Source of the DNA: Pectobacterium versatile | GTDB taxonomy: Bacteria; Pseudomonadota; Gammaproteobacteria; Enterobacterales; Enterobacteriaceae | NCBI RefSeq assembly: GCF_020166435.1 | Contig: NZ_JAINZP010000005.1 | Span: 62,001-126,000 of the forward strand | Direction of reading: 5' to 3' | Length of the DNA: 64,000 nucleotides | Shown: positions 1-64,000 of the stretch, in pieces | How the letters are laid out: every line of letters starts with the position of its first letter | Numbering within the stretch: the first letter of the stretch is position 1 | Notes under the pieces: model-generated | What the model was told of the DNA's origin: nothing | The model's database searches: none | The model's input: the letters and a program-made list of their open reading frames with translations, nothing else | Program-made: the position numbers and the translations under genes

Positions 1-93
1 ACGGTCAAATATTTGTCCTGCATTCCAGCACAAGCGGTTATTCAGGCATCAGAAGACATGCTACAAGAGGCGCAGGAAGAGAACACCCAATGA
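1..93 (+). CDS. waaQ: C-terminal end of an LPS core heptosyltransferase (WaaQ-like), cut by window start
   Basis: An open frame runs from the first base to a TGA at 91-93 and gives 30 codons ending in EENTQ. Its stop overlaps the waaG start in an ATGA arrangement, so the two are translationally coupled. In E. coli and relatives the gene just before waaG is waaQ, the GT9 heptosyltransferase that adds the branching third heptose to the inner core. Only the tail is visible, so the identity rests mainly on position; no catalytic residues can be checked. Confidence 0.6.
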   Translation, partial: TVKYLSCIPAQAVIQASEDMLQEAQEENTQ

Positions 94-1205
94 AAATCGC
101 ATTCTGCGTCTATAAATTCTTTCCTTTCGGCGGGCTACAGCGGGATTTTCTGAGCATTGCACTAACGTGCCAAAAACAAGGCCACGACATTCGTGTTTAC
201 ACTAGCGAATGGCAAGGTGACAACCCGGAAGGGTTCGACATCGTTCTCGTCCCCCTCTCAGGGCTGGGTAATCATACTCGACATCGCCGTTTTTCCGACT
301 GGATACATCACCATTTACAACAGCACCCTGTCGACCGCGTTGTCGGGTTTAGCAAAATGCCAGGACTGGACTTCTACTATGCCGCAGAAGGATGTACGGC
401 AGAAAAGGCGGTTCAGGAAAAAGGTTTCTTTTATCGACTCACACCTCGCTACCGCGGATATGCGGCACTTGAACGAGACGTGTTCGATAAAAATAGCCAC
501 ACACGCATGCTGATGCTGACGCCGCGGCAAATCGCCCATTTTCAGAAGCATTACGGCACACAAGATGAACGCTTTTTTATGCTACCACCGGGTATTTCGC
601 TGGATAGAAAGTACAGCACACGCTCTCCAGATACGCGTTCACAGTTCCGTCAGCAGCATCATCTGGATGAAAACGGATTTGTTCTATTACAGGTCGGTTC
701 CGACTTCAAACGTAAAGGTGTTGGCCGTAGTCTGACCGCTATCGCCAGCCTGCCACAGGAACTGCGTCAACACGTAACGCTGTTGGTTGTCGGCCAGGAC
801 GATCCAAAACCGTTTCAACAACAGGCAGAGCAGCTCGGCATCGGCAAACAAATACACTTCTTCTCTGGCCGAGACGACATTCCTGATTTCATGGCAGCCG
901 CAGACTTGTTACTTCATCCGGCACATCAGGAAGCCGCTGGCATCGTTTTACTTGAGGCTATCGCGGCTGGACTGCCCATACTCGTTACCGATGCGTGCGG
1001 TTATGCTTTTTACATTGAGCGCTCGCAGGCCGGGCAGGTCATCCCAGAGCCTTTTAGTCAGACAGCACTGAACCACGCGTTGTCACACGCACTTAGTCAG
1101 CCAGAAACGCTGAAACAGTGGGCAGAAAATGCCCGCCATTTTGCCGATACAGAAGATATTTATAGTTTGCCAGAAAAAGCGGCACAGTTGATTATCGAAT
1201 CATAA
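90..1205 (+). CDS. waaG: LPS core glucosyltransferase I, WaaG (GT4)
   Basis: This 371-residue protein is a GT-B fold retaining glycosyltransferase that adds the first outer-core hexose to heptose II, acting at the inner face of the cytoplasmic membrane. It starts MKIAFCVYKFFPFGGLQRD, with the glycine-rich acceptor-side loop typical of WaaG. It has the GT4 EX7E motif at E281 and E289 (sequence EAAGIVLLE). The length matches the E. coli protein (about 374). It overlaps the preceding heptosyltransferase by 4 bases. The base composition here is still near the genomic average, whereas the genes that follow become strongly AT-rich, so waaG marks the boundary between conserved and variable core genes. 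Confidence 0.95.
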   Translation: MKIAFCVYKFFPFGGLQRDFLSIALTCQKQGHDIRVYTSEWQGDNPEGFDIVLVPLSGLGNHTRHRRFSDWIHHHLQQHPVDRVVGFSKMPGLDFYYAAEGCTAEKAVQEKGFFYRLTPRYRGYAALERDVFDKNSHTRMLMLTPRQIAHFQKHYGTQDERFFMLPPGISLDRKYSTRSPDTRSQFRQQHHLDENGFVLLQVGSDFKRKGVGRSLTAIASLPQELRQHVTLLVVGQDDPKPFQQQAEQLGIGKQIHFFSGRDDIPDFMAAADLLLHPAHQEAAGIVLLEAIAAGLPILVTDACGYAFYIERSQAGQVIPEPFSQTALNHALSHALSQPETLKQWAENARHFADTEDIYSLPEKAAQLIIES

Positions 1206-1282
1206 TGATAAATAAAGACATATTCTGACCTGTTTCTTACAACACGTTATTCTTTCCGCTATTTATCCAACACGGTAAGCAC

Positions 1283-2302
1283 ATGTACTTTGACAAAGAA
1301 AAAGTCATAAAAACTGTACACTCATTCTCCTATTCTAAAAAAAATGCCGAGTTAGACATAGCCTTTGGCACGGATGAAAAGTTCATTTATGGCTGCGCCA
1401 TCGCTATAGCCTCTATTCTATTAAAAAATCAGGACTATGGTTTATCCTTTCACGTGTTTACCGATAAACTCAGTGATGGCGACAAAACTAGATTCCAGGA
1501 AATGGCAAAGGAATATAATACAACCATTAACATCTATATCGTTGATTGTTCTTGGTTAAAAACGTTACCAGAAACCAAACTCTGGAGCTATGCCATTTAT
1601 TTCCGCTTTATTATTGCCGACTATTTCTATCAGATACTCGATAGAGTTCTCTACCTTGATGCGGACATTATATGTAATGGCTCGTTGCAAGAATTAATAA
1701 AATTAGATATTAGTAACCATATTGCCTCTGCTGTTTTAGATGGTGATAGCAGTTGGTGGGAAAACCGCGCACAAAAACTTCAACATCCTGAACTCAGCAA
1801 TGGCTACTTTAATTCCGGCGTGTTGTTAATTGAAATCAATAACTGGCATCAAGCATCTGTAACAGAAAACAGCATGCGTTTTTTGGTCGATCCAGAGATG
1901 AAGAAAGTCATTACCCATCCTGATCAGGATATTTTAAATATACTTTTGGCAGGGAATTTTCATCAACTGGATAATAAATACAACATCCAATTTAGTATAA
2001 ATTATGAATTAAAATATAATAATGGCGAATCTGCGCCAACACCTATCTCCACAGAAACGGTATTTATTCATTACATTGGCCCCACTAAGCCCTGGCATAA
2101 ATGGGCTGTCAATTACACTTGCACAAAATATTTTTTAAAAGCCAAAGATAATTCGCCATGGAGAAATGAGCCTCTCTTAGATGCTGTGACAGCAAGTAAT
2201 ATGCGGTATTGTGCTAAGCATCAGTTTCACAATAGAAAATATATAAAAGGCGTAAAAAGTTATGCCAAGTATTTTTTCATTAAAGCATTCTTTGGAAAGT
2301 AA
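1283..2302 (+). CDS. GT8 family LPS hexosyltransferase (WaaO/WaaI/WaaJ-like)
   Basis: This 339-residue protein belongs to glycosyltransferase family 8 and should transfer glucose or galactose from a UDP-sugar to the outer core. The metal-binding DxD is D126-A-D128 in YLDADIICNG. Other family signatures are YFNSGVLL, HPDQDILN and HYIGPTKPWHKWA, and the C-terminal tail NSPW is characteristic of the WaaO/WaaJ group in E. coli. The exact linkage cannot be read from the sequence. The gene is AT-rich relative to waaG. The next gene starts 2 bases after its stop, so the two are probably cotranscribed. The ribosome site is weak (GGTAAG, 8 bases before ATG). Confidence 0.88.
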   Translation: MYFDKEKVIKTVHSFSYSKKNAELDIAFGTDEKFIYGCAIAIASILLKNQDYGLSFHVFTDKLSDGDKTRFQEMAKEYNTTINIYIVDCSWLKTLPETKLWSYAIYFRFIIADYFYQILDRVLYLDADIICNGSLQELIKLDISNHIASAVLDGDSSWWENRAQKLQHPELSNGYFNSGVLLIEINNWHQASVTENSMRFLVDPEMKKVITHPDQDILNILLAGNFHQLDNKYNIQFSINYELKYNNGESAPTPISTETVFIHYIGPTKPWHKWAVNYTCTKYFLKAKDNSPWRNEPLLDAVTASNMRYCAKHQFHNRKYIKGVKSYAKYFFIKAFFGK

Positions 2303-2304
2303 AA

Positions 2305-3099
2305 ATGGAAAAGAATAAAGTTCCAGTATTCATTGTATCTTTAGCTAAAGACACCAACAGAAGAAAATCCATCGCTGATACTCTAAAAAAAGAGAGTATT
2401 GATTTTGAGTTTATTGACGCGATACTAGGTTCTGATCTACCAAGAGAGGAGCTAGACAGGATTAAGGCTAGTTCGCCAAAAGAGTTTAATCCAACAGCAT
2501 CGGAAATAGGATGCTCTTTAAGCCATCAAAAAATATATTCCAAAATAATTAATGAAAAAATAGAATGGGCTATTATTCTTGAAGATGATGCAATTATTAA
2601 CTCCTCATTGAAGCATCTTATAAACGGATTATCTGAGGAGTCAACTCTCAAAATGAGCGAAGAGGATCTTTATATACTGGGCGGGCAAGATGGCCTTAGC
2701 CAGAGAAGAAAAATATCCTTGTCATTTTTTAACAAAATAAATATAAATGGTATTATTTTTAAAAAACTAACCTATAAGCCAATATATATAACAAGAACAT
2801 GTTGTTATCTTGTAAGTAGAAAGTTAGCAATAAATTTGCATGAAGAATTCAACAGTAACTATTACATTGCTGATAAGTGGGACTATCTATACAAAAAAAA
2901 ATGTTTTAAAAAAATATATCTAACAGAAATAATATCTCACCCCATAGTAGATATATCCAACAGTAACATTGAGAAAGAACGATTAGCGAAATTAGATCAA
3001 GAGATAAAAAAAGAGAGTAGAAAGAAAGGAAATATTGAAAAAGGTATTAATGATTTTTTCTTTATTATAAAAAAATTCTTACGTTCATTAAAATGGTAA
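2305..3099 (+). CDS. GT25 family LPS glycosyltransferase
   Basis: This 264-residue protein has the family 25 layout (LgtB/LOS galactosyltransferase type). It opens with VPVFIVSLAKDTNRR, followed by SEIGCSLSHQKIY at about 70-82 and the acidic nucleotide-sugar motif E93-D94-D95 in IILEDDA. It probably adds galactose or glucose to the LPS outer core in the cytoplasm. The C-terminus is lysine-rich, as expected for a peripheral membrane enzyme. Start is an ATG 2 bases after the preceding stop, which suggests coupling. Codon use is very AT-rich, consistent with horizontal acquisition of this part of the locus. Confidence 0.85.
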   Translation: MEKNKVPVFIVSLAKDTNRRKSIADTLKKESIDFEFIDAILGSDLPREELDRIKASSPKEFNPTASEIGCSLSHQKIYSKIINEKIEWAIILEDDAIINSSLKHLINGLSEESTLKMSEEDLYILGGQDGLSQRRKISLSFFNKININGIIFKKLTYKPIYITRTCCYLVSRKLAINLHEEFNSNYYIADKWDYLYKKKCFKKIYLTEIISHPIVDISNSNIEKERLAKLDQEIKKESRKKGNIEKGINDFFFIIKKFLRSLKW

Positions 3100-3210
3100 C
3101 TCTTCATCTAATAGATACCAGAAAGTGAAGTCGTTCACTATATCACTTCCAAGCTATAGATTTATAAAACCAAAAAAATCAAGGCATAGAAATCATAAAG
3201 GCAATAAATA

Positions 3211-3990
3211 ATGGGAATCCGAAATAAATTATCTATTGTTATTATTGCAAAAAACGCATCCGAACTTCTTGAAGAATGCTTGCGCTCAGTAGAATGGGCA
3301 GATGAAATAATTATTGTTGACTCAGGAAGTACCGATAATACTGTAGAGATCGCTGAAAATTATGGTGCCCGAGTCTATCATACAAATGACTGGCCAGGAT
3401 ATGGAAAACAGAGGCAAAAAGCTCAACGCTATGCCAACGGCGATTATATTTTCGTGATAGATACAGATGAGAGAGTAACACCTGAATTACGCAATTCTAT
3501 TGAAAAAATACTAGCCAAGCCTGATATTGATAATAGAAATGTATATTTTTGTGCTAGAAGGAATCTCTTCCTTGGCCGATTTATGCGCCACAGTGGATGG
3601 TACCCAGATAATGTCATTCGCTTCTATGCCAATAACTGTTTTACTTATAACGATAATACTGTACATGAATCTCTAAATTATGGTAGTGCATCCCTTAAAA
3701 AATTATCAGGTGACTTATTGCATTTAACATGCCGTGAGTTCTCAGGCTTCCAGAAAAAACAACTACATTACGCTTTGGCATGGGCAGAAGAACGACACAG
3801 TCGAGGGAAACGGTGCCGCTATTCAGACATATTCATTCATACAGCCTTTGCATTTCTTAAAACATGGATATTTAGGGCTGGTTTTTTAGATGGAAAACAA
3901 GGATTGCTACTAGCCATAGTGAACTCTCAGTATACTTTTAATAAATATACGGAATTGTGGTCTCTACAAAAAAAGAACACATCGAATTAA
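3211..3990 (+). CDS. waaE: GT2 family LPS core glucosyltransferase, WaaE (KdtX)-like
   Basis: This 259-residue GT-A fold enzyme starts [22 protein letters not shown]-type, continues with VDSGSTDNT at about 37-45, and carries the metal motif D84-T-D86-E87. These and the sections [14 protein letters not shown] and TVHESL are typical of WaaE/KdtX, which in Klebsiella and Serratia adds a beta-1,4-glucose to heptose I of the inner core. In those genera waaE often lies next to coaD; here it is about 10 kb upstream of it within the same locus. A 111-base AT-rich spacer without visible features separates it from the GT25 gene. Confidence 0.8.
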
Positions 3991-4129
3991 TAAAAAACCA
4001 TTCATTCTACGAATATATAAGAATAGAGTTGTAAATTATTTCTTATAATAGCGTTGATGGAATATATTATTTAATTATATTTCTAGAGAATAAAATATTC
4101 CTATTTAAATTCAACATAAGGCCATAGGT

Positions 4130-4906
4130 ATGGATGAGTTAAATTCTTTCGATAATTCTAATGTTCGAATATTTACTCTTTATTGGAACAATGTCGATTT
4201 ACAGCTAGTTAATGCCCAGCGAAAGGTTTTTGAAAAATTTGGCTTCAAAATTGAGCAACACAATCGCCATGGAATGGATCATGGAATATGGATGAGGGAA
4301 ATTCTTAATGCAGCAAAAGATGAAGATGTTATTATCATTGTTGATATTGACTGTATCCCACTAAACTCGAATGCGATTAAAAAAGCCATAATATCTGCAC
4401 GTAATGGAAAAGTGTTTGGATGTGCCCAATCAGCGAATCATATTGATTACCATTATGTCTATGTAGGACCAATGTTTATTGCTCTAACAGGAGAAACTTG
4501 GAGAAATGCAGGGGCACCGTCATTACAAGCGGATGATAAATTTGATGTTGGAGGCCGTCTAACAGACGCTGCAATACAAGCAGGGCACCAACCTGAATTC
4601 GTTTACCCTTCAGATGTCGCAGTCCCAAAATGGTTGATAGGGGAAAACCACATCTGTGGTTTATTTACTATTTACGAACATAGCTATCTTCATCTTTTTG
4701 AGTCGAGAAATAAAGATCTCATAGACTGCTTCATTCAAATATCTAATGATATAACCTCAAGTGAAGGAGAAATTGATTACAGAAAATACATTATCAGGGC
4801 ATCTAGTGAAAGTCACGATAGCTATGTAGCTAATTATTTAAATAAAAAAAGCATTTTGGGAAAAATATCACGCGAATTTAAAAGATTTAAAAAAAGATTA
4901 AAATAA
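4130..4906 (+). CDS. Unrecognised protein with glycosyltransferase-like DxD motif
   Basis: I do not recognise a named family for this 258-residue protein. It looks like a GT-A type glycosyltransferase: an N-terminal alpha/beta region (RIFTLYWNNVDLQLVNAQRK), a hydrophobic strand followed by an acidic pair, D72-I-D74 in IIIVDIDCIPL, and a later GGRLTDAAIQAG segment. The C-terminus is basic (KISREFKRFKKRLK), as in peripheral membrane LPS transferases. Its position between waaE and gtrA supports a role in LPS core decoration; substrate and linkage are unknown. The 139 bases before it are AT-rich without clear sites. Confidence 0.6.
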   Translation: MDELNSFDNSNVRIFTLYWNNVDLQLVNAQRKVFEKFGFKIEQHNRHGMDHGIWMREILNAAKDEDVIIIVDIDCIPLNSNAIKKAIISARNGKVFGCAQSANHIDYHYVYVGPMFIALTGETWRNAGAPSLQADDKFDVGGRLTDAAIQAGHQPEFVYPSDVAVPKWLIGENHICGLFTIYEHSYLHLFESRNKDLIDCFIQISNDITSSEGEIDYRKYIIRASSESHDSYVANYLNKKSILGKISREFKRFKKRLK

Positions 4907-4962
4907 TTAAAAAAACAGAATAAAATTACAATTAACTGACATATCATGCACCCATAAAAAAT

Positions 4963-5325
4963 ATGATTAGATTATTTTATAAATATATTACAATTGGTGT
5001 AATAAATACAATAATTCATTGGGTTACATTTTCTATAATGTTTTATGTAAGCTCTCTTAATCAAGCATTAAGCAATTTAATTTCATTTTCAACAGCAGTG
5101 ACTTTTTCTTTTTTTGCAAATGCTAAATTCACGTTCAAAGCCAGACCAACAACAAAAAAATACATAGCTTTTGTCATTTTTACTGGCATGGTAAGTTTTA
5201 TTTGTGGAAGTATTTCAGATTACTATAACATTAATCCTCTGGTGACATTAATTGAGTTCTCTGGAATAAGTTTAGTGCTAGGTTTTCTATTTTCAAAATA
5301 TGTGATATTTAGGGGCGTAAGATGA
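4963..5325 (+). CDS. gtrA: GtrA family membrane protein (putative undecaprenyl-phosphate-glucose flippase)
   Basis: This 120-residue protein has four predicted membrane helices spread evenly over its length, as in GtrA. In phage-type serotype conversion systems GtrA is thought to flip undecaprenyl-phosphate-linked glucose to the periplasmic face. The family hallmarks [15 protein letters not shown] near the N-terminus and FANAKFTFK in the middle are present. It overlaps the next gene by 4 bases (ATGA), and together with the two following genes forms a gtrA-gtrB-gtrC type operon. Such sets are usually phage-borne or chromosomal islands next to tRNA genes; here the set lies inside the waa locus. 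Confidence 0.88.
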
Positions 5326-6239
5326 AAATATCGCTAGTTGTACCTGTCTTTAATGAAGAAGATACTATCCCAATTTTCTATAAAACAGTACGTGAATTTG
5401 AAAAGCTTAAAAAATATGATGTTGAAATGATCTTTGTAAATGATGGCAGTAAAGATTCTACTGAATATATAATAAACACACTCTCTCTATCTGACCCTTT
5501 AGTTATATCGCTATCTTTTACCAGAAATTTCGGTAAAGAATCTGCATTGTTTGCAGGGTTAGAACATGCAACAGGTGATGCCATCATCCCAATTGATGTA
5601 GACTTACAGGATCCAATCGAAATTATTCCTCTGATGATTGAAAAGTGGAAATCAGGTTCAGACGTTGTATTAGCAAAACGTTCAGACCGTTCCATTGATG
5701 GATACTTTAAACGGAGAACAGCAGAATTATTTTATAAACTTCAAAACAAAATCAGCACTCCTCAAATAGAAGAGAATGTTGGCGACTTTCGTTTAATGTC
5801 AAAGGAAATTGTTGAACATATAAAAGAAATGCCAGAGAGAAATCTTTTCATGAAAGGAGTTCTTTCGTGGGTAGGTGGTAAAACGGAAATTGTTGAATAC
5901 TTTAGAGCTGAACGAGTAGCAGGAAAAACAAAATTTAATGGATGGAAACTTTGGAATCTTGCTCTCGAAGGGATTACGAGTTTCTCAACGCTTCCTCTAC
6001 GCATATGGACTTACATTGGCTCAGTGATTGCTCTGTTATCTTTCACTTATGGTATATGGATGATTATTGATACTATAATTCGAGGTAACCCAGTCCCTGG
6101 CTATCCCTCCTTACTCGTATCTATTTTATTTTTTGGCGGTGTTCAATTAATTGGAATCGGTGTCCTTGGTGAATATATAGGACGAGTATACATTGAAACA
6201 AAAAGACGGCCTCGGTATTTTTTAAGGAAGAAAGGCTAA
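5322..6239 (+). CDS. gtrB: GtrB bactoprenol glucosyltransferase
   Basis: This 305-residue protein combines an N-terminal GT2 domain ([29 protein letters not shown]) with two C-terminal membrane helices, at roughly 228-250 and 260-285. That is the standard GtrB/DPM1-like layout of an enzyme that charges undecaprenyl phosphate with glucose from UDP-glucose. The conserved GDFRLM and [10 protein letters not shown] segments are present. The length equals the family norm of about 305-310. It overlaps gtrA by 4 bases and the next gene by 1 base (stop TAA and start ATG share a base), so the three are likely translated together. Confidence 0.93.
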
Positions 6240-7714
6240 TGGAAAAAGAAACGAAAAATATAAATATATTTATATGGGTTTCATGCATAATTTTCTCATT
6301 GCCAATAATGCTAACAGGCGTTTATTATAGAGATGATGCGTTTCGAGTTGTCACTGGAGATGGTCCCTGGGGATGGGCAGGCAGGCAAGGTGCTGACCTG
6401 ATAGCTCATATCTTTTACTTGAGCAGAGCAAACATTGATTCTTATCCATTAGGATATATAGTATCTATTGCAATAATTTGCTACACACTTACATTTATAG
6501 CAAACAAAAATCTATCTATAGATGCTATATATGCAAAAATAACATTACCTTTATTATTTGCTAGCCCTTTATTTCTCCAGAACCTTGCCTATCGTTTTGA
6601 TAGTGCAGGAATGGTTATTTCGTTAGCATTATCAGTGCTCGCATTTTATTTATCGAAAAACAAAGAAAATAAATACAGATTAAAGCCTATATTTTTATTA
6701 TTTTTATCTCTTACTATATATCAACCCTGCGTTAATATATTTTTGGGATTAATCGCCACGCACATTGCTTTTAATATCAAAAAAACAGATGAATCTAAAT
6801 TTCAGTCTTTATTAAAAGATAGCTCAGTTTTCATCACATCTTATGTTATTTACTATATATTTGAAAAAATAAAGCTGGGGAATATAGGTGGCGGGCGGGC
6901 AAACATTATTCCTTTATCAGACGTTATACCATCCCTTGAAATAATTTTTTATCAAACATGGGAAATACTAAAACTACTTTATACTGGTTATATAAAATGG
7001 ATAGCCAGCATATTACTGGTTTTATTCTTATTTTTTTCCATGCAGAATACATATAAAATTTATATTTTTAGTAAAAAAGATAAAATTTATATTATTAAAA
7101 TAATTGCATGCTTAGTGTCTATACCGTTCCTTTTATTTTTTTCAACAACAGGTGTATCATTTTTATTAGTAGAAAAAATTACTGATGTCAGAGTGTTAGT
7201 TGGATTTTCAGCAGTTCCTTTCTTTTTTGTCGTGGGCATAACAAAATATATCCATCAAAGAGGAAGATTTGTTCCAACAGGAATTTTTATTTTCATAGCA
7301 TGCGTAATTTCATTTCAATTCGCAAACGCTTTAAAAGCGCAACGCGAGTATGAAAAAGAAATCATATCATATATATCTTATGATTTAAGTAACTTAAACA
7401 TTACCTCGCAACCAATCTATGTTGCAGGAAGCGCAGGCTTATCTCCAATATCTGAAGTAATTAGCTCTCATCAACCAATTATAGGTAAGATTCTTAGTCC
7501 TCTTGAACCTTGGATTGCTCGTCCGCTTCTCCTTGCTTATGGACATAAAAATACAGTTCAGCTTTGGGACGGTGATCCTAAAGAAATAATAGAGCTTTTG
7601 TGCCAGAAAAACCCAATGCCTTTACGAGATAATTATTTTTATTCGATCTATAAAAGTGATGATTATTATTTGGTTTTTTTTAAAGAAAAAAATAACCTCT
7701 GCGCTCATTTTTAA
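6239..7714 (+). CDS. GtrC/GtrII-like polytopic glucosyltransferase
   Basis: This 491-residue integral membrane protein has about 9-11 hydrophobic helices through residue ~370, then a soluble C-terminal part. It occupies the third position of the gtr operon, where the serotype-specific glucosyltransferase sits. The early segment YYRDDAFRVVTGDGPWGWAGR resembles the start of the GtrII-type domain, with a conserved acidic pair in the first periplasmic loop. It would transfer glucose from undecaprenyl phosphate to LPS in the periplasm. The third gene of gtr systems is always the most divergent, and the sugar acceptor (O antigen or outer core) cannot be told. Very low GC. Confidence 0.8.
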   Translation: MEKETKNINIFIWVSCIIFSLPIMLTGVYYRDDAFRVVTGDGPWGWAGRQGADLIAHIFYLSRANIDSYPLGYIVSIAIICYTLTFIANKNLSIDAIYAKITLPLLFASPLFLQNLAYRFDSAGMVISLALSVLAFYLSKNKENKYRLKPIFLLFLSLTIYQPCVNIFLGLIATHIAFNIKKTDESKFQSLLKDSSVFITSYVIYYIFEKIKLGNIGGGRANIIPLSDVIPSLEIIFYQTWEILKLLYTGYIKWIASILLVLFLFFSMQNTYKIYIFSKKDKIYIIKIIACLVSIPFLLFFSTTGVSFLLVEKITDVRVLVGFSAVPFFFVVGITKYIHQRGRFVPTGIFIFIACVISFQFANALKAQREYEKEIISYISYDLSNLNITSQPIYVAGSAGLSPISEVISSHQPIIGKILSPLEPWIARPLLLAYGHKNTVQLWDGDPKEIIELLCQKNPMPLRDNYFYSIYKSDDYYLVFFKEKNNLCAHF

Positions 7715-7877
7715 CAAACCTCCCTAATAATAGACCATCTAAAAAACTTAACATCATCGTATTAATTTATAGAAAATAATGAAGAGGCATTCATGCACTC
7801 TTTTTTGAGTACGGTGTTATACATATAAAATAATTATCAGTATTTCATCTCAGAATAAGTATATCACCAAAGAGAAA

Positions 7878-9371
7878 ATGGCTATGTTAAAAAACAGCAA
7901 ACGTCAGTTAAAAGAATTAATAGATACTGTTATAAATGGTAAATCCTTAAATGAATCTCTAATTGACGCGAAAATTCTCGGTGAAATTTTATCTAATAAC
8001 AACATTGGAGTTTATAGCTTAACCGAGATTGAGAATTCACTATCCAACAGGTATATTAACGAAATAGATACAGTAGTAATGAAAGAAATTTCACCAGTAA
8101 GTACTCATGAAAATTTATTTGTTATTTCCCAACCTTATCTCAGTGGTGGTCACACGAGGTTAATGGAGCGTATTTCATCATATCTAGATGACAAACCAGA
8201 TTTAATTATTACAAGAAAATCTGGCCATGATGAAAAAATTAGAATGAAGCAATATTTCAAAAATGTAATTTCATATACAGAAGATGAATTTCCTGATGGT
8301 ATTAATCGTATTTTTGAGGTTGCTAAATCGCTTAGTCAATATAAAAAATTAATACTAAATATTCACCCAGACGATATTCACACTGTTATCTCCTGTGCTT
8401 TAGCAAAAAAAATAAACGATAATTTAACAATTTATTTTGTAAACCATTCAGATCATACGTTCAGTTATGGGGTGAGTGTCGCAGATGTTTGGTTTGAAAT
8501 TAGTTCGCTCGGCCAAAGAATAGACGATAAAAGAGAGTTACATGCTAAAAAATCATTCCTTGGCATACCACTAGACATGGGGAATACATCAAAAAGCATA
8601 CTCAATAAATCTAAAATAATACAGGATGGTGATAGTTTTTTCACTTCAGGCACGTCTTATAAATTTAATAAAAATAAAGAAATATCATTTAAAGAAATAA
8701 TATCATTCGTAATGAAAAACTATCCTCAATCTACATTTTATGTAATAGGGTGCGATATTGTTAATGATCCTTGGTGGATAGTGGAAAAAATAAAATATAC
8801 AAAACGTTTAAAACTGATGGCAAGTATTCCACATGATATTTTTTTGCAGATAACAGAAAATGCATCCGTCTATATAGATAGCCACCCACTCCCCGGAGCT
8901 ACGGCTTTTCCTGAACAATTTATTTATGGGAAAAAATGCATCGGTCTGACTAGCCCTCTGCAAGGGTACTCTCCTGTAGAACGCCTTAAGAAAAAAAACA
9001 TAAAAGATATGTTTGAATACATGAGCACATCAGAAGAAATAGATGAAACATATCAAGTACTGAAAGAAATAAACGCTCAAGAGTCTATAAAAAATAGATT
9101 TATTGATGCCCTAACAAATAATATCTATGCTGAAAACCTTTGTAATAAGCATCTTTCATGGTCAGGCGATATCAGTTTCCTTGAGAAGGAAAAAATAATG
9201 GACTTTCCTATATCAATACGTAGTAAAAACAATATAGCACCAATTTGCTTTAAATATCTTACATTCAAAGAGAAAGCCAATAAGATTTCATATTTAATTT
9301 ATAAAAAAACCGTAAAAAAGCCCTTTGATAAATTAATAAAATCCTGTTTAGAATATAAACACTCTCGCTAA
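7878..9371 (+). CDS. Unrecognised large protein, possible GT-B glycosyltransferase of the LPS locus
   Basis: This 497-residue soluble protein has no family I can name. The N-terminal 80 residues are helical and charged. From about 85 it shows alternating strands and helices with a glycosyltransferase-like glycine motif (ISQPYLSGGHTRLMERI), an ILNIHPDD segment near 160, and a second Rossmann-like half with a PLPGATAFPEQFIYGKKCIGL loop near 335-355. That loop resembles the acidic donor-binding region of GT-B enzymes. Its place in the LPS locus suggests a sugar transferase. Start choice: ATG at 7878 follows an AAAGAGAA purine stretch; a second in-frame ATG lies 6 bases on. AT-rich throughout. 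Confidence 0.6.
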   Translation: MAMLKNSKRQLKELIDTVINGKSLNESLIDAKILGEILSNNNIGVYSLTEIENSLSNRYINEIDTVVMKEISPVSTHENLFVISQPYLSGGHTRLMERISSYLDDKPDLIITRKSGHDEKIRMKQYFKNVISYTEDEFPDGINRIFEVAKSLSQYKKLILNIHPDDIHTVISCALAKKINDNLTIYFVNHSDHTFSYGVSVADVWFEISSLGQRIDDKRELHAKKSFLGIPLDMGNTSKSILNKSKIIQDGDSFFTSGTSYKFNKNKEISFKEIISFVMKNYPQSTFYVIGCDIVNDPWWIVEKIKYTKRLKLMASIPHDIFLQITENASVYIDSHPLPGATAFPEQFIYGKKCIGLTSPLQGYSPVERLKKKNIKDMFEYMSTSEEIDETYQVLKEINAQESIKNRFIDALTNNIYAENLCNKHLSWSGDISFLEKEKIMDFPISIRSKNNIAPICFKYLTFKEKANKISYLIYKKTVKKPFDKLIKSCLEYKHSR

Positions 9372-9620
9372 AGTGAATGCCATTAAAGTAAATGTAAGCC
9401 AACTTCATATAGCTTTATATTAATATTTATAAAAATAAAAGAATAGACAGACTGAACGAATCGCTTTCATCGAAAGTTAGTTTATGATGAAAAGGCTCGA
9501 GGACTATGAAGCGTGCTTCCCCTGCGCTATAGACTCATTGCCAGAAAAAATCCTATCGAGATAAGTTTTAAGTATGCGCAATATTTAAAACATGTTATTA
9601 AATAATATTGGAATAAGTTT

Positions 9621-10028
9621 ATGCAAGTAAAAATAATACAGTTACAAACACACGGTGACGACCGTGGTGCATTAGTTGCACTAGAACAAGGTAAAAATAT
9701 TCCATTTGAAATTAAACGTGTATATTATTTATTTAAAACTAAAGAGGGTGTCAGAAGAGGATTTCATGCCCATAAATCATTAAAACAAATAGCAATTGCC
9801 GTTCGTGGCTCTTGTCGTTTCTTACTTGATGATGGCACTGAAAAGGTAGAGTTATTATTAGATAACCCAGCTCAAGGACTTCTTATTGATTCATGTATTT
9901 GGCGAGAAATGTATGATTTTACCGATGACTGCGTATTAATGGTGCTAGCCGATCAGATTTATGATGAGTCCGATTATATCAGAGAATATAGCAAATTCAA
10001 GTCAGGAGTAACAACACATGGTGTCTGA
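9621..10028 (+). CDS. fdtA: dTDP-4-keto-6-deoxyhexose 3,4-ketoisomerase (FdtA/QdtA/WxcM-like cupin)
   Basis: This 135-residue cupin converts dTDP-4-keto-6-deoxyglucose to a 3-keto sugar, the first committed step to dTDP-Fuc3NAc or dTDP-Qui3NAc. It has the family signature GDDRGALVALEQGKNIPFEIK at the N-terminus, VRRGFHAHKSLKQ with the catalytic and cupin histidines at about 50-62, and WREMYDFTDDCVLMVLAD. FdtA and QdtA differ in the configuration they give at C4, and that is not decidable by eye. The symbol is used at family level. It is followed by an acetyltransferase and an aminotransferase that complete the pathway. rmlA and rmlB, needed for the substrate, are not in the window. Confidence 0.88.
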   Translation: MQVKIIQLQTHGDDRGALVALEQGKNIPFEIKRVYYLFKTKEGVRRGFHAHKSLKQIAIAVRGSCRFLLDDGTEKVELLLDNPAQGLLIDSCIWREMYDFTDDCVLMVLADQIYDESDYIREYSKFKSGVTTHGV

Positions 10029-10551
10029 TATATCAAGCAAGACAATTTCCTTAAGGTTAGCTACAACTAGTGATGCTGAATTTATATTTCAACTCCGCGT
10101 TAATGATAAATTAAATAAATATATATCATTAGTTGATGGGGATATAGAAAGCCAAAAAAAATGGTTAACCAACTATAAAATAAAAGAAAATAACAATCTC
10201 GAATATTATTATATTATTATGAGAAATGATTCCAAACTGCCTATTGGGACAGTCAGGCTGTATGATTTTATAAATCATAAGGAGTCTTTTTGTTGGGGAA
10301 GCTGGATTTTGAACGAAAATAAAACACGATCTGCTGCAATAGAAAGTGCTTTATTAGTCTATGAAGTTGGATTTATGCATCTTGGTTTTAAAAAATGTCA
10401 TTTTGATGTCAGAAAAAACAATATTCACGTTATTGATTTTCATAAAAAAAGTGGTGCGCAGTTAGTAACTGAAAGCGACATAGATTTATTTTTTGTTTAT
10501 ACACACGAAGCTTTTTTGAAATTAAAAGAAAAATATAAAAATTTTTTATGA
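10018..10551 (+). CDS. GNAT acetyltransferase, probably sugar N-acetylation (FdtC role)
   Basis: This 177-residue protein is a RimJ/RimL-type GNAT enzyme: [20 protein letters not shown] at the start, [21 protein letters not shown] for the acetyl-CoA loop region, and [22 protein letters not shown] at about 122-143. It overlaps the ketoisomerase gene by 11 bases, and its stop overlaps an upstream ATG of the aminotransferase gene. Its place between these two makes it the probable acetyltransferase that converts the 3-amino sugar to the 3-acetamido sugar. Many fdt/qdt operons use a left-handed-beta-helix or other acetyltransferase instead, so the substrate assignment is an inference from context. 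Confidence 0.75.
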
Positions 10552-10568
10552 ATTTTTTGGAGACTAAA

Positions 10569-11681
10569 ATGATTGATTTTTTAAATCTTAAAGAGGTTAA
10601 TTCCCCGCATGAAACGGAGTTAACTGAAAATTTCTTGAGAGTATTAAAATCCGGGTGGTATATTGCAGGTCAAGAGCTTTATAATTTCGAAGAAAAATTC
10701 TCAGAATACTGTGAAACAAAGCATTGTATTGGAGTAGCGAATGGGTTAGATGCTCTTATATTAACAATCAGAGCATGGAAAGAATTAAGGTGGTTAAAAA
10801 AAGGTGATGAAATTATTGTTCAAGCAAATACTTACATTGCATCTGTACTTGCCATTACTGAGAATGATTTAGTCCCTGTATTAGTTGAACCCAGTCCTGT
10901 AACCTACAATCTCTTACCTGATACGATAAAAGCAGCAATTACGCCAAAGACCAAAGCCATTTTGCCTGTGCATCTTTATGGTCAAATCAGCCCTATGGAT
11001 GAAATTATGGCCATTGCCAAAGAACACAATCTTCTTGTTCTTGAAGATTGTGCCCAAGCTCATGGTGCAGTGCTCAATGGTAAGAAGGCAGGATCATGGG
11101 GAGATGCAGCTGGTTTCAGTTTTTATCCAGGGAAGAACCTTGGTGCACTAGGTGATGCTGGTGCTATTACAACCAACAATGATGAATTAGCAGATGCGTT
11201 AAAAGCACTGAGAAACTACGGTTCACATAAAAAATATGAAAATCTTTATCAAGGTGTAAATAGCAGACTTGATGAACTTCAAGCTGCTTTTTTAACTATA
11301 AAATTAAAATACTTAGATGAGAACAATAGCAGAAGACAGCAAATAGCTAAAAAGTATTGTACTGACATTGTGAACAACTTAATTTCATTACCTCATTTAC
11401 CAGATTTTTCCAGTGAACATGTATGGCACCTTTTTGTGATCCAATGTGATAACCGAGATAAATTACAAGAATTTCTTTCCGATAAAGCGATTCAGACATT
11501 AATTCATTACCCCACGCCTCCACATCTTCAACAAGCTTATCGTGAATTAGGTCTAAAAGAAGGGACTTTACCGATTACAGAGTCCATTCATAATAAAGTA
11601 TTAAGTTTACCTATAGGGCCAACACTGTCTGATATAGAAGTAAAAGCTATTATTACGGCAATAAATGAGTATCAGGGGTAA
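10569..11681 (+). CDS. fdtB: DegT/DnrJ/EryC1 family sugar 3-aminotransferase (FdtB/QdtB)
   Basis: This PLP-dependent transaminase (370 residues from the chosen start) aminates the 3-keto sugar nucleotide to dTDP-3-amino-3,6-dideoxyhexose. Visible features are [10 protein letters not shown] at about 58-67, the cofactor aspartate region [10 protein letters not shown], and the Schiff-base lysine in [19 protein letters not shown] chose ATG 10569 because a clear GGAG (10559-10562) lies 6 bases before it and homologues begin MIxFLxLK. An in-frame ATG at 10548, overlapping the acetyltransferase stop, would add seven residues without a good ribosome site. FdtB and QdtB cannot be separated by eye. Confidence 0.9.
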
Positions 11682-11708
11682 AATTACTCTCACAACTATC
11701 CATAGCAG

Positions 11709-11746
11709 GTCACTGACAAAACAAAATGTGGCTTTGTCAGTGCCAA
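11709..11746 (+). terminator. Hairpin after the aminotransferase gene, probable terminator
   Basis: CACTGACAAA (11711-11720) pairs perfectly with TTTGTCAGTG (11733-11742) across a 12-base loop, 28 bases after the fdtB stop. The downstream side is CCAAAATTTATTT, so the T-tract is weak. It likely ends the transcript of the dTDP-sugar genes. Confidence 0.5.
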
Positions 11747-12136
11747 AATTTATTTCCCCCTATGATCCATCATTAAGCACTTATCCTGAAATGCAAACTA
11801 ATATTAACACCATTTGATAAAAATTGGGACAATAACAGAAAAGAAATTTATCAATCGATAAAAAACATGAATGATAGAAAAACCTAGCAGCCTTACCGAT
11901 AATAATTTTCTAATGAAAATAAATCTGGCTATAGAAAGCCGTGTATAGTTTTCATCACTGTTTTTCAAGAGTTTTTACACCAATTATCATACTTAGTCAG
12001 GAAGAAATAAAATGAGAAACTATACCTTGATCTGAGTGTGATTTTTAATTTTATATGAAAATATGATTTTTCATTTAACCATAAAAATAAACAATCTACT
12101 ATTAGAAATACTCCCAGTTTCACCAAGGACGACACG
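11747..12136. other. AT-rich intergenic stretch before the GT32 gene
   Basis: Nothing codes convincingly here on either strand. The sequence is AT-rich and has no JUMPstart/ops element that I can find. It probably holds the promoter of the following glycosyltransferase gene, but no -35/-10 pair stands out. The ribosome site for that gene (AAGGACGA) lies at its right end. Confidence 0.4.
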
Positions 12137-13000
12137 GTGATGAAAATACCTAAGAGAATTCATCAGATATACACTAAAGGCGTACACAATCTGCCTAAAG
12201 AAATTTTAGTGTCTGTGGATAAATTAAAAGAGCTCAATCCGGGTTGGGAATATTATTTCTACGATGAAATTCGCACAATTGAATATATAGACAAGCATTA
12301 TGGAAAAGAGATGCTGAGTGTCTATTTAAGCATCGAATCAAAGTATGGTGCAGCCAGGGCTGGTTTATTTCGCTATCTGTTGATTTACATCGAGGGTGGC
12401 GTTTACTCGGACATTAAAAGCTCATGTTTGATCCCGCTCGATGACGTCATTAAAGAAGATTGCGACATATTGCTATGCAGTTGGGATAATAAAGAATGTG
12501 GTTGTGATCGAAACATGGGATTGCACAAAGAGCTAGGTTTCTTAAAGTGTGGAGAATACCAACAATGGAACCTAATTTCAGTACCAGAATCTCCTTACAT
12601 TAAATCCGCTATAGACGAAGTTGTGCATAGATTAAAACGCTACAAACCTTGGATTTATGGTGTAGGGATGAAAGGGGTGTTAAATACTACAGGCCCAGTA
12701 CCATTTTCTGTTGGCATTGAAAAAATCAATAAAACTGAGTTTTTCCATCATGAAGAAAATCATCGTAACATAGGGTTAACATACCGCAATGTTACCGAAG
12801 ACACACTAAGAAAGCTTAACAGAAACCACTACAGTAAACTCAAAGACTCTATTGTTATTCTGGAAGGAAAAGATAAATTATATTATCAATTATGGTTGTT
12901 TTTTATTTACCCTTTGCAGCGCCTAAAGAAAAATATTATTAATGAAAGCAAAGGTGTCATAAGAAAAATGAAACGTGTCTTACTTAAAAACTCAAAATAG
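12137..13000 (+). CDS. GT32-type glycosyltransferase (sugar-binding DXD region)
   Basis: This 287-residue protein starts KIPKRIHQIYTKG, the family 32/OCH1-like opening (IPKxIHQIW), and has RAGLFRYLLIYIEGGVYSDIKSSC at about 75-98. In most relatives the last part reads GGxYxDxD; here the second acidic position is lysine (D-I-K), as in some capsule-type members. It should be a cytoplasmic transferase adding a sugar to the LPS core. The C-terminus is basic with a hydrophobic patch (LWLFFIYPLQRLKKN), fitting membrane association. The gene stands alone, between a 450-base AT-rich gap and waaA, and is AT-rich like the other variable core genes. A start one codon later is also possible. Confidence 0.8.
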   Translation: MMKIPKRIHQIYTKGVHNLPKEILVSVDKLKELNPGWEYYFYDEIRTIEYIDKHYGKEMLSVYLSIESKYGAARAGLFRYLLIYIEGGVYSDIKSSCLIPLDDVIKEDCDILLCSWDNKECGCDRNMGLHKELGFLKCGEYQQWNLISVPESPYIKSAIDEVVHRLKRYKPWIYGVGMKGVLNTTGPVPFSVGIEKINKTEFFHHEENHRNIGLTYRNVTEDTLRKLNRNHYSKLKDSIVILEGKDKLYYQLWLFFIYPLQRLKKNIINESKGVIRKMKRVLLKNSK

Positions 13001-13226
13001 ATACAAACGTCTCACAAGTAAAGTACAGGTGGATGTAGTTGGATCTTCTTGTTCGTTCAGTTGTCTGTTTATCCCGTACCAAATTCAACGATTGCGGCCA
13101 TGTGCACATCCGCCTGCAATTTTTAGGAAAATCGGCTGAGGAATAAACGACATCCGTTTTACAAATAGCCTTATCCTCACGAACCCTATAAAATCACCCC
13201 AGCGATAACCGATAACAGTAAACCTT

Positions 13227-14504
13227 ATGCTACAAACTCTCTACACCATTATCCTGTACCTCATCCAACCGTTGATTTGGCTTCGCCTGTGGCTTCGTGG
13301 CCGTAAGGCTCCGGCCTATCGTCGACGCTGGGGTGAACGCTACGGTTTTTGTGCAGAGAAGGTCAAACCAGACGGTATCATGCTGCATTCGGTGTCGGTG
13401 GGTGAAACACTGGCCGCCATTCCCTTAGTGAGAGCACTGCGCCATCGTTATCCCAATCTGCCGATCACGGTAACAACCATGACGCCAACTGGCTCCGAGC
13501 GCGTGCGTTCGGCTTTTGGCGACACGGTCTATCACGTTTACCTGCCTTATGATTTACCCTCTGCCCTGAAGCGTTTTTTTGATCAGGTTCGCCCGAAAAT
13601 CGTCATCATTATGGAAACTGAGCTGTGGCCAAATCTGATCGCAGAGCTGCATAAACGCGACATTCCGCTGGTCATTGCCAATGCACGACTGTCAGAACGC
13701 TCTGCGGCAGGTTACAAAAAAATTGGAAAGCTCATGCGCCATATCTTGCAGCGCATTACCCTCGTCGCCGCACAGAATCAGGAAGATGGGAATCGATTTA
13801 TCGAGCTTGGTCTGAAGCGCTCCAGCCTGAAAGTCACTGGCAGCCTCAAATTTGATATCTCCGTGACGCCGGAACTGGCAGCACGAGCGATTACATTACG
13901 TCGACAATGGGCGCCACACCGTCCAGTATGGATAGCCACCAGTACGCACGAAGGTGAAGAAGCGATCGTTCTAGCCGCTCACCGACAGCTGCTTGCCACC
14001 TACCCTGACTTACTACTCATTCTTGTGCCTCGCCACCCAGAACGTTTCTCCACCACGCAGGCGCTGGCAGAAAATCTGGGATTCACCTACACGCTGCGCA
14101 GCAGCGGTGAACAGCCTCCCGCAAATACACAGGTCGTCATTGGGGACACCATGGGCGAGCTAATGCTGTTATACGGCATCGCCGATCTGGCTTTTGTCGG
14201 TGGAAGCTTGGTTGAACGAGGCGGACATAATCCGCTAGAAGCGGCAGCTCATGCGATCCCAGTATTGATGGGGCCACACACGTTCAATTTCAAAGATATC
14301 TGCAACAAACTCGATCAGGCCGACGGGCTGATTACCGTGACCGATGCAGACTCACTTGGAAAAGAAGTCGGGAAACTGCTCGCTGACGAAGACTATCGTC
14401 TTTACTATGGTCGACACGCCGTGGAAGTGTTACACCAAAACCAGGGCGCACTACAGATGCTGCTTACGCTACTGGAACCTTATTTGCCCCAGCGGACACA
14501 GTAA
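13227..14504 (+). CDS. waaA: Kdo transferase WaaA (KdtA)
   Basis: This 425-residue GT30 enzyme transfers Kdo residues from CMP-Kdo to lipid IVA at the inner membrane. It is essential for the LPS inner core. A hydrophobic N-terminal anchor (LYTIILYLIQPLIWLRLWLRG) is followed by basic RAPAYRRRWGERYG-type sequence, then HSVSVGETLAAIPL with the catalytic glutamate. METELWPNLI and the C-terminal FVGGSLVERGGHNPLEAAAHAIPVLMGP are also family signatures. The length equals that of E. coli (425). GC content returns to the genomic average here, so waaA marks the right border of the variable LPS block. coaD follows 39 bases later, as in E. coli. Confidence 0.97.
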   Translation: MLQTLYTIILYLIQPLIWLRLWLRGRKAPAYRRRWGERYGFCAEKVKPDGIMLHSVSVGETLAAIPLVRALRHRYPNLPITVTTMTPTGSERVRSAFGDTVYHVYLPYDLPSALKRFFDQVRPKIVIIMETELWPNLIAELHKRDIPLVIANARLSERSAAGYKKIGKLMRHILQRITLVAAQNQEDGNRFIELGLKRSSLKVTGSLKFDISVTPELAARAITLRRQWAPHRPVWIATSTHEGEEAIVLAAHRQLLATYPDLLLILVPRHPERFSTTQALAENLGFTYTLRSSGEQPPANTQVVIGDTMGELMLLYGIADLAFVGGSLVERGGHNPLEAAAHAIPVLMGPHTFNFKDICNKLDQADGLITVTDADSLGKEVGKLLADEDYRLYYGRHAVEVLHQNQGALQMLLTLLEPYLPQRTQ

Positions 14505-14531
14505 AGCAGTAGCTACCCAGACAGTGAATGA

Positions 14532-15023
<492 letters not shown>

Positions 15024-15031
15024 TAATCCGT

Positions 15032-16006
15032 TTACGGGATAAGAGAAATGACGGCCTCTTTGACATCAGCCACACTAATGCTGTCGATGCATTTGCCTGA
15101 ATGCAGCAAGACGTGATTGACACCAATCGGATACCAACGCAAATATTTCTCTGGTCTTGCTTCGAATAGACCGACAACCGGTATCTGCAATGCCGCACCA
15201 AGGTGAACGGGTGCACTATCAGCCGAAACAACCAGATCTAATCGGCTCATCGCTGCGATAAGATCAGGCACTGTTTCAGTATCGATACACTGAACCGTAA
15301 TGCCATTAAGCGCATCTTGTTCCGGCCTCTCGCCAGGATTAGAGAAAATAATAATATTGAAATCATTGCCAAGTAACTTAGCGAGCGAATACCAATTTCC
15401 CCACGGCCAACGGCGCTCATGTGCTTTATTTGATATAAAAAATCCGATATTCGCTTTACCGTTATTTTCTAATTTTTCTGACCATTGTTTTTTTAATTCT
15501 GGATTAGGATAAATATAAAGCTTTAGATCGTCAGTGCTCGTTACACCAAGATCAGGCACTAAATCATACCCCGCTAATACTTCATGCTTTATTGGCCGAT
15601 TAGCAACATGTTCGATCTTGCGATCGTCAAACTCTGTCTCGGCCGTGTGCCAACGTTTATCAGGAATATTCATCCATCTGGCGAACTGAATTGCATTCTT
15701 ATTCATCCCACCATTAGGAATAATCAGCAAATCAAAATCCAAACGTTTTAAATGCATAATCAAAAGAAACTTATCGATTAATGAACTGATTAAACCACTA
15801 CGATTATTTCTCTCTCGGCTTTTGCTGTAAACGTAACGATGCACTTCTTTTACGTCTGGGTTATCTTCAAGCGCGTATGAATTATACTTATTCGCCAATA
15901 CATGAATGTCGGCAGTCGGCCATTTTCTTTTCAGAGAGTGAATCAATGCTGTAGTGCATACCATGTCACCCAGAAAATCGATTCTTATCAGCAGAATGCG
16001 CTGCAT
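15032..16006 (-). CDS. GT9 family heptosyltransferase-like protein
   Basis: This 324-residue protein has the GT9 GT-B layout. The N-terminus is RILLIRIDFLGDMVCTTALIHSLKRKWP. The C-terminal donor domain contains VVSADSAPVHLGAALQIPVVGLFEARPEKY, close to the ADP-heptose binding motif. It should transfer a heptose or related sugar to the LPS core. It lies convergent to coaD and just downstream of mutM on the same strand, separated from mutM by 66 bases. E. coli has no gene here, so this is an extra core gene. Its 5' half is more AT-rich than the surrounding housekeeping genes. Whether it duplicates waaC/F/Q function or adds another sugar is not decidable by eye. Confidence 0.85.
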   Translation of the reverse strand: MQRILLIRIDFLGDMVCTTALIHSLKRKWPTADIHVLANKYNSYALEDNPDVKEVHRYVYSKSRERNNRSGLISSLIDKFLLIMHLKRLDFDLLIIPNGGMNKNAIQFARWMNIPDKRWHTAETEFDDRKIEHVANRPIKHEVLAGYDLVPDLGVTSTDDLKLYIYPNPELKKQWSEKLENNGKANIGFFISNKAHERRWPWGNWYSLAKLLGNDFNIIIFSNPGERPEQDALNGITVQCIDTETVPDLIAAMSRLDLVVSADSAPVHLGAALQIPVVGLFEARPEKYLRWYPIGVNHVLLHSGKCIDSISVADVKEAVISLIP

Positions 16007-16072
16007 ACTTCTTTTCCCTTAATAAGTATTATCGTCATTGTTACTTATCTGAATTTTTATCCACAATACCGA

Positions 16073-16882
16073 TTACTTCTGGCAGCGGCGACAGAAAAAT
16101 GTGCTGCGCTGCCCATGCTTCGCGATTTCTATCGGCGTTCCGCATGTCCGACAAGGTTCACCGTTGCGGCCATAGACTCGCAGCTCCTGCGCGAAATAAC
16201 CGGGTTTGCCATCTGATTGCAAAAAGTCACGCAGCGTCGTGCCCCCCTGCTCAATCGAAAGCTGTAGCACCTGTTTAATCACGCTCACCAATATGGCTGC
16301 ATCGTTTTCATTTAACGATCCAGCCGTTCTGTCAGGATGGATACCCGCAGCAAACAGCGATTCGCTCGCGTAAATATTACCTACGCCGACGACGACTTTG
16401 TTATCCATAATCCACTGTTTGATTGCTGTCTTTTTACCGCGTGAAGCCTGATAAAGATAATCTGCTGAGAATTCCGCCTCTAACGGTTCTGGCCCGAGAT
16501 GCGCCAATACCGAGCAGGTTTCAGGGTTATCCGTCCACAGCCAGGCACCAAAACGCCGAGGATCGGTATAACGCAGCACCTTACCGCTATCCATCACCAA
16601 ATCAACATGATCGTGTTTCTCCGGTTCGCTATATTCCGGCAACACCCGCAGGCTGCCAGACATGCCGAGATGCACAATAATCCAGCCGCGAGTCAACTCA
16701 ATCAGCAGATATTTTGCCCGCCGACGCACGCTGAGAACGGGTTCATCGCTCAGCGAGAGAACCTCAGCCGATACCGGCCAGCGCAGGCGCGAGTTTCTCA
16801 CTTCAGCATAAAGGATGGTGTGACCAACGAGATAAGGGGAAATACCCCGACGACTGGTTTCAACCTCAGGTAATTCAGGCAT
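16073..16882 (-). CDS. mutM: Formamidopyrimidine-DNA glycosylase MutM (Fpg)
   Basis: This 269-residue base-excision repair enzyme removes 8-oxoguanine and formamidopyrimidines and nicks the abasic site. The N-terminal MPELPEVE supplies the catalytic proline 2 and glutamate 3. The lysine of the [10 protein letters not shown] strand-loop and the helix-two-turn-helix [13 protein letters not shown] region are present. The C-terminus carries the four-cysteine zinc finger CRTCG...FCRRCQK. The length equals that of E. coli (269). It sits next to rpmG-rpmB as in E. coli. Confidence 0.97.
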
Positions 16883-17070
16883 GTGCGTCTCCTGATAAAA
16901 GTGGCTACGTTAGCATAAACAACGTTTTCATAAACAACAGGATACCCTCTGTGACAGCACGCAAGACAGGGGGATACGATGAGAAATAGGGTCACTGCTG
17001 GCGTATTTTACCCACAGTATTTAACACAAAACCGTTAAATCAAACCGACATGCTGGCTGGCATGTGGCGA

Positions 17071-17100
17071 AAAAAAACCCGACCAAGGCCGGGTTTTTAT
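17071..17100 (-). terminator. Rho-independent terminator of rpmBG
   Basis: AAAAACCCG pairs with CGGGTTTTT across an ACCAAGGC loop, 14 bases after the rpmG stop. Runs of A and T on both sides make it effective for minus-strand transcription and possibly in both directions. Confidence 0.85.
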
Positions 17101-17113
17101 CAAGAAGCAGAAA

Positions 17114-17284
<171 letters not shown>

Positions 17285-17292
17285 TCAGTTCC

Positions 17293-17550
<258 letters not shown>

Positions 17551-17595
17551 TCAGCTCGAGCTTCGTATAGGGTTTGGCCGCCTCGTCAGGCTTTA

Positions 17596-17660
17596 GAGCC
17601 CATCTCAGCAACTTCACTGAAAAGACTCTGTCATCATGATAAACCTGCTGAGATAGGCTC
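17596..17660. repeat. Large inverted repeat upstream of rpmB
   Basis: GAGCCCATCTCAGCA (17596-17610) is matched by TGCTGAGATAGGCTC (17646-17660), 14 of 15 pairs, across a 35-base loop. It lies in the radC-rpmB gap, about 65 bases before the rpmB start. It could be a structured leader RNA or a small MITE remnant with these termini. Confidence 0.6.
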
Positions 17661-17766
17661 TTAACGCCACACCCAAGATTCTCAAAGGTGGCGTAGTATA
17701 CGCTCTGAAGCGTAAGTGCTCAAGTCCCGAACAGCTAAAGATCCCATTGGATCGCGGAAATATCTG

Positions 17767-18435
17767 TCAAATCCAGCCGCGCTCGGCAAAAGAAACATAT
17801 TCACCCTGCCCAATGACTAAATGATCGAGCACGCGGATCTCCAATAACAGGCACGCTTTGACAATCTGTTCGGTTATCGCACGGTCAGCCTGACTCGGCT
17901 CCGCTTTTCCCGACGGATGATTATGCGCCAGAATCAGCGCTGCAGCATTCACCTTTAGCGCTTCACGCACAATTTCACGTGGGTGGACTTCCACGCTGTT
18001 AATCGTACCAACAAACATCTCCTGATGGCGAATAACGTGATGCTGATTGTCTAAAAACAGGACTAAAAAGACCTCGCGTTCACGTCGAGACAAGAGGAAT
18101 TGCAAATATTGCCCCGTCGCTTCTGGGTTTAGCATGGCATCTTCTTTCGCCAGACGAGAGAAAAACAGCCGCCGTGACAGCTCTGAGATCGCCTTGATTT
18201 GCGTATATTTTGATATCCCCACGCCCTTGGCATTCTGAAACGCTGACTGATCAGCCATCATCAGTTGATAGAGTGACCCGAACTGCGCTAACAAGCCCTC
18301 TGCCAACTGCATCACATGCACGCCAGGTAACCCTGTGCGTAAAAAAATCGCCAACAGTTCGGCATCCGTCAGCGATTCCGCCCCTAAGCGCACCAGCTTT
18401 TCACGCGGTGCCAATTCCTTTTCCCAGCCCATCAT
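17767..18435 (-). CDS. radC: RadC family JAB/MPN protein
   Basis: This 222-residue protein has an N-terminal helix-hairpin-helix part ([28 protein letters not shown]) and a C-terminal JAMM metal-binding domain with [14 protein letters not shown] at about 171-184. The family is named after the radC102 mutation, but a repair role was not upheld and the biochemical function is unsettled. The length equals that of the E. coli protein (222). It is divergent from coaBC, as in E. coli. An alternative start is the second codon. Confidence 0.96.
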
Positions 18436-18614
18436 CCCTCCCTATACCGCTCGACAACATCATGCCACGCCCACAAAAACAGAAGGATATCTGCGATAAA
18501 AAGCTGCGAAACGCTTTGCAATCTTCTTCGGGAAACCACAGCAGTAACCTTAAGATTCCTATCTGGCCTCAAGGTTATGGTAAAATGACGCATCTTCTGA
18601 CTTTCAATCGGACC

Positions 18615-19862
18615 ATGATGATGACGGAATTTTCCAGCCTGAATGCACTCTCCGGCAAACGAATCGTGCTGGGTATCAGCGGCGGCATCGCCGCGTATAA
18701 GTGCCCGGAACTGGTGCGACGCCTGCGCGATGGCGGAGCCGACGTAAGAGTTGTCATGACCCCTGCCGCTAAAGCCTTCATCACTCCGCTGACGCTGCAA
18801 GCCGTCTCCGGCTACCCGGTATCAGACGACCTGCTCGACCCCGCGGCAGAAGCCTCAATGGGCCACATCGAGTTAGGAAAATGGGCTGATTTAGTCATTC
18901 TCGCCCCAGCGACTGCCGATCTGATCGCACGAGTCGCTGCTGGCATGGCGAATGACCTGCTGACCACGATCTGTCTGGCAACATCCGCCCCTATCGCCGT
19001 TGTCCCTGCGATGAATCAGCAGATGTATCGCGCAGAGCCCACGCAGGACAACCTGCGCACGCTGGCCGCCCGAGGTTTACCGATCTGGGGGCCAGATAGC
19101 GGCAGTCAGGCGTGTGGTGATATTGGGCCAGGCCGCATGATCGACCCGATGGACATTGTTGGGCTGGCGCAGCGTCATTTTTCTGCCATCAACGATCTGC
19201 AACATCTGAACATTCTGATCACCGCAGGGCCAACGAGAGAAGCGCTGGACCCAGTTCGCTTTATTACCAACCATAGCTCTGGGAAAATGGGCTTTGCTAT
19301 CGCGCAGGCTGCTGCCGCTCGTGGCGCTAAGGTTACACTGGTAAGTGGCCCTGTCTCACTTGCCACACCGCAGGGCGTCACGCGTATTGATGTCGGCAGC
19401 GCGTTGGAGATGGAGCACGCGGTGATGGAGCATGCGGCTCAGCAGCACATTGTGATCGGTTGTGCTGCGGTTGCAGATTATCGTGCTAAACACATCGCCG
19501 ATGAGAAGATTAAAAAACAGAACCAGCAGGGCGATGAAATGACTCTCACTCTGGTCAAAAATCCAGATATTATCGCCGGTGTCGCAGCCATGACGAAAAA
19601 TCGTCCTTATGTTGTCGGGTTTGCTGCCGAAACCCAGAATGTGGAAGAATACGCCCGACAAAAACTGGCGCGTAAAAAGCTGGATCTGATTTGCGCGAAC
19701 AACGTTTCTCTTTCCGGGCATGGTTTTAACAGTGAAACCAATGCGTTACACCTTTTTTGGCAAAATGGTGACACGCCGTTGCCGCAATGCGACAAGCGTC
19801 TGCTTGGCCAAAAATTAATCGACGAGATTATCAGCCGTTATGATGAAAAAAATCGACGTTAA
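18615..19862 (+). CDS. coaBC: Bifunctional phosphopantothenoylcysteine decarboxylase/synthase CoaBC (Dfp)
   Basis: This protein makes 4'-phosphopantetheine from phosphopantothenate in two steps. The N-terminal flavin-dependent CoaC domain shows [11 protein letters not shown], the active-site [21 protein letters not shown] and the PAMNQQMY motif. The C-terminal CoaB domain shows [25 protein letters not shown] and KNPDI. The open frame extends upstream to 18210 but the extra residues overlap radC antisense and do not resemble Dfp. I chose the first of three consecutive ATG codons (18615, 18618, 18621); an ATG at 18585 is also possible. The length of about 415 exceeds the E. coli protein by only a few residues. 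It overlaps dut by 23 bases. Confidence 0.93.
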
Positions 19863-20298
19863 GATTGTTGACCCGCGCGTTGGGCAGCAATTTCCGTTAC
19901 CGACCTATGCCACGCCAGGTTCTGCTGGGCTTGATCTGCGTGCCTGTCTGGATCAGCCGATTGAACTCAAAGCAGGGGAAACGACCCTGATTCCAACCGG
20001 GCTGGCGATTCACATTGCCGATACCGGGCTGGCGGCGGTTATCCTGCCCCGCTCTGGGCTGGGCCATAAGCACGGCGTGGTGCTGGGGAATCTGGTGGGG
20101 CTGATTGATTCGGACTATCAGGGACAGTTGATGGTTTCCGTCTGGAACCGTGGTCAACAAACGTTTACGGTTGAACCGGGCGAGCGTATCGCACAGATGG
20201 TTTTTGTGCCCGTCGTTCAGGCCGAATTCAATCTGGTCGAAGATTTTGTCGGCAGCGAACGTGGAGAAGGCGGCTTCGGCCACTCTGGCCGTAGCTAA
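19840..20298 (+). CDS. dut: dUTP diphosphatase Dut
   Basis: This 152-residue trimeric dUTPase hydrolyses dUTP to dUMP and PPi, keeping uracil out of DNA and feeding thymidylate synthesis. All five motifs can be seen: [10 protein letters not shown] (1), [11 protein letters not shown] (2), [11 protein letters not shown] with the catalytic aspartate (3), GERIAQMV (4), and the flexible C-terminal [11 protein letters not shown] (5). The length equals that of E. coli (about 151). It starts inside the end of coaBC, giving translational coupling. A start one codon later is equivalent. Confidence 0.97.
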
Positions 20299-20426
20299 CG
20301 CGATCCAGCCACCCATAGTGTAAAAAACTCCTATAAGCCACAGCGCCTATCTATTCAAAAAGAAATGGCTACTGTGGCGCTAACGGGTGCTTGTCAGTCA
20401 AATATTTAGCAAGGGTCTTTTCAGAC

Positions 20427-21023
20427 ATGGCAGAAAAAGAAAATACGAAAAGGAATCGCCGCGAGGAAATTTTGCAGGCGCTGGCGCAGATGCTGGAATC
20501 CAGCGACGGTAGCCAACGTATCACCACGGCAAAATTAGCTGCGAACGTCGGCGTGTCCGAAGCGGCACTCTACCGGCATTTCCCCAGTAAAACGCGGATG
20601 TTTGATAGCCTGATTGAATTTATTGAGGATAGCCTGACCACTCGCATTAACCTGATTCTGCAAGACGAAAAAGAAACGTTTAATCGTCTTCGTCTGATTT
20701 TGCTGCTTATTTTAGGGTTTGCGGAACGAAATCCGGGTCTGACCCGCATCATGACTGGCCACGCGCTGATGTTTGAACAGGATCGCTTGCAGGGGCGTAT
20801 TAACCAGCTGTTTGAGCGTATTGAATCGCAGCTGCGTCAGGTGTTGCGCGAGCACAAGCTACGCGATGGCAAAGGTTTCCAGCATGATGAAACGCTGTTG
20901 GCTAGCCAGCTGTTAGCGTTTTGCGAAGGGATGCTGTCGCGCTTTATTCGCTCTGAATTCCGCTATCGTCCGACGCAGGAATTCGACACCCGCTGGCCGC
21001 TGTTGGCGGCACAGTTGAACTAA
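20427..21023 (+). CDS. slmA: Nucleoid occlusion factor SlmA (TetR family)
   Basis: This 198-residue TetR-like protein binds specific chromosomal sites and blocks FtsZ ring assembly over the nucleoid. The helix-turn-helix lies at about 28-60 ([21 protein letters not shown], followed by a lysine- and arginine-rich turn). I chose ATG 20427 ([16 protein letters not shown]), which gives exactly the E. coli length of 198. A TTG 36 bases upstream would add 12 residues that do not match the family. It follows dut with a 128-base spacer and converges on pyrE. Confidence 0.96.
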
Positions 21024-21039
21024 ACACCGCTCTTAGAGA

Positions 21040-21073
21040 TTAAAACCCGCCAGATATTCTCTTCCGGCGGGTT
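21040..21073 (-). terminator. Terminator between slmA and pyrE
   Basis: AACCCGCC (21044-21051) pairs with GGCGGGTT (21066-21073). Read on the minus strand, the hairpin is followed by TTAAT just after the pyrE stop, so it ends the rph-pyrE transcript. It may also stop slmA transcription. Confidence 0.75.
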
Positions 21074-21087
21074 CCTGACTCACTACG

Positions 21088-21729
21088 TTAAATCCCGTAC
21101 TGCTCACGATAGGCTTTCACCGCATCCAGATGCGCTGCCATCTCTGGTTTTTCCGCCAGATAAGCAATTAAATCCGTCAGCGTAATAATCGAAATCACCG
21201 TGCACTGATAGTCGCGTTCCACTTCCTGAATCGCGGACAGCTCGGCACGGCCGCGTTCCTGACGATCCAGCGCAATCATCACTCCAGCCAGTGTCGCCCC
21301 GTGCGCACCGATGATCTCCATCGATTCGCGAATCGCCGTACCCGCCGTAATCACATCATCCACCAGCATCACGCGGCCCTGTAACGGGCTACCGACCAGA
21401 CTACCGCCCTCACCGTGGTCTTTAGCTTCTTTACGGTTGAAACAGTACGGCAGGTCGCGATCGTGGTGTTCTGCCAGCGCCACCGCAGTGGTAGTGGCTA
21501 TCGGAATGCCTTTGTAAGCCGGTCCGAACAGCAAATCAAACGCTACGCCGGAATCAACCAAGGCTTCCGCATAAAAACGCCCCAGTAAGGCCAGATCGCG
21601 CCCAGTATTAAACAGCCCGGCGTTGAAGAAATAGGGACTGATACGCCCGGATTTCAGGGTGAACTCGCCGAACTTCAATACCTGCTTGCTGAGTGCAAAC
21701 TCAATAAACTGGCGCTGGTAGGCTTTCAT
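21088..21729 (-). CDS. pyrE: Orotate phosphoribosyltransferase PyrE
   Basis: This 213-residue enzyme makes OMP from orotate and PRPP in pyrimidine synthesis. The PRPP-binding loop [16 protein letters not shown] is at about 119-134, and the N-terminal [29 protein letters not shown]-type region is typical. I chose ATG 21729, which gives the exact E. coli length (213). An upstream in-frame start would translate into a repetitive element and is rejected. It lies downstream of rph with a 292-base leader that contains a repeat and attenuator-type hairpins. Confidence 0.96.
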
Positions 21730-21756
21730 ACTGCATCTCCTCGTCTTACAGATATC

Positions 21757-21878
<122 letters not shown>

Positions 21879-21915
21879 AATTAAGTTATTAATTAGAAAT
21901 AAAATTGGTCAGACA

Positions 21916-21940
21916 TAAAAAATTTCCGGGAGAAATTTTC
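21916..21940 (-). terminator. Attenuator-type hairpin in the pyrE leader
   Basis: On the minus strand GAAAATTT-CTCCCGG-AAATTTTTT forms an AT-rich hairpin followed by a T-run, with a GTCGCAAGCGAC stem just before it. In E. coli pyrE is controlled by UTP-sensed attenuation in the rph-pyrE gap, so this is a plausible equivalent. The coupling of transcription and translation is not tested here. Confidence 0.45.
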
Positions 21941-21990
21941 AACGTCGCTTGCGACGGCCCGTAAGGGTGGCGGCCAGGGATGGCACGCCA

Positions 21991-22017
21991 TAAAAAAGCG
22001 ACCAATTGGTCGCTTTA
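21991..22017 (-). terminator. Terminator/attenuator hairpin just after rph
   Basis: AAAGCGACCAA and TTGGTCGCTTT form a perfect palindrome at 21995-22016. On the minus strand it is followed by TTTTTTA, 5 bases after the rph stop. This is a classic intrinsic terminator and the best candidate for the pyrE attenuator known from the E. coli rph-pyrE operon. Confidence 0.75.
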
Positions 22018-22021
22018 AAAA

Positions 22022-22738
22022 TCAATCGATTAAGGCGGCTTTCTGCGCCTGAACGATGGTATCAATTCCCCCTCGGGCTAGCGCCAGCAGGGTGAGCAAT
22101 TCTTCGTGGCTGAACGGCTCGCCTTCGGCCGTCCCTTGCACTTCAATCATGCGGCCGTCTTCGGTCATGACCACATTCATGTCGGTTTCCGCAGCGGAAT
22201 CTTCCACGTATTCCAGATCGCACAGCGCTTCGCCGTTCACGATGCCGACGGAAACGGCGGCGATCATGCCTTTCATCGGGTTCTTTTTCAGCTTACCCTT
22301 GGCAACCATTTGGTTCAGCGCATCGGCCAGCGCCACGCAGGCACCCGTGATGGACGCCGTACGCGTGCCGCCATCCGCCTGCAAGACATCGCAGTCGAGC
22401 GTAATGGTGTATTCACCGAGCACTTTCAGGTCGATTGCCGCACGCAGGGAACGTGCAATCAGGCGCTGAATCTCCAGCGTCCGCCCACCTTGCTTACCTT
22501 TGGCGGCTTCACGCGAGTTACGGCTGTGCGTCGCACGCGGCAGCATGCCGTATTCGGCGGTGACCCATCCTTGTCCCTGGCCTTTCAGAAAGCGCGGAAC
22601 ACCCTCTTCTACCGTGGCATTGCATAACACTTTGGTATCGCCAAATTCGACTAAAACGGAACCTTCAGCGTGTTTCGTGTAATGACGGGTGAATGTAAGG
22701 GGGCGTACTTGCTGTGCACTTCGGCCTGTTGGGCGCAT
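22022..22738 (-). CDS. rph: Ribonuclease PH
   Basis: This 238-residue phosphorolytic 3'-5' exonuclease trims tRNA 3' ends. It has [15 protein letters not shown] at the N-terminus, the [15 protein letters not shown] active-site region at about 60-75, and [20 protein letters not shown] at about 114-133. The frame is intact to the normal C-terminus, unlike the E. coli K-12 gene, which has a frameshift that reduces pyrE expression. It is the promoter-proximal gene of the rph-pyrE pair. Confidence 0.97.
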
Positions 22739-22837
22739 GGCTCATCTCCGGTGGGTCAATGAAAACTGCCGCGTATTATACACGAAATCACTCGCGTTGC
22801 AGGAAAGCGGCATCAGAAAGCCATACCTTGAACTTAT

Positions 22838-22858
22838 GGTATAACCTGAGGTTATACC
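22838..22858. promoter_or_regulatory. Perfect inverted repeat operator upstream of the epimerase gene
   Basis: GGTATAACCT and AGGTTATACC flank a single G. The core TAACC-TGA-GGTTA fits the T-N11-A shape of LysR-type operators. It lies 81 bases before the epimerase start, in the rph gap. The half-site TATAACCTG occurs again at 32384-32392 in the promoter of the LysR gene that ends the cluster. Confidence 0.6.
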
Positions 22859-22939
22859 CTACTGATGAACAAGTATTCGTCAGTGATGATGCATCATGAA
22901 ATAGTCCGTTCATCCCCTGAGCGTTGATGAGAAAAAATC

Positions 22940-23908
22940 ATGATGCGGCATATGCAAATTGAAACGGTCAATCTGCCCCTAGCCCGTCCTATGGCGGTTG
23001 ATAACGGGACGCGTCGCGCGGTTACCGTTATCCGCGTCGCGTTGGAAGAAAAAGGATTTATTGGACAAGGCGAATGTACGCCAGTCGCCCATTATGGCGA
23101 GTCCGCCGACAGCGTATGTCGCCAGCTCTCTGCGGTCCGTGAGGCAATAGAACACGGCCTGACCATCGAACAGCTCCAGAAAGATTTATCGCCAGGTGCG
23201 GCCAGAAATGCGCTGGACTGCGCCCTGTGGCGGCTCAACACCGCATTAGAAAAACAGACACTGTGGCAGCGCATCGGCATTCATCCCCCCACGTCCGTGG
23301 TCTGTGCGCAAACGTTGGCGCTCGACAGCGTGGAGAAAATGGCCGCCGCCGCATCCAATGCCGTTTCCCACGGTGCCCTGCTGCTAAAAATCAAACTGGA
23401 TCGCGAGCTGATTCTGGAGAAGATCGCCGCCATTCGTGCCGCCGCGCCCAATGCCAGATTGATTATCGACGCAAGAGCAAGCTGGAGCGGGCTGGATTTA
23501 CATAGCCTGTCCACGGCCCTGCTGCCTTATCAGGTCGCCATGATTGAGCAACCGCTTCCTGTCGGTAAAGACGAGGATTTACAGCGGTTTTCTCACCCGA
23601 TTCCTATCTGCGCGGACGAAAGCTGCCGCCACAGCGGAGACATCGTCGGGCTGCGCCGTCGTTACGACATGATCAACATCAAGCTGGACAAGTGTGGCGG
23701 GCTGACCGAAGCGCTGGCGATGGTGCGCGAAGCCCACTTTCACGGCCTGCGCATTATGGTCGGCTGCACGCTGGGCTCGTCAATGGCAATGGAAGCCGCC
23801 CTGCCCGTCGCCGCAGATGCCGAGCACGTCGATCTCGATGGCCCTATTTGGCTAGCCGCCGACAGTTCGCCTTATCTGACCTATAACCTCGGCCGAATCT
23901 GGCTATGA
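22940..23908 (+). CDS. Dipeptide epimerase of the enolase superfamily (L-Ala-D/L-Glu epimerase type)
   Basis: This 322-residue protein shows the muconate-lactonizing/enolase superfamily active site in order: K-x-K in LLLKIKLD (~151), D in IIDARASW, E in IEQPLP, D in ICADES, and K in NIKLDKCGG (~250). This is the pattern of L-Ala-D/L-Glu epimerases (YcjG), which epimerise dipeptides derived from murein for further breakdown. Specificity for other dipeptides is possible in this family. It is the first gene of a nine-gene cluster for uptake and cleavage of peptides. The next gene begins close to its stop. Start ATG 22940 follows a GAGAAAA purine run; ATG 22952 is an alternative. Confidence 0.85.
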   Translation: MMRHMQIETVNLPLARPMAVDNGTRRAVTVIRVALEEKGFIGQGECTPVAHYGESADSVCRQLSAVREAIEHGLTIEQLQKDLSPGAARNALDCALWRLNTALEKQTLWQRIGIHPPTSVVCAQTLALDSVEKMAAAASNAVSHGALLLKIKLDRELILEKIAAIRAAAPNARLIIDARASWSGLDLHSLSTALLPYQVAMIEQPLPVGKDEDLQRFSHPIPICADESCRHSGDIVGLRRRYDMINIKLDKCGGLTEALAMVREAHFHGLRIMVGCTLGSSMAMEAALPVAADAEHVDLDGPIWLAADSSPYLTYNLGRIWL

Positions 23909-23952
23909 CGCTATCAATCGAAGCAACCATGAAACCATCCACCGGAGTGACC

Positions 23953-25824
23953 ATGACGGATATCATGCACGCGGGTGCCGCCACAGCACCCGGTAACGCC
24001 CCCAGACCTGTACTGGAAATCGACGATCTGAGCGTCAGCTTTAGCGGCCGTTCCGGTACGCATCAGGCGCTAAAAGGCATTTCCTTTACCGTGAATAAAG
24101 GGGAAGTGGTCGCCGTGGTCGGCGAAAGTGGTTCAGGCAAGTCCGTGACGTCACTCGCCGTGATGGGGCTGCTGGCGGATTCTGCCAACATCGAACGCGG
24201 CGCGCTCCGTTTCACCGCACGCGACGGCAAACAGCATGACCTGCTGAGCATGAAAGCAGAAGCGCGTCGTAAGCTGCGTGGTCGCGATCTCGCGATGATT
24301 TTTCAGGAACCGATGACCTCGCTTAATCCGGTGCTGAAAGTCGGCGATCAGCTCACCGAAGCCCTGCTTGACCACAAAATCTGCGATGCCGCCAGCGCGG
24401 ACAAAAAAGCCCGTGAGCTGCTGCACAAGGTGCGCATCGCAGATGTCGATCGCGTGATGAAAAGCTATCCACACTCGCTGTCTGGCGGGATGCGTCAACG
24501 CGTGATGATTGCACAGGCGCTGGCCTGCGATCCGCAGTTGTTGATTGCCGATGAACCGACCACCGCGCTGGACGTCACCGTGCAGGCTCGCATTCTGCAA
24601 ATCCTGCTCGACCTGCAACAGCAGAGTGACATGTCGGTGCTGTTTATCACGCACGACATGGGCGTGGTGGCGGAAATCGCTGATCGCGTGGTGGTGATGT
24701 ACCGCGGCGAGATCGTGGAGCAAGGCACCGTCGAACAGATTTTTGCCGCACCGCAACACCCTTATACCCAGTCGCTGCTGGCCGCCGTACCGAAGCTGGG
24801 CGACATGCGCGATAGCCTCTGGCCGAAGCGCTTTCCTTTACTGGGACAGGCTACCGATCCCGAAAATAGTGAACAGGTTACCGCCCGCTATGATGCCGAA
24901 CCGCTGTTGGATATTCGCGGACTGAGCGTGTATTACCCCATGCGCAGTGGGATTTTATCCACTATCACCCACCACGTTCACGCGGTAGAACAGATCGATT
25001 TCAACGTCTGGCCGGGCGAAACGCTGGCTATCGTCGGGGAAAGCGGCTGCGGCAAGTCCACCACCGGACGCGCCCTGCTGCGTCTGGTGCAGAGCCAAGC
25101 CGAGAGCATCCATTTTCAGGGCAACGAAATTTCCCAGATGAAAGAGCGTGATTTCCAGCCGCTGCGTCGGGAAATGCAGATGGTGTTTCAAGACCCGTAC
25201 GCCTCGCTCAACCCGCGCCTGACGGTCGGCTTCACCATTGCAGAACCGCTGCTGCTGCACGGGCTGGTGAAATCGCTAGAAGAAGCCACACCACAAGTAC
25301 AGGCGCTGTTAAAAAGCGTCGGCCTGCTGCCTGAGCACGCGCGTCGTTATCCGCACGAATTTTCCGGCGGGCAGCGTCAGCGTATCGCGATTGCCCGCGC
25401 GATGGCGCTACAGCCGCAGGTCATCATTGCTGACGAAGCCGTTTCGGCGCTCGATGTGTCAATTCAGGCGCAGGTCGTCAACCTGATGATGGATCTCCAG
25501 AAGAAAACCGGCGTGTCGTGGATTTTCATCTCGCACGATATGGCCGTAGTCGAGCGCATCGCCAACCGCGTCGCGGTGATGTACCTCGGCCAGATTGTGG
25601 AGATCGGCCCGCGCCAGTCGGTGTTTAACGACCCGCAGCACCCGTATACTCGCCGCCTGTTGGCCTCGGTTCCGATTGCCGATCCAACCCGTCGCGGCGC
25701 ACGCCAGTTTGACGACAGCGAAATCCCCTCACCCTTGCGTAAAGCAGGCGAGGCCGTCGCCAAAACGCGCTACCGAGAGGTCGCGCCGCAGCACTGGGTC
25801 GCCGACAACGAATCGGCAGCCTGA
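23953..25824 (+). CDS. gsiA: Peptide/glutathione ABC transporter ATPase with two fused NBDs (GsiA type)
   Basis: This 623-residue protein has two ABC ATPase domains in one chain. The first shows Walker A GESGSGKS, signature LSGGMRQR and Walker B LLIADEPTTALD. The second shows GESGCGKS, FSGGQRQR and VIIADEAVSALD. Each is followed by the oligopeptide C-terminal region (QHPYTQSLLAAVP and QHPYTRRLLASVP). I chose ATG 23953, which has CGGAG at the right distance and gives the same length as E. coli GsiA (623). An in-frame ATG at 23905 overlaps the epimerase stop and would add 16 residues. It energises the permeases encoded downstream. Confidence 0.92.
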   Translation: MTDIMHAGAATAPGNAPRPVLEIDDLSVSFSGRSGTHQALKGISFTVNKGEVVAVVGESGSGKSVTSLAVMGLLADSANIERGALRFTARDGKQHDLLSMKAEARRKLRGRDLAMIFQEPMTSLNPVLKVGDQLTEALLDHKICDAASADKKARELLHKVRIADVDRVMKSYPHSLSGGMRQRVMIAQALACDPQLLIADEPTTALDVTVQARILQILLDLQQQSDMSVLFITHDMGVVAEIADRVVVMYRGEIVEQGTVEQIFAAPQHPYTQSLLAAVPKLGDMRDSLWPKRFPLLGQATDPENSEQVTARYDAEPLLDIRGLSVYYPMRSGILSTITHHVHAVEQIDFNVWPGETLAIVGESGCGKSTTGRALLRLVQSQAESIHFQGNEISQMKERDFQPLRREMQMVFQDPYASLNPRLTVGFTIAEPLLLHGLVKSLEEATPQVQALLKSVGLLPEHARRYPHEFSGGQRQRIAIARAMALQPQVIIADEAVSALDVSIQAQVVNLMMDLQKKTGVSWIFISHDMAVVERIANRVAVMYLGQIVEIGPRQSVFNDPQHPYTRRLLASVPIADPTRRGARQFDDSEIPSPLRKAGEAVAKTRYREVAPQHWVADNESAA

Positions 25825-25930
25825 AACACGACGTCATGACAAGAAAATAGCCATAAAACACAATTTATTTATAAAAAACAACGTATTTATAAAACACAAC
25901 ACACGTTCAATACTGACCAGGAGAGAAACC

Positions 25931-27472
25931 ATGAAGCCATTCGTTCGTCGCTCTGCCGTTGCCCTCGGGCTCTCACTTTGTCTGGCGGCTGTTGCCCAGG
26001 CGCAAGACCTTCGTATTTCCATCTATGCCGATATCACCGGGCTCGACCCGCACGACACCTCGGATACGCTGAGCTACTCCATTCAGAGCGGCATCTTCGA
26101 GCGTCTGTTCCAGTTCGATAACAAAATGAAGCTGGTGCCGCGTTTGGCGACGGGCTACACCAGTAATGACACCGCCACCGAGTTCGTCGTTACGCTGCGC
26201 GAAGGCATCACCTTCCAGGACGGCGCCCCCTTCAACGCCGACGCCGTTAAAGCTAACCTCGACCGTCTGGCCGATCAGAGCAAAGGCTTAAAACGCAACA
26301 GCCTGTTTAACATGGTACAAACCGTCACGGTTCTGTCGCCTACTCAGGTCAAAATCGAGCTGAACAAATCTTTCGGTGCCTTTGTGAACACACTGGCGCA
26401 CCCGTCTGCCGTTATGCACAGCCCGGAAGCGCTGAAGAAATACCCAGACGAAGCACAGCTGCGCGTGAACCCAGTTGGTACTGGCCCGTTCAAGTTCACC
26501 GAATGGCAGCAGGGTAAAGACGTGAAGCTGGTGAAATTCGACAACTACTGGCAGAAAGGCTGGCCGAAAGTCGACAGCGTGACCTTCTACCCGACGCCGG
26601 AAGATTCCACCCGCGTGGCGTCGCTGAAATCCGGTCAGGTTGATGCGGTATATCCGCTGCCTTCCGATCTGATCGGCACCGTACAAAATGACAACAAGCT
26701 GGCGATTCAGCGCGACCCGAGTATTTATCAATTCTGGCTGGCGATGAACAACCTGCGTCCGCCGCTGAACGATATCCGCGTGCGTCAGGCGCTTAACTAC
26801 GCCATCAACCGCGACATCTGGCTGAAAGTCGGCTTTGCAGGCATGGGCGTTCCTGCCTCTTCTGCGATGGCACCAGACGTGCAGTTCTTCGCACGCCAAA
26901 GCTCACCGAACTACACCTATAACCCAGAGAAAGCCAAGGCGCTGCTGAAAGAAGCGGGCTACGCCAATGGCCTGAGCCTGAAGCTGTGGACGACGAACCG
27001 CACCGACTACATCCGTAGCGCGCAGTTCTTCAAGCAGCAGTTAGAGCAGGTCGGCATCAAGGTCACCGTCACCCCGATGGATTCTGGGATGCGTAACGCC
27101 AAGCTGTTTGGCGTAAAAGATCCGAAAGACGCCGAATTTGACCTGTTCTACAACGGCTGGTCTCCGTCTACCGGTGATGCTGACTGGGCGCTGCGTCCGC
27201 TGTTCGCGACAGAGTCCTGGGTTCCGGTTGCGTATAACGTTTCCTACTACAGCAATCCGGTAACGGATAAAGCGATTACCGCTGGGCTGGCAACTGCCGA
27301 TGCAGACAAACGTGCCGCGGCTTACGCTGATGCACAACGTCAGATTTGGCAGGATGCGCCTGTGGTCTTCCTGGGCTCGCCGGACAACGTTGTCGGCAAA
27401 ACCAAGAACCTCGACGGCGTGTACATGCTGGCTGATGGCTCACTGATCTTCGATCAGGCTGAATTTAAGTAA
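25931..27472 (+). CDS. gsiB: Periplasmic peptide-binding protein (GsiB type)
   Basis: This 513-residue SBP family 5 protein has a signal peptide (MKPFVRRSAVALGLSLCLAAVAQAQ, cleaved after AQA at about 24). Mature features are LDPHDTSDTLSYSIQSGIFERLF, GITFQDGAPFNADAVKANLDR and VNPVGTGPFKF. It should bind glutathione or other short peptides and deliver them to the GsiCD permease. The length matches E. coli GsiB (512). Start ATG 25931 follows a strong AGGAGA. The 106 bases before it are AT-rich with repeated TTTATAAAA-like sequence. An upstream open extension overlaps gsiA in another frame and is not part of the gene. Confidence 0.94.
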   Translation: MKPFVRRSAVALGLSLCLAAVAQAQDLRISIYADITGLDPHDTSDTLSYSIQSGIFERLFQFDNKMKLVPRLATGYTSNDTATEFVVTLREGITFQDGAPFNADAVKANLDRLADQSKGLKRNSLFNMVQTVTVLSPTQVKIELNKSFGAFVNTLAHPSAVMHSPEALKKYPDEAQLRVNPVGTGPFKFTEWQQGKDVKLVKFDNYWQKGWPKVDSVTFYPTPEDSTRVASLKSGQVDAVYPLPSDLIGTVQNDNKLAIQRDPSIYQFWLAMNNLRPPLNDIRVRQALNYAINRDIWLKVGFAGMGVPASSAMAPDVQFFARQSSPNYTYNPEKAKALLKEAGYANGLSLKLWTTNRTDYIRSAQFFKQQLEQVGIKVTVTPMDSGMRNAKLFGVKDPKDAEFDLFYNGWSPSTGDADWALRPLFATESWVPVAYNVSYYSNPVTDKAITAGLATADADKRAAAYADAQRQIWQDAPVVFLGSPDNVVGKTKNLDGVYMLADGSLIFDQAEFK

Positions 27473-27490
27473 TCGGTCAGGGAGAATGCC

Positions 27491-28411
27491 ATGTTTGCTT
27501 ATATCGTCCGACGTTTGCTGGAAATGATCCCGGTTCTACTGGTGGTCTCCCTGTTAGTGTTCGGTTTTATAAAACTGTTGCCGGGTGACCCGGCACGTAT
27601 TTACGCAGGTGCTGACGCGACCATTGAGGCGGTGGAAGCCGCCCGTCAGCAATTAGGATTGAACGACCCGCTGCCGCAGCAGTATGTCCACTGGCTCGGC
27701 GGCATGTTCAGCGGCGATCTGGGTGTGACGTACCGCACCCAGCAACCCGTCATCGACGTCATCAGCAAGAGCTTTATGCCCACTATGTGGCTGGCGCTGG
27801 CAGGCTTTGTCTGGTCGGTGCTGCTTGGCCTGCTGATTGGCGTGGTTTCCGCGCTCAAGCGGGGCAAATGGCAGGACTGGACGCTGATGAGCTTCGCGGT
27901 CGGCGGAATTTCGATGCCGCCGTTCTGGCTCGGCCTGTTGCTGATTCAGTTTGTCGCCATGCCGTTCGGCGTCTTTTCCGTCAGCGGCTTTAATCAGCCC
28001 AGCGACATCATTCTGCCCGCGCTGACGCTCGGGGCATCGGTAGCTGCCGTTATGGCACGCTTTACCCGCTCCGCGTTTCTGGAAGTCGCACAGGAAGACT
28101 ACGTCCGTACCGCGCGCTCCAAGGGGCTGCGCAATCGGCTAGTCACCTGGAAGCACGTGATGCGTAACGCGCTGATTCCAGTCATCACCATGCTTGGGCT
28201 GCAATTCGGCTTCCTGCTCGGTGGCTCCATCGTGGTTGAAAGCGTGTTTAGCTGGCCGGGTCTGGGTTGGCTGCTGATTGAATCGATCAAGACGCAGGAT
28301 CAACCAGTCATTCAGGCGCTGGTGATGCTGTTCGTGTTTGAATTTATTGTCATTAATCTGTTGGTGGACCTGCTGTACGCGGTGGTCAATCCGGCGATTC
28401 GCCTACGTTAG
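27491..28411 (+). CDS. gsiC: Peptide ABC transporter permease (GsiC type)
   Basis: This 306-residue inner-membrane permease has six hydrophobic helices. The N-terminal MFAYIVRRLLEMIPVLLVVSLLVFGFIKLLPGDPA is typical of DppB/GsiC proteins, and the EAA loop is TARSKGLRNRLVTWKHVMRNALIPV at about 205-229. The length equals that of E. coli GsiC (306). It lies 18 bases after gsiB and 8 bases before gsiD. Confidence 0.95.
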   Translation: MFAYIVRRLLEMIPVLLVVSLLVFGFIKLLPGDPARIYAGADATIEAVEAARQQLGLNDPLPQQYVHWLGGMFSGDLGVTYRTQQPVIDVISKSFMPTMWLALAGFVWSVLLGLLIGVVSALKRGKWQDWTLMSFAVGGISMPPFWLGLLLIQFVAMPFGVFSVSGFNQPSDIILPALTLGASVAAVMARFTRSAFLEVAQEDYVRTARSKGLRNRLVTWKHVMRNALIPVITMLGLQFGFLLGGSIVVESVFSWPGLGWLLIESIKTQDQPVIQALVMLFVFEFIVINLLVDLLYAVVNPAIRLR

Positions 28412-28419
28412 GAGACACG

Positions 28420-29319
28420 ATGCACCTTCCTCCAGAACCCGTCGTGGCTGTTGCCACGCTTGATGAAGAGACGATACGTTCGCCGTGGCGCGACTTCGTT
28501 CAGGTCTTTATCCGTAACCCGATGGCGCTGGTTTCCAGCGGCTTCGTCCTGCTGCTGGTACTTGTCGCCATTTTCGCCCCCTGGCTGGCACCGTGGAACC
28601 CGATGGAGCCTGACTGGGCATCGCTGGCTTCACCGCCTTCAGCAGCGCACTGGATGGGTACCGACGATCTCGGGCGCGATGTGATGAGCCGTATCATCTA
28701 CGGTGCACGCATCTCGTTATATATCGGCATCTTTTCCGTCACGCTGGGCATGCTGGTCGGCATCGTGCTCGGCCTGCTGGCGGGATACTACGGCCGCTGG
28801 GTGGATACGCTGATCATGCGCGGTTCCGACGTGCTGTTCGCCTTCCCCGGCATGCTGCTGGCGATTGCGGTCGTCGCGATCCTCGGCCCCGGCCTGAATA
28901 ACGTGATTATCGCCGTCGCGGTCTTCAGCGTACCGGTCTTCGCCCGCATCGTGCGTGCTTCTACGCTGTCGCTGAAACAGGCGGCCTATGTGGAAGCGGT
29001 ACGCTGCGCCGGCGCACCGGATCGCATTGTGCTGATGCGCCACATCCTGCCCGGCACGCTGCCTAACGTGATCGTTTATTTCACCATGCGTATCGGCACC
29101 AGTATCCTGACCGCGGCAGGCCTGAGCTTCATCGGCCTAGGCCCGGAGCCGGACGTACCGGAATGGGGCAACATTCTGGCCATGAGCCGCAGCTTGATGA
29201 TGGCAGGTGCCTGGCACGTCAGCGTGTTCCCCGGTCTGGCGATTTTCTTCACCGTGCTGGCGTTTAACCTGCTCGGGGATGCGCTGCGTGATACGCTCGA
29301 TCCCAAACTGAAAAGCTGA
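28420..29319 (+). CDS. gsiD: Peptide ABC transporter permease (GsiD type)
   Basis: This 299-residue partner permease has six helices, the DppC-type start (PWRDFVQVFIRNPMALVSSGF), the conserved HWMGTDDLGRDVMSRIIYGARISL periplasmic loop and the EAA loop VEAVRCAGAPDRIVLMRHILPGTLPNVIV. It is a few residues shorter than E. coli GsiD (303). The next gene, a peptidase, starts 8 bases after its stop, so uptake and cleavage genes are in one transcript. Confidence 0.95.
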   Translation: MHLPPEPVVAVATLDEETIRSPWRDFVQVFIRNPMALVSSGFVLLLVLVAIFAPWLAPWNPMEPDWASLASPPSAAHWMGTDDLGRDVMSRIIYGARISLYIGIFSVTLGMLVGIVLGLLAGYYGRWVDTLIMRGSDVLFAFPGMLLAIAVVAILGPGLNNVIIAVAVFSVPVFARIVRASTLSLKQAAYVEAVRCAGAPDRIVLMRHILPGTLPNVIVYFTMRIGTSILTAAGLSFIGLGPEPDVPEWGNILAMSRSLMMAGAWHVSVFPGLAIFFTVLAFNLLGDALRDTLDPKLKS

Positions 29320-29327
29320 GGAAGGCG

Positions 29328-30404
29328 ATGCACGGCGATCACCAGATGAACGACTATCACCAGCAGCAGCAGGCGCTGTTGCTACAACGCTGGAAAACGA
29401 CGCGGCAGTTGGGTACGCCGCGCTCGGCCAGCGGGCCGCATAACCGCCTCAGCGACATAGCGGGCGTGCGCGTCGGCCACTGCACGCTGGCAGCGGGTGA
29501 AGTACAAACCGGCGTCACGGCGATTGTGCCGCCCGGTGAGAACCTGTTCACTCAGCCCCTGCCCTGCGGCGCGGCCGTGTTGAACGGTTTCGCTAAACCC
29601 GTTGGGCTGGTACAGATTGAGGAATTGGGGCTGTTGCAAACGCCCATTTTACTCAGCAACACGCTGGCAACCGGCACGCTGTTTACCGCGCTGGTGCGCG
29701 ATGCCATTTCCCGTAATCCAGAACTGGGCCGCACGCTGCCCACAGTTAACCCGCTGGCGCTGGAGTGCAACGACGGCTGGCTGAACGACATTCAGGCGCT
29801 GGCAGTAACAGAACCGATGGCACGGCAAGCGCTGGACGATGCAACGGACACCTTTGCACGCGGCAGCGTGGGGGCTGGGCGTGGTATGAGCTGCTTTAGC
29901 CTGAAAGGCGGCATCGGCACCGCATCGCGCCTGATTCCCGAATTAAACGCCACGCTCGGCGTGTTGGCGCTGGCAAACTTCGGCACGCTTTCTTCGCTGA
30001 CGCTGGACGGCGTGCAGATAGGAGACGCCCTCGCCCCTATCCTGCCAGGGCTCGCACCGCAGCAGGACGCCGGTTCGATCATCATTATCATGGCGACGGA
30101 TGCCCCGCTCGATGCCCGACAGCTCAAGCGCATCGCCAAGCGTGCTGGTGCAGGATTAGGTCGGCTCGGCAGCTACTGGGGACACGGCTCCGGCGATATC
30201 GCCGTTGCGTTTTCCACCTGCCCACAGCCGCAACCGCCGGAGGATGCGCAGCTTGAATCGCTGTTAAGCGCCGCCGCCGATGCTACAGAACACGCGGTGC
30301 TCGACGCCATGCTTCAGGCAGACGCCGTGACCGGTTTTCGCGGCCATCATCGCCCGACGCTGCCACAGGCGTTGGATCGGTTGGCTGCAACTCTTTATCC
30401 ATAA
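29328..30404 (+). CDS. DmpA/P1 family self-processing aminopeptidase
   Basis: This 358-residue protein belongs to the P1 (DmpA/BapA) group, Ntn-like hydrolases that cleave themselves and then act as aminopeptidases on unusual substrates such as D-amino acid or beta-amino acid peptides. NRLSDIAGVRVGH, GSVGAGRGMSCFSLKGGIGTASR and the maturation site G249-S250 in DAGSIIIIMATDAPL are visible. Ser 250 is the expected N-terminal nucleophile, at the same number as in the Ochrobactrum enzyme. Its location between transporter genes and DppA suggests it processes imported peptides in the cytoplasm. Start ATG 29328 follows GAGGAAGG; ATG 29346 is possible. Confidence 0.88.
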   Translation: MHGDHQMNDYHQQQQALLLQRWKTTRQLGTPRSASGPHNRLSDIAGVRVGHCTLAAGEVQTGVTAIVPPGENLFTQPLPCGAAVLNGFAKPVGLVQIEELGLLQTPILLSNTLATGTLFTALVRDAISRNPELGRTLPTVNPLALECNDGWLNDIQALAVTEPMARQALDDATDTFARGSVGAGRGMSCFSLKGGIGTASRLIPELNATLGVLALANFGTLSSLTLDGVQIGDALAPILPGLAPQQDAGSIIIIMATDAPLDARQLKRIAKRAGAGLGRLGSYWGHGSGDIAVAFSTCPQPQPPEDAQLESLLSAAADATEHAVLDAMLQADAVTGFRGHHRPTLPQALDRLAATLYP

Positions 30405-30430
30405 GCAAATTCTCCCGTAGGAAACTGATT

Positions 30431-31252
30431 ATGAAAGTGTTTATCTCTGCTGATATCGAAGGGATCGCTGGCGTGATGCGCCCGGAACAGTGCAGCCCCG
30501 GAACCGCGGAATACCAACTGGCACGCGGCCTGATGGAGCAGGAAGTGAATGCCGCGATTGACGGTGCGTTCGCGGGTGGCGCAACAGAGGTGGTGGTCGC
30601 CGACAGCCATGCGGCAATGGTCAATCTGCGTGCGGAGAACATCGACGCCCGCGCCCGGCTGGTACAAGGTAAACCGCGCGGCTATTCGATGGTAGAAGGG
30701 CTGGAGCAACAACAGTTCGACGGCCTGATGTTCATCGGTTATCACAGCGCGGCAGGCGAGTTTGGCGTGTTGTCGCATACCATCAATGGTCGTGCTTTCT
30801 ACCGCGTGCGCATCAACGGTGAAATCATGGGCGAGAGCGACATCTACGCTGCCGCTGGTGTGGAACAGAAAACACCGATCTGGCTGGTCAGCGGTGACGA
30901 CACACTCCAAAGCTGGATCGCCCGCTACTACCCTGCCACCGACTACGCCTGCGTCAAACGCGCCATTTCACAGCATGCGGCGGAGTCCCTCAGCACCGAG
31001 CAGGCCCGTCAGGTGATTCGAGATGCAGCCAAAGCGGCGGTGGAAAAAGCACACCGTACGTTAAATTCACGGATTCAGGCGCCCTACCGTCTCGAACTGA
31101 TGGTGGCAAAACCGGTACTGGCCGATCTATTCTGTCTACTGCCGAACGTTGAACGCTTGGATGCCATAACCGTAGGTTATACCGCGCAAAACATGCGGGA
31201 AATCACCAGCCTGTTGGGTGCCTTTTCCTATCTGGCAACGACGCAAAACTGA
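30431..31252 (+). CDS. M55 family D-aminopeptidase (DppA-like)
   Basis: This 273-residue zinc peptidase starts MKVFISADIEGIAG, which carries the SxDxEG signature with metal ligands D8 and E10. Further ligand regions are VVADSHAAM (~58), FIGYHSAAG (~102) and NGEIMGESD (~132). DppA of Bacillus is a decameric D-specific aminopeptidase acting on D-Ala-D-Ala and D-Ala-Gly-Gly. Next to a dipeptide epimerase and a DmpA-type peptidase it suggests breakdown of D-residue peptides such as murein fragments. It follows the P1 peptidase by 26 bases with a good ribosome site (AGGAAA). Confidence 0.9.
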   Translation: MKVFISADIEGIAGVMRPEQCSPGTAEYQLARGLMEQEVNAAIDGAFAGGATEVVVADSHAAMVNLRAENIDARARLVQGKPRGYSMVEGLEQQQFDGLMFIGYHSAAGEFGVLSHTINGRAFYRVRINGEIMGESDIYAAAGVEQKTPIWLVSGDDTLQSWIARYYPATDYACVKRAISQHAAESLSTEQARQVIRDAAKAAVEKAHRTLNSRIQAPYRLELMVAKPVLADLFCLLPNVERLDAITVGYTAQNMREITSLLGAFSYLATTQN

Positions 31253-31311
31253 TTCCGGTCTATCCGCCCCTGATTCTGGGGTGTAAACCGCTTGAAAAGA
31301 GAATTTATCGC

Positions 31312-32259
31312 ATGACAAAACCCGTGATTGTGATCCACGGTGGCGCAGGTGCGCTGACCCGTTCGGCCATGAGCGCTGAAAAAGAGCAACGCTATCTGGC
31401 TGCGCTATCCGAGATTGTCGCCAGCGGACAGCGTATTTTGGCTGAAAACGGCAGCGCGCTGGATGCCGTAACGGAAGCCGTCCGTCTGCTGGAAGAGTGC
31501 CCGCTATTCAATGCCGGACACGGTTCGGTCTTCACCCACGCAGAAACCCATGAACTGGACGCCAGCATCATGGACGGACGGTCGCTGGATGCTGGCGCGG
31601 TCAGTTGCGTCAGCCATATCCGTAACCCGATTCTGGCGGCACGCACCGTGCTCGAAGCCAGCCCGCATGTGATGTTTACCGCCGACGGCGCGGAAGCCTT
31701 TGCACAGCAGCACGATCTGGAAAGGGTCGATCCGGCGTTTTTCTCCACCGATGAACGCCGTCAGCAGCTCCATAACGCGCAGGCAGGCTCAGGCCGCGTC
31801 ATCCTCGATCATGATGGTCAGAACGACCCGATCGATCCCGACCGTAAATTCGGCACCGTGGGCGCGGTAGCGCTCGACAGCGCAGGTAACCTCGCGGCGG
31901 CAACCTCGACGGGCGGCATGACCAACAAACAGGCCGGACGCGTGGGCGATAGCCCCATCATTGGTGCTGGCTGTTACGCCAATAACCAGACGGTAGCCGT
32001 TTCCTGCACCGGTACTGGCGAGGTCTTTATGCGTGCCGTCGCCGCCTATGATGTCTCGGCGCTGATGGAGTATGCCGGACTCACGCTACAGCAGGCCAGC
32101 GATCGCGTAGTCATGGAGAAACTCGTGCAAATGGACGGCAGCGGCGGGATGATTGCCGTCGATAAAGCAGGCAACATCGCCTTGCCATTTAACAGCGAAG
32201 GCATGTATCGCGGCTATGGCTACGTGGGAGAAGCTCCCGTCGCCGATATCTATCGCTAA
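31312..32259 (+). CDS. iaaA: Isoaspartyl peptidase/L-asparaginase IaaA
   Basis: This 315-residue Ntn hydrolase is autocleaved before T182 in DPDRKFGTVGAVALD, leaving Thr as nucleophile. It cleaves isoaspartyl dipeptides and asparagine. NAGHGSVFT and DASIMDGRSLDAGAVS in the alpha subunit, and the TSTGGMTNKQAGRVGDSPIIGAG glycine-rich loop in the beta subunit, are diagnostic. In E. coli iaaA heads the iaaA-gsiABCD operon; here it is at the far end of the cluster. It is the last structural gene before the regulator. Confidence 0.95.
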   Translation: MTKPVIVIHGGAGALTRSAMSAEKEQRYLAALSEIVASGQRILAENGSALDAVTEAVRLLEECPLFNAGHGSVFTHAETHELDASIMDGRSLDAGAVSCVSHIRNPILAARTVLEASPHVMFTADGAEAFAQQHDLERVDPAFFSTDERRQQLHNAQAGSGRVILDHDGQNDPIDPDRKFGTVGAVALDSAGNLAAATSTGGMTNKQAGRVGDSPIIGAGCYANNQTVAVSCTGTGEVFMRAVAAYDVSALMEYAGLTLQQASDRVVMEKLVQMDGSGGMIAVDKAGNIALPFNSEGMYRGYGYVGEAPVADIYR

Positions 32260-32289
32260 GTTAGCAATGGCAGGTGATATAAAAGATAA

Positions 32290-32327
32290 ATGCACTTAAT
32301 TGGTGCTATAGCACCAATTAAGTGCAT
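32290..32327. promoter_or_regulatory. 38-bp perfect palindrome containing two NtrC-type sites
   Basis: The stretch is a perfect palindrome centred between 32308 and 32309. Each half of it holds one match to the NtrC consensus GCACY-N5-RGTGC: GCACT-TAATT-GGTGC at 32292-32306 and GCACC-AATTA-AGTGC at 32311-32325. The two sites are 19 bases apart centre to centre. They lie about 100 bases before the sigma-54 promoter of the LysR gene. It could also act as a terminator for iaaA, but no T-run follows. Confidence 0.7.
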
Positions 32328-32334
32328 CACGGTA

Positions 32335-32368
32335 GTGCATAAATTTTTCTCATTGGCAGCTTATGCAC
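32335..32368. promoter_or_regulatory. Inverted repeat between enhancer and promoter
   Basis: GTGCATAA (32335-32342) is matched by TTATGCAC (32361-32368). It lies between the NtrC-type palindrome and the sigma-54 promoter. It may be a further operator for the LysR protein or for another regulator. Confidence 0.4.
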
Positions 32369-32388
32369 TATTACCAGGTGCTTATAAC

Positions 32389-32406
32389 CTGGCGTAATAA
32401 TTGCAG
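32389..32406 (+). promoter_or_regulatory. Sigma-54 promoter of the LysR gene
   Basis: CTGGCGTAATAATTGCAG carries TGGC and TTGCA with GG (32391-32392) and GC (32403-32404) exactly 10 bases apart, matching the -24/-12 consensus TGGCAC-N5-TTGCA. The expected start point is near 32416, with the LysR gene at 32466. Confidence 0.7.
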
Positions 32407-32465
32407 GCATTCTGGTCATTACTCATACGATGCTCATCAGAAAGCGTCAGCCGGAGCCTGCAACC

Positions 32466-33374
32466 ATGCGATTACGCCATATTGAAATCTTCCAGGCCAT
32501 TGTTCAGGCAGGTACCATCAGCGGCGCCGCCCGTTTACTCAACGTCTCTCAGCCCAACGTCAGCCGGGTATTGAATCACGCAGAACAGCAGCTCGGTTTT
32601 TCCCTCTTTGAACGTCGCACACAGGGCATGATCGCCACCGAAGAAGGGCTGCGCCTGATACCGAAAGTGCAGGAGCTTTTCAGTCATCTGCAAAGCATCA
32701 GTTCCCTCACCGAACAAATCAAAACCAGCAAGGCACACTCCGTACGGCTCGGTGCAGCACATGCATTCGGGCAAATGATCGTGGCCCCAACGCTGGTGGA
32801 GTTTCATAAGCAGGCAGCCTCGGTTAACGTCGAACTCGTCACCGAACACTTCAGCACGCTGTGCCAGAACATCCTGCAAAACCAGCTCGACTTCGCGCTG
32901 ATCTTTGGTCAGCAGGTGCCACCTGAGCTGCTGGCAGAACCGCTGTTCCAGTCCACAATGGTTGCCCTGCTGCCGAAAGACAGCCCGATAAACGGCCCCG
33001 TCTCGCTGGAATGGCTGTGCAACAACAATCTGCTGATGATGCAGCATCAGGACCCGCTCGGCCAGGTGGTACACCGTGCACTACGCGACAAGGCGCTACA
33101 GCCGGCTGCCTCGCTCTACATCAAAACCTACTCAGTGATTGCCGATATGGTGCTGGCGGGCGGCGGTGCGGGCATCGTCGATCTCTTTACCGCCTGTCGC
33201 TATGCCGATCAGCTCAAAATCGTCCCTATCGATCAGCCGCTGCCTTTTGAAGTCACGCTGATCAGCCGCCGCGACAACCCACAGTCACAGGCGACGCTGC
33301 AACTGAAACAGATGATGAAAAATCGCTGTCGCGACATCGCCAGACAGAACGAGACGCTGCTTTACGCCGCCTGA
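32466..33374 (+). CDS. LysR-type regulator of the peptide cluster
   Basis: This 302-residue LysR protein has its winged helix-turn-helix at about 15-60 (AGTISGAARLLNVSQPNVSRVLNHAEQQLGFSLFERR) and a periplasmic-binding-like effector domain after ~90. It is not Nac by sequence; it resembles the LysR/OccR-type group acting on metabolic genes. I chose ATG 32466 (MRLRHIEIFQAI), 9 bases after GGAG; ATG 32430 would add 12 atypical residues. The gene has its own sigma-54 promoter and NtrC-type enhancer, so it is probably made under nitrogen limitation and then switches on the epimerase-transporter-peptidase operon. The T-N11-A palindrome at 22838 is its likely target. Confidence 0.88.
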   Translation: MRLRHIEIFQAIVQAGTISGAARLLNVSQPNVSRVLNHAEQQLGFSLFERRTQGMIATEEGLRLIPKVQELFSHLQSISSLTEQIKTSKAHSVRLGAAHAFGQMIVAPTLVEFHKQAASVNVELVTEHFSTLCQNILQNQLDFALIFGQQVPPELLAEPLFQSTMVALLPKDSPINGPVSLEWLCNNNLLMMQHQDPLGQVVHRALRDKALQPAASLYIKTYSVIADMVLAGGGAGIVDLFTACRYADQLKIVPIDQPLPFEVTLISRRDNPQSQATLQLKQMMKNRCRDIARQNETLLYAA

Positions 33375-33433
33375 TTCACGACAGATGCTACGCCACAGAC
33401 GGTTTTTCCTATCCCCTGCGCGGGACTCAACGC

Positions 33434-33439
33434 TATAAT
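33434..33439 (+). promoter_or_regulatory. Sigma-70 -10 box before yicC
   Basis: A perfect TATAAT lies 34 bases before the yicC start in CGCTATAATCC. The matching -35 is not clear. Confidence 0.5.
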
Positions 33440-33472
33440 CCTTCTCATCATTTGCTTTACAGGTATGCACCA

Positions 33473-34336
33473 ATGATTCGCAGCATGACCGCTTACGCCC
33501 GCCGAGAGATCAAGGGCAACTGGGGAAGCGCAGCCTGGGAACTGCGTTCCGTTAACCAGCGCTATCTGGAAACCTATCTTCGTTTACCGGAACAATTCCG
33601 CAGCCTCGAACCCGTCGCTCGTGAGCGCATCCGCGCCCGCTTAACCCGTGGCAAAATCGAATGCAACCTGCGTTTTGAGCTCGACCCGAGTGCGCAAAGT
33701 GCGCTGATCCTGAACGAAAAACTGGCGAAACAGCTGGTTAATGCCGCCAATTGGGTCAAGATGCAAAGCGACGAAGGGGAAATCAACCCGGTTGATATTC
33801 TGCGCTGGCCCGGCGTGATGTCGGCGGAAGAGCAGGATCTGGACGCCATCAGCGCCGAACTGCTGGTAGCACTGGAAGGCGCGCTGGATGACTTCATCGC
33901 CGCCCGTGAAAGCGAAGGTGATGCGCTGAAAGGGATGATCGAACAGCGTCTGGCTGGCGTCAGCGCCGAAGTCGTCAAAGTGCGCGCCCAGATGCCGAAC
34001 ATCCTGCTATGGCAGCGCGAGCGTCTGCAAAGCAAGCTGGAAGATGCGCAGGTGCAGTTGGAAAATAACCGTCTGGAACAGGAACTGGTTCTGATGGCAC
34101 AGCGCGTCGACGTCTCGGAAGAACTCGACCGCCTCGACGCTCACGTCAAAGAAACCTACAAAATCCTGAAAAAAGAAGAAGCCGTCGGCCGCCGCCTCGA
34201 CTTCATGATGCAGGAATTCAACCGTGAATCGAACACGCTGGCCTCGAAATCCATCAACGCCGACGTCACCGCATCAGCCATTGAGTTGAAAGTGCTGATC
34301 GAGCAAATGCGGGAACAGATTCAGAACATCGAGTAA
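33473..34336 (+). CDS. yicC: YicC family stress protein/endoribonuclease
   Basis: This 287-residue protein starts MIRSMTAYARREIKGNWGSAAWELRSVNQRY-type and has the C-terminal DUF1732 domain ending in NTLASKSINADVTASAIELKVLIEQMREQIQNIE-type sequence. The family was recently associated with endoribonuclease activity and small RNA turnover. I chose ATG 33473; an upstream in-frame ATG would add seven residues without similarity. In E. coli yicC and rph are adjacent and divergent; here the peptide cluster separates them. Its transcript ends in a hairpin that is also the left att-like repeat. Confidence 0.95.
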   Translation: MIRSMTAYARREIKGNWGSAAWELRSVNQRYLETYLRLPEQFRSLEPVARERIRARLTRGKIECNLRFELDPSAQSALILNEKLAKQLVNAANWVKMQSDEGEINPVDILRWPGVMSAEEQDLDAISAELLVALEGALDDFIAARESEGDALKGMIEQRLAGVSAEVVKVRAQMPNILLWQRERLQSKLEDAQVQLENNRLEQELVLMAQRVDVSEELDRLDAHVKETYKILKKEEAVGRRLDFMMQEFNRESNTLASKSINADVTASAIELKVLIEQMREQIQNIE

Positions 34337-34340
34337 CGTT

Positions 34341-34418
34341 TCACGCGATCTCGCGTAGTCTCAATAAGTCTCGTCAGGATAAAAAGGCCATTGTAAATCA
34401 TGGCCTTTTTTGTTTTAT
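34341..34418 (+). repeat. Left copy of a 78-bp direct repeat (attL-like) containing the yicC terminator
   Basis: This stretch matches 39119-39196 at 70 of 78 positions. It contains a strong hairpin, AAAAAGGCCAT with ATGGCCTTTTT, beginning 44 bases after the yicC stop. One of the differences between the copies is a compensatory base pair (G-C here, A-T in the right copy). The integrase gene begins 112 bases to its right. It is the probable left end of the element. Confidence 0.75.
34380..34412 (+). terminator. yicC terminator, also symmetrical for the other strand
   Basis: AAAAAGGCCAT (34381-34391) pairs with ATGGCCTTTTT (34400-34410) and is followed by T-runs. It is a typical intrinsic terminator of the yicC transcript and works in both orientations because of the A and T runs. 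Confidence 0.85.
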
Positions 34419-34466
34419 ATAGTCTCATATCGTATCACTACAGCGCGTGTTCTGCGTGTGCTTAAA

Positions 34467-34508
34467 GGTGTACTTATTTAGCCTTAAGTACACTCGTTTA
34501 AGTACACC
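34467..34508. repeat. Three arm-type repeats GTGTACTTAA near the integrase gene
   Basis: GGTGTACTTA (34467-34476), TTAAGTACAC (34484-34493) and TTAAGTACACC (34498-34508) are copies of one motif in both orientations. Another copy, GGTGTACTTAA, lies at 39027-39037 near the right repeat. This layout fits the arm binding sites of a tyrosine integrase. Confidence 0.65.
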
Positions 34509-34529
34509 TCCTCTGATGATGAGGGACAT

Positions 34530-35789
34530 ATGGGAAAACTGACAGACATACAAATCCGTACATGGATTAGAAACAATGAGCACTTTGCGGGTCGCTCTGA
34601 CGGGAATGGGTTATACATATGTTTTCCAGAGACTTATAGCGCCCCATTCTGGCGATTTCGCTACAAAATGGCGGGCAAAGCCAGAGTTATGCTGATTGGC
34701 TATTACTCCAGCATTTCGCTCGCGAAAGCGCGAGAAATCGCAAAAGAACTTTCCGCTCGTGTTGCTCTGGGACATGACGTAGCGGGAGAGAAGCAGGAAC
34801 GTAAAGCTGAAGCGCTGAAGAAGATGGAAGAAGAGAAACATGTGCTCCGTGTTTCAGAACTAGCTGCGGAATACTTTGAGCGTCAGATCCTCAACCGGTG
34901 GAAGCACCCTGACATTCTGCGCCGCCGCATAGACAAAGACATCAACCCTAATATCGGGCATTTCAGAATCGAAGAAGTTAAAGCCTGGCATATCGACGAT
35001 ATGCTGCAAAAAATCGTCCAACGTGGAGCGCCTACAGTTGCTAATGACGTTCTTCGCTGGACGCGCCGTATTTTTGATTTCGGTATCAAGCGACATATGC
35101 TTGAAAGCAATCCTACTAGCGCCTTTGAAATCTCAGATGCTGGCGGACAGGAACAAAGCAGAGAACGCTGGCTCAGCCGTGACGAATTGATGAAGCTCTT
35201 TCAGGCTATGCCCATGACAAAAGGCTTCTCACGTCAAAATGAGCTAACAATGAAACTTCTGCTGGTGTTCTGCTGCCGTAAAATGGAGCTTTGCGGTGCG
35301 CGTTGGGAGGAGTTCGATCTTGATGAAGCGGTTTGGCACTTACCAGCAGAACGAGTTAAGAATGGTGATGCGATCGACATCCCTATTCCTGCACCTGCGC
35401 TTGAATGGTTGAAAGAACTGCATCAAATGTCCTGCAATAGCCAGTGGGTGCTTCCAGCAAGAAAGATGCAGCACCGCATGATTCCGCATATTCAAGAAAG
35501 CACACTGCCTGTTGCGTTGAGCAAGGTAAAGGGCAATCTACCTGATGTACCTAATTTTACTATTCATGATTTTCGGCGTACCGCGCGTTCACATCTGGCG
35601 GCGTTAGGGGTTGATCTAGTTGCAGAGCGCTGCCTGAATCACAGAATCAAAGGTGTTGAGGGGATTTACAACCGCTATCAGTATTTCAATGAGAGGAAGC
35701 AAGCGTTGGAATTGTGGGCTGACTTGCTTGTTTCTTTAGAAAGAGGTGAGGACTATAACGTGACACTGTTTAGAAAAAGTATAGCCTGA
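34530..35789 (+). CDS. Tyrosine recombinase/integrase of the P4 type
   Basis: This 419-residue integrase has an N-terminal arm-binding domain of the DUF4102 type (residues 1-90, YKMAGKARVMLIGYYSSISLAKAREIAKEL), a central SAM-like core-binding domain (115-200) and a C-terminal catalytic domain. Catalytic residues are the arginine in CRKMEL, HDFRRT, the histidine in LNHRI and the tyrosine in YNRYQYF. It should excise and integrate the element between the 78-bp repeats. It is adjacent to the left repeat, as is usual. Its start follows GAGGGACAT. Confidence 0.95.
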   Translation: MGKLTDIQIRTWIRNNEHFAGRSDGNGLYICFPETYSAPFWRFRYKMAGKARVMLIGYYSSISLAKAREIAKELSARVALGHDVAGEKQERKAEALKKMEEEKHVLRVSELAAEYFERQILNRWKHPDILRRRIDKDINPNIGHFRIEEVKAWHIDDMLQKIVQRGAPTVANDVLRWTRRIFDFGIKRHMLESNPTSAFEISDAGGQEQSRERWLSRDELMKLFQAMPMTKGFSRQNELTMKLLLVFCCRKMELCGARWEEFDLDEAVWHLPAERVKNGDAIDIPIPAPALEWLKELHQMSCNSQWVLPARKMQHRMIPHIQESTLPVALSKVKGNLPDVPNFTIHDFRRTARSHLAALGVDLVAERCLNHRIKGVEGIYNRYQYFNERKQALELWADLLVSLERGEDYNVTLFRKSIA

Positions 35790-36022
35790 AGCCTAGTACA
35801 AACGTAGTCTTTCATATGACTCATACAGTATACAACGGAGCCTTTGTGATCTTCTTTAAACAAACCGACATTACTAACTGATGGTTGTATCTAATGCTGG
35901 GGGCAGGTCATGGGGATTGCTAGTATCTGAAAGTAAAGGATATGATACTAACTCGACGCATTTTAAATGTTTAAAAGAATCAATTATAATCGAGTTTGTA
36001 TTTGGAGATATCAAAGAGACCT

Positions 36023-36967
36023 ATGAGAAGCGGAAAAAAAAGTATCCTCACACCAATCAACCCAATTTTTATACCAGATCAAAAGTCATACTGGGCAACG
36101 CATTTTTATAGTGTCTTAAAGTGTATGGATAACCATAAAAATTTGCAGTACTCCCCAAGAAGATTCAAAGAGTTTCCTCTTTGGTCATTAAGCCTTTTAA
36201 GAGGAAACCTACCTCAGAATTTTTTTGAATATATTGAGTCATTTATCAGAAACTGGGGTGCTCAATATTTCTTTGCAAGTCTTTTTAATCAAAAAGTGGG
36301 CAGCCATATCATTATCGAACTGATTGAGAGGCTTGAGGAGTTATATGGTGTTTGTTTTAATAGAGACTTGGAACAATTTACCTTTTATATATCAGGAAAT
36401 GATTCTCATCTAAGATATAAACTTGAAGATAGATTCACAGAAATATTTCCCTATAAAGAAATGAAAAATTCTACTTCTGATCTTATTGGATATTCTGATC
36501 TTTGCTTAGTATTAGAAAACACATTAACTGGCTCATCAGTTGGAATATTTGGTGAGGTTGAAGGAAACCATGGAAACAAGATGAGGACTGAAGCTTTTTG
36601 GGGAGGTAAACAAGAATTCTGTGTTTTTGGTATTGGCGTTGTTGATGGTGATGAGAAATTGGTGTATTTCGAAGAATCCAATTATAAAGGAATACCAAGA
36701 GTACATCTTTTGTTTGAAAAATCACATTTCTTTATCAGTGATTTTTTAGAAGTGTTAAACTGCTTAAAATTCTTTTTCCTATGTGGCCCTCAGATGAAGT
36801 ATAGCTGCCCTGATGATGAATTTGGTTTCTTCGTTACAGAAATAAAGAAGAGATGGTCCGATCCTATCACCCAAGTTTTTATCTTTCTTGAGCGGTTTAT
36901 AGATGGTGGTGATTTGGTTGGGTTTAATGATAACGCTTTGTCAATCATCACCGATTTACAATCATAG
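36023..36967 (+). CDS. Unrecognised island protein, possible PD-(D/E)xK-like fold
   Basis: I do not recognise this 314-residue protein. It starts MRSGKKSILTPINPIFIPDQ; an upstream ATG at 35996 would add nine residues. The region SDLIGYSDLCLVLENTLTG followed by GIFGEVEG (E178, E180) and then K in GNHGNKM has the spacing of acidic and basic residues seen in some PD-(D/E)xK nucleases, but this is only suggestive. It is strongly AT-rich. A TIR-like gene follows after 56 bases on the same strand, so the two probably work together. A defence role is inferred from that and from the integrase. Confidence 0.6.
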   Translation: MRSGKKSILTPINPIFIPDQKSYWATHFYSVLKCMDNHKNLQYSPRRFKEFPLWSLSLLRGNLPQNFFEYIESFIRNWGAQYFFASLFNQKVGSHIIIELIERLEELYGVCFNRDLEQFTFYISGNDSHLRYKLEDRFTEIFPYKEMKNSTSDLIGYSDLCLVLENTLTGSSVGIFGEVEGNHGNKMRTEAFWGGKQEFCVFGIGVVDGDEKLVYFEESNYKGIPRVHLLFEKSHFFISDFLEVLNCLKFFFLCGPQMKYSCPDDEFGFFVTEIKKRWSDPITQVFIFLERFIDGGDLVGFNDNALSIITDLQS

Positions 36968-37023
36968 TTATTTTTAAAAGTTCAATATACTATTCACGCT
37001 AATTGAGACTATAATGGGGAAAT

Positions 37024-38028
37024 ATGCAAACAGTATTTTACTCTTGGCAATCAGATATATCTTCAAAAACAAACAGGAATGTTATAGAAAAATCTATTAC
37101 AGTCGCAATAAAAAAAGTTAACTCGACATCAGAAAGTAAAGAGTCACATTTCACTCTTGATAAAGATACACTAAATGAGTCAGGTTCCCCAGATATCGTT
37201 GATACAATAATGCGAAAAATAGATAGATGTTCATTTTTTATTGCTGATATAACCCCAATACTAACTTCAAGTACTGGGAAAAACATGCCTAACTCAAACG
37301 TATTATTTGAATCAGGTTACTCTGTAGGGAAAAAGGGATTTAACAGAACATTTTTCATTGTTAATGAGGCCTATGCAGCTGTAGAGACCTTACCATTTGA
37401 CTTAAAGACAAAAAGAATCCTCAAATATAATCTCAGCGAAAGTGATTTGAGTGATCCTGAAAACAAAGATAACATAGTTAAAGTGTTAACCTCAGCTATA
37501 GCTAAAAATTTAGAGTTAATCAATACGCTGCCTGAAACTGAACTTTCAGTAAATAAACCACCAACTAAAGAAATAAAAAGAAATAGGGATTTAATGAAGC
37601 TTAAAAGATTCCTTGAACAGATGCCATCAAAAATAATCCAAGAACATATCAATTATGGAATTGATATGATGATAATGAATTTCAACACTTTTACCGCCCT
37701 CTATAATATGCAATCAATTCAGTCATTTATTGGATTTAGACTTTATGACTTAAAGCTTCAAGAACATATTAATTTACTAATGGAAAATTTTGAGAAAAGT
37801 CTTTCATTTGGTCTAAATTTCCACCATTTCAGGGATGATATATATAAGTTCAAAGCGAATGAAGTAACATCAGAATCCGATTACATAATAGCTCTTAAAA
37901 AACTCAATTATTCATTGGATAATTTACTGAATTACATACATTCAAAATATATAGAAATTGACCTGGAGGAGTATGGTGATTTGGCTTTAAAGTCATACTA
38001 TAAAGAAATTAAAGAAAATGAAGATTAA
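37024..38028 (+). CDS. TIR-like/nucleotide-hydrolase-like protein (FYSWQSD family), candidate defence effector
   Basis: This 334-residue protein has an N-terminal Rossmann-like domain of about 160 residues. It starts QTVFYSWQSDISSKTNRNVIEKSI, continues SGSPDIVDTIMRKIDRCSFFIADITPI, and has PNSNVLFESGYSVG with E96 in the position of the catalytic glutamate of TIR and deoxyribosyltransferase-like enzymes. The C-terminal 170 residues are helical with no named domain. Such proteins are commonly found in defence islands and are predicted to hydrolyse NAD or bind nucleotides. It follows an unknown gene with a short gap, as a two-gene unit. Activity is an inference. Confidence 0.7.
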   Translation: MQTVFYSWQSDISSKTNRNVIEKSITVAIKKVNSTSESKESHFTLDKDTLNESGSPDIVDTIMRKIDRCSFFIADITPILTSSTGKNMPNSNVLFESGYSVGKKGFNRTFFIVNEAYAAVETLPFDLKTKRILKYNLSESDLSDPENKDNIVKVLTSAIAKNLELINTLPETELSVNKPPTKEIKRNRDLMKLKRFLEQMPSKIIQEHINYGIDMMIMNFNTFTALYNMQSIQSFIGFRLYDLKLQEHINLLMENFEKSLSFGLNFHHFRDDIYKFKANEVTSESDYIIALKKLNYSLDNLLNYIHSKYIEIDLEEYGDLALKSYYKEIKENED

Positions 38029-38274
38029 AATAAATGCGGTTGCTCTTTTTTTTCTATGAGCCAATAAATATTGTCCGTTTAAATTGGCAACGCCGATATA
38101 ATATTCTGACACTTGCTATTATCTTATTTTATGTATGAATGCAATTAGCAGAACCAATAACAAAAATTTTCAATGCGGTGAGTAATTAATATAAAACAGT
38201 CACATATTATTGCAAGTAATTTAGTTACACCAATATGGAAGAATTCTTATTTCTCTTTATGTATGCCTGATTGA

Positions 38275-38634
38275 TTATTTCTTTCTGTAGTTCCCCTCCA
38301 TAGAGCCTTCAGCAGAAACGCCACAATAGTTTTCACAACTACGGGTCATTACGTTAAATGAGCCATTATTCAATTCACTAATTACCGCTACACATGCACT
38401 CGATGAGTCGCTGTGAAGCCAACGATTTCGCAGCCCTGCGCCTGCACCGACACGTTCGGCAATGCCCTCCATATTACAAACACCAGAAGCATTACCGTGA
38501 GATGCATTAATATTAAATTCAGCAGTGTCATTCCCCGTCGACAACGATAAAGCGCCATTTCGCTTAACGTATTTAGCTGCATGCGCCATAGTAAAGCCAT
38601 TGGCCAATAGCAAAGTTAGGACTATCTTTTTCAT
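38275..38634 (-). CDS. Small secreted protein with signal peptide, unknown function
   Basis: This 119-residue protein has a signal peptide (MKKIVLTLLLANGFTMAHA, cleaved after AHA). The mature part of about 100 residues has four cysteines, C-NMEGI, SACVAV and SCENYCG, so two disulfides are likely in the periplasm. I do not recognise the family. It lies alone on the minus strand at the right end of the integrase element. A ribosome site (AGGAG) precedes its start. Confidence 0.7.
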   Translation of the reverse strand: MKKIVLTLLLANGFTMAHAAKYVKRNGALSLSTGNDTAEFNINASHGNASGVCNMEGIAERVGAGAGLRNRWLHSDSSSACVAVISELNNGSFNVMTRSCENYCGVSAEGSMEGNYRKK

Positions 38635-39118
38635 TATTACTCCTTTATATACTGTTAAATATAAAAATGTCTATACCAACAAATTATTACCGATATAATT
38701 TTGTACTAGAATATCCTTGCTTTCGTATTTCCATACGTTGAGTATTATAGGTGTTTCTGCAATTAACACACGAATAAACATTAGTAATGTTGTATCGCTC
38801 TTCTGTCCAGGTCGACTTTATAATCATCTGCTTGATCTTACCCTCCCAAAAGAACCCAGCGTAATAGCGCTGAAAGCCAGTCTTAGACAACAGCTAGGGC
38901 GTTCATGCTTGACTGCCTTACTAACCCGACACAGAACAGTGCTATTCGATGAGTGCGAGCTCTGGAATCAGTGGCCACGCTGCGTTGAGCAATTAAGCAG
39001 CATATACAGCATAGCATGCTGCTTACGGTGTACTTAAGGGTGTAGCTAATCGAAAAGATGATTATATAAAACACTTGTAAATCAACGCATATATAGCATT
39101 ACTCAACATTCAGATTCA
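38635..39118. other. Non-coding right part of the integrase element
   Basis: Both strands have short open frames, but none has a ribosome site, family resemblance or consistent codon use. The stretch contains the arm-type repeat GGTGTACTTAA at 39027-39037 and the probable promoter of the secreted protein at its left edge. I see nothing else. Confidence 0.5.
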
Positions 39119-39196
39119 TCACGCGCTCTCGCGTTCTCTCACTAAGTCGCGTCAGGATAAAAAGACCATTGTAAATAATGGTCTTTTTTGTTTTAT
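39119..39196 (+). repeat. Right copy of the 78-bp direct repeat (attR-like) with bidirectional terminator
   Basis: This stretch matches the copy at 34341-34418 at 70 of 78 positions. Its hairpin AAAAAGACCAT with ATGGTCTTTTT lies 25-60 bases after the stop of the abiEii-like gene on the minus strand, so it serves as its terminator. Relative to the left copy one stem pair changed from G-C to A-T on both sides, keeping the stem intact. Confidence 0.75.
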
Positions 39197-39218
39197 GATG
39201 GAGGACAAAAACATGGGG

Positions 39219-40106
39219 CTAACCCATATCAAATGGATTTTTTGGTGTTCCGTCATTCAGTAACTCAGACGCGATGGCATGTACCTCGCCCTGAACATAA
39301 GCCCAATATTCAGGATTATCGAGGGTTCTCTCTTTAATTGGCTTAGGGATAAAGCGGCTCATTTCCATATTGAAGTCGTCACGGACTTCATCTTCCAACA
39401 TTAGCTTGGCTAACTGAATAGACAGCGCCTGTCGAAAGTCTACTGTTTGCTTCTGTCTGGCGGTGAGTTTCTTTTCAACCAGTGTTTTGGATAAATCAAT
39501 ACCGCGCTGCTTAATCCAAACAATATCCCAGATATCACGAGGTTTAATACGCCTTGCCCGATACGCTAACGCGATCAACTTATCGGCCAATGTTTCTTGT
39601 AACGACTGTACCGGAACCAAGATCCCTTCAGTCGGTACAACGATGTTGTAATGATTGATTAGTGGGCGTTTTTCAATATCAAATGACGGAATAGCACAGA
39701 CGTCAATATGCATTTTTTGCCGTGGCAAATCAGGACGATTAGCTTCTTTTACGATACTAATTTTCCAAGAAACAGTATCCCCTTGCTGCTCGCCAGAAGG
39801 TTTGTTTACCCAAACTTCGGTTTCATACTTGTTCTGAATATAGGTTTGGATTTCGGACTCCAGCCCCTCAAACGCTGAGGGCTGGAAATCATGACCACCA
39901 TTGAAATCAAGATCTTCTGATAGCCTGCTACTGTTGTAACACATTCGTAATGAGGTGCCGCCAATAAACGTTAACCGCTGCATGACGCCCTGTTTGATCA
40001 GCACATCGATAATGTCATGATGCAAGATCTCTTTTTCTATGACGGGTGTCACTGCGGCATAGTCAGGGTTTGACTGGACGATTTGGCGAATTTGTTGCCT
40101 CAGCAT
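39219..40106 (-). CDS. abiEii: AbiEii-type nucleotidyltransferase toxin
   Basis: This 295-residue protein is a type IV toxin of the AbiE system. The nucleotidyltransferase motif is TFIGGTSLRMCYNSSRLSEDLDFNGG, with the GG-S and D-x-D metal ligands, at about 45-70. KLIALAYRARRIKPRDIWDIVWI is the second conserved block. Such toxins transfer nucleotides to tRNA or a similar acceptor and stop growth during phage attack. Its antitoxin gene lies 28 bases upstream. The gene is the last of this operon and ends at the hairpin in the right repeat. Confidence 0.9.
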   Translation of the reverse strand: MLRQQIRQIVQSNPDYAAVTPVIEKEILHHDIIDVLIKQGVMQRLTFIGGTSLRMCYNSSRLSEDLDFNGGHDFQPSAFEGLESEIQTYIQNKYETEVWVNKPSGEQQGDTVSWKISIVKEANRPDLPRQKMHIDVCAIPSFDIEKRPLINHYNIVVPTEGILVPVQSLQETLADKLIALAYRARRIKPRDIWDIVWIKQRGIDLSKTLVEKKLTARQKQTVDFRQALSIQLAKLMLEDEVRDDFNMEMSRFIPKPIKERTLDNPEYWAYVQGEVHAIASELLNDGTPKNPFDMG

Positions 40107-40134
40107 ACGTTATCTCCCACACACTTCCCCATAC

Positions 40135-40659
40135 TTAGCTCTCCAACATATGTAGATTACGCTGGCAGTGCTTTAGGTCTGCAATCGCTTGTTCCTTGTA
40201 TGCGCGATACATGTTGATGTCGGGGTCATAGTACAAATTAGGTGCAATTTGCTCGACTGGCTTTTTAGTATGGGTAAACTCGATCACGCCATAAGGCGTA
40301 TCAAAACAACCACTTCGACCTTTAGTCACCACTGTGACTCTACCCATCACAACTTGTGAAATATCACCAGTATGACTGAGCTGACTTTCTAAACTGATGT
40401 AGTTCAATACGCCACTGCGCAACTTTTTGATGATTTTATAAATGGCAGTCTCAGGCTCAGGTGGTGTAATAACACTTTCATAGAAGCCTTTCACCACTCG
40501 TCTTAGCAACCCCTTCTTTACGCAATCTGCCAGGAACTTTCTAAAGGCTGAGTCACAAGGCACACCCTGCATAAAAGCCAGCTCTGCTACACTGTGAATG
40601 CCACCGCCAGCGTTCACTGATTTAGCCAACGCGCTTAATAGCTCATCAGATTTAGCCAT
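40135..40659 (-). CDS. abiEi: AbiEi-type antitoxin and repressor
   Basis: This 174-residue protein has an N-terminal winged helix (DELLSALAKSVNAGGGIHSVAELAFMQGVPCDSAFRKFLADCVKKGLLRRVVKGFYE) and a C-terminal antitoxin domain (LESQLSHTGDISQVVMGRVTVVTKG). In studied AbiE pairs the antitoxin blocks the toxin without contact and represses its own promoter by binding inverted repeats. Here two such repeats lie directly before the start codon. It is transcribed with abiEii. Confidence 0.88.
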   Translation of the reverse strand: MAKSDELLSALAKSVNAGGGIHSVAELAFMQGVPCDSAFRKFLADCVKKGLLRRVVKGFYESVITPPEPETAIYKIIKKLRSGVLNYISLESQLSHTGDISQVVMGRVTVVTKGRSGCFDTPYGVIEFTHTKKPVEQIAPNLYYDPDINMYRAYKEQAIADLKHCQRNLHMLES

Positions 40660-40702
40660 AGGTCTACACTACATTACCAAATAAGTAATGTAGTGTAGAC
40701 CT
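40660..40702 (-). promoter_or_regulatory. Operator 1 of the AbiE operon (perfect 18-bp inverted repeat)
   Basis: AGGTCTACACTACATTAC and its exact complement (40685-40702) flank a 7-base spacer. It begins at the base adjoining the abiEi start codon. Operator 2 of the same form lies 12 bases further upstream. Confidence 0.85.
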
Positions 40703-40713
40703 GCGCAAGAGAA

Positions 40714-40756
40714 AGGTCTACAGATTGTTACGTGATAAGTAACTTAGTGTAGACCT
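40714..40756 (-). promoter_or_regulatory. Operator 2 of the AbiE operon (imperfect inverted repeat)
   Basis: AGGTCTACAGATTGTTAC (40714-40731) and GTAACTTAGTGTAGACCT (40739-40756) have the same spacing and ends as operator 1, with mismatches inside. The pair fits cooperative repression by the antitoxin. Confidence 0.8.
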
Positions 40757-40978
40757 ATTAAACCTGAGTAACCTTCGCTCTCGACTCTTGTATATCGCCA
40801 GCCAGGGACACCAATATGCCCATATTGAGCATTTTTATAAAATTTGGACACGGTGATACCCATTTTGAATGGGCAAGGCATGCTTTTGGATGCTTACTTT
40901 GAAGAGCGCAAGGTGCGCTCACACTATGCTTGATAAGTGGCCAGTATTAGATACAACGCTCAGAGCGTTTTTGTCGCG

Positions 40979-43459
40979 TTATTTCCCTTCACCCTCTCCT
41001 GCATGTGATACCGTCAAGGCTTCCTTATAGACGTCTTTCACAGAATTAAATTGCTGAGCCGCCTCCAGCGCACTTAATGTTGTCAACTTCATCGAATGAC
41101 GAATCGGCCGATGAGGAACGTTTTCAATCGGTGTGTTTAACGTCAATGGTTTACCTAATTCAAACAAAACACAATCGTATGAATCGATGCTTAGTTTCCC
41201 TGCGTGCTCCACCGTTAATTCATTCCTTTTAACGATTCTCTGGCTTTTAATCGGCCATATTTTCTTAATCGATTTCCAGTGGTGATCAAGGTCACTCGTT
41301 GAAGCGATAGCGAGGTAGCGTATTTCTGCGACAATGTGGCTTCTGGCATTCTTCATCGCCTGATTAAATGTCTCAACTCTGGTGTGATACCATGCTGATG
41401 TGCCGTTTTCAAAATTATCAAAATACGTGCTGGCTCGCCCTTTAGTACCCCCCAAGGATGCCGTCATCACTAAATCGGGATAAAGCGTTTGCTCCATACC
41501 GTAATAAGGGATTCGTGCGGCTTCTTGCAAATATAAACGCTCTTGCAATTTTTGCGTGCTGTAATCACTTCCCGCAACGCCAAGTTGACGCTTTAAAAAA
41601 TCAACCATCCAGCGGCACCCAACTTGCTCCTTGTCGTTTGGAAGAAGCGCAAATGCCCCAATCCCCACCTCAGAAATCATATCAAGGTAAGGGTTGTCGT
41701 CCACGTGTTGGTTAAAAAAGCCGGGATAGAGGGCAAAGGCCCCAAACACTGGACGACTTTTATGGCCTATCGTGGACGATTTATCTTGCGTAATACGGAT
41801 CAACGCATCGCGGTAACGGTGCATTTGGTTAATCGCATCGTCCGGCACCAAATCGATTTTATCAATATCGTATTTATGCGCATCGCTACCATCCACTTGG
41901 CTCGGTTTGGTTTGAATACGGTACTTTGCATCGAACAGCCAAATAAAGCATTTGTCACTCGGCGTAGGGAATTCAACCTTCAAGACAATATCAGGACAAT
42001 GAGAGACGAAGTAAGAACGAATATCCTTGCTATTTGGGGTAAAACTCGGTTCGTGCGCTAATCTCGCCACTAAACCATCATCGCGTTCAAAAACAAACGC
42101 GCCCGCAAAGCCATTCTTTAATTGATATTCAACGTCATTTTTTAATACTAAGGCTTGGCGATTCGGCGTGACATCCTTAAAGCCAAGATCGTCGACTAAA
42201 ATGTTGCGCAATGCCAGAAAACACCACACCTCATAAATTTCGGCAACCGACTTCATCGAGATACTGGTTTGATTGGCAAAAACATCCAAATAACATTTAA
42301 GCTCTTGCCAAATGCGATATACCGCGCTGTATCCCGTTTTTTGTTGTAGGACTAGTGAGGATTTAGCCAAACCGTTAAATGCACCAACCTCGCGTAAAAA
42401 GCTGTGGTTTAGCATTTTGCTCAATGGTTTTTGCCAACTGCCAATTTCGTTGAGGAACGAGTCGGAAAGGCGTTGATTCTCTGGGGCTTGATTATTTTTT
42501 CGCAGCTTACGTTCAAACTCAGCTAATCGATTTTTGCACTGGGTGACCACCATCTTGATAAAACGATTTTCTGGCGTATCAACACTTAAGTGCTTTTTTT
42601 CAACGCGATAGCGTTTATCGAACTGACCCTTTTCAAGGTCTTTGATTACGTTTTCGGCTAAGCGATGAGGCAACCGGCCTTTTAAACGATCCGCACGCAC
42701 AAATGAAACGTTGGGCTGTAGGCGGCTATGAGGCGCCTGACAGATAATTTTTAAACTTTGTTCGAAACGCTGCCTCAGTGCCGTGAAATTAGCTAACCAG
42801 AGTAACGGAAAATCACCACGCTGTTTGCTTTGCTCTGCCTCTTGCTCGGTTTTTTCGGCAAGGCTAAAACGCCATAGCGGATAGTTATCGTCAAGTACGC
42901 GATACATCTCGGGCAAATCACGGTGTAAATCCATTTTGGTCGGCAACACGTCAAAAGCAAGGGTAAACCGATAATCCTGACCTGCAAGGTGATAGCTAAG
43001 TGGCAGACGCATCCAGCCCACATCATTACCGGTGTTGATGGTGCCCGTTAAGCGAGCGGGAATGTCGCGTTTCTTTGCCGCAAAGCGAAAACCTTCATTC
43101 ACTAACCTAACGCGATGAGTTAAGCAGGCTTGCTCCACATCATTAAAAAACACCCACTCAAACTGATATTGCGCATTTTCAAAAAATAAGGGTTCCCGCA
43201 AATTAACACATTCACTCTGCACACTGGGCGCGTTCCCCAACGCGTCAGAGATGAGGGTTTCATCAAGAACCGCCACTTCCTGTAAATCCATCGCAGGGGA
43301 AAAACGCACCGTCGAGCCCACGATAGGGGGATTATTCGCGTCAGCGTACTGGGTTCGTTTAGCCAACGTATTACGATAAACCTGTTGCCGTTTAGCGATA
43401 TCATTACACCAAATCGACAGTTCAAAATGCTCAGTTTGTACTCGCAATAATTCGGGCAT
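40979..43459 (-). CDS. McrC-like nuclease subunit with DUF2357
   Basis: This 826-residue protein is the partner of the AAA protein encoded upstream. It has an N-terminal beta-rich DUF2357 part, a long helical central part, and a PD-(D/E)xK nuclease core near residues 480-515, with VLKVEFPTPSDKCFIWLFDAKYRI containing the D-x-K pair. The C-terminal ~250 residues continue with beta-rich sequence. McrBC-type systems cleave modified (methylated) foreign DNA, so this is a type IV restriction subunit. It starts 18 bases after the AAA gene. Confidence 0.85.
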   Translation of the reverse strand: MPELLRVQTEHFELSIWCNDIAKRQQVYRNTLAKRTQYADANNPPIVGSTVRFSPAMDLQEVAVLDETLISDALGNAPSVQSECVNLREPLFFENAQYQFEWVFFNDVEQACLTHRVRLVNEGFRFAAKKRDIPARLTGTINTGNDVGWMRLPLSYHLAGQDYRFTLAFDVLPTKMDLHRDLPEMYRVLDDNYPLWRFSLAEKTEQEAEQSKQRGDFPLLWLANFTALRQRFEQSLKIICQAPHSRLQPNVSFVRADRLKGRLPHRLAENVIKDLEKGQFDKRYRVEKKHLSVDTPENRFIKMVVTQCKNRLAEFERKLRKNNQAPENQRLSDSFLNEIGSWQKPLSKMLNHSFLREVGAFNGLAKSSLVLQQKTGYSAVYRIWQELKCYLDVFANQTSISMKSVAEIYEVWCFLALRNILVDDLGFKDVTPNRQALVLKNDVEYQLKNGFAGAFVFERDDGLVARLAHEPSFTPNSKDIRSYFVSHCPDIVLKVEFPTPSDKCFIWLFDAKYRIQTKPSQVDGSDAHKYDIDKIDLVPDDAINQMHRYRDALIRITQDKSSTIGHKSRPVFGAFALYPGFFNQHVDDNPYLDMISEVGIGAFALLPNDKEQVGCRWMVDFLKRQLGVAGSDYSTQKLQERLYLQEAARIPYYGMEQTLYPDLVMTASLGGTKGRASTYFDNFENGTSAWYHTRVETFNQAMKNARSHIVAEIRYLAIASTSDLDHHWKSIKKIWPIKSQRIVKRNELTVEHAGKLSIDSYDCVLFELGKPLTLNTPIENVPHRPIRHSMKLTTLSALEAAQQFNSVKDVYKEALTVSHAGEGEGK

Positions 43460-43477
43460 TTCGTACCGCCTTATGGG

Positions 43478-45352
43478 TTATGGCCAGAAACTGGTGAAAC
43501 CTGATTGAACAAGCTTATTTTGCATCCAATCAATTTTAGCGCGACTGCGGCAAGCAATCATTATCGTCGCGCCATCCTGTTGCTTTTCACGATAAAAATC
43601 GGGCCGAACAGCAGGTGAATTTTGTTGCTCAGGCGACGCTTGTTGCTTAGGCCACACCAGAGACAATTGCTCACGCAGAATACCGGATAAGCGCACGAGC
43701 AAGGACTGATCAATATTATGCTGAGCCAGTTTATCGCTGTCGCCTTCAATACGAGGCAACACTTTACACATTAAAAAATCATCCCAAACGGCTTGTAGCG
43801 CTTCGTCGTTTTCGGGCTGTAGGCTTATCACACTCAGCAGCAATTCATTTAAGGCACGATAGGCCAATTTAAAGGACGTGTTATCCAGCTCGATATTGAG
43901 CGATTGTAAAAAGGCAATACTCTTTTTGCCATCTGCATCAATTGCAGGCAAGCGTGCTTTATTCTTCACAGCACTTGAATAAATGGGATAGGACAGCTTT
44001 TTCGGAATGATGGTGGGTGAAAAATATTCGTCGAAATCGTTAGGGAAGAAGTCACCAAAATCAAAACTCAGTGCGCGGTCAATCACCTTACGGGAAAAGC
44101 CGTGCGTGGTCTCATCCATATTCACCGTGCCGGCCACCAGTAAGTTAAAGGGAATGCCGATACCATTCTCAGAAAATTCAAGCCATAACGCAGAAGTCGG
44201 GTCTAACTCCAAACTCGTGCACAACGCATTCTGTTTATCAGGAGAAAGTAACTTAATCACCGAGGCTTTTAATAGCGGGTCGCACTGGTAGATAAATTCA
44301 TCACCCTTCCATTCCCATTCGCGGGTTTCCAGTATGGATAAATAGTCAGCGAAATATTGTTCAACAGGGGCGAGATTCATTTCATCTAGGCATAGCCAAT
44401 ACGGCGGTATTGCGTGTAAATCATTACGGTGGCCTGCCGTTTTGTTCTCTGCGATTTGCACACCGGTCTCTGCAATGGCTTTCCACGCTTTAACAATAAA
44501 TTGCAACACATCGGTGGTGACGTACTCGGCATTGTTATTCAAGCGGGTGGTATAACCTAATAAATCGCTGGGTTCATGCCAATCCGGCCGGACGGAAACT
44601 AAACAGTAGGTTTCTTCACTGCTTCCCGTTGTTTCCGCTTGTTTACTAACAAAACGCGATTTCCCCGTGCCGGAGATGCCGGCGAGGAGTAGGAAAGGTT
44701 TGGGGAGGGGAATACTGTCGCTATCTTTTCCAATCAATTTTTCTTTGGTGGATATTGATATTTCTTGCATTTCAAATCCCATCCCTTCTATTTCTTTATA
44801 GAATTTCAGTAATGAATACAAATCACTTTTTAGAATTTCATCAGACGGAATACTGTCAGCAGAATAATATCTTGCGATAACACTTGGTTTTTCATACGAT
44901 TTACCAAGAGGTGTATCTGCTTTTAAATTTATATCCTTAACGCCCCAGCGCTCTAAATCAGGGATTTTGTTTAATAGCTGTTTCTTTATATATTCAGCGC
45001 GTTCTTCGGCAACTTTCTTTCCCCATTTCTTAGCTGGGCTTGTTGTACCTTGATGAAGGGACAAATAAAATCCTGAGCCATCAGCTTTAAAAAGGTATAC
45101 TGGATAGATTCCTTCTTGAGTGGTACTTGTAATTTTTGGATTAAGAATAGATATCCAAGGAACATTTGCCCAATTCCCTGCTCCAGCACTAGCCTCTACT
45201 TCATAAGTCAAATCAAACTGACTAACTATATCTTCTATTTCTTTTTTTAACTCTTTTCTCAATAAATTCGCAATTGGGTTATTAGTAAACCCCTCTTTTG
45301 TGGCCGCAACCCAACCTTTAGTTATTATCTGAAATTTTTCTTGCAGGCTCAT
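43478..45352 (-). CDS. McrB-like AAA+ GTPase subunit with DUF3578 N-terminus
   Basis: This 624-residue protein has an N-terminal DUF3578-like DNA-binding part (residues ~1-185; GAGNWANVPWISILNPKIT, LYLSLHQG-type segment) and a C-terminal AAA+ motor. The motor shows Walker A AGISGTGKSRF at about 225, YWLCLDEMNLAPVEQYFADYL for Walker B at about 318, VAGTVNMDE and a FSRKVIDRA arginine-finger region. These are McrB features; McrB hydrolyses GTP to drive the McrC nuclease. It is first in a two-gene operon. The 5' third is AT-rich compared to the rest. Confidence 0.88.
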   Translation of the reverse strand: MSLQEKFQIITKGWVAATKEGFTNNPIANLLRKELKKEIEDIVSQFDLTYEVEASAGAGNWANVPWISILNPKITSTTQEGIYPVYLFKADGSGFYLSLHQGTTSPAKKWGKKVAEERAEYIKKQLLNKIPDLERWGVKDINLKADTPLGKSYEKPSVIARYYSADSIPSDEILKSDLYSLLKFYKEIEGMGFEMQEISISTKEKLIGKDSDSIPLPKPFLLLAGISGTGKSRFVSKQAETTGSSEETYCLVSVRPDWHEPSDLLGYTTRLNNNAEYVTTDVLQFIVKAWKAIAETGVQIAENKTAGHRNDLHAIPPYWLCLDEMNLAPVEQYFADYLSILETREWEWKGDEFIYQCDPLLKASVIKLLSPDKQNALCTSLELDPTSALWLEFSENGIGIPFNLLVAGTVNMDETTHGFSRKVIDRALSFDFGDFFPNDFDEYFSPTIIPKKLSYPIYSSAVKNKARLPAIDADGKKSIAFLQSLNIELDNTSFKLAYRALNELLLSVISLQPENDEALQAVWDDFLMCKVLPRIEGDSDKLAQHNIDQSLLVRLSGILREQLSLVWPKQQASPEQQNSPAVRPDFYREKQQDGATIMIACRSRAKIDWMQNKLVQSGFTSFWP

Positions 45353-45750
45353 CCTAGCTCCTAAATTAAGACAATAAATTTATGATATCTCGCCACAACA
45401 GCCATTTATTTTATTACGCAATACTATTTCTTTCTACTACACACGGAGACGTCAAGTGTTTCAGCAGCCATCATGTCAACAACGCAGCGTTTTCGGCCAT
45501 CAACTTCTGGCATGGTTTTATAAAAACCTGTTGGCATTGACACTCAGTCCGCAATATATAACTGTGTATTTATACATGAATATTCATATTATCATCTGAT
45601 GATACTTAGGCAAGTATTGTATTCTTCACCCCATGTAATCGAAAGTGATTTAAGCCATCAATTTCGATTACATGACTACGAAACTCGTAGTATCTGAACC
45701 CGTAAAAAGCATCGACAATTGGCGGCACTGACTTTCAAGGAGGATCGCCA
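45353..45750. other. Intergenic stretch between mcrB-like and small unknown gene, with inverted repeats
   Basis: No coding sequence is supported here. CATGTAATCGAAA (45632-45644) and TTTCGATTACATG (45662-45674) are perfect complements, followed directly by ACTACGA-AAC-TCGTAGT (45675-45691), giving two adjacent stems. They lie about 60-120 bases before the next start codon. The left part should hold the promoter of the McrBC pair. Confidence 0.6.
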
Positions 45751-46041
45751 ATGACTACCATAAATGCTGCCGCTACCGAGAGTTCCATTACCATTTTCCG
45801 CGACCTGATCGCTTCGTTACCCATTGATCACCTTAGTCATGCTCAGCGGGACGATCTCAGCGCAATCGCCGCAGAGTCGGTTGAAGGGTTGTGCCACGGT
45901 TTACAGTATCTAAGCGAATCGCTGGCCACAGAAAATCTTCAACAACTCAGCGCCTATTTCAACGCCTGTGCACATTTGATTCCGGCATTGCTGGTAATCA
46001 GCGAACAGGCCACATCAGTTCGCACAGCAAACCTCACCTAA
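45751..46041 (+). CDS. Small unknown protein of 96 residues
   Basis: I do not recognise this 96-residue, mostly helical acidic protein (SSITIFRDLIASLPIDHLSHAQRDDLSAIAAESVEGL-type). It has a near-perfect ribosome site (AAGGAGGA, 7 bases before ATG) and typical genomic GC, unlike the AT-rich flanking genes. There is no signal peptide or membrane segment. The Fic-like gene follows 118 bases later on the same strand, with repeated motif sequences between them, but no functional tie is evident. Confidence 0.7.
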   Translation: MTTINAAATESSITIFRDLIASLPIDHLSHAQRDDLSAIAAESVEGLCHGLQYLSESLATENLQQLSAYFNACAHLIPALLVISEQATSVRTANLT

Positions 46042-46043
46042 AC

Positions 46044-46460
46044 TGTCCCTATCAGAGCCAATAAGGACAACTTTCCTATAAACTGTCCTTATTGGTTTGC
46101 ATCTTGTCCTTATCTTTACTACATTTAGAGACACCTACTACCATTCTGTCCTTATAAAAATGAGCCAAGACAATCGTATACGGCAAGAGAAAACATCAAT
46201 TTTGAAAGCAATGCTTCAGTTCGATGAAGCAAAAAGCTTGGGAGAAATTGAAGAATTTTTATTATTTTCAATAAATAAGAAAACACTACAGCGCCGACTT
46301 AAAGAGCTGTACGACGACGGACAGATCGTGACGGTAGGGGAAAAACGCAATACTAAATATTATGCAAATAAGGACAATTCACCTTCATTGCATGTCCTTA
46401 AGTCATTCGATAAGGACACTACCGATAACAACATAGGGACAATACGGGCAGATGAGGACA
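46044..46460. repeat. Ten copies of an ATAAGGACA/TGTCCTTAT motif around the Fic gene start
   Basis: Copies lie at 46044, 46061, 46084, 46105, 46147 (before or at the start of the gene) and 46368, 46393, 46410, 46433, 46452 (inside it), in both orientations; three have one changed base and one ends TGTCCTTAA. CCAATAAGGACA (46058-46069) and TGTCCTTATTGG (46084-46095) make one perfect inverted repeat. The protein's winged-helix N-terminus is a natural candidate to bind them. Confidence 0.75.
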
Positions 46461-47575
46461 ATCACCCCATCTTTTCCAAAGAGGCTATCTCACAGCTCGC
46501 CTATTTAGATACGCCTTCATACGCGCGTAAAAAATCCAGCTATCAATTTGATATGTTGAATAATTATTTACCCAACGTAACCCAGTACCTACCGGATCAG
46601 ATACAAACGACGCTGGCGAAAATGGGGAAACGATTTGATGACACACTTGCAGCCGGTACTTACGCGAGGAATATTAGTCAACGCCTACTCATTGATTTGT
46701 CTTATAACTCTAGTCGACTAGAAGGTAATACCTACTCCAAGCTTGATACACAAAAACTTATAGAACAGGGGCTGACAGCCGATGGTAAAGTTCATGAAGA
46801 AACCATCATGATCATGAACCACAAAGAAGCGATTGAATTTTTAATTGAAAATGCTGAAGAGATAATAATTAATGCCTTCACGATCAGAAACATTCACGCC
46901 CTACTTTCGCAAGATTTACTCGCCAATCCCAACGCATGCGGTAATATCAGGCAAATAGAAGTCTCTATTGGAAGATCGGCCTATTTTCCGCTAAACAACC
47001 CCCATCAACTCGAGGAATACTTCTCTCTATTGCTACGCAAAGCAGAACAAATCCACAACCCCTTTGAACAAAGCTTTTTCTTATTCATTCATTTATCTTA
47101 TCTACAAGCCTTTGAAGACGTAAACAAGCGAACCGCTCGATTATCCTGCAATATCCCTTTTATTAAGCACAATTTTTGCCCTTTAAGTTTTATTGATGTA
47201 CCGCAAGAGGATTACTTTAAGTCACTGCTGTACTTCTATGAAACCAATGAGCTCCTGCCCGCTTTAGAGCTGTTCAAATGGGCCTATACGAGATCTTGCG
47301 AACAATATGATGTAGTAAAAGAGTCGATTGGCGAAATTGATATTTATCGCATACAACATCGTGCGGCACGAAAAGTGGCGATGGGGAGCATTATCCGGGA
47401 AAATCTTAATGAACCGTTTGCAGAACAATATCTTAAGAAATATTGTGCAGAAAATAACATTCCTTCTGCCGATAAATTTATTACCATGACACTCAGTGAT
47501 TTAGCTCAACTTCATGTTGGATCAATCGTTGGACTTGGCATTACAGAAAAAATGTTTATTGAGTGGAAAAAATAA
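46160..47575 (+). CDS. Fic-domain protein with N-terminal winged helix, catalytic His replaced by Gln
   Basis: This 471-residue protein has an N-terminal winged helix (AKSLGEIEEFLLFSINKKTLQRRLKELYDDGQIVTVGEKR), a linker rich in KDN/KDT repeats, an N-terminal Fic region (SRLEGNTYS) and a Fic core at about 300-330. In the core HLSYLQAFEDVNKRTARLSCNIPF the canonical HxFx(D/E)GN reads Q316-A-F318-E-D-V-N. The catalytic histidine is therefore a glutamine and the glycine a valine. This pattern occurs in a recognised Fic subgroup, so the protein may regulate transcription rather than AMPylate. Start ATG 46160 is preferred over 46097. Confidence 0.8.
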   Translation: MSQDNRIRQEKTSILKAMLQFDEAKSLGEIEEFLLFSINKKTLQRRLKELYDDGQIVTVGEKRNTKYYANKDNSPSLHVLKSFDKDTTDNNIGTIRADEDNHPIFSKEAISQLAYLDTPSYARKKSSYQFDMLNNYLPNVTQYLPDQIQTTLAKMGKRFDDTLAAGTYARNISQRLLIDLSYNSSRLEGNTYSKLDTQKLIEQGLTADGKVHEETIMIMNHKEAIEFLIENAEEIIINAFTIRNIHALLSQDLLANPNACGNIRQIEVSIGRSAYFPLNNPHQLEEYFSLLLRKAEQIHNPFEQSFFLFIHLSYLQAFEDVNKRTARLSCNIPFIKHNFCPLSFIDVPQEDYFKSLLYFYETNELLPALELFKWAYTRSCEQYDVVKESIGEIDIYRIQHRAARKVAMGSIIRENLNEPFAEQYLKKYCAENNIPSADKFITMTLSDLAQLHVGSIVGLGITEKMFIEWKK

Positions 47576-47595
47576 TTGAATGAACGGAAGAATCG

Positions 47596-47742
47596 GTGGG
47601 AATTACTCGTCAGGACAGAAACGTAACAGTGGCGAGCAGCAGAACGGTATCCAAAGATCGCCAAAATGCCAAGCTAGACGCCGAATTTGCTCTCATCATG
47701 CAGCGCTATGGTCATACTATCAAAACGCTGAACGACCGATAA
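47596..47742 (+). CDS. Small open frame of 48 residues after the Fic gene, uncertain
   Basis: A GTG at 47596 opens a frame that ends RYGHTIKTLNDR with a TAA at 47740. The sequence is polar and helical; I cannot relate it to a family. A GGAAGAA purine run lies 4 bases before the start. It may be a gene, or the surviving end of a decayed one. The gene after it belongs to a lipoprotein. Confidence 0.3.
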   Translation: MGITRQDRNVTVASSRTVSKDRQNAKLDAEFALIMQRYGHTIKTLNDR

Positions 47743-47758
47743 TACATACAACAAAATA

Positions 47759-47801
47759 GGACTGTATTCCTACAATCCCATCAAAAATGGGAATATAGTC
47801 C
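47759..47801. terminator. Inverted repeats downstream of the Fic region
   Basis: GGACTGTATTCC (47759-47770) pairs with GGAATATAGTCC (47790-47801), one G-U type mismatch, and CCCAT-CAAAA-ATGGG lies inside. This could end transcription of the accessory block; no clear T-run follows. Confidence 0.4.
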
Positions 47802-47890
47802 CATCATCGCAGTACCAATCGATTCACCAAACCACCGACACTATCTTTAGAACGTCTTCACCAGCAGCAAAACAGGGAAAAACAACCGTC

Positions 47891-48448
47891 ATGCGTTATC
47901 TCGTCCTCCCGCTCATCCTTTTTGCCTTAACCGGCTGTCAGGCGGTTACCACCTTCGATAAATATGCCACGATGCGGCTTTATGAAGTGTATGAAGCGAA
48001 GAATCTTTCCGCCTGTGAGTACAAGCCGCAGTTTCGCGACTGTACCGTAGAAAAGCGTTCTTTTAACGTCAGAATTACGGACGATAAAAGCAAAATTGCA
48101 TTAGTGGTAGGAAAACGCTATGCCTATTTCGGCTTCACGCGTGATGATTTTTCCCGCCAGACGCAGCCGCTGCGTGATTTCCTGATTTGGGCAGACGATC
48201 CGAACGCGCAAGATAAACAGATCAAGCAGCTACGTAAGGCCGGAAACGTAGGCGGAAGCCTGTTTTACAATAGCGAAGTGGAATATCAGTTCGATTATCT
48301 GCATACGCGTGCCGATGTTGCACTGCTCGTCGTTAAACCTCATCAAACGGCTGATTCTTATGGCTTGACCGTCGAGGAAGTGAAAAATCTGCTGTCGGTG
48401 ATGGATGCCTGGTATGCCGGTACGTTTACCGGGAAACAGCTGACGTAA
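47891..48448 (+). CDS. Putative lipoprotein, unknown function
   Basis: This 185-residue protein has a lipoprotein signal MRYLVLPLILFALTGCQ with lipobox LTGC (Cys 15) and Gln at +2, which would send it to the outer membrane. The mature part contains a paired cysteine region (LSACEYKPQFRDCTVEK) and no domain I can name. It converges on another lipoprotein gene, with a strong stem between them. GC content is normal for the backbone, so it probably belongs to the chromosome and not to the accessory block. Confidence 0.75.
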   Translation: MRYLVLPLILFALTGCQAVTTFDKYATMRLYEVYEAKNLSACEYKPQFRDCTVEKRSFNVRITDDKSKIALVVGKRYAYFGFTRDDFSRQTQPLRDFLIWADDPNAQDKQIKQLRKAGNVGGSLFYNSEVEYQFDYLHTRADVALLVVKPHQTADSYGLTVEEVKNLLSVMDAWYAGTFTGKQLT

Positions 48449-48462
48449 AACTCAGTTGAGGC

Positions 48463-48485
48463 GGCCAGACTGGTCACGTCTGGCC
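48463..48485. terminator. Stem between two convergent lipoprotein genes
   Basis: GGCCAGAC (48463-48470) pairs perfectly with GTCTGGCC (48478-48485) across a 7-base loop, between the two stops. It lacks T-runs, so its strength is uncertain. Confidence 0.5.
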
Positions 48486-48495
48486 AAGAGCGGCA

Positions 48496-49047
48496 TTAGA
48501 ATTTCTGCATTCTGGAAGTAAACTGGCCGCAGTTTTTCAGCATCAAATCTTTAACGGGGCGGCGGTCGTAGTAGCCTTTCTCTGTCTTGAACACTTCGTA
48601 GACTTCAATGCGTCGGGGCGAATAAGGTCCATCAAACTTGCCAGTGACGTAATAGTAATTCCCCACTACAGGTTTAAACGTCACGGTGCTAAATCCGCCA
48701 TTGCCCGCAATCATTCTTACCGCGATATTGTTTTTCGCACTCACCCAAAATTCACGAATCATCGTTGGCGTTTCTGGGATTTCAGGGAAACCGAGTTCTT
48801 TATTATTGAGTTTAGTTTGGAACCCAAACGCATTATTGGTATAGCCATTTTCTGGTGCATCAATATTAATACATCTGTCAGTCGTCGGATAAACGCGAAC
48901 ATAGTCGAGGTTGCGATTATCGAACGTCATACCCACACGGTCAGCGCCTTGATAATCCTCCAGTTTATGACTATAGGTCGCAACCGAACATCCACTGAGT
49001 AATATCGCGCTTATTCCTATCAGAAGAATTTTCCCAAACATAACCAT
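48496..49047 (-). CDS. Putative lipoprotein, unknown function
   Basis: This 183-residue protein has a lipoprotein signal (MFGKILLIGISAILLSGCSV, lipobox LSGC) and Ser at +2. The mature part has two cysteines (RCINIDAP and LKNCGQF) and a segment typical of a beta-sandwich (VTFKPVVGNYYYVTGKF). I do not recognise the family. The annotated start MVMFGK could also be the third codon. It converges with the previous lipoprotein gene. Confidence 0.72.
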   Translation of the reverse strand: MVMFGKILLIGISAILLSGCSVATYSHKLEDYQGADRVGMTFDNRNLDYVRVYPTTDRCINIDAPENGYTNNAFGFQTKLNNKELGFPEIPETPTMIREFWVSAKNNIAVRMIAGNGGFSTVTFKPVVGNYYYVTGKFDGPYSPRRIEVYEVFKTEKGYYDRRPVKDLMLKNCGQFTSRMQKF

Positions 49048-49142
49048 CCCTTACCTTTATAAAATCAGAACTTCCTGATTATTTTACGCCGTTTTTTATT
49101 CGAAAATTTATGCTCTATTACCTCACCTTAAACACTATTAAT

Positions 49143-49268
49143 ATACCCTAAATAATTCGAGTTGCGTGAAGGCGGCAACTGCGCGAATCCCCAGGAGCTT
49201 ACAGCAGTAAGTGACTGGGGTGAGTAAGGGCAGCCAACGCACAAGCAGCTTGAAGTATGACGGGTATA
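49143..49268 (-). repeat. MITE-like intergenic repeat, copy 2 (opposite orientation to copy 1)
   Basis: The stretch ATACCCTAAATAATTCGAG at the left and TGAAGTATGACGGGTAT at the right has imperfect terminal inverted repeats and reads as the reverse complement of copy 1 at 21757-21878 with internal changes. It ends 11 bases before the GTG start of the next gene, so it probably carries part of its promoter or leader. Confidence 0.8.
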
Positions 49269-49279
49269 AACGAGGCAAC

Positions 49280-49666
49280 GTGGCAATTTCGCTCTATTAC
49301 ACCGCTCGACGTAAAAAATCTCTGAGCCAGACAGAGATATCTGCCGTGAAGGATATCGTCCAACGCCATTCCGTTAATGACCACATTGAGAAATATCTGA
49401 CGACCGGTGAAGGCCTGAATTGGGAATCATTTGATTTCACCCTCAACGTGAAAATCGGTAACGTATTCAGGAGGGGGATTGTCCTCTCCGGTTCAACCAA
49501 ACTTCCCGACAATGATGAAGAAGCAACTTGGATTGGCGTACAGCACTGGTGCCAGTGTTTATCCGAAATACGCGGCGTTTTGACACACTGTGAATGGCAC
49601 GTCGCGGTCGACGATCGTGCTATTCCGTGGAGCCATGAGGTCAATGCCTATGACCCTGCGCGTTAG
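49280..49666 (+). CDS. Unknown 128-residue protein, possibly immunity-like
   Basis: I do not recognise this protein. It starts at GTG 49280 (VAISLYYTARRKKSLSQTE), preceded by GAGG at 4 bases; longer versions would begin inside the MITE-like repeat and are less likely. It is soluble, with ESFDFTLNVKI and a WIGVQHWCQCLSEIRGVL segment. A second small gene follows after 42 bases on the same strand. Pairs of small soluble proteins like this are often immunity proteins of toxin systems, but no toxin is seen nearby. Confidence 0.6.
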   Translation: MAISLYYTARRKKSLSQTEISAVKDIVQRHSVNDHIEKYLTTGEGLNWESFDFTLNVKIGNVFRRGIVLSGSTKLPDNDEEATWIGVQHWCQCLSEIRGVLTHCEWHVAVDDRAIPWSHEVNAYDPAR

Positions 49667-49708
49667 AAACGTGAGCCTCTGACAAAAATAGGAAACAGGG
49701 AGGGCGAG

Positions 49709-50071
49709 ATGGACGACAACGACATTTACGATGCTGTCGCAACCAGCGCATACGGGCTGTCGATGGGCGCGATATGGCAACATATTGCGGTGGAGTGTCG
49801 GAGCAATCCCAGAACCTACACCCAACGTCAGGTTCTGTTTTTTACGTTGCTGGAACGGCTCATCGCAGAGGGAAGAATCAAACTTGCCAGTCAGGGAGAC
49901 ACTCTGCCAGGTGACCCGAAAAATCAGGTCGATCGGCTCCGCAACGCCTTTCCACCTGAAACGTCCGATAATGAATTTGATGATGTCGACGAATACGGCC
50001 TGTGGTTCTTAGCCAAAGCCCCCGCAGGTGTCGTGTGGATCACGCCCGAGGGACAAGAGAGTTGGACGTAA
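49709..50071 (+). CDS. DUF596-like small protein
   Basis: This 120-residue acidic protein ends DVDEYGLWFLAKAPAGVVWITPEGQESWT, a tail that resembles the DUF596 family, some members of which are found near contact-dependent inhibition loci. It is likely cotranscribed with the preceding gene. A ribosome site (GGGAGGG) lies before its start. Its function is not known. The family match is by eye and should be treated as tentative. Confidence 0.55.
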   Translation: MDDNDIYDAVATSAYGLSMGAIWQHIAVECRSNPRTYTQRQVLFFTLLERLIAEGRIKLASQGDTLPGDPKNQVDRLRNAFPPETSDNEFDDVDEYGLWFLAKAPAGVVWITPEGQESWT

Positions 50072-50136
50072 GAAGAATCAGCCAAACCGCACCCATTCCT
50101 CTTACTCATGACCAGATATCACCACTCGCAGCGAAC

Positions 50137-51318
50137 TTACTCCGTGGTCTTACGTTCAACCTCCTGACCTTCCGCTGCCTGACTTTCTAGCACCTCATTC
50201 TGTTCCGGCTTCGCCACACGATGCTGGCGACCTTCCTCGATAAAATCTTCGTCGATGCCTTCAATATTCTCCTGATTGTCGCGACCGGAGAGGATGTTCC
50301 AGCAGGCGATGAACAACGCCGCAATCAGCGGGCCAATCACAAAACCGTTGATACCGTAGATTTCCATGCCGCCCAGCGTGGCGATCAGAATCAGGTAATC
50401 CGGCATTTTGGTGTCTTTCCCCACCAGCAGTGGGCGCAGAACGTTATCCACCACCCCAATCACCAACACGAAGAAAGCGACGATGAATATCGCTTGCCAG
50501 AGCATATCCGTCGCGAACAGGAAGGCGGCGGCCGGCACCCAGATAATTGCCGACCCCACAGCGGGGATGAGGGAAAGGAACGCCATTAGCGACCCCCACA
50601 GCAGGCTGCCTTCTATCCCTGCAATGGAGAACGCAATCCCGCCCAATGTCCCCTGCACAATCGCCACCACCACGGTGCCTTTCACGGTCGCCCGAGATAC
50701 GGCAGCAAACTTCACCAGCAGATGATGCTTAACATGGGTAGAAAGCGGTAGCGATTCCAAAATCAGGTTGACCAGATAGGCACCGTCTTTCAGGAGGAAG
50801 AAAAGCAGGTAGAGCATCACCCCAAAACCAATGAAGAAGGTGAATGTCCCTTTGCCGATCAGCAGCACGCTTCCCGCCAGATATTGCCCACCTTTCAGCA
50901 CAACCTGAGACAGCTCCTGCTGTATTTTGGCGGCGTTATCCAGATTGTGTTCCGCGAGGAAATGTCGCGCCCACTTCGGCAGATGCTGAATTAGCTCCGC
51001 CAACACCACCGGGAATTGCGTATTACTGTCCTGCAATCGGGTGTAAACCCCGTTAATTTCAACCACCAGCGAGGAAACAATGATCCCCAACGGAATGAAG
51101 ACGAGCAGGAAGATGATCAGGACGGTTAGCAACGAGGCAACGCCGTTGCGATCGTTTAATTTTTGCCGAATTTTGCTTTTCAGCGGATGGAAGATAATGG
51201 CCAGCACCGCTGCCCATAAGATGGCGGAATAATACGGTGCCAAGATGTCAAAAAACGCCAGCGTGACGATAAATAAGATAAGGATGAAGAATCCCTTCGT
51301 AAGCCCTTTAATATTCAC
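50137..51318 (-). CDS. AI-2E family transporter (PerM/YdiK-like)
   Basis: This 393-residue membrane protein has about eight hydrophobic helices, with the two at 10-45 and 55-80 followed by a large loop and a C-terminal group (FSIAGIEGSLLWGSLMAFLSLIPAVGSAIIWVPAA, LILIATLGGMEIYGINGFVIGPLIAALF). The last segment is the family hallmark. I chose GTG 51318, preceded by GGGGAAA; the ATG 60 bases upstream gives an untypical start. The highly charged C-terminal 50 residues (DFIEEGRQHRVAKPEQNEVLESQ) are cytoplasmic. Members export AI-2 or act as ion-driven exporters; the substrate here is unknown. Confidence 0.85.
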   Translation of the reverse strand: MNIKGLTKGFFILILFIVTLAFFDILAPYYSAILWAAVLAIIFHPLKSKIRQKLNDRNGVASLLTVLIIFLLVFIPLGIIVSSLVVEINGVYTRLQDSNTQFPVVLAELIQHLPKWARHFLAEHNLDNAAKIQQELSQVVLKGGQYLAGSVLLIGKGTFTFFIGFGVMLYLLFFLLKDGAYLVNLILESLPLSTHVKHHLLVKFAAVSRATVKGTVVVAIVQGTLGGIAFSIAGIEGSLLWGSLMAFLSLIPAVGSAIIWVPAAAFLFATDMLWQAIFIVAFFVLVIGVVDNVLRPLLVGKDTKMPDYLILIATLGGMEIYGINGFVIGPLIAALFIACWNILSGRDNQENIEGIDEDFIEEGRQHRVAKPEQNEVLESQAAEGQEVERKTTE

Positions 51319-51411
51319 AACGATTTCCCCTTCGTTCAATCTGCTCTCGAAATATAGAACGAAGTGGGGCGTTTGCAATATAGGAAAAAACGCCGGATTC
51401 TGAGGAGATGG

Positions 51412-51912
51412 CTATGCGAGCGCCTCATGAGTGGCAATAAAGTCATCTTTTAACTGACTATACACCGCAGCATCGTTATCACATGCCAGCGCAGCGGCGC
51501 GCTTTATTGCCGCATATTCCGCACACACGTCAGGATTCACCCGCAGATAATCACGAAAAGCCAAATGTCGCTGAATAGGTTCGTCACCCACCACGAAGGC
51601 GTGAAGATGGTGAGTACGAGCGTCACCGCCCTTGGTGTAGTAACGACGCCCCGCTATCCCATTTTCGCCGCGGGGGCGATAGCCCAAATCGACCATGACG
51701 TGATCCAACCTATCCAAATCGGACAGCGAAACCACTTCCAGCAGCATATCAATCACCGGTTTAGCGGGTAACCCCAGCACGGCCGTGCTACCGATATGGT
51801 GGATTCTCACCGCAACGTCACCGAGCGCCTGCGCTATCGCACTCGCCTCTGTTGCGTAATTCGTCACCCAGTGTGGATCGTAATCCACCACGGCAATCGT
51901 GCGCTTGCCCAT
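51412..51912 (-). CDS. GrpB/UPF0157 family nucleotidyltransferase-like protein
   Basis: This 166-residue protein is of the GrpB (UPF0157) family, a predicted nucleotidyltransferase-fold protein. The hallmark is VRIHHIGSTAVLGLPAKPVIDMLLEV at about 35-60, with the HHLHAFV and HLAFRDYLR segments of the family. No biochemical function is established. It stands alone on the minus strand, between lldD and the AI-2E-type transporter gene. Confidence 0.85.
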   Translation of the reverse strand: MGKRTIAVVDYDPHWVTNYATEASAIAQALGDVAVRIHHIGSTAVLGLPAKPVIDMLLEVVSLSDLDRLDHVMVDLGYRPRGENGIAGRRYYTKGGDARTHHLHAFVVGDEPIQRHLAFRDYLRVNPDVCAEYAAIKRAAALACDNDAAVYSQLKDDFIATHEALA

Positions 51913-51986
51913 TCGCTTATCTTCCCCAACGTTGTCCTATCCCGTAAAGGTTATCAACGTTCAGAGGAAGGTTCAAAAGCCATCAC

Positions 51987-52007
51987 GCGGCGAGAGACTC
52001 TCACCGC
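51987..52007 (-). terminator. Possible terminator of aldA-lldD
   Basis: GCGGTGAGAG and CTCTCGCCGC, with one mismatch, form a stem on the minus strand 11 bases after the lldD stop. The downstream side contains TTTTG, a weak T-run. Confidence 0.45.
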
Positions 52008-52018
52008 ATCATCCGTGC

Positions 52019-53179
52019 TTACAGGCCATCCAGTCGCCGCTGGGTCGCCTGCACCAGTGAATCCGTGGTGATGTCGGCAATGGATTTGGCACCTGTGAGC
52101 GTCATCGCTACACGCATCTCTTTTTCGATCAGGTTCAGCAGGTTAACCACGCCCGCTTCGCCCGCTGCCGCGAGTGCGTAGACAAACGCGCGTCCGAGCA
52201 TCACACCATCCGCACCCAGCGCGATCATGCGCACTACGTCCAGCCCGGTACGAATACCGGAATCCGCCAGAATGGTGATCTCACCTTTCACCGCATCGGC
52301 GATGGCAGGCAGCGCATGTGCCGTCGAGAGCACACCGTCCAGTTGGCGACCGCCGTGATTGGAGACCACGATGCCGTCTGCGCCAAACTTCACCGCCTCT
52401 TTGGCATCTTCCGGGTCGAGGATACCTTTGATGATCATCGGCCCTTTCCACATCTCGCGGATCCACGCCAAATCCTGCCACGAAATAGAAGAATCGAAAT
52501 TCTCGGCCAGCCAGCCGATATAGTTCTCCAGCGTCGTCGGCGTACCGCGATAGGCGGAAACATTCCCCAAATCGTGCGGTTTGCCGTTCAAGCCAACGTC
52601 CCATGCCCACTGTGGATGCACCATCGCCTGCAAAACGCGACGTATTGCCGCATTCGGGCCGCTCATGCCGGAATGGGCATCACGATAGCGCGCGCCCGGC
52701 GTCGGCATATCCACGGTGAAGACCAGCGTCTTGATCCCCGCCGCCTGCGCACGTTCCAACACGTTGCGCATAAAGCCGCGGTCTTTTAACACGTAGAGCT
52801 GGAACCACAGCGGCCGATCGATAGTGGGTGCGACCTCCTCAATCGGGCAGACTGAAACGGTAGACAGCGTAAAGGGAATCCCCTTCTGCGCCGCCGCACG
52901 GGCAGCCTGAACCTCGCCGCGTCGGGCGTACATCCCGGTCAGGCCAACGGGTGCCAGCACCACCGGCATCGCCAGTTTTTCGCCGAACAGTTGGGTTTCC
53001 AGGCTCAGATCGGAGACATTTTTCAGGATACGCTGACGCAGCGCGATATCCGCCAGATCGGCGGTATTACGCCTGAGCGTGTGCTCGCCATACGCACCGC
53101 CATCGGCGTAGTGGAAAAGAAACGGCGGCAGCTTACGCTGCGCCGCCGCCCGGTAATCCGTTGAAGCAGAGATGATCAT
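52019..53179 (-). CDS. lldD: L-lactate dehydrogenase (FMN), LldD
   Basis: This 386-residue membrane-associated flavoenzyme oxidises L-lactate to pyruvate and feeds electrons to quinones. Family features are [48 protein letters not shown] and the active-site [12 protein letters not shown] (histidine and arginine) at about 274-285. The length matches E. coli LldD (396) closely, with a slightly shorter C-terminus. The usual lldP and lldR genes are not next to it. Instead aldA lies upstream on the same strand, so the pair would convert lactaldehyde to pyruvate. Confidence 0.93.
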
Positions 53180-53393
53180 CGTCCTTTCCCATCCTTCTTC
53201 TTGTTTGTGCCACTGTTATGGTAAGTGGCATGACCGTGGATAAAACTCATGCCGATCGTTTAAAGATCGAGATACCGGGGGCTACCACGGTGCGAGGTAT
53301 CCCTGCGGGAACCTCATCACCGCGTTTCCCCCTCAATCCACACTTAAGCAAGCATCATTACCTTTATTGAGATTGCCTTTAGTGAAACTGCTT

Positions 53394-54833
53394 TTAGTGA
53401 AATTGAAGGTACGCGACATGCGTTTGCAGATATTCCTGCAAGCCATGCTTGCCGTCCGCTCCACCCACACCGGATTTACGCCAGCCCGCATGGAAGCCCT
53501 GCATCGCCTCGAAGTTTTCACGGTTGATGTAAGTTTCACCGAATTTCAGCCCTTTCAACGCCTTCATCGCGGTATTGATATTCTGAGTATAGATCGACGA
53601 CGTCAGGCCATATTCGCTGTCGTTCGCCATCGTAATCGCCTCTTCCAACGTGTCGAAAGTCGCGACGGGCAGCACCGGCCCAAACACTTCTTCGTGCATG
53701 ATCGGCATGTCTTGTTTCACGTCCACCAGCAGCGTTGGCGGGTAGAAATAGCCTGTACCACTTTCGCGCTGGCCGCCGAGCAGCACTTTCGCGCCCTGTG
53801 ATACCGCTTTCGCCACTTTGTCTTCTACACGCTGTCGCGCCGCCGCACTGATCAACGGCCCCATATCCAGCGCTTTCTTATCCGCCGTGTTGCCGAAGGT
53901 CACCTGTTCCATCGCAGTTTTAATACGGGAGATAAACTCGTCGTAAATGCCTTTCTGCACGTAAACGCGCTCGGCGCAGTTACATACCTGCCCACTGTTG
54001 ATCACGCGGGAGCTGACAATCGCTTTCACAGCCAGATCGAGATCGGCGTCGTCCATCACAATGGCCGGAGCTTTGCCACCCAGTTCCAGCGACACCTTCG
54101 TGACGTTTTGCGCCGCCGCCGTCATGGTGGCAATTCCCGCCGCCACGCTGCCGGTCAGACTGACCATGCCGACTTTTGGGTTAGCAGCCAGCTCTTGCCC
54201 TACCGTTGGGCCATAACCAGTAACGAAATTGATGACACCTTTCGGCAGACCAATTTTGTGAATGATTTCGGCGAAAATCACTGCATTATTCGGTGTGATC
54301 TCGCTCGGTTTGATGACGATGGTATTGCCAGTGATCAGCGCTGGAGCCGCTTTACGCGCGATCAGGAAGAAGGGGAAGTTCCACGGTAGAATACCGGTCG
54401 TGACGCCAATCGCTTTACGGAAGACGAAGATATTTTCATTCGGACGGTCGCTCTGAATGATTTCGCCTTCATAACGGCGCGCCCACTCTGCCATGTAGTC
54501 GAGATAGTCAGCGGTGAACAGCACTTCCGTCTGCGCCAGACCGTGCGTTTTACCGCCTTCTGCGATGATAGTGTCGGTCAGTTCGGCTTCGCGCTCGCGA
54601 ATACCGTCGGCTATCTTGTGCAGCCAGACGCCGCGCTCAACCGCAGGCAGCGCTTCCCAGCCCGGCTGTGCGGCTTCTGCCGCCTCTATCGCTCTCTTTG
54701 CGTCGTCAGCGGAGCCTTCCGGGATCTGTGAAATAACCTGCTCTGTGGCTGGGTTCACCACATCAATCCACTTCCCGCTTCTGTTTTCAACAAACTCACC
54801 GTTGATGTACATACGTTTTTGGGTGGTGCTCAT
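53394..54833 (-). CDS. aldA: Lactaldehyde/glycolaldehyde dehydrogenase AldA
   Basis: This 479-residue NAD-dependent aldehyde dehydrogenase has the exact length of E. coli AldA when ATG 54833 is taken as start. It has GILPWNFPFFLIARKAAPAL, the glutamate in VSLELGGKAPAIVMDDADL and the catalytic cysteine in INSGQVCNCAERV. AldA oxidises L-lactaldehyde to L-lactate in fucose and rhamnose use, and glycolaldehyde to glycolate. An extended frame to 54935 is not supported. lldD follows 214 bases later on the same strand, which fits the sequence of reactions. Confidence 0.95.
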   Translation of the reverse strand: MSTTQKRMYINGEFVENRSGKWIDVVNPATEQVISQIPEGSADDAKRAIEAAEAAQPGWEALPAVERGVWLHKIADGIREREAELTDTIIAEGGKTHGLAQTEVLFTADYLDYMAEWARRYEGEIIQSDRPNENIFVFRKAIGVTTGILPWNFPFFLIARKAAPALITGNTIVIKPSEITPNNAVIFAEIIHKIGLPKGVINFVTGYGPTVGQELAANPKVGMVSLTGSVAAGIATMTAAAQNVTKVSLELGGKAPAIVMDDADLDLAVKAIVSSRVINSGQVCNCAERVYVQKGIYDEFISRIKTAMEQVTFGNTADKKALDMGPLISAAARQRVEDKVAKAVSQGAKVLLGGQRESGTGYFYPPTLLVDVKQDMPIMHEEVFGPVLPVATFDTLEEAITMANDSEYGLTSSIYTQNINTAMKALKGLKFGETYINRENFEAMQGFHAGWRKSGVGGADGKHGLQEYLQTHVAYLQFH

Positions 54834-55073
54834 GTCAGGCATCTCCAAAGTAGGGTTAGAGAATACAACGCATAAACGAGTTGTTAATAAAACACGTCTT
54901 TTTTGTGAAGTTTTGCCATGCTGCGCGATCTGCACTGCATTTACCTTTTCATGGCTGCCATCTCAGTCTGGCAAGTGGCAAAAAAGTCATACAGAGAACG
55001 TCTGACGTAACACTTTTGCAAAGTATCGGAGAATGCAGGGGAATAACGGCAGAGTGGCAATGAACGGGGAGGT

Positions 55074-55105
55074 GACAGACGCCGCATTCAACTACGGCGT
55101 CTGTC
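55074..55105 (-). terminator. Perfect 11-bp stem after the LprI-type gene
   Basis: GACAGACGCCG (55074-55084) and CGGCGTCTGTC (55095-55105) form a perfect stem with a 10-base loop, 18 bases past the stop of the minus-strand gene at 55123. It probably ends that transcript before aldA, though no T-run is visible. Confidence 0.6.
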
Positions 55106-55122
55106 TGTAAAGCAGGGAAATT

Positions 55123-56052
55123 TTACTGTTCGTCGACTTTTACTATCTCTTCCTTCACCTTCCACTGGCCGCCCACCAGCTCGCGGGTGGTGGCGACCAT
55201 CGCCTGTTTCTCTTCGGAGTAGGCTTCCGTGGTTTCGACAATCAGGACAGGCTTATTATTCGCTATCTGATAGGTAGACCATTGGTGCCAGCAGCAGCCG
55301 CTTTTGGTAAACGTCGTGATGGTCTTACTTTTCTCATCAATCTCGAACAGGCCGAGGTTGGAACTGGCTAACTCGGTCAGCGGCGCATTCTGGGTAAACT
55401 GCTGCTTTTCCACATCAAACAGGTAGACGTCGTAAGACGGCCCGCCGTAAGCGCCGTTGTTGCCATTACGCAGCATGATATCCGCGTGGTGATCGAAGTT
55501 AGCGTCATCAATCACCAGCCCGCTGTTGTTCTCACCGTAAACCTCGACCAGATTCGCGGTGACTTCACCCTTATTGTTCAGCTCGATGAACATATTTTCC
55601 ATGTTGATACGCTGGAACAGGTCACCGCGCCCTTTCTTAAAGATATCCAGCGTGCCGGGGCCTTCGCAGGTTGAGTAAGAAGAGTCGAGATTGCACGTCG
55701 CCACGCTGAGAACGAAGTCCCACTGGCCTGATGCCTGAGTAATCAGGGAAATATTTTCACTGCCGGAAAGCGCCTGAATACGGGAAACCATCTCATTCCC
55801 CAGACAAACATCATCCTTACAGCGGTCACGCTCGACCAGCCACGCGCGCTGCTCCTGACGCGCTTGCACTTTGTCTTCCTTTTTCACATAACCCTGATAG
55901 GCCTTGTTTAATACCGTATCGAGCTGCTGCAAACGGCTACTGGCACAAATCATTTTCTCGGTGTCTGTACTGGCCTTGCTGCAATCCATCGCCCAGATGG
56001 ACGAGGTGAAGAAAAACAGCAGGGATGAAACGGCCAGAGATAAATAACGCAT
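55123..56052 (-). CDS. Secreted protein with LprI-type (DUF1311) N-terminal domain
   Basis: This 309-residue protein has a signal peptide (MRYLSLAVSSLLFFFTSSIWA, cleaved after IWA). It is followed by the DUF1311/LprI domain (MDCSKASTDTEKMICASSRLQQLDTVLNKAYQ, AWLVERDRC, CLGNEMVSRI) at about 22-95 with four cysteines. The rest (~110-309) resembles the periplasmic XAC2610-like part with a GxNGAYGGPSYDVYLFD segment. LprI in Mycobacterium inhibits lysozyme, but a general lysozyme-inhibitor role for the family is not established. It is probably periplasmic. Confidence 0.8.
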   Translation of the reverse strand: MRYLSLAVSSLLFFFTSSIWAMDCSKASTDTEKMICASSRLQQLDTVLNKAYQGYVKKEDKVQARQEQRAWLVERDRCKDDVCLGNEMVSRIQALSGSENISLITQASGQWDFVLSVATCNLDSSYSTCEGPGTLDIFKKGRGDLFQRINMENMFIELNNKGEVTANLVEVYGENNSGLVIDDANFDHHADIMLRNGNNGAYGGPSYDVYLFDVEKQQFTQNAPLTELASSNLGLFEIDEKSKTITTFTKSGCCWHQWSTYQIANNKPVLIVETTEAYSEEKQAMVATTRELVGGQWKVKEEIVKVDEQ

Positions 56053-56112
56053 GAAGTCTCGCTCCTTGAATACAGATGAAAACCTAACTTATTAATAAAA
56101 ATAGATAACGGG

Positions 56113-57213
56113 CTATTTCTTGCTGCCATTTCCCATCTTTTTAAGAAAGCGCTGCTGCTCAACTAAAATCGCTTTCAACGTAATGCATTGATAATCAATG
56201 CCGTAACGCGGGGCAACCTCCGCAATAATTTTCGACAGCGCGGGATAATGCCGATGATTCCAGTTGGGGAAGATATGGTGGGTCAGGTGCATATTGAGCT
56301 GCCCCAACCAGTAGCCAAGCCAGACGGGCCGAGTCGTCCAGTCCACCGTGGTGGAAAAAACGTGCTGATAGCGACCATGCCTGAATAAGCCATCTTCCGG
56401 TGCCTGATAGAACGTTCCCTTTGCCCAATGCGACCCCAGAATCAGTACGACAAAAATCAGCGATGACAGCATTTGGCTCAGCAGATAAACCAGCAACAGC
56501 GCACCGGCGCTGACGGGTTTCGGCGACAACAGCCAATAGGGGATCGCCAATGCCAGCAGAGCATGCAGCGCTTTTGATAACAGAAAAATACCCCAGCCCT
56601 TACCGCCTTGAAGCGTCATATTACGCGTCACCTGCGTTTTCCCCGCACGATCGAGCCAGTCAAAAAACCAGATGATGCAGGGGAATGTCAGCGACGCCAC
56701 CATCGGCCAGTAGTAGCGCTGGGCGCGCATAAAAAAGCGAAACCGGTGGTAGGGCGATTGCCGCAAGACGCCGTTCTCTTCGATATCCAGATCGTAGTGC
56801 TGCACGTTGACGTGCGCATGATGAAAAATCACATGCCGCACTCGCCAGCAGTCGGAATCCATGCCGAGCGGAATACTCACCACAATATTAAGCAGGCGAT
56901 TCGCCCACGGCCGCCGGAAAAAGACGTTATGCGAGGCATCATGCACCACGTTCACCGCCAAAAACATAGCGGTAAAAATAAAGCCAAAGTAGCAACCAGC
57001 AAAACCCCACAGCGTCGTCTGCCAGAGGCTGAAACCATAAAACGTCAGACACAGCGCCACCAGAAACAGCATCTTGCCGATAAACCCAGCGTTGGCAAAA
57101 CGGTGGTCGCCCGCTGCTGCCAGATAGTCATTCGCGGCTTTCATCAGCGCCCGATGCAATGCCAGATCGCGACCTTGTTCATAACGTAGCGGCTTCAGCG
57201 GTGCGAGCATCAT
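56113..57213 (-). CDS. Membrane fatty acid desaturase, second of a tandem pair
   Basis: This 366-residue integral membrane di-iron desaturase has the three histidine boxes: VHDASHNVFF (~90), RHVIFHHAHVN (~128) and HLTHHIFPN (~310). The four or so membrane helices lie between the boxes. It is the last gene of the lipid operon. Its start overlaps the stop of the previous desaturase gene in an ATGA. It shares layout and about half its motifs with that gene, so the two arose by duplication. They probably introduce double bonds into an acyl chain handled by the operon. Substrate is unknown. Confidence 0.85.
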   Translation of the reverse strand: MMLAPLKPLRYEQGRDLALHRALMKAANDYLAAAGDHRFANAGFIGKMLFLVALCLTFYGFSLWQTTLWGFAGCYFGFIFTAMFLAVNVVHDASHNVFFRRPWANRLLNIVVSIPLGMDSDCWRVRHVIFHHAHVNVQHYDLDIEENGVLRQSPYHRFRFFMRAQRYYWPMVASLTFPCIIWFFDWLDRAGKTQVTRNMTLQGGKGWGIFLLSKALHALLALAIPYWLLSPKPVSAGALLLVYLLSQMLSSLIFVVLILGSHWAKGTFYQAPEDGLFRHGRYQHVFSTTVDWTTRPVWLGYWLGQLNMHLTHHIFPNWNHRHYPALSKIIAEVAPRYGIDYQCITLKAILVEQQRFLKKMGNGSKK

Positions 57214-58343
57214 TCTTCCTCTGAGCCATGTTGCACGGTACGCCGATCGTTCCCCTCACCCATCGATTTTAAAAACCGTCGCTGGCTAGCCAGTAGCTCA
57301 CGATAGGTAATGCAGCGATAGTTCATGCCATGCTCGGCGGCCACGCGCCGTAAGATACCAGCTAGCGCGGGGTAATGGCGATGATGCCAGCCAGGGAAAA
57401 GATGGTGTGTCAGGTGCAGGTTTAACCCTCCCGTCCAGTGCTCAAGCCAGCGCGGCGTCGGCTGCCAGTCACAGGCGGTCGCAAAGTTGTGCTGATACCA
57501 GCCTTGAGGCATCGCCTCTGTATCGGCAACGGCATAAAACTCAGCTTCAGCCCAGTGCGTACCCAGCAGTAAAAACACCACCAGCAACGAGGCCAACATT
57601 TGACCCAGCAAATAGCTTAACAGCACGATGCCCGGGCTAATGCCGTGTGCCGCCCCCACCATGATGGGAACAACCAATAACAGCAGGACATGGCCGATTT
57701 TACTGCCGATAAAAATCATCCATCCACGGTAGCCTAACTGTACTGAACGAGCATTAACGGGGGTTTTACCCAAGCGATCGGCCCAATCAAAAATCCAGGC
57801 GATATAAGGGAGCGAGAACGCGGCCACCAGCGGCCAGTAAAGATGCTGATAACGCATGTAGGAACGGTGGCGCTGAAAAGGCGTTTGGCGGAAAACCCCA
57901 TTCTCTTCCGTATCCAGATCGTAATGTTCCACATTCGGATAAAGGTGGTGAAAGTCCACATGGCGCAAACGCCAGTAATCGGGATCGATGCCTAATGGCA
58001 ACGTAACGATGCGCCCGACCACGCGGTTCAGTGTCTGATTGCGGAAAAAGGTATTATGGGAGGCGTCATGATTAACGATGATATTCAATAACATCGACAG
58101 CATGATGAAAGAAAAATAGCTCAGGAAGAACGTCCACGCCGCCTGCTGCACTAAACAAAGGGCATAACAGGCGATGCAGCATAAAAAGAGTAATCCGGCC
58201 TTAATAAACTGCCCGCTATCGGCAAAACGATGATCGTGATTAGCGCGGAGATAGGCCGACGTTTCCCGCTGTAATGCACGATGGAAAGCCTGTTCGCCCT
58301 TCGCAGGATACAGTTTGGCGGGAAGCACACTAGACATTTCCAT
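57210..58343 (-). CDS. Membrane fatty acid desaturase, first of a tandem pair
   Basis: This 377-residue di-iron desaturase has boxes NHDASHNTFF (~93), RHVDFHHLYPN (~129) and HLTHHLFPGWHHRHYP (~313). Membrane helices flank the boxes. The start at 58343 overlaps the end of the sterol-desaturase-like gene by 14 bases; the second Met at 58337 is also possible. The tail is basic and acidic (NDRRTVQHGSEEE). It is paralogous to the following desaturase. Bacterial acyl-lipid and acyl-CoA desaturases share these boxes, so the acyl carrier is not known. Confidence 0.85.
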   Translation of the reverse strand: MEMSSVLPAKLYPAKGEQAFHRALQRETSAYLRANHDHRFADSGQFIKAGLLFLCCIACYALCLVQQAAWTFFLSYFSFIMLSMLLNIIVNHDASHNTFFRNQTLNRVVGRIVTLPLGIDPDYWRLRHVDFHHLYPNVEHYDLDTEENGVFRQTPFQRHRSYMRYQHLYWPLVAAFSLPYIAWIFDWADRLGKTPVNARSVQLGYRGWMIFIGSKIGHVLLLLVVPIMVGAAHGISPGIVLLSYLLGQMLASLLVVFLLLGTHWAEAEFYAVADTEAMPQGWYQHNFATACDWQPTPRWLEHWTGGLNLHLTHHLFPGWHHRHYPALAGILRRVAAEHGMNYRCITYRELLASQRRFLKSMGEGNDRRTVQHGSEEE

Positions 58344-59454
58344 GCTCCTCGGTCAGGGGGCGTCGGCCCCAGCCGACCGCCATCGCCAGCCCGTGCAGCG
58401 CCAGCATCAGCATCGCCATCTTCCAGTAGAGCGCTTCCCAGCCCAGATAGACAAGAAATACGGCAGGGAATAGCAGCACCACCAGCAGCCAAACATAAAT
58501 ACCCCAACGTCGCCCTTCGGAAATGCCGCCAAGCGCAACCGCCCCCGCCACCAGCAATAGGAAGAGCGCCGCCTGCGACAGATCGGCGGAATCATAGCCG
58601 TAGCCATACAGGTAGACGTAGCCCACCACCAGCGCAAACAGCAGCATCGCACCGGCAATCAACGCCATCGGCGTACACTGAAACGTCGCCTGACGCGTAC
58701 GGCGCACCGACAGTTTCAGGTACGACAGAAAAGGCAGGTTACTGGCCCAAAACGGGTTTTTCGAGGGTATTTCCCGCCCCGCCCCGTAGCGGAAAGGCGT
58801 GTCAGGCAGCTGTGGGCAAAAGCTGCCAAACAGTTTGTCCCAAAAAATAAAGGTACCGCCGAAGTTCTTATCGGCGTACGCACGGTCGTTCACGTGGTGT
58901 ACGCGATGGTGTGCCGGTGTCACCAGCACCTTCTCCAGCCAGCCCAGTTTGGGCGTAATGGCATTATGGTTAAACAGTTGAACGCTGTAATGCAGGATGG
59001 AAACGGTGACGAACACATACAGCGGAACGCCGAGCAGCGCCAGAATCAGGAAGAACGGAATCGAGGTCAGCGAGGAATACCAGGAGTTACGCACGCCTAG
59101 CGACAGATTGAAATGCTCGCCCTGATGATGAACCACATGCACCGCCCACAGCACGCCGAAGGTGTGGTGCAGGCGATGTAGCCAATAGAAACCGAAATCC
59201 CAGGCAAGTATCGCGAACAGCCACATCAGCACCGGCGGCCAGGTTTCCACCCAGCCAAAACTGAAATGCGCCGCGACATAGCCATAGCAAAAAATTTCCA
59301 CGCTGCGAAAAAGCCACAGCATGATATGCCCTGAATTCAGGTTGAAAACCACGTCATGCCAGTTCACCGTTTCACGCTGCATCCACTGTAAAACCAGCGC
59401 TTCGCCAATCACCACAACCAGCATGAAGACAATGGGTAGTGCCAAATCGATCAT
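58330..59454 (-). CDS. Sterol desaturase/fatty acid hydroxylase superfamily protein
   Basis: This 374-residue membrane protein has the histidine motifs of the fatty acid hydroxylase superfamily: HRLHHTFGVLWAVHVVHHQGEHFN at about 93-116 and PAHHRVHHVNDRAYADKNFGG at about 180-200. The C-terminal third adds four hydrophobic helices, more than usual for the family. Such enzymes oxidise an alkyl chain or ring with a di-iron centre. It lies 4 bases downstream of the PAP2 gene. It may hydroxylate the lipid made by the operon. Confidence 0.85.
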   Translation of the reverse strand: MIDLALPIVFMLVVVIGEALVLQWMQRETVNWHDVVFNLNSGHIMLWLFRSVEIFCYGYVAAHFSFGWVETWPPVLMWLFAILAWDFGFYWLHRLHHTFGVLWAVHVVHHQGEHFNLSLGVRNSWYSSLTSIPFFLILALLGVPLYVFVTVSILHYSVQLFNHNAITPKLGWLEKVLVTPAHHRVHHVNDRAYADKNFGGTFIFWDKLFGSFCPQLPDTPFRYGAGREIPSKNPFWASNLPFLSYLKLSVRRTRQATFQCTPMALIAGAMLLFALVVGYVYLYGYGYDSADLSQAALFLLLVAGAVALGGISEGRRWGIYVWLLVVLLFPAVFLVYLGWEALYWKMAMLMLALHGLAMAVGWGRRPLTEEHGNV

Positions 59455-59458
59455 GATG

Positions 59459-60115
59459 TCATTCCTGATGGCGCTTATCGTTGGGTAACGGAACCGGTGG
59501 GCGTAAGGCTATCACTGTCTCTCGGTTGCACAGAAAGATCCATCCGGCGATTACCGCAAGTATCGCGCCAGTCACCAGATCGATGAACAGGTGGCGGCGC
59601 AGTTGCAGGATGGAAAAGGCAATCGCGATGCCCCAGAGAAGATAAAAGCCGGTTTTCACCTTCTGCTGGCCATCGCTCATCGCCCACACCGCCAGCACCG
59701 TTAGCGCAATATGCAGCGACGGCAGGCAATTCTGTGGCGAGTCGATAAGCAGCAAAAGCTGTAGCACACGCGTGGAAAAATCGTCCCCGACGACCAACGG
59801 ATACACCATCGTGGTCGGAAAAATCAGGTACACCGCGCCAGCAATCAAGGCGGTGAGCTGCGTTGCCCGCCGCAACCCTGCCAGACGCGACATTGGGCAG
59901 GATAAATAGGACAGCGGCACAATGATAAAAAAGGAGAGATACAGCCAGATAGCCGAAGCGCTAAAGGGAATCCACTCATCAACCAGCGACGTCGGCAGCA
60001 CCGTTCCCTGCCCCTGAAACTGCGCGCTCAGTTGATACACCACACCGACCGTTCCCCAGCCGAAGAGCAGCGCTTTCAGCCGCAATAGCAGCGTGTGTTG
60101 AGGAAATCGCATCAT
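59459..60115 (-). CDS. PAP2 superfamily phosphatase, membrane-bound
   Basis: This 218-residue membrane protein starts MMRFPQHTLLLRLKALLFGWG-like at 60115, overlapping the stop of the adenylating-enzyme gene (ATGA). It has six hydrophobic helices. In LLIDSPQNCLPSLHIALTVLAVW it carries the PSLH segment that resembles the PAP2 PSxH active-site block. RRHLFIDLVTGAILAV later holds HxxxD, the usual third motif. It could dephosphorylate or exchange the headgroup of a lipid product. An upstream extension of the frame to 60193 is not a true start. Confidence 0.8.
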   Translation of the reverse strand: MMRFPQHTLLLRLKALLFGWGTVGVVYQLSAQFQGQGTVLPTSLVDEWIPFSASAIWLYLSFFIIVPLSYLSCPMSRLAGLRRATQLTALIAGAVYLIFPTTMVYPLVVGDDFSTRVLQLLLLIDSPQNCLPSLHIALTVLAVWAMSDGQQKVKTGFYLLWGIAIAFSILQLRRHLFIDLVTGAILAVIAGWIFLCNRETVIALRPPVPLPNDKRHQE

Positions 60116-61398
60116 GCTTCCCCCTTCAGGCGAGTAATCCGTCTGCGCTTTTGCGTAAATTCCGGCGCGATCTCCCCAGCGGTGAGATGCCACCGCAGCC
60201 GCGATGCATCAATGCCCTGCAACGCAAACTGCTGCACCAGACTGTCCCGACAGGCTTCCAGTTCCGGCAGGCTACACGCGGCGGATAAATGCAGCGTCGC
60301 GTCGCCCTGCTGCACCAGCCGATAGTCGGCATGCAGCGGCAGCGCGTTAGCGATAATCCGGCTACAGAGATCCGCAAACACGGTCTGAGGCTCACCGCTG
60401 CGGCTCGGCAGTCGCAGACTGTCATCACTGCGCCCTTCAATACGAGCTATCGCCATCGTCACGCGGCCACACGAACAGGGTTCCCGCTGTTTGACCAGCA
60501 CATCATCCAGCCGATAGCGCACAATCGGCTGCGTGCTGCGGGTGAAATCGGTAATGATGGGCGTAAAACGTTCGTCATCCAGCCACTGCGGCTCAATGTG
60601 AATAAATTCTTCGTTAAGATGCAGCGTGCCATGTTCACAGGTCGATGCCAGAAAGCCTTCCGTTGCCTGATACACTTCCCCTACTTGCTCAAAGACCTGC
60701 TGCAACAGCGTCTTATCCTGCGGCTCCAACACCTCGGCCACGGAAATCACCTTTTTGGCCGACAGCCGCAGCTCACCACGCTGTACCGCCAGCGCCAGCT
60801 CGCGCAGCACCTGTGCGGGGGCAACGATAATCGACGGTGACCACGCTTCCAGTCGCGCAAAATGGCCGGAAAATGGCGCAAAGAGATCGTAAAACGACAG
60901 GCTGAGCCAGCGGTTATCAACGCTGTGATACAGGTTGTTATCCGCCCGCAGAAACAGCGCCACCCGTTCACCGGCACGTAAACCGTCAGGCAGCATTTTC
61001 GCCAGCATGCCTCCGGCCCAAATCTGCTGTTCGCGCGGGCTGACGACAAACAAACCACGCTGCCCAGACGTACCGGACGACAGCCCGACGCTAAACCCGT
61101 TCACATTCGGCGTGAAGTCGCGATCCGCTTCGCTGCGTCGCGCGCAGGCGAGCAGGTCATTTTTCTTAAGCCCAGCGGTGTTCATCCGATCGAATTCGGC
61201 CATCATTACGGCTTTATCCATCGTCGGCCAGGATGTAATAGGGAGCTGGCAGTAAGGACGAAAATAGGGACTACGCGCCAGCACCCGTCGCGCGAAGCGG
61301 GCGAGCTGATTCTGCTGATGGCGTTCAAGCGCCTGACGGGTGGTAAAACTCAGGCGTCTGGCGCGGAAATAGTGCCAGATCGTCATCAGCGGAATCAT
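60112..61398 (-). CDS. PaaK/CapK-like adenylate-forming enzyme (F390-synthetase-related)
   Basis: This 428-residue protein is an ANL-type enzyme of the PaaK/CapK group. It shows the P-loop-like GLSSGTSGQRGLFVVSP at about 103-120, VISVAEVLEP at about 213, YQATEGFLASTCEHGTLHLNEE and the late RYRLDDVLV block. I chose ATG 61398 because it overlaps the upstream stop (ATGA) and the earlier ATG is in a weak context. The family activates an acid as an acyl-AMP and forms a thioester or amide. With a ketoacyl synthase and epimerase nearby it may activate a beta-hydroxy acid, as OleC does. A cysteine pair CSCGR binds zinc in some members. Confidence 0.82.
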   Translation of the reverse strand: MIPLMTIWHYFRARRLSFTTRQALERHQQNQLARFARRVLARSPYFRPYCQLPITSWPTMDKAVMMAEFDRMNTAGLKKNDLLACARRSEADRDFTPNVNGFSVGLSSGTSGQRGLFVVSPREQQIWAGGMLAKMLPDGLRAGERVALFLRADNNLYHSVDNRWLSLSFYDLFAPFSGHFARLEAWSPSIIVAPAQVLRELALAVQRGELRLSAKKVISVAEVLEPQDKTLLQQVFEQVGEVYQATEGFLASTCEHGTLHLNEEFIHIEPQWLDDERFTPIITDFTRSTQPIVRYRLDDVLVKQREPCSCGRVTMAIARIEGRSDDSLRLPSRSGEPQTVFADLCSRIIANALPLHADYRLVQQGDATLHLSAACSLPELEACRDSLVQQFALQGIDASRLRWHLTAGEIAPEFTQKRRRITRLKGEA

Positions 61399-62201
61399 AG
61401 GTCGCCCTCGTGGCACAGACGAATCTCGACCTGTCCGTTCAGGTGCAACTGGTGCAGCTGATCCAGCGTGTGGTAATAGGCTTTTGGATCGTCCATCACC
61501 AGATTCGCCAACCGCGACGGTCCGCGACCTTCACGGTAGCTGTGCGGCGACCAGGCGGCATCACTTGCCAACAGCACCCAGCCGTTTTCGGTCAGCACAA
61601 ACGCGCCGAGGTGTCCAACTGCATGGCCGGGCAACGGCACCAGCACGATCTCTTTATCGCTACCGGGCAACGCATAGCCTTGCGTAAACGGTGCCAGCTT
61701 GGCTGGCAGGTCGGTAAGCGGAAAGTTTTCAACAAACTGGAGCGCTTGCTCGAAATGTTCAGGAATCAGCGCAGGGACAAATGCCCGTTTCAAGGCCGCG
61801 AAACCGCGCAGGTTCCGCGTCTGCTGCCAGCCCAGCGCCGAACAGATAAACGGCACGGAGGGGAAATCCCGCAGCCCCGCGATATGGTCGCCGTGGAAAT
61901 GGGAGATGATCAGGCCATCGATGTCCGTAGGTTGAATACCCTGCGCGTGTAGCTGGTGAATCAGCGCGTCTTTCGTTTCGAAATGCACCGGCGTCATTCT
62001 GCGGTACAGTTGGAACAGGCCGGAACGCGTGGCATCGGTAAAATGCTGAGCATAGCCGGTATCCCACAGCCAGCGCTTACCCTGACTTTCCAGCATCCAG
62101 ACCCGCGCCGGAAAACGGCACACCTTCCATCCCGCACCACGCAGCGCCATACAACCCGGATGCAGGCAGTATCCTACTTCAAACGTCGAAATATTAGCCA
62201 T
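61395..62201 (-). CDS. Metallo-beta-lactamase-fold hydrolase
   Basis: This 268-residue protein has the MBL motif SHFHGDHIAG at about 104-113, further histidine LVPLPGHAVGHLG and the aspartate in VLLASDAAWSPHS. It resembles the lactonase/hydrolase branch that opens homoserine lactones or thioesters. I chose ATG 62201 (MANISTFEVGY), which overlaps the end of the epimerase gene by 8 bases. In the operon it might hydrolyse an acyl intermediate or lactone. Confidence 0.82.
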   Translation of the reverse strand: MANISTFEVGYCLHPGCMALRGAGWKVCRFPARVWMLESQGKRWLWDTGYAQHFTDATRSGLFQLYRRMTPVHFETKDALIHQLHAQGIQPTDIDGLIISHFHGDHIAGLRDFPSVPFICSALGWQQTRNLRGFAALKRAFVPALIPEHFEQALQFVENFPLTDLPAKLAPFTQGYALPGSDKEIVLVPLPGHAVGHLGAFVLTENGWVLLASDAAWSPHSYREGRGPSRLANLVMDDPKAYYHTLDQLHQLHLNGQVEIRLCHEGDL

Positions 62202-63222
62202 GTCCGTCAGTACTCCGCTGCGCAAGATGTGTTTTGAACCAGCTACCGGTTAACCCGATACCCTGCTGGAGGGAAAAACGCGGCTGATAGCCCAGCTCTT
62301 GCTGCGCTTTCTCCGCGCTGAGCGTCATATCAAAATTCACCGCTCCCGCGCTGTAGCGCGTCAGCAGCGGCTCTTTTCGGCTAAACCACGAGAACAGTTC
62401 CATACCACCGGCCACCGCGTGCAGTAACGGATACGGCACCGCCCTAACGCGATAACTCATGCCCAACTGACCGACCAGCAGTTGCTGGAGCATGTCTGCA
62501 AGGCGTGCGGGCTCATGATTGGTAATGTTGTACGCCGAACCTGAAACTAACCCCGTGCGCTGGCTGGCAAGCGCCATCCCCTCTACCACGTTGCCGACAA
62601 ACGTCAGATCCAGCAGCGCTTCACCACCGCGCGGGAGACGCAGCACGCCACCGCCCACCGCGATTTGCTCCAGAACACGCGGCAGAATCACGCGGTCATG
62701 TGGGCCAAACAGGCCACGCGGGCGCAGGATGACATAGGTGGTTTGCGGGTAGCGTGACGTCATGGCCTGAAGCCGTTCTTCCGCCAGAAATTTGGTCTGT
62801 GCATAGTGATTGGCAAAACGCACCGCGCGATAGCTTTCATCAATATTCAGGTGGTGCTGATAATCAAAGTAAATCGCGGGCGTGGAGATGTGCACAAAAC
62901 GCGGGATACCCAACTGACCCGCGGCTTCAGCCAGTCGCGCCGTTACCTCGGTATTATTCTGATAAAAATCATCATATTGACCCCACGGTGATGATTTTGC
63001 AGCACAGTGCCAGACCACATCACAGCCCGCCATCAGCGTTCGACACTGCTCTACCGACGTTTCCACCAAATCAATGCGGGCAAACTGCGCACCCTGCGCA
63101 TCAAGCTGTTGCCCTACCGTGCGATCGCGCCCACAGGCCAGCACCTGATGCCCAGCCTGGAGCAGCCATTCCACCGCGTTACGCCCCAACCCGCTGGTTG
63201 CGCCCGTGACGAAGACTCTCAT
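62194..63222 (-). CDS. NAD-dependent epimerase/dehydratase of the OleD-like type
   Basis: This 342-residue short-chain dehydrogenase of the extended type has the GATSGLGRNAVEWLL nucleotide loop at about 7-21, HISTPAIYFD, and the catalytic YAQTKFLAEERL (Tyr ~144, Lys ~148). The C-terminal part is about 180 residues, as in 3-beta-hydroxysteroid dehydrogenase-like enzymes. OleD, a relative, reduces the beta-keto acid made by OleA. The gene starts at ATG 63222, overlapping the ketoacyl synthase stop (ATGA). A role as a ketoreductase in this operon is inferred from the neighbours. Confidence 0.82.
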   Translation of the reverse strand: MRVFVTGATSGLGRNAVEWLLQAGHQVLACGRDRTVGQQLDAQGAQFARIDLVETSVEQCRTLMAGCDVVWHCAAKSSPWGQYDDFYQNNTEVTARLAEAAGQLGIPRFVHISTPAIYFDYQHHLNIDESYRAVRFANHYAQTKFLAEERLQAMTSRYPQTTYVILRPRGLFGPHDRVILPRVLEQIAVGGGVLRLPRGGEALLDLTFVGNVVEGMALASQRTGLVSGSAYNITNHEPARLADMLQQLLVGQLGMSYRVRAVPYPLLHAVAGGMELFSWFSRKEPLLTRYSAGAVNFDMTLSAEKAQQELGYQPRFSLQQGIGLTGSWFKTHLAQRSTDGHG

Positions 63223-64000
63223 GGGATCAGTACCATTCCGCCCAGCGTCAACCCGGCGGCCGTACCGACCAGCATCGCGGGTTCACCTTCAGGCAGGCGT
63301 TGCGTCACGATGGCATGATGCAGCGCCGTCGGAATCGAGGCCGCGACCTGATTGCCGTGATAGCGGTAAATATCAATCAGCCTTTCCGTCGGAATCGCCA
63401 GCCGCTTGCGCATATGTTCCAGCGACAGGTGGCTGGCCTGATGCGGAACCACCGCCGCCATCTGATCCAGCGAGTAGCCGCTGGCATCCAGCAGACGTTG
63501 CAGATAGCCTTCAATCAAGGCAGAAGCCTGCCTGAACAGCCGTTTTCCCTGCATGTGGAACAGAAAATCATGCAGTTCCATCCCCGCACGCGGGTTGCGC
63601 AAGGTACCGCCTGCGCGGATTTGGCACAGTTCGTTACCCTTCGGATAAGTTTCCAGCAAACACGCCGCAATACCGCTGCGCCCATCGCCGCGTTCAACAA
63701 CGGCGCACGCGGCACCATCGCCAAAAATCAGCGACGACTCTTCGTCATCCCAGTCAATGCCGCGTGAGGCCAGTTCGGTAGAGACAATGGCAATGCGCCG
63801 ATAAGCACCAGTATTCAGCAAACCAGCTGCCACCTGAAGCGCGGAAATAAAGCTGACGCAGCTGCTGTTAATATCAAAACAGGCCGTCCCTTTTGGCAGA
63901 GACGACGCTTTTAATAAGTGGCTGGCGCTATAAGGCAGCGCCTGAATCGGAATAGCAGAGGCAAACAGCAGCAGATCGATTGACGCGGGCGGAATAATTC
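63219..64000 (-). CDS. FabH/OleA-like 3-oxoacyl synthase, N-terminus beyond window end
   Basis: The frame runs from the window edge to a stop at 63219, so about 260 C-terminal residues are visible. The catalytic cysteine is in FDINSSCVSFISALQVAAGLL. The histidine is in VPHQASHLSLEHMRK and the asparagine in RYHGNQVAASIPTAL, giving the Cys-His-Asn triad of KAS III. LIFGDGAACAVVERGD and the terminal VGTAAGLTLGGMVLIP are family features. FabH starts fatty acid synthesis from acetyl-CoA, while OleA joins two long acyl-CoAs; the context favours an OleA-like or other special role. It overlaps the epimerase start by 4 bases. Confidence 0.85.
   Translation of the reverse strand, partial: IIPPASIDLLLFASAIPIQALPYSASHLLKASSLPKGTACFDINSSCVSFISALQVAAGLLNTGAYRRIAIVSTELASRGIDWDDEESSLIFGDGAACAVVERGDGRSGIAACLLETYPKGNELCQIRAGGTLRNPRAGMELHDFLFHMQGKRLFRQASALIEGYLQRLLDASGYSLDQMAAVVPHQASHLSLEHMRKRLAIPTERLIDIYRYHGNQVAASIPTALHHAIVTQRLPEGEPAMLVGTAAGLTLGGMVLIP

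Follow-up and report, generated by a model that had tools for sequence, protein, structure and literature searches.

What does the eight-gene cluster at the end of a 64,000-nucleotide stretch of the Pectobacterium versatile genome (hereafter the window) produce? The initial annotation had placed it near the olefin and beta-lactone (Ole) pathway, with an oxidised polyunsaturated compound as end product, which is possible, and had noted that no product is characterised for this gene set. The latter is borne out, as a literature search for the operon or gene set gave neither a named product nor a study of the operon. At a probability of about one half, we infer a lipid-assembly pathway, including its reactions, step order and product, in which a hydroxylated long-chain and possibly two-tailed backbone would be formed and decorated differently in each lineage. 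The observations behind this reading are the operon itself, intact active-site motifs, a conserved four-gene core and swapped accessory modules.

Operon organization

Eight co-directional open reading frames are found on the minus strand, all of the families initially assigned (Table 1), and catalytic motifs are present wherever checked across the encoded proteins. With ATG starts, adjacent genes overlap by 4 (KAS/SDR), 8 (SDR/MBL), 4 (MBL/AMP), 4 (AMP/PAP2), 14 (FAH/DES1) and 4 bases (DES1/DES2), with a single gap of 4 bases between PAP2 and FAH, confirming the proposed organization as one operon. The KAS gene crosses the window edge by 235 bases (genomic end equivalent to 64235) and encodes 338 aa in full length. 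An acyl carrier protein is not encoded among the operon genes, and a scan of the region gave 4 promoter-like sites at 6.6 expected, an uninformative result.

Table 1. Genes of the P. versatile operon, positions referring to the window.
Gene product	Position	Strand	Length	Supporting feature
KAS, KASIII-type ketoacyl synthase	63219..64000 (cut by window end)	-		Pfam ACP_syn_III and ACP_syn_III_C
SDR, OleD-like extended type (epimerase/3beta-HSD)	62194..63222	-	342 aa	YxxxK at 140-144
MBL-fold hydrolase	61395..62201	-	268 aa (from conserved ATG)	HFHGDH metal motif
AMP, PaaK-fold adenylating enzyme	60112..61398	-	428 aa	TIGR02304 'F390 synthetase-related', SSGTSG motif
PAP2-superfamily membrane protein (PAP2_3 type)	59459..60115	-	218 aa	PSLH and RHLxxD motifs
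FAH, fatty-acid-hydroxylase/sterol-desaturase superfamily membrane enzyme	58330..59454	-	374 aa	PF04116, 98 bits
DES1, fatty acid desaturase	57210..58343	-	377 aa	PF00487, 119 bits; three His boxes
DES2, fatty acid desaturase	56113..57213	-	366 aa	PF00487, 91 bits; three His boxes

An LprI-like gene (55123-56052) on the operon strand, separated by 60 bases, was left out as a ninth member; it accompanies 8 of the 11 Pectobacterium loci but is absent from all others tabulated. A weak LprI match (E 2e-6) also lies alongside the Shinella cassette, on the opposite strand. LuxI/LuxR-type genes occur near the operon in 10 of the 11 Pectobacterium loci; such an association was dropped as a general rule, with matches in no non-Pectobacterium locus of that table. 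In seven of the genomes tabulated, narGHJI is situated upstream.

Conservation and spread of the four-gene core

Setting aside two deviant plasmid loci, seeded searches gave the genes for KAS, SDR, MBL and AMP together in all 48 genomes tabulated, a co-occurrence that is partly built in because core members themselves served as search seeds. Across 44 loci, the four genes diverge in parallel (r 0.965-0.974). The core is contiguous as KAS-SDR-MBL-AMP in 44 of 49 tabulated loci, and 20 of these 49 show the full order KAS-SDR-MBL-AMP-PAP2-FAH-DES1-DES2, so that the arrangement is not due to chance. The five non-contiguous loci comprise two with an inserted ATP-grasp gene, a permuted one in Fusobacterium and the two halves of a split Budvicia cluster (KAS-PAP2-DES2 and SDR-MBL-AMP), which retains all four core genes. 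Megaplasmid pMPPla107 carries nothing of the cluster but AMP and a weak match to ATP-grasp, and on pBASL58 the core is scattered over about 10 kb.

A comparison across Pectobacterium, proposed with the initial annotation, found the AMP gene in 23 of 25 genomes; the 23 named loci of one search include no Dickeya. The cassette is also found in Serratia, Pseudomonas syringae relatives, Burkholderia, Paracoccus, Paenibacillus and Fusobacterium, as well as in E. coli, where 672 of 5426 complete genomes (about one in eight) have it, CFT073 and an ST131 strain among them. Surveys at class and phylum level gave matches in 2 of 369 (E<=1e-60) and 7 of 398 genomes, respectively, the own genome included in both, and hence the cassette is patchily distributed; among 14 named control genomes in the phylum-wide survey, one passed (Deinobacterium chartae).

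The ketoacyl synthase

Among solved structures, the nearest relatives of KAS are MxnB/CorB chains at ranks 1 (4v2p) and 3 (4yuc), with FabH (2ebd) at rank 2 and a near-equal score. In sequence comparison, KAS reaches 154 bits with MxnB and 141 bits with a FabH versus about 29-34 bits with chains 3fk5, 3row, 5vxd, 6b2s and kin, which we take to be OleA. Hence, of the initial description as FabH/OleA-like, the kinship to FabH stands, whereas OleA membership has to be rejected. Likewise, KAS is not a true FabH duplicate, as it scores 188.4 bits against TIGR00747, below the cut-off of 292.1, and has lost several of the CoA/ACP-binding residues of FabH; a separate true FabH is encoded elsewhere in the genome (478.9 bits). 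In 16 aligned cassette synthases, the Cys-His-Asn triad is always kept and FabH F87 is always replaced by Leu or Ile. Of the residues presumably binding CoA/ACP in FabH, W32 is kept in 2, R151 in 1 and R249 in none of the 16 sequences, while K214 corresponds to Lys or Arg in 15 and R36 to Arg in 9.

KAS resembles the myxopyronin and corallopyronin ketosynthases MxnB and CorB, which we assume to be alpha-pyrone antibiotic enzymes, in its active-site stretch (SCVSF/SCLSF), an HQ(A/P)S motif and a common loop ahead of the HM motif. In contrast to their genetic setting, the operon lacks a polyketide synthase and encodes SDR, MBL and membrane lipid enzymes instead. Because of this kinship and the loss of several FabH CoA/ACP-binding residues, KAS may be proposed to join two acyl units; such a two-chain condensation is a guess, since even MxnB/CorB, the nearest relatives, are distant ones.

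The adenylating enzyme

AMP belongs to the F390 synthetase-related proteins of TIGR02304 (582.2 bits, NCBIfam cut-off 251.9), for no member of which a reaction was found in the literature searched; querying by the family name or TIGR02304 returned nothing. As Pfam gives no match, PF00501 included, the designation is based on NCBIfam and fold. The predicted model (pLDDT 75.8) has the PaaK fold, in common with the PaaK-family AMP ligases AjiA1, NatL2 and PaaK1 (Foldseek E 5e-19, probability 1.00; top matches with TM about 0.6, rmsd 6-10 Å and 17-18% identity). With this fold and without a PF00501 match, AMP is not supported as a true OleC. Judging from structure titles, solved PaaK-type ligases mostly take small or aryl acids rather than long chains.

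The kinship of KAS to MxnB/CorB and the natural-product ligases among the best fold matches of AMP would also fit a PQS- or pyrone-like signal or antibiotic, in which AMP activates an acid for condensation with a fatty chain by KAS, with MBL as thioesterase, resulting in a small lipophilic compound and not a membrane lipid. The LuxI/LuxR-type genes mentioned above point in the same direction but are confined to Pectobacterium among the tabulated loci. Moreover, none of the 22 solved relatives of MBL (E<=0.001) bears the name PqsE, and the membrane desaturases as well as the GT21 and DUF3419 modules of other loci fit lipids better, making such a signal rather unlikely.

With regard to related gene names, the authors of a ladderane study proposed that an 'F390 synthetase' of another gene cluster helps to attach a lipid to glycerol (PMC2649909). 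Likewise, a Psa kiwifruit screen lists IYO_RS29540, a 'Coenzyme F390 synthetase' gene and by its name a possible counterpart of AMP, as the site of an insertion with reduced virulence (PMC9823363).

Reductase and hydrolase

The initially claimed OleD likeness of SDR is real, as it belongs to the same wider SDR group, whereas membership is not supported by 159 and 163 bits against OleD-type models at a cut-off of 580. Its nearest solved structure is a sterol-4-carboxylate 3-dehydrogenase, and Y140 and K144 show a conservation of 95% or more across 51 sequences, a set that includes duplicates. For MBL, the nearest named families are 4-pyridoxolactonase and AHL lactonases, in line with AiiA, pyridoxolactonase and similar enzymes as solved relatives, and the histidines and the aspartate of the HFHGDH motif are at least 95% conserved. 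As initially noted, an OleB-type alpha/beta-hydrolase is missing, as none of the eight proteins matches a family of this kind.

In terms of functions, the operon tallies with OleABCD, both comprising a condensing enzyme, an SDR reductase, an AMP-forming ligase and a hydrolase. Together with the OleD-type scores of SDR, this would be compatible with a variant Ole pathway leading to a beta-lactone or hydrocarbon, with a PaaK-type enzyme in place of OleC and an MBL enzyme in place of OleB. However, KAS is nearer to MxnB/CorB and FabH and distant from the OleA chains, neither a PF00501 ligase nor an alpha/beta-hydrolase is encoded, and partner modules of the glycosyl-, sulfo- and amino-acid-type suggest a polar product and argue against a plain hydrocarbon. 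Consequently, the variant Ole pathway is considered very unlikely.

Membrane proteins and accessory modules

The His boxes of FAH are invariant across 19 aligned sequences. With respect to a possible AGMO-type ether-lipid hydroxylase, FAH gave no solved relative at E<=1 and a fold model too poor to use (pLDDT 49.9); DES1, which shows 48% identity to DES2, likewise has no relatives among solved structures. FAH reaches 66 bits against the OlsE hydroxylase model (cut-off 475), and both desaturases weakly match DesB (28-32 bits, cut-off 500). These similarities and the KASIII triad kept in KAS would agree with mere fatty-acid tailoring, where an unusual hydroxy fatty acid, the product of KAS and SDR, would end up after desaturation and hydroxylation in ordinary phospholipids and not in a new lipid class. 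Such tailoring leaves the adenylating enzyme, MBL and the head-group-type modules unexplained and appears quite improbable.

Beyond the initial annotation, the four-gene core turns up in other bacteria next to several different tailoring modules. The PAP2-hydroxylase-desaturase module is found in Pectobacterium, Serratia, Pseudomonas, E. coli and others, while other loci carry GT21, ATP-grasp/GNAT, sulfotransferase or DUF3419 modules, the last of these presumably BtaA-type. The GT21 module resembles HpnI (96 of 310 bits), recalling ceramide- or hopanoid-type glycolipid pathways, and is absent from the Pectobacterium operon. Judged by family, the GT21, DUF3419, ATP-grasp, GNAT, sulfotransferase, desaturase and fatty acid hydroxylase proteins could have hydroxylated lipids or head groups as substrates. 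In L058 and L080, the core stands without any of the accessory genes searched for.

Proposed pathway

The four-enzyme core probably builds an undescribed long-chain lipid. KAS would join two activated acyl units, the keto group of its product might then be reduced to a hydroxyl by SDR, MBL could hydrolyse a thioester or lactone intermediate, and AMP may adenylate the freed acid for joining to a partner. The predicted backbone is a hydroxylated long-chain, possibly two-tailed compound (a 2-alkyl-3-hydroxy acid). PAP2, hydroxylase and desaturase would tailor it at the membrane in bacteria with the Pectobacterium-type module, whereas elsewhere a sugar, amino-acid-type, betaine-type or sulfate group might be added. 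Counting against this reading are the two loci without accessory genes, the two departing megaplasmid loci, the missing acyl carrier protein, the partial retention of K214 and R36 in the synthases and the small or aryl acids mostly used by PaaK-type ligases.

In its widest form, a portable KAS-SDR-MBL-AMP cassette would provide a new two-tailed hydroxy-acid lipid backbone with varying heads (sugar, sulfate, amino acid, betaine-like) or desaturated and hydroxylated tails, a modular class common to soft-rot bacteria, Pseudomonas syringae relatives, E. coli from human infections (CFT073 and an ST131 strain being examples) and Fusobacterium; this is a tentative proposal, with the odds leaning against it.

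If the lipid-assembly reading is right, a pathway without an assigned product resides in 23 of 25 Pectobacterium and about one in eight complete E. coli genomes. The operon would then offer a concrete target, simple to delete, in the search for a new bacterial lipid, and the variant clusters would represent a natural series for reading the job of each enzyme. In a Tn-seq screen for systemic infection by CFT073, the E. coli synthase c1689 is given as a candidate fitness gene (PMC3855560).

An eight-gene operon with a conserved four-gene core

At the right end of the P. versatile window, eight minus-strand genes encode, in this order, a KASIII-type synthase (KAS), an OleD-like reductase (SDR), a lactonase-like hydrolase (MBL), a PaaK-fold adenylating enzyme (AMP), a PAP2 protein, a member of the fatty-acid-hydroxylase superfamily (FAH) and two desaturases (DES1 and DES2). 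The initial annotation had recognized this operon and its tight junctions, and both observations hold, with six overlaps (4, 8, 4, 4, 14 and 4 bases) and a single gap of 4 bases.

In a family-level sample of 149 genomes, the synthase is encoded by 18 at E ≤ 1e-60, counting the source genome itself, and in 17 of these KAS is followed by SDR, MBL and AMP; the eighteenth, matching Budvicia diplopodorum in sequence, carries KAS-PAP2-DES2 and SDR-MBL-AMP at two separate places (L056; L043/L093). The core is likewise adjacent in 22 of 23 named loci found via the ligase AMP, the remaining one being Budvicia. In a comparison table of 49 loci from 48 genomes, the two Budvicia halves belonging to one genome, all four core genes are present in every genome and 44 loci show an uninterrupted KAS-SDR-MBL-AMP order, although this co-occurrence is not an unbiased rate, as the loci were collected with core genes as queries. 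Exceptions in order are an inserted ATP-grasp gene (two Bacillota), a permutation (Fusobacterium) and the split in Budvicia (two rows). Two deviant plasmid loci are left out of the table: pMPPla107, where AMP is accompanied by nothing more than a weak ATP-grasp match, and pBASL58, whose core genes are scattered. The core was also present in all of four additional loci (three from a phylum-wide ligase survey, one from a class-wide survey). Moreover, pairwise distances of the four core proteins correlate at 0.965–0.974 across 44 loci, as would be expected if they were inherited together.

Core enzymes and probable product

KAS scores 188 bits against the FabH model (cut-off 292) and 321 bits against PRK07204 (cut-off 402), the latter a threshold that the Pontibacillus and Paenibacillus cassette synthases exceed. 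The best solved chains are MxnB (154 bits), a FabH (2ebd, 141 bits) and CorB (141 bits), and chains taken for OleA reach about 29–34 bits. Next to these matches, a diffusible signal or pyrone-like product has to be weighed, and appears rather unlikely. When 16 cassette synthases were aligned to the source genome's own true FabH as reference, catalytic Cys, His and Asn were found in all of them. F87 of FabH is replaced by Leu or Ile in 16/16. Of the FabH residues with a role in CoA or ACP binding, W32 is kept in two, R36 in nine, R151 in one and R249 in none, whereas 15 sequences have Lys or Arg at position 214. With the triad kept but several of these residues changed, KAS looks like an active synthase which, judging from its sequence, is unlikely to use FabH partners in the FabH fashion.

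SDR has conserved Y140/K144 and resembles OleD (159 bits, cut-off 580), and MBL carries an HxHxDH motif and shows likeness to lactonases. AMP belongs to TIGR02304 (582 bits) and gave no match in the Pfam search; its predicted structure (mean pLDDT 75.8) matches PaaK-family ligases, among them AjiA1, NatL2 and PaaK1 (TM about 0.6, rmsd 6–10 Å), and its nearest named record is from P. carotovorum DSM 30168 (97%). None of the four core proteins qualifies as an Ole enzyme by the membership test applied; the Ole comparison of the initial annotation stands as an analogy of function but not as membership. By analogy to the OleA/D/B/C activities, the cassette would condense, reduce, release and then adenylate. 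An Ole-like hydrocarbon or beta-lactone, sharing this analogy but not the enzyme families, is the least likely of the products considered.

The PAP2 protein has PSLH and RHLxxD motifs, and the classical first PAP2 motif was not seen in it. Histidine boxes are all present in FAH, DES1 and DES2, the two desaturases being 48% identical. Fatty-acid tailoring only, as the role of a locus combining such enzymes with the core, is improbable. Favored, at a probability of about 0.5, is a cassette for lipid assembly whose product would be a hydroxylated long-chain backbone, possibly with two tails, that is tailored differently from lineage to lineage.

Accessory modules beside the core

The PAP2-FAH-DES module occurs in gamma- and betaproteobacteria, including the window's operon. 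Five enteric loci possess, whole or partially, an SDR2-GT21-h189-GT1 module, either alone or behind PAP2-FAH-DES, and the Fusobacterium locus has GT21 together with a gene resembling h189 (24%, E 7e-14). GT21 resembles HpnI (96 bits, below the cut-off of 310). ATP-grasp and/or GNAT genes lie beside the core in Pontibacillus, Paenibacillus, Paraburkholderia and two further genomes, and a divergent sulfotransferase gene in Paracoccus and Ketogulonicigenium. In Rhizobium and Shinella, the neighbor is DUF3419, presumably BtaA-type, paired with h368. The Pfam search gave no match for h368, which matches a GNAT-annotated Paenibacillus protein at 37%. In two comparison loci (L058 and L080), none of these modules was found. 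HpnI-like GT21, sulfotransferase, BtaA-type and N-acyltransferase-type partners would suit a lipid bearing a hydroxyl, amino or carboxyl group.

The h189-type protein (180–215 aa) accompanies GT21 in enteric and Fusobacterium cassettes; the copy scanned (L049) gave no Pfam or NCBIfam match.

Coordinates of the operon, its neighbors and related features (L numbers, loci fetched for comparison)
Feature	Sequence	Position	Strand
Eight-gene operon, KAS to DES2	window	equivalent of 64235 (past window edge) to 56113	minus
LprI/XAC2610-type protein	window	55123-56052	
pemB and LuxR/LuxI-type genes	L002 (source-genome locus)	11504-14462	
Region of the E. coli operon form	L075 (CFT073)	18542-32594	
IS4-family transposase gene	L087 (UTI89)	5705-6904	
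h189-type protein	L049	15155-15724	
h189-type protein	L048	1356-1898	
h189-type protein	L078 (Fusobacterium)	6217-6864	

Distribution and genomic sites

Broad surveys show a patchy distribution of the cassette, with 7 of 398 genomes positive phylum-wide and 2 of 369 class-wide, own genome included in both. Within Pectobacterium, 23 of 25 genomes carry the ligase gene. The seven-gene operon is matched in 672 of 5426 complete E. coli genomes, in 671 of them across 80% or more of the operon, and is located, for example in CFT073, clone D i2 and an O25b:H4-ST131 strain, directly 3' of narGHJI, between narI and the tRNA-Tyr genes (L075, L068, L077). The operon is missing from this site in both K-12 MG1655 and UTI89, the latter having an IS4-family transposase gene there. 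Seven of the 48 tabulated genomes (E. coli, three Serratia and three others) have narGHJI 5' of the synthase, in the same orientation and about 0.1–0.6 kb away, a recurrent neighborhood suggesting a link to nitrate respiration, though the tailoring enzymes look oxygen-dependent.

The Fusobacterium record NZ_CP084075.1 is 2.1 Mb in size despite its plasmid label, hence the cassette there is probably chromosomal.

A named product for the operon was not found in the literature searched, mostly open-access papers. In a transposon study, c1689, a "putative 3-oxoacyl (acyl carrier protein) synthase III," was a candidate fitness gene in the primary CFT073 screen (PMC3855560); it can be equated with the operon synthase by its annotation and by its listing between narX (c1682) and rssA/ychK (c1698), compared with the CFT073 gene order. 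A reduced-virulence mutant of a Psa kiwifruit screen was affected in a "Coenzyme F390 synthetase" gene, by name a candidate ligase relative (PMC9823363), and an acyl-CoA-ligase-like "F390 synthetase" of D. psychrophila, from a different gene cluster, was suggested to aid lipid attachment to glycerol in a ladderane study (PMC2649909). A coenzyme F390 synthetase gene is also mentioned in PMC5467263 and PMC5501837.

The G+C content of the Pectobacterium operon is 56.3%, whereas the window as a whole has 47.6% and the flank outside it 49.2%, a contrast that may reflect horizontal acquisition; in CFT073 the difference is small (52.1 versus 50.5%). The divergent upstream neighbor is the pectinesterase gene pemB, whose product scores 754.8 bits against the PemB model (cut-off 700), followed by LuxR/LuxI-type genes, presumably expR/expI.

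Of 11 Pectobacterium loci, 10 have pemB and LuxR/LuxI-type quorum-sensing genes in the operon's vicinity, three of these 10 having divergent LuxI/LuxR copies (72–74% and 62–63% identity). Just 3' of the operon, an LprI/XAC2610-type protein is encoded in 8 of the 11 loci, and a weak LprI match also adjoins the Shinella cassette.
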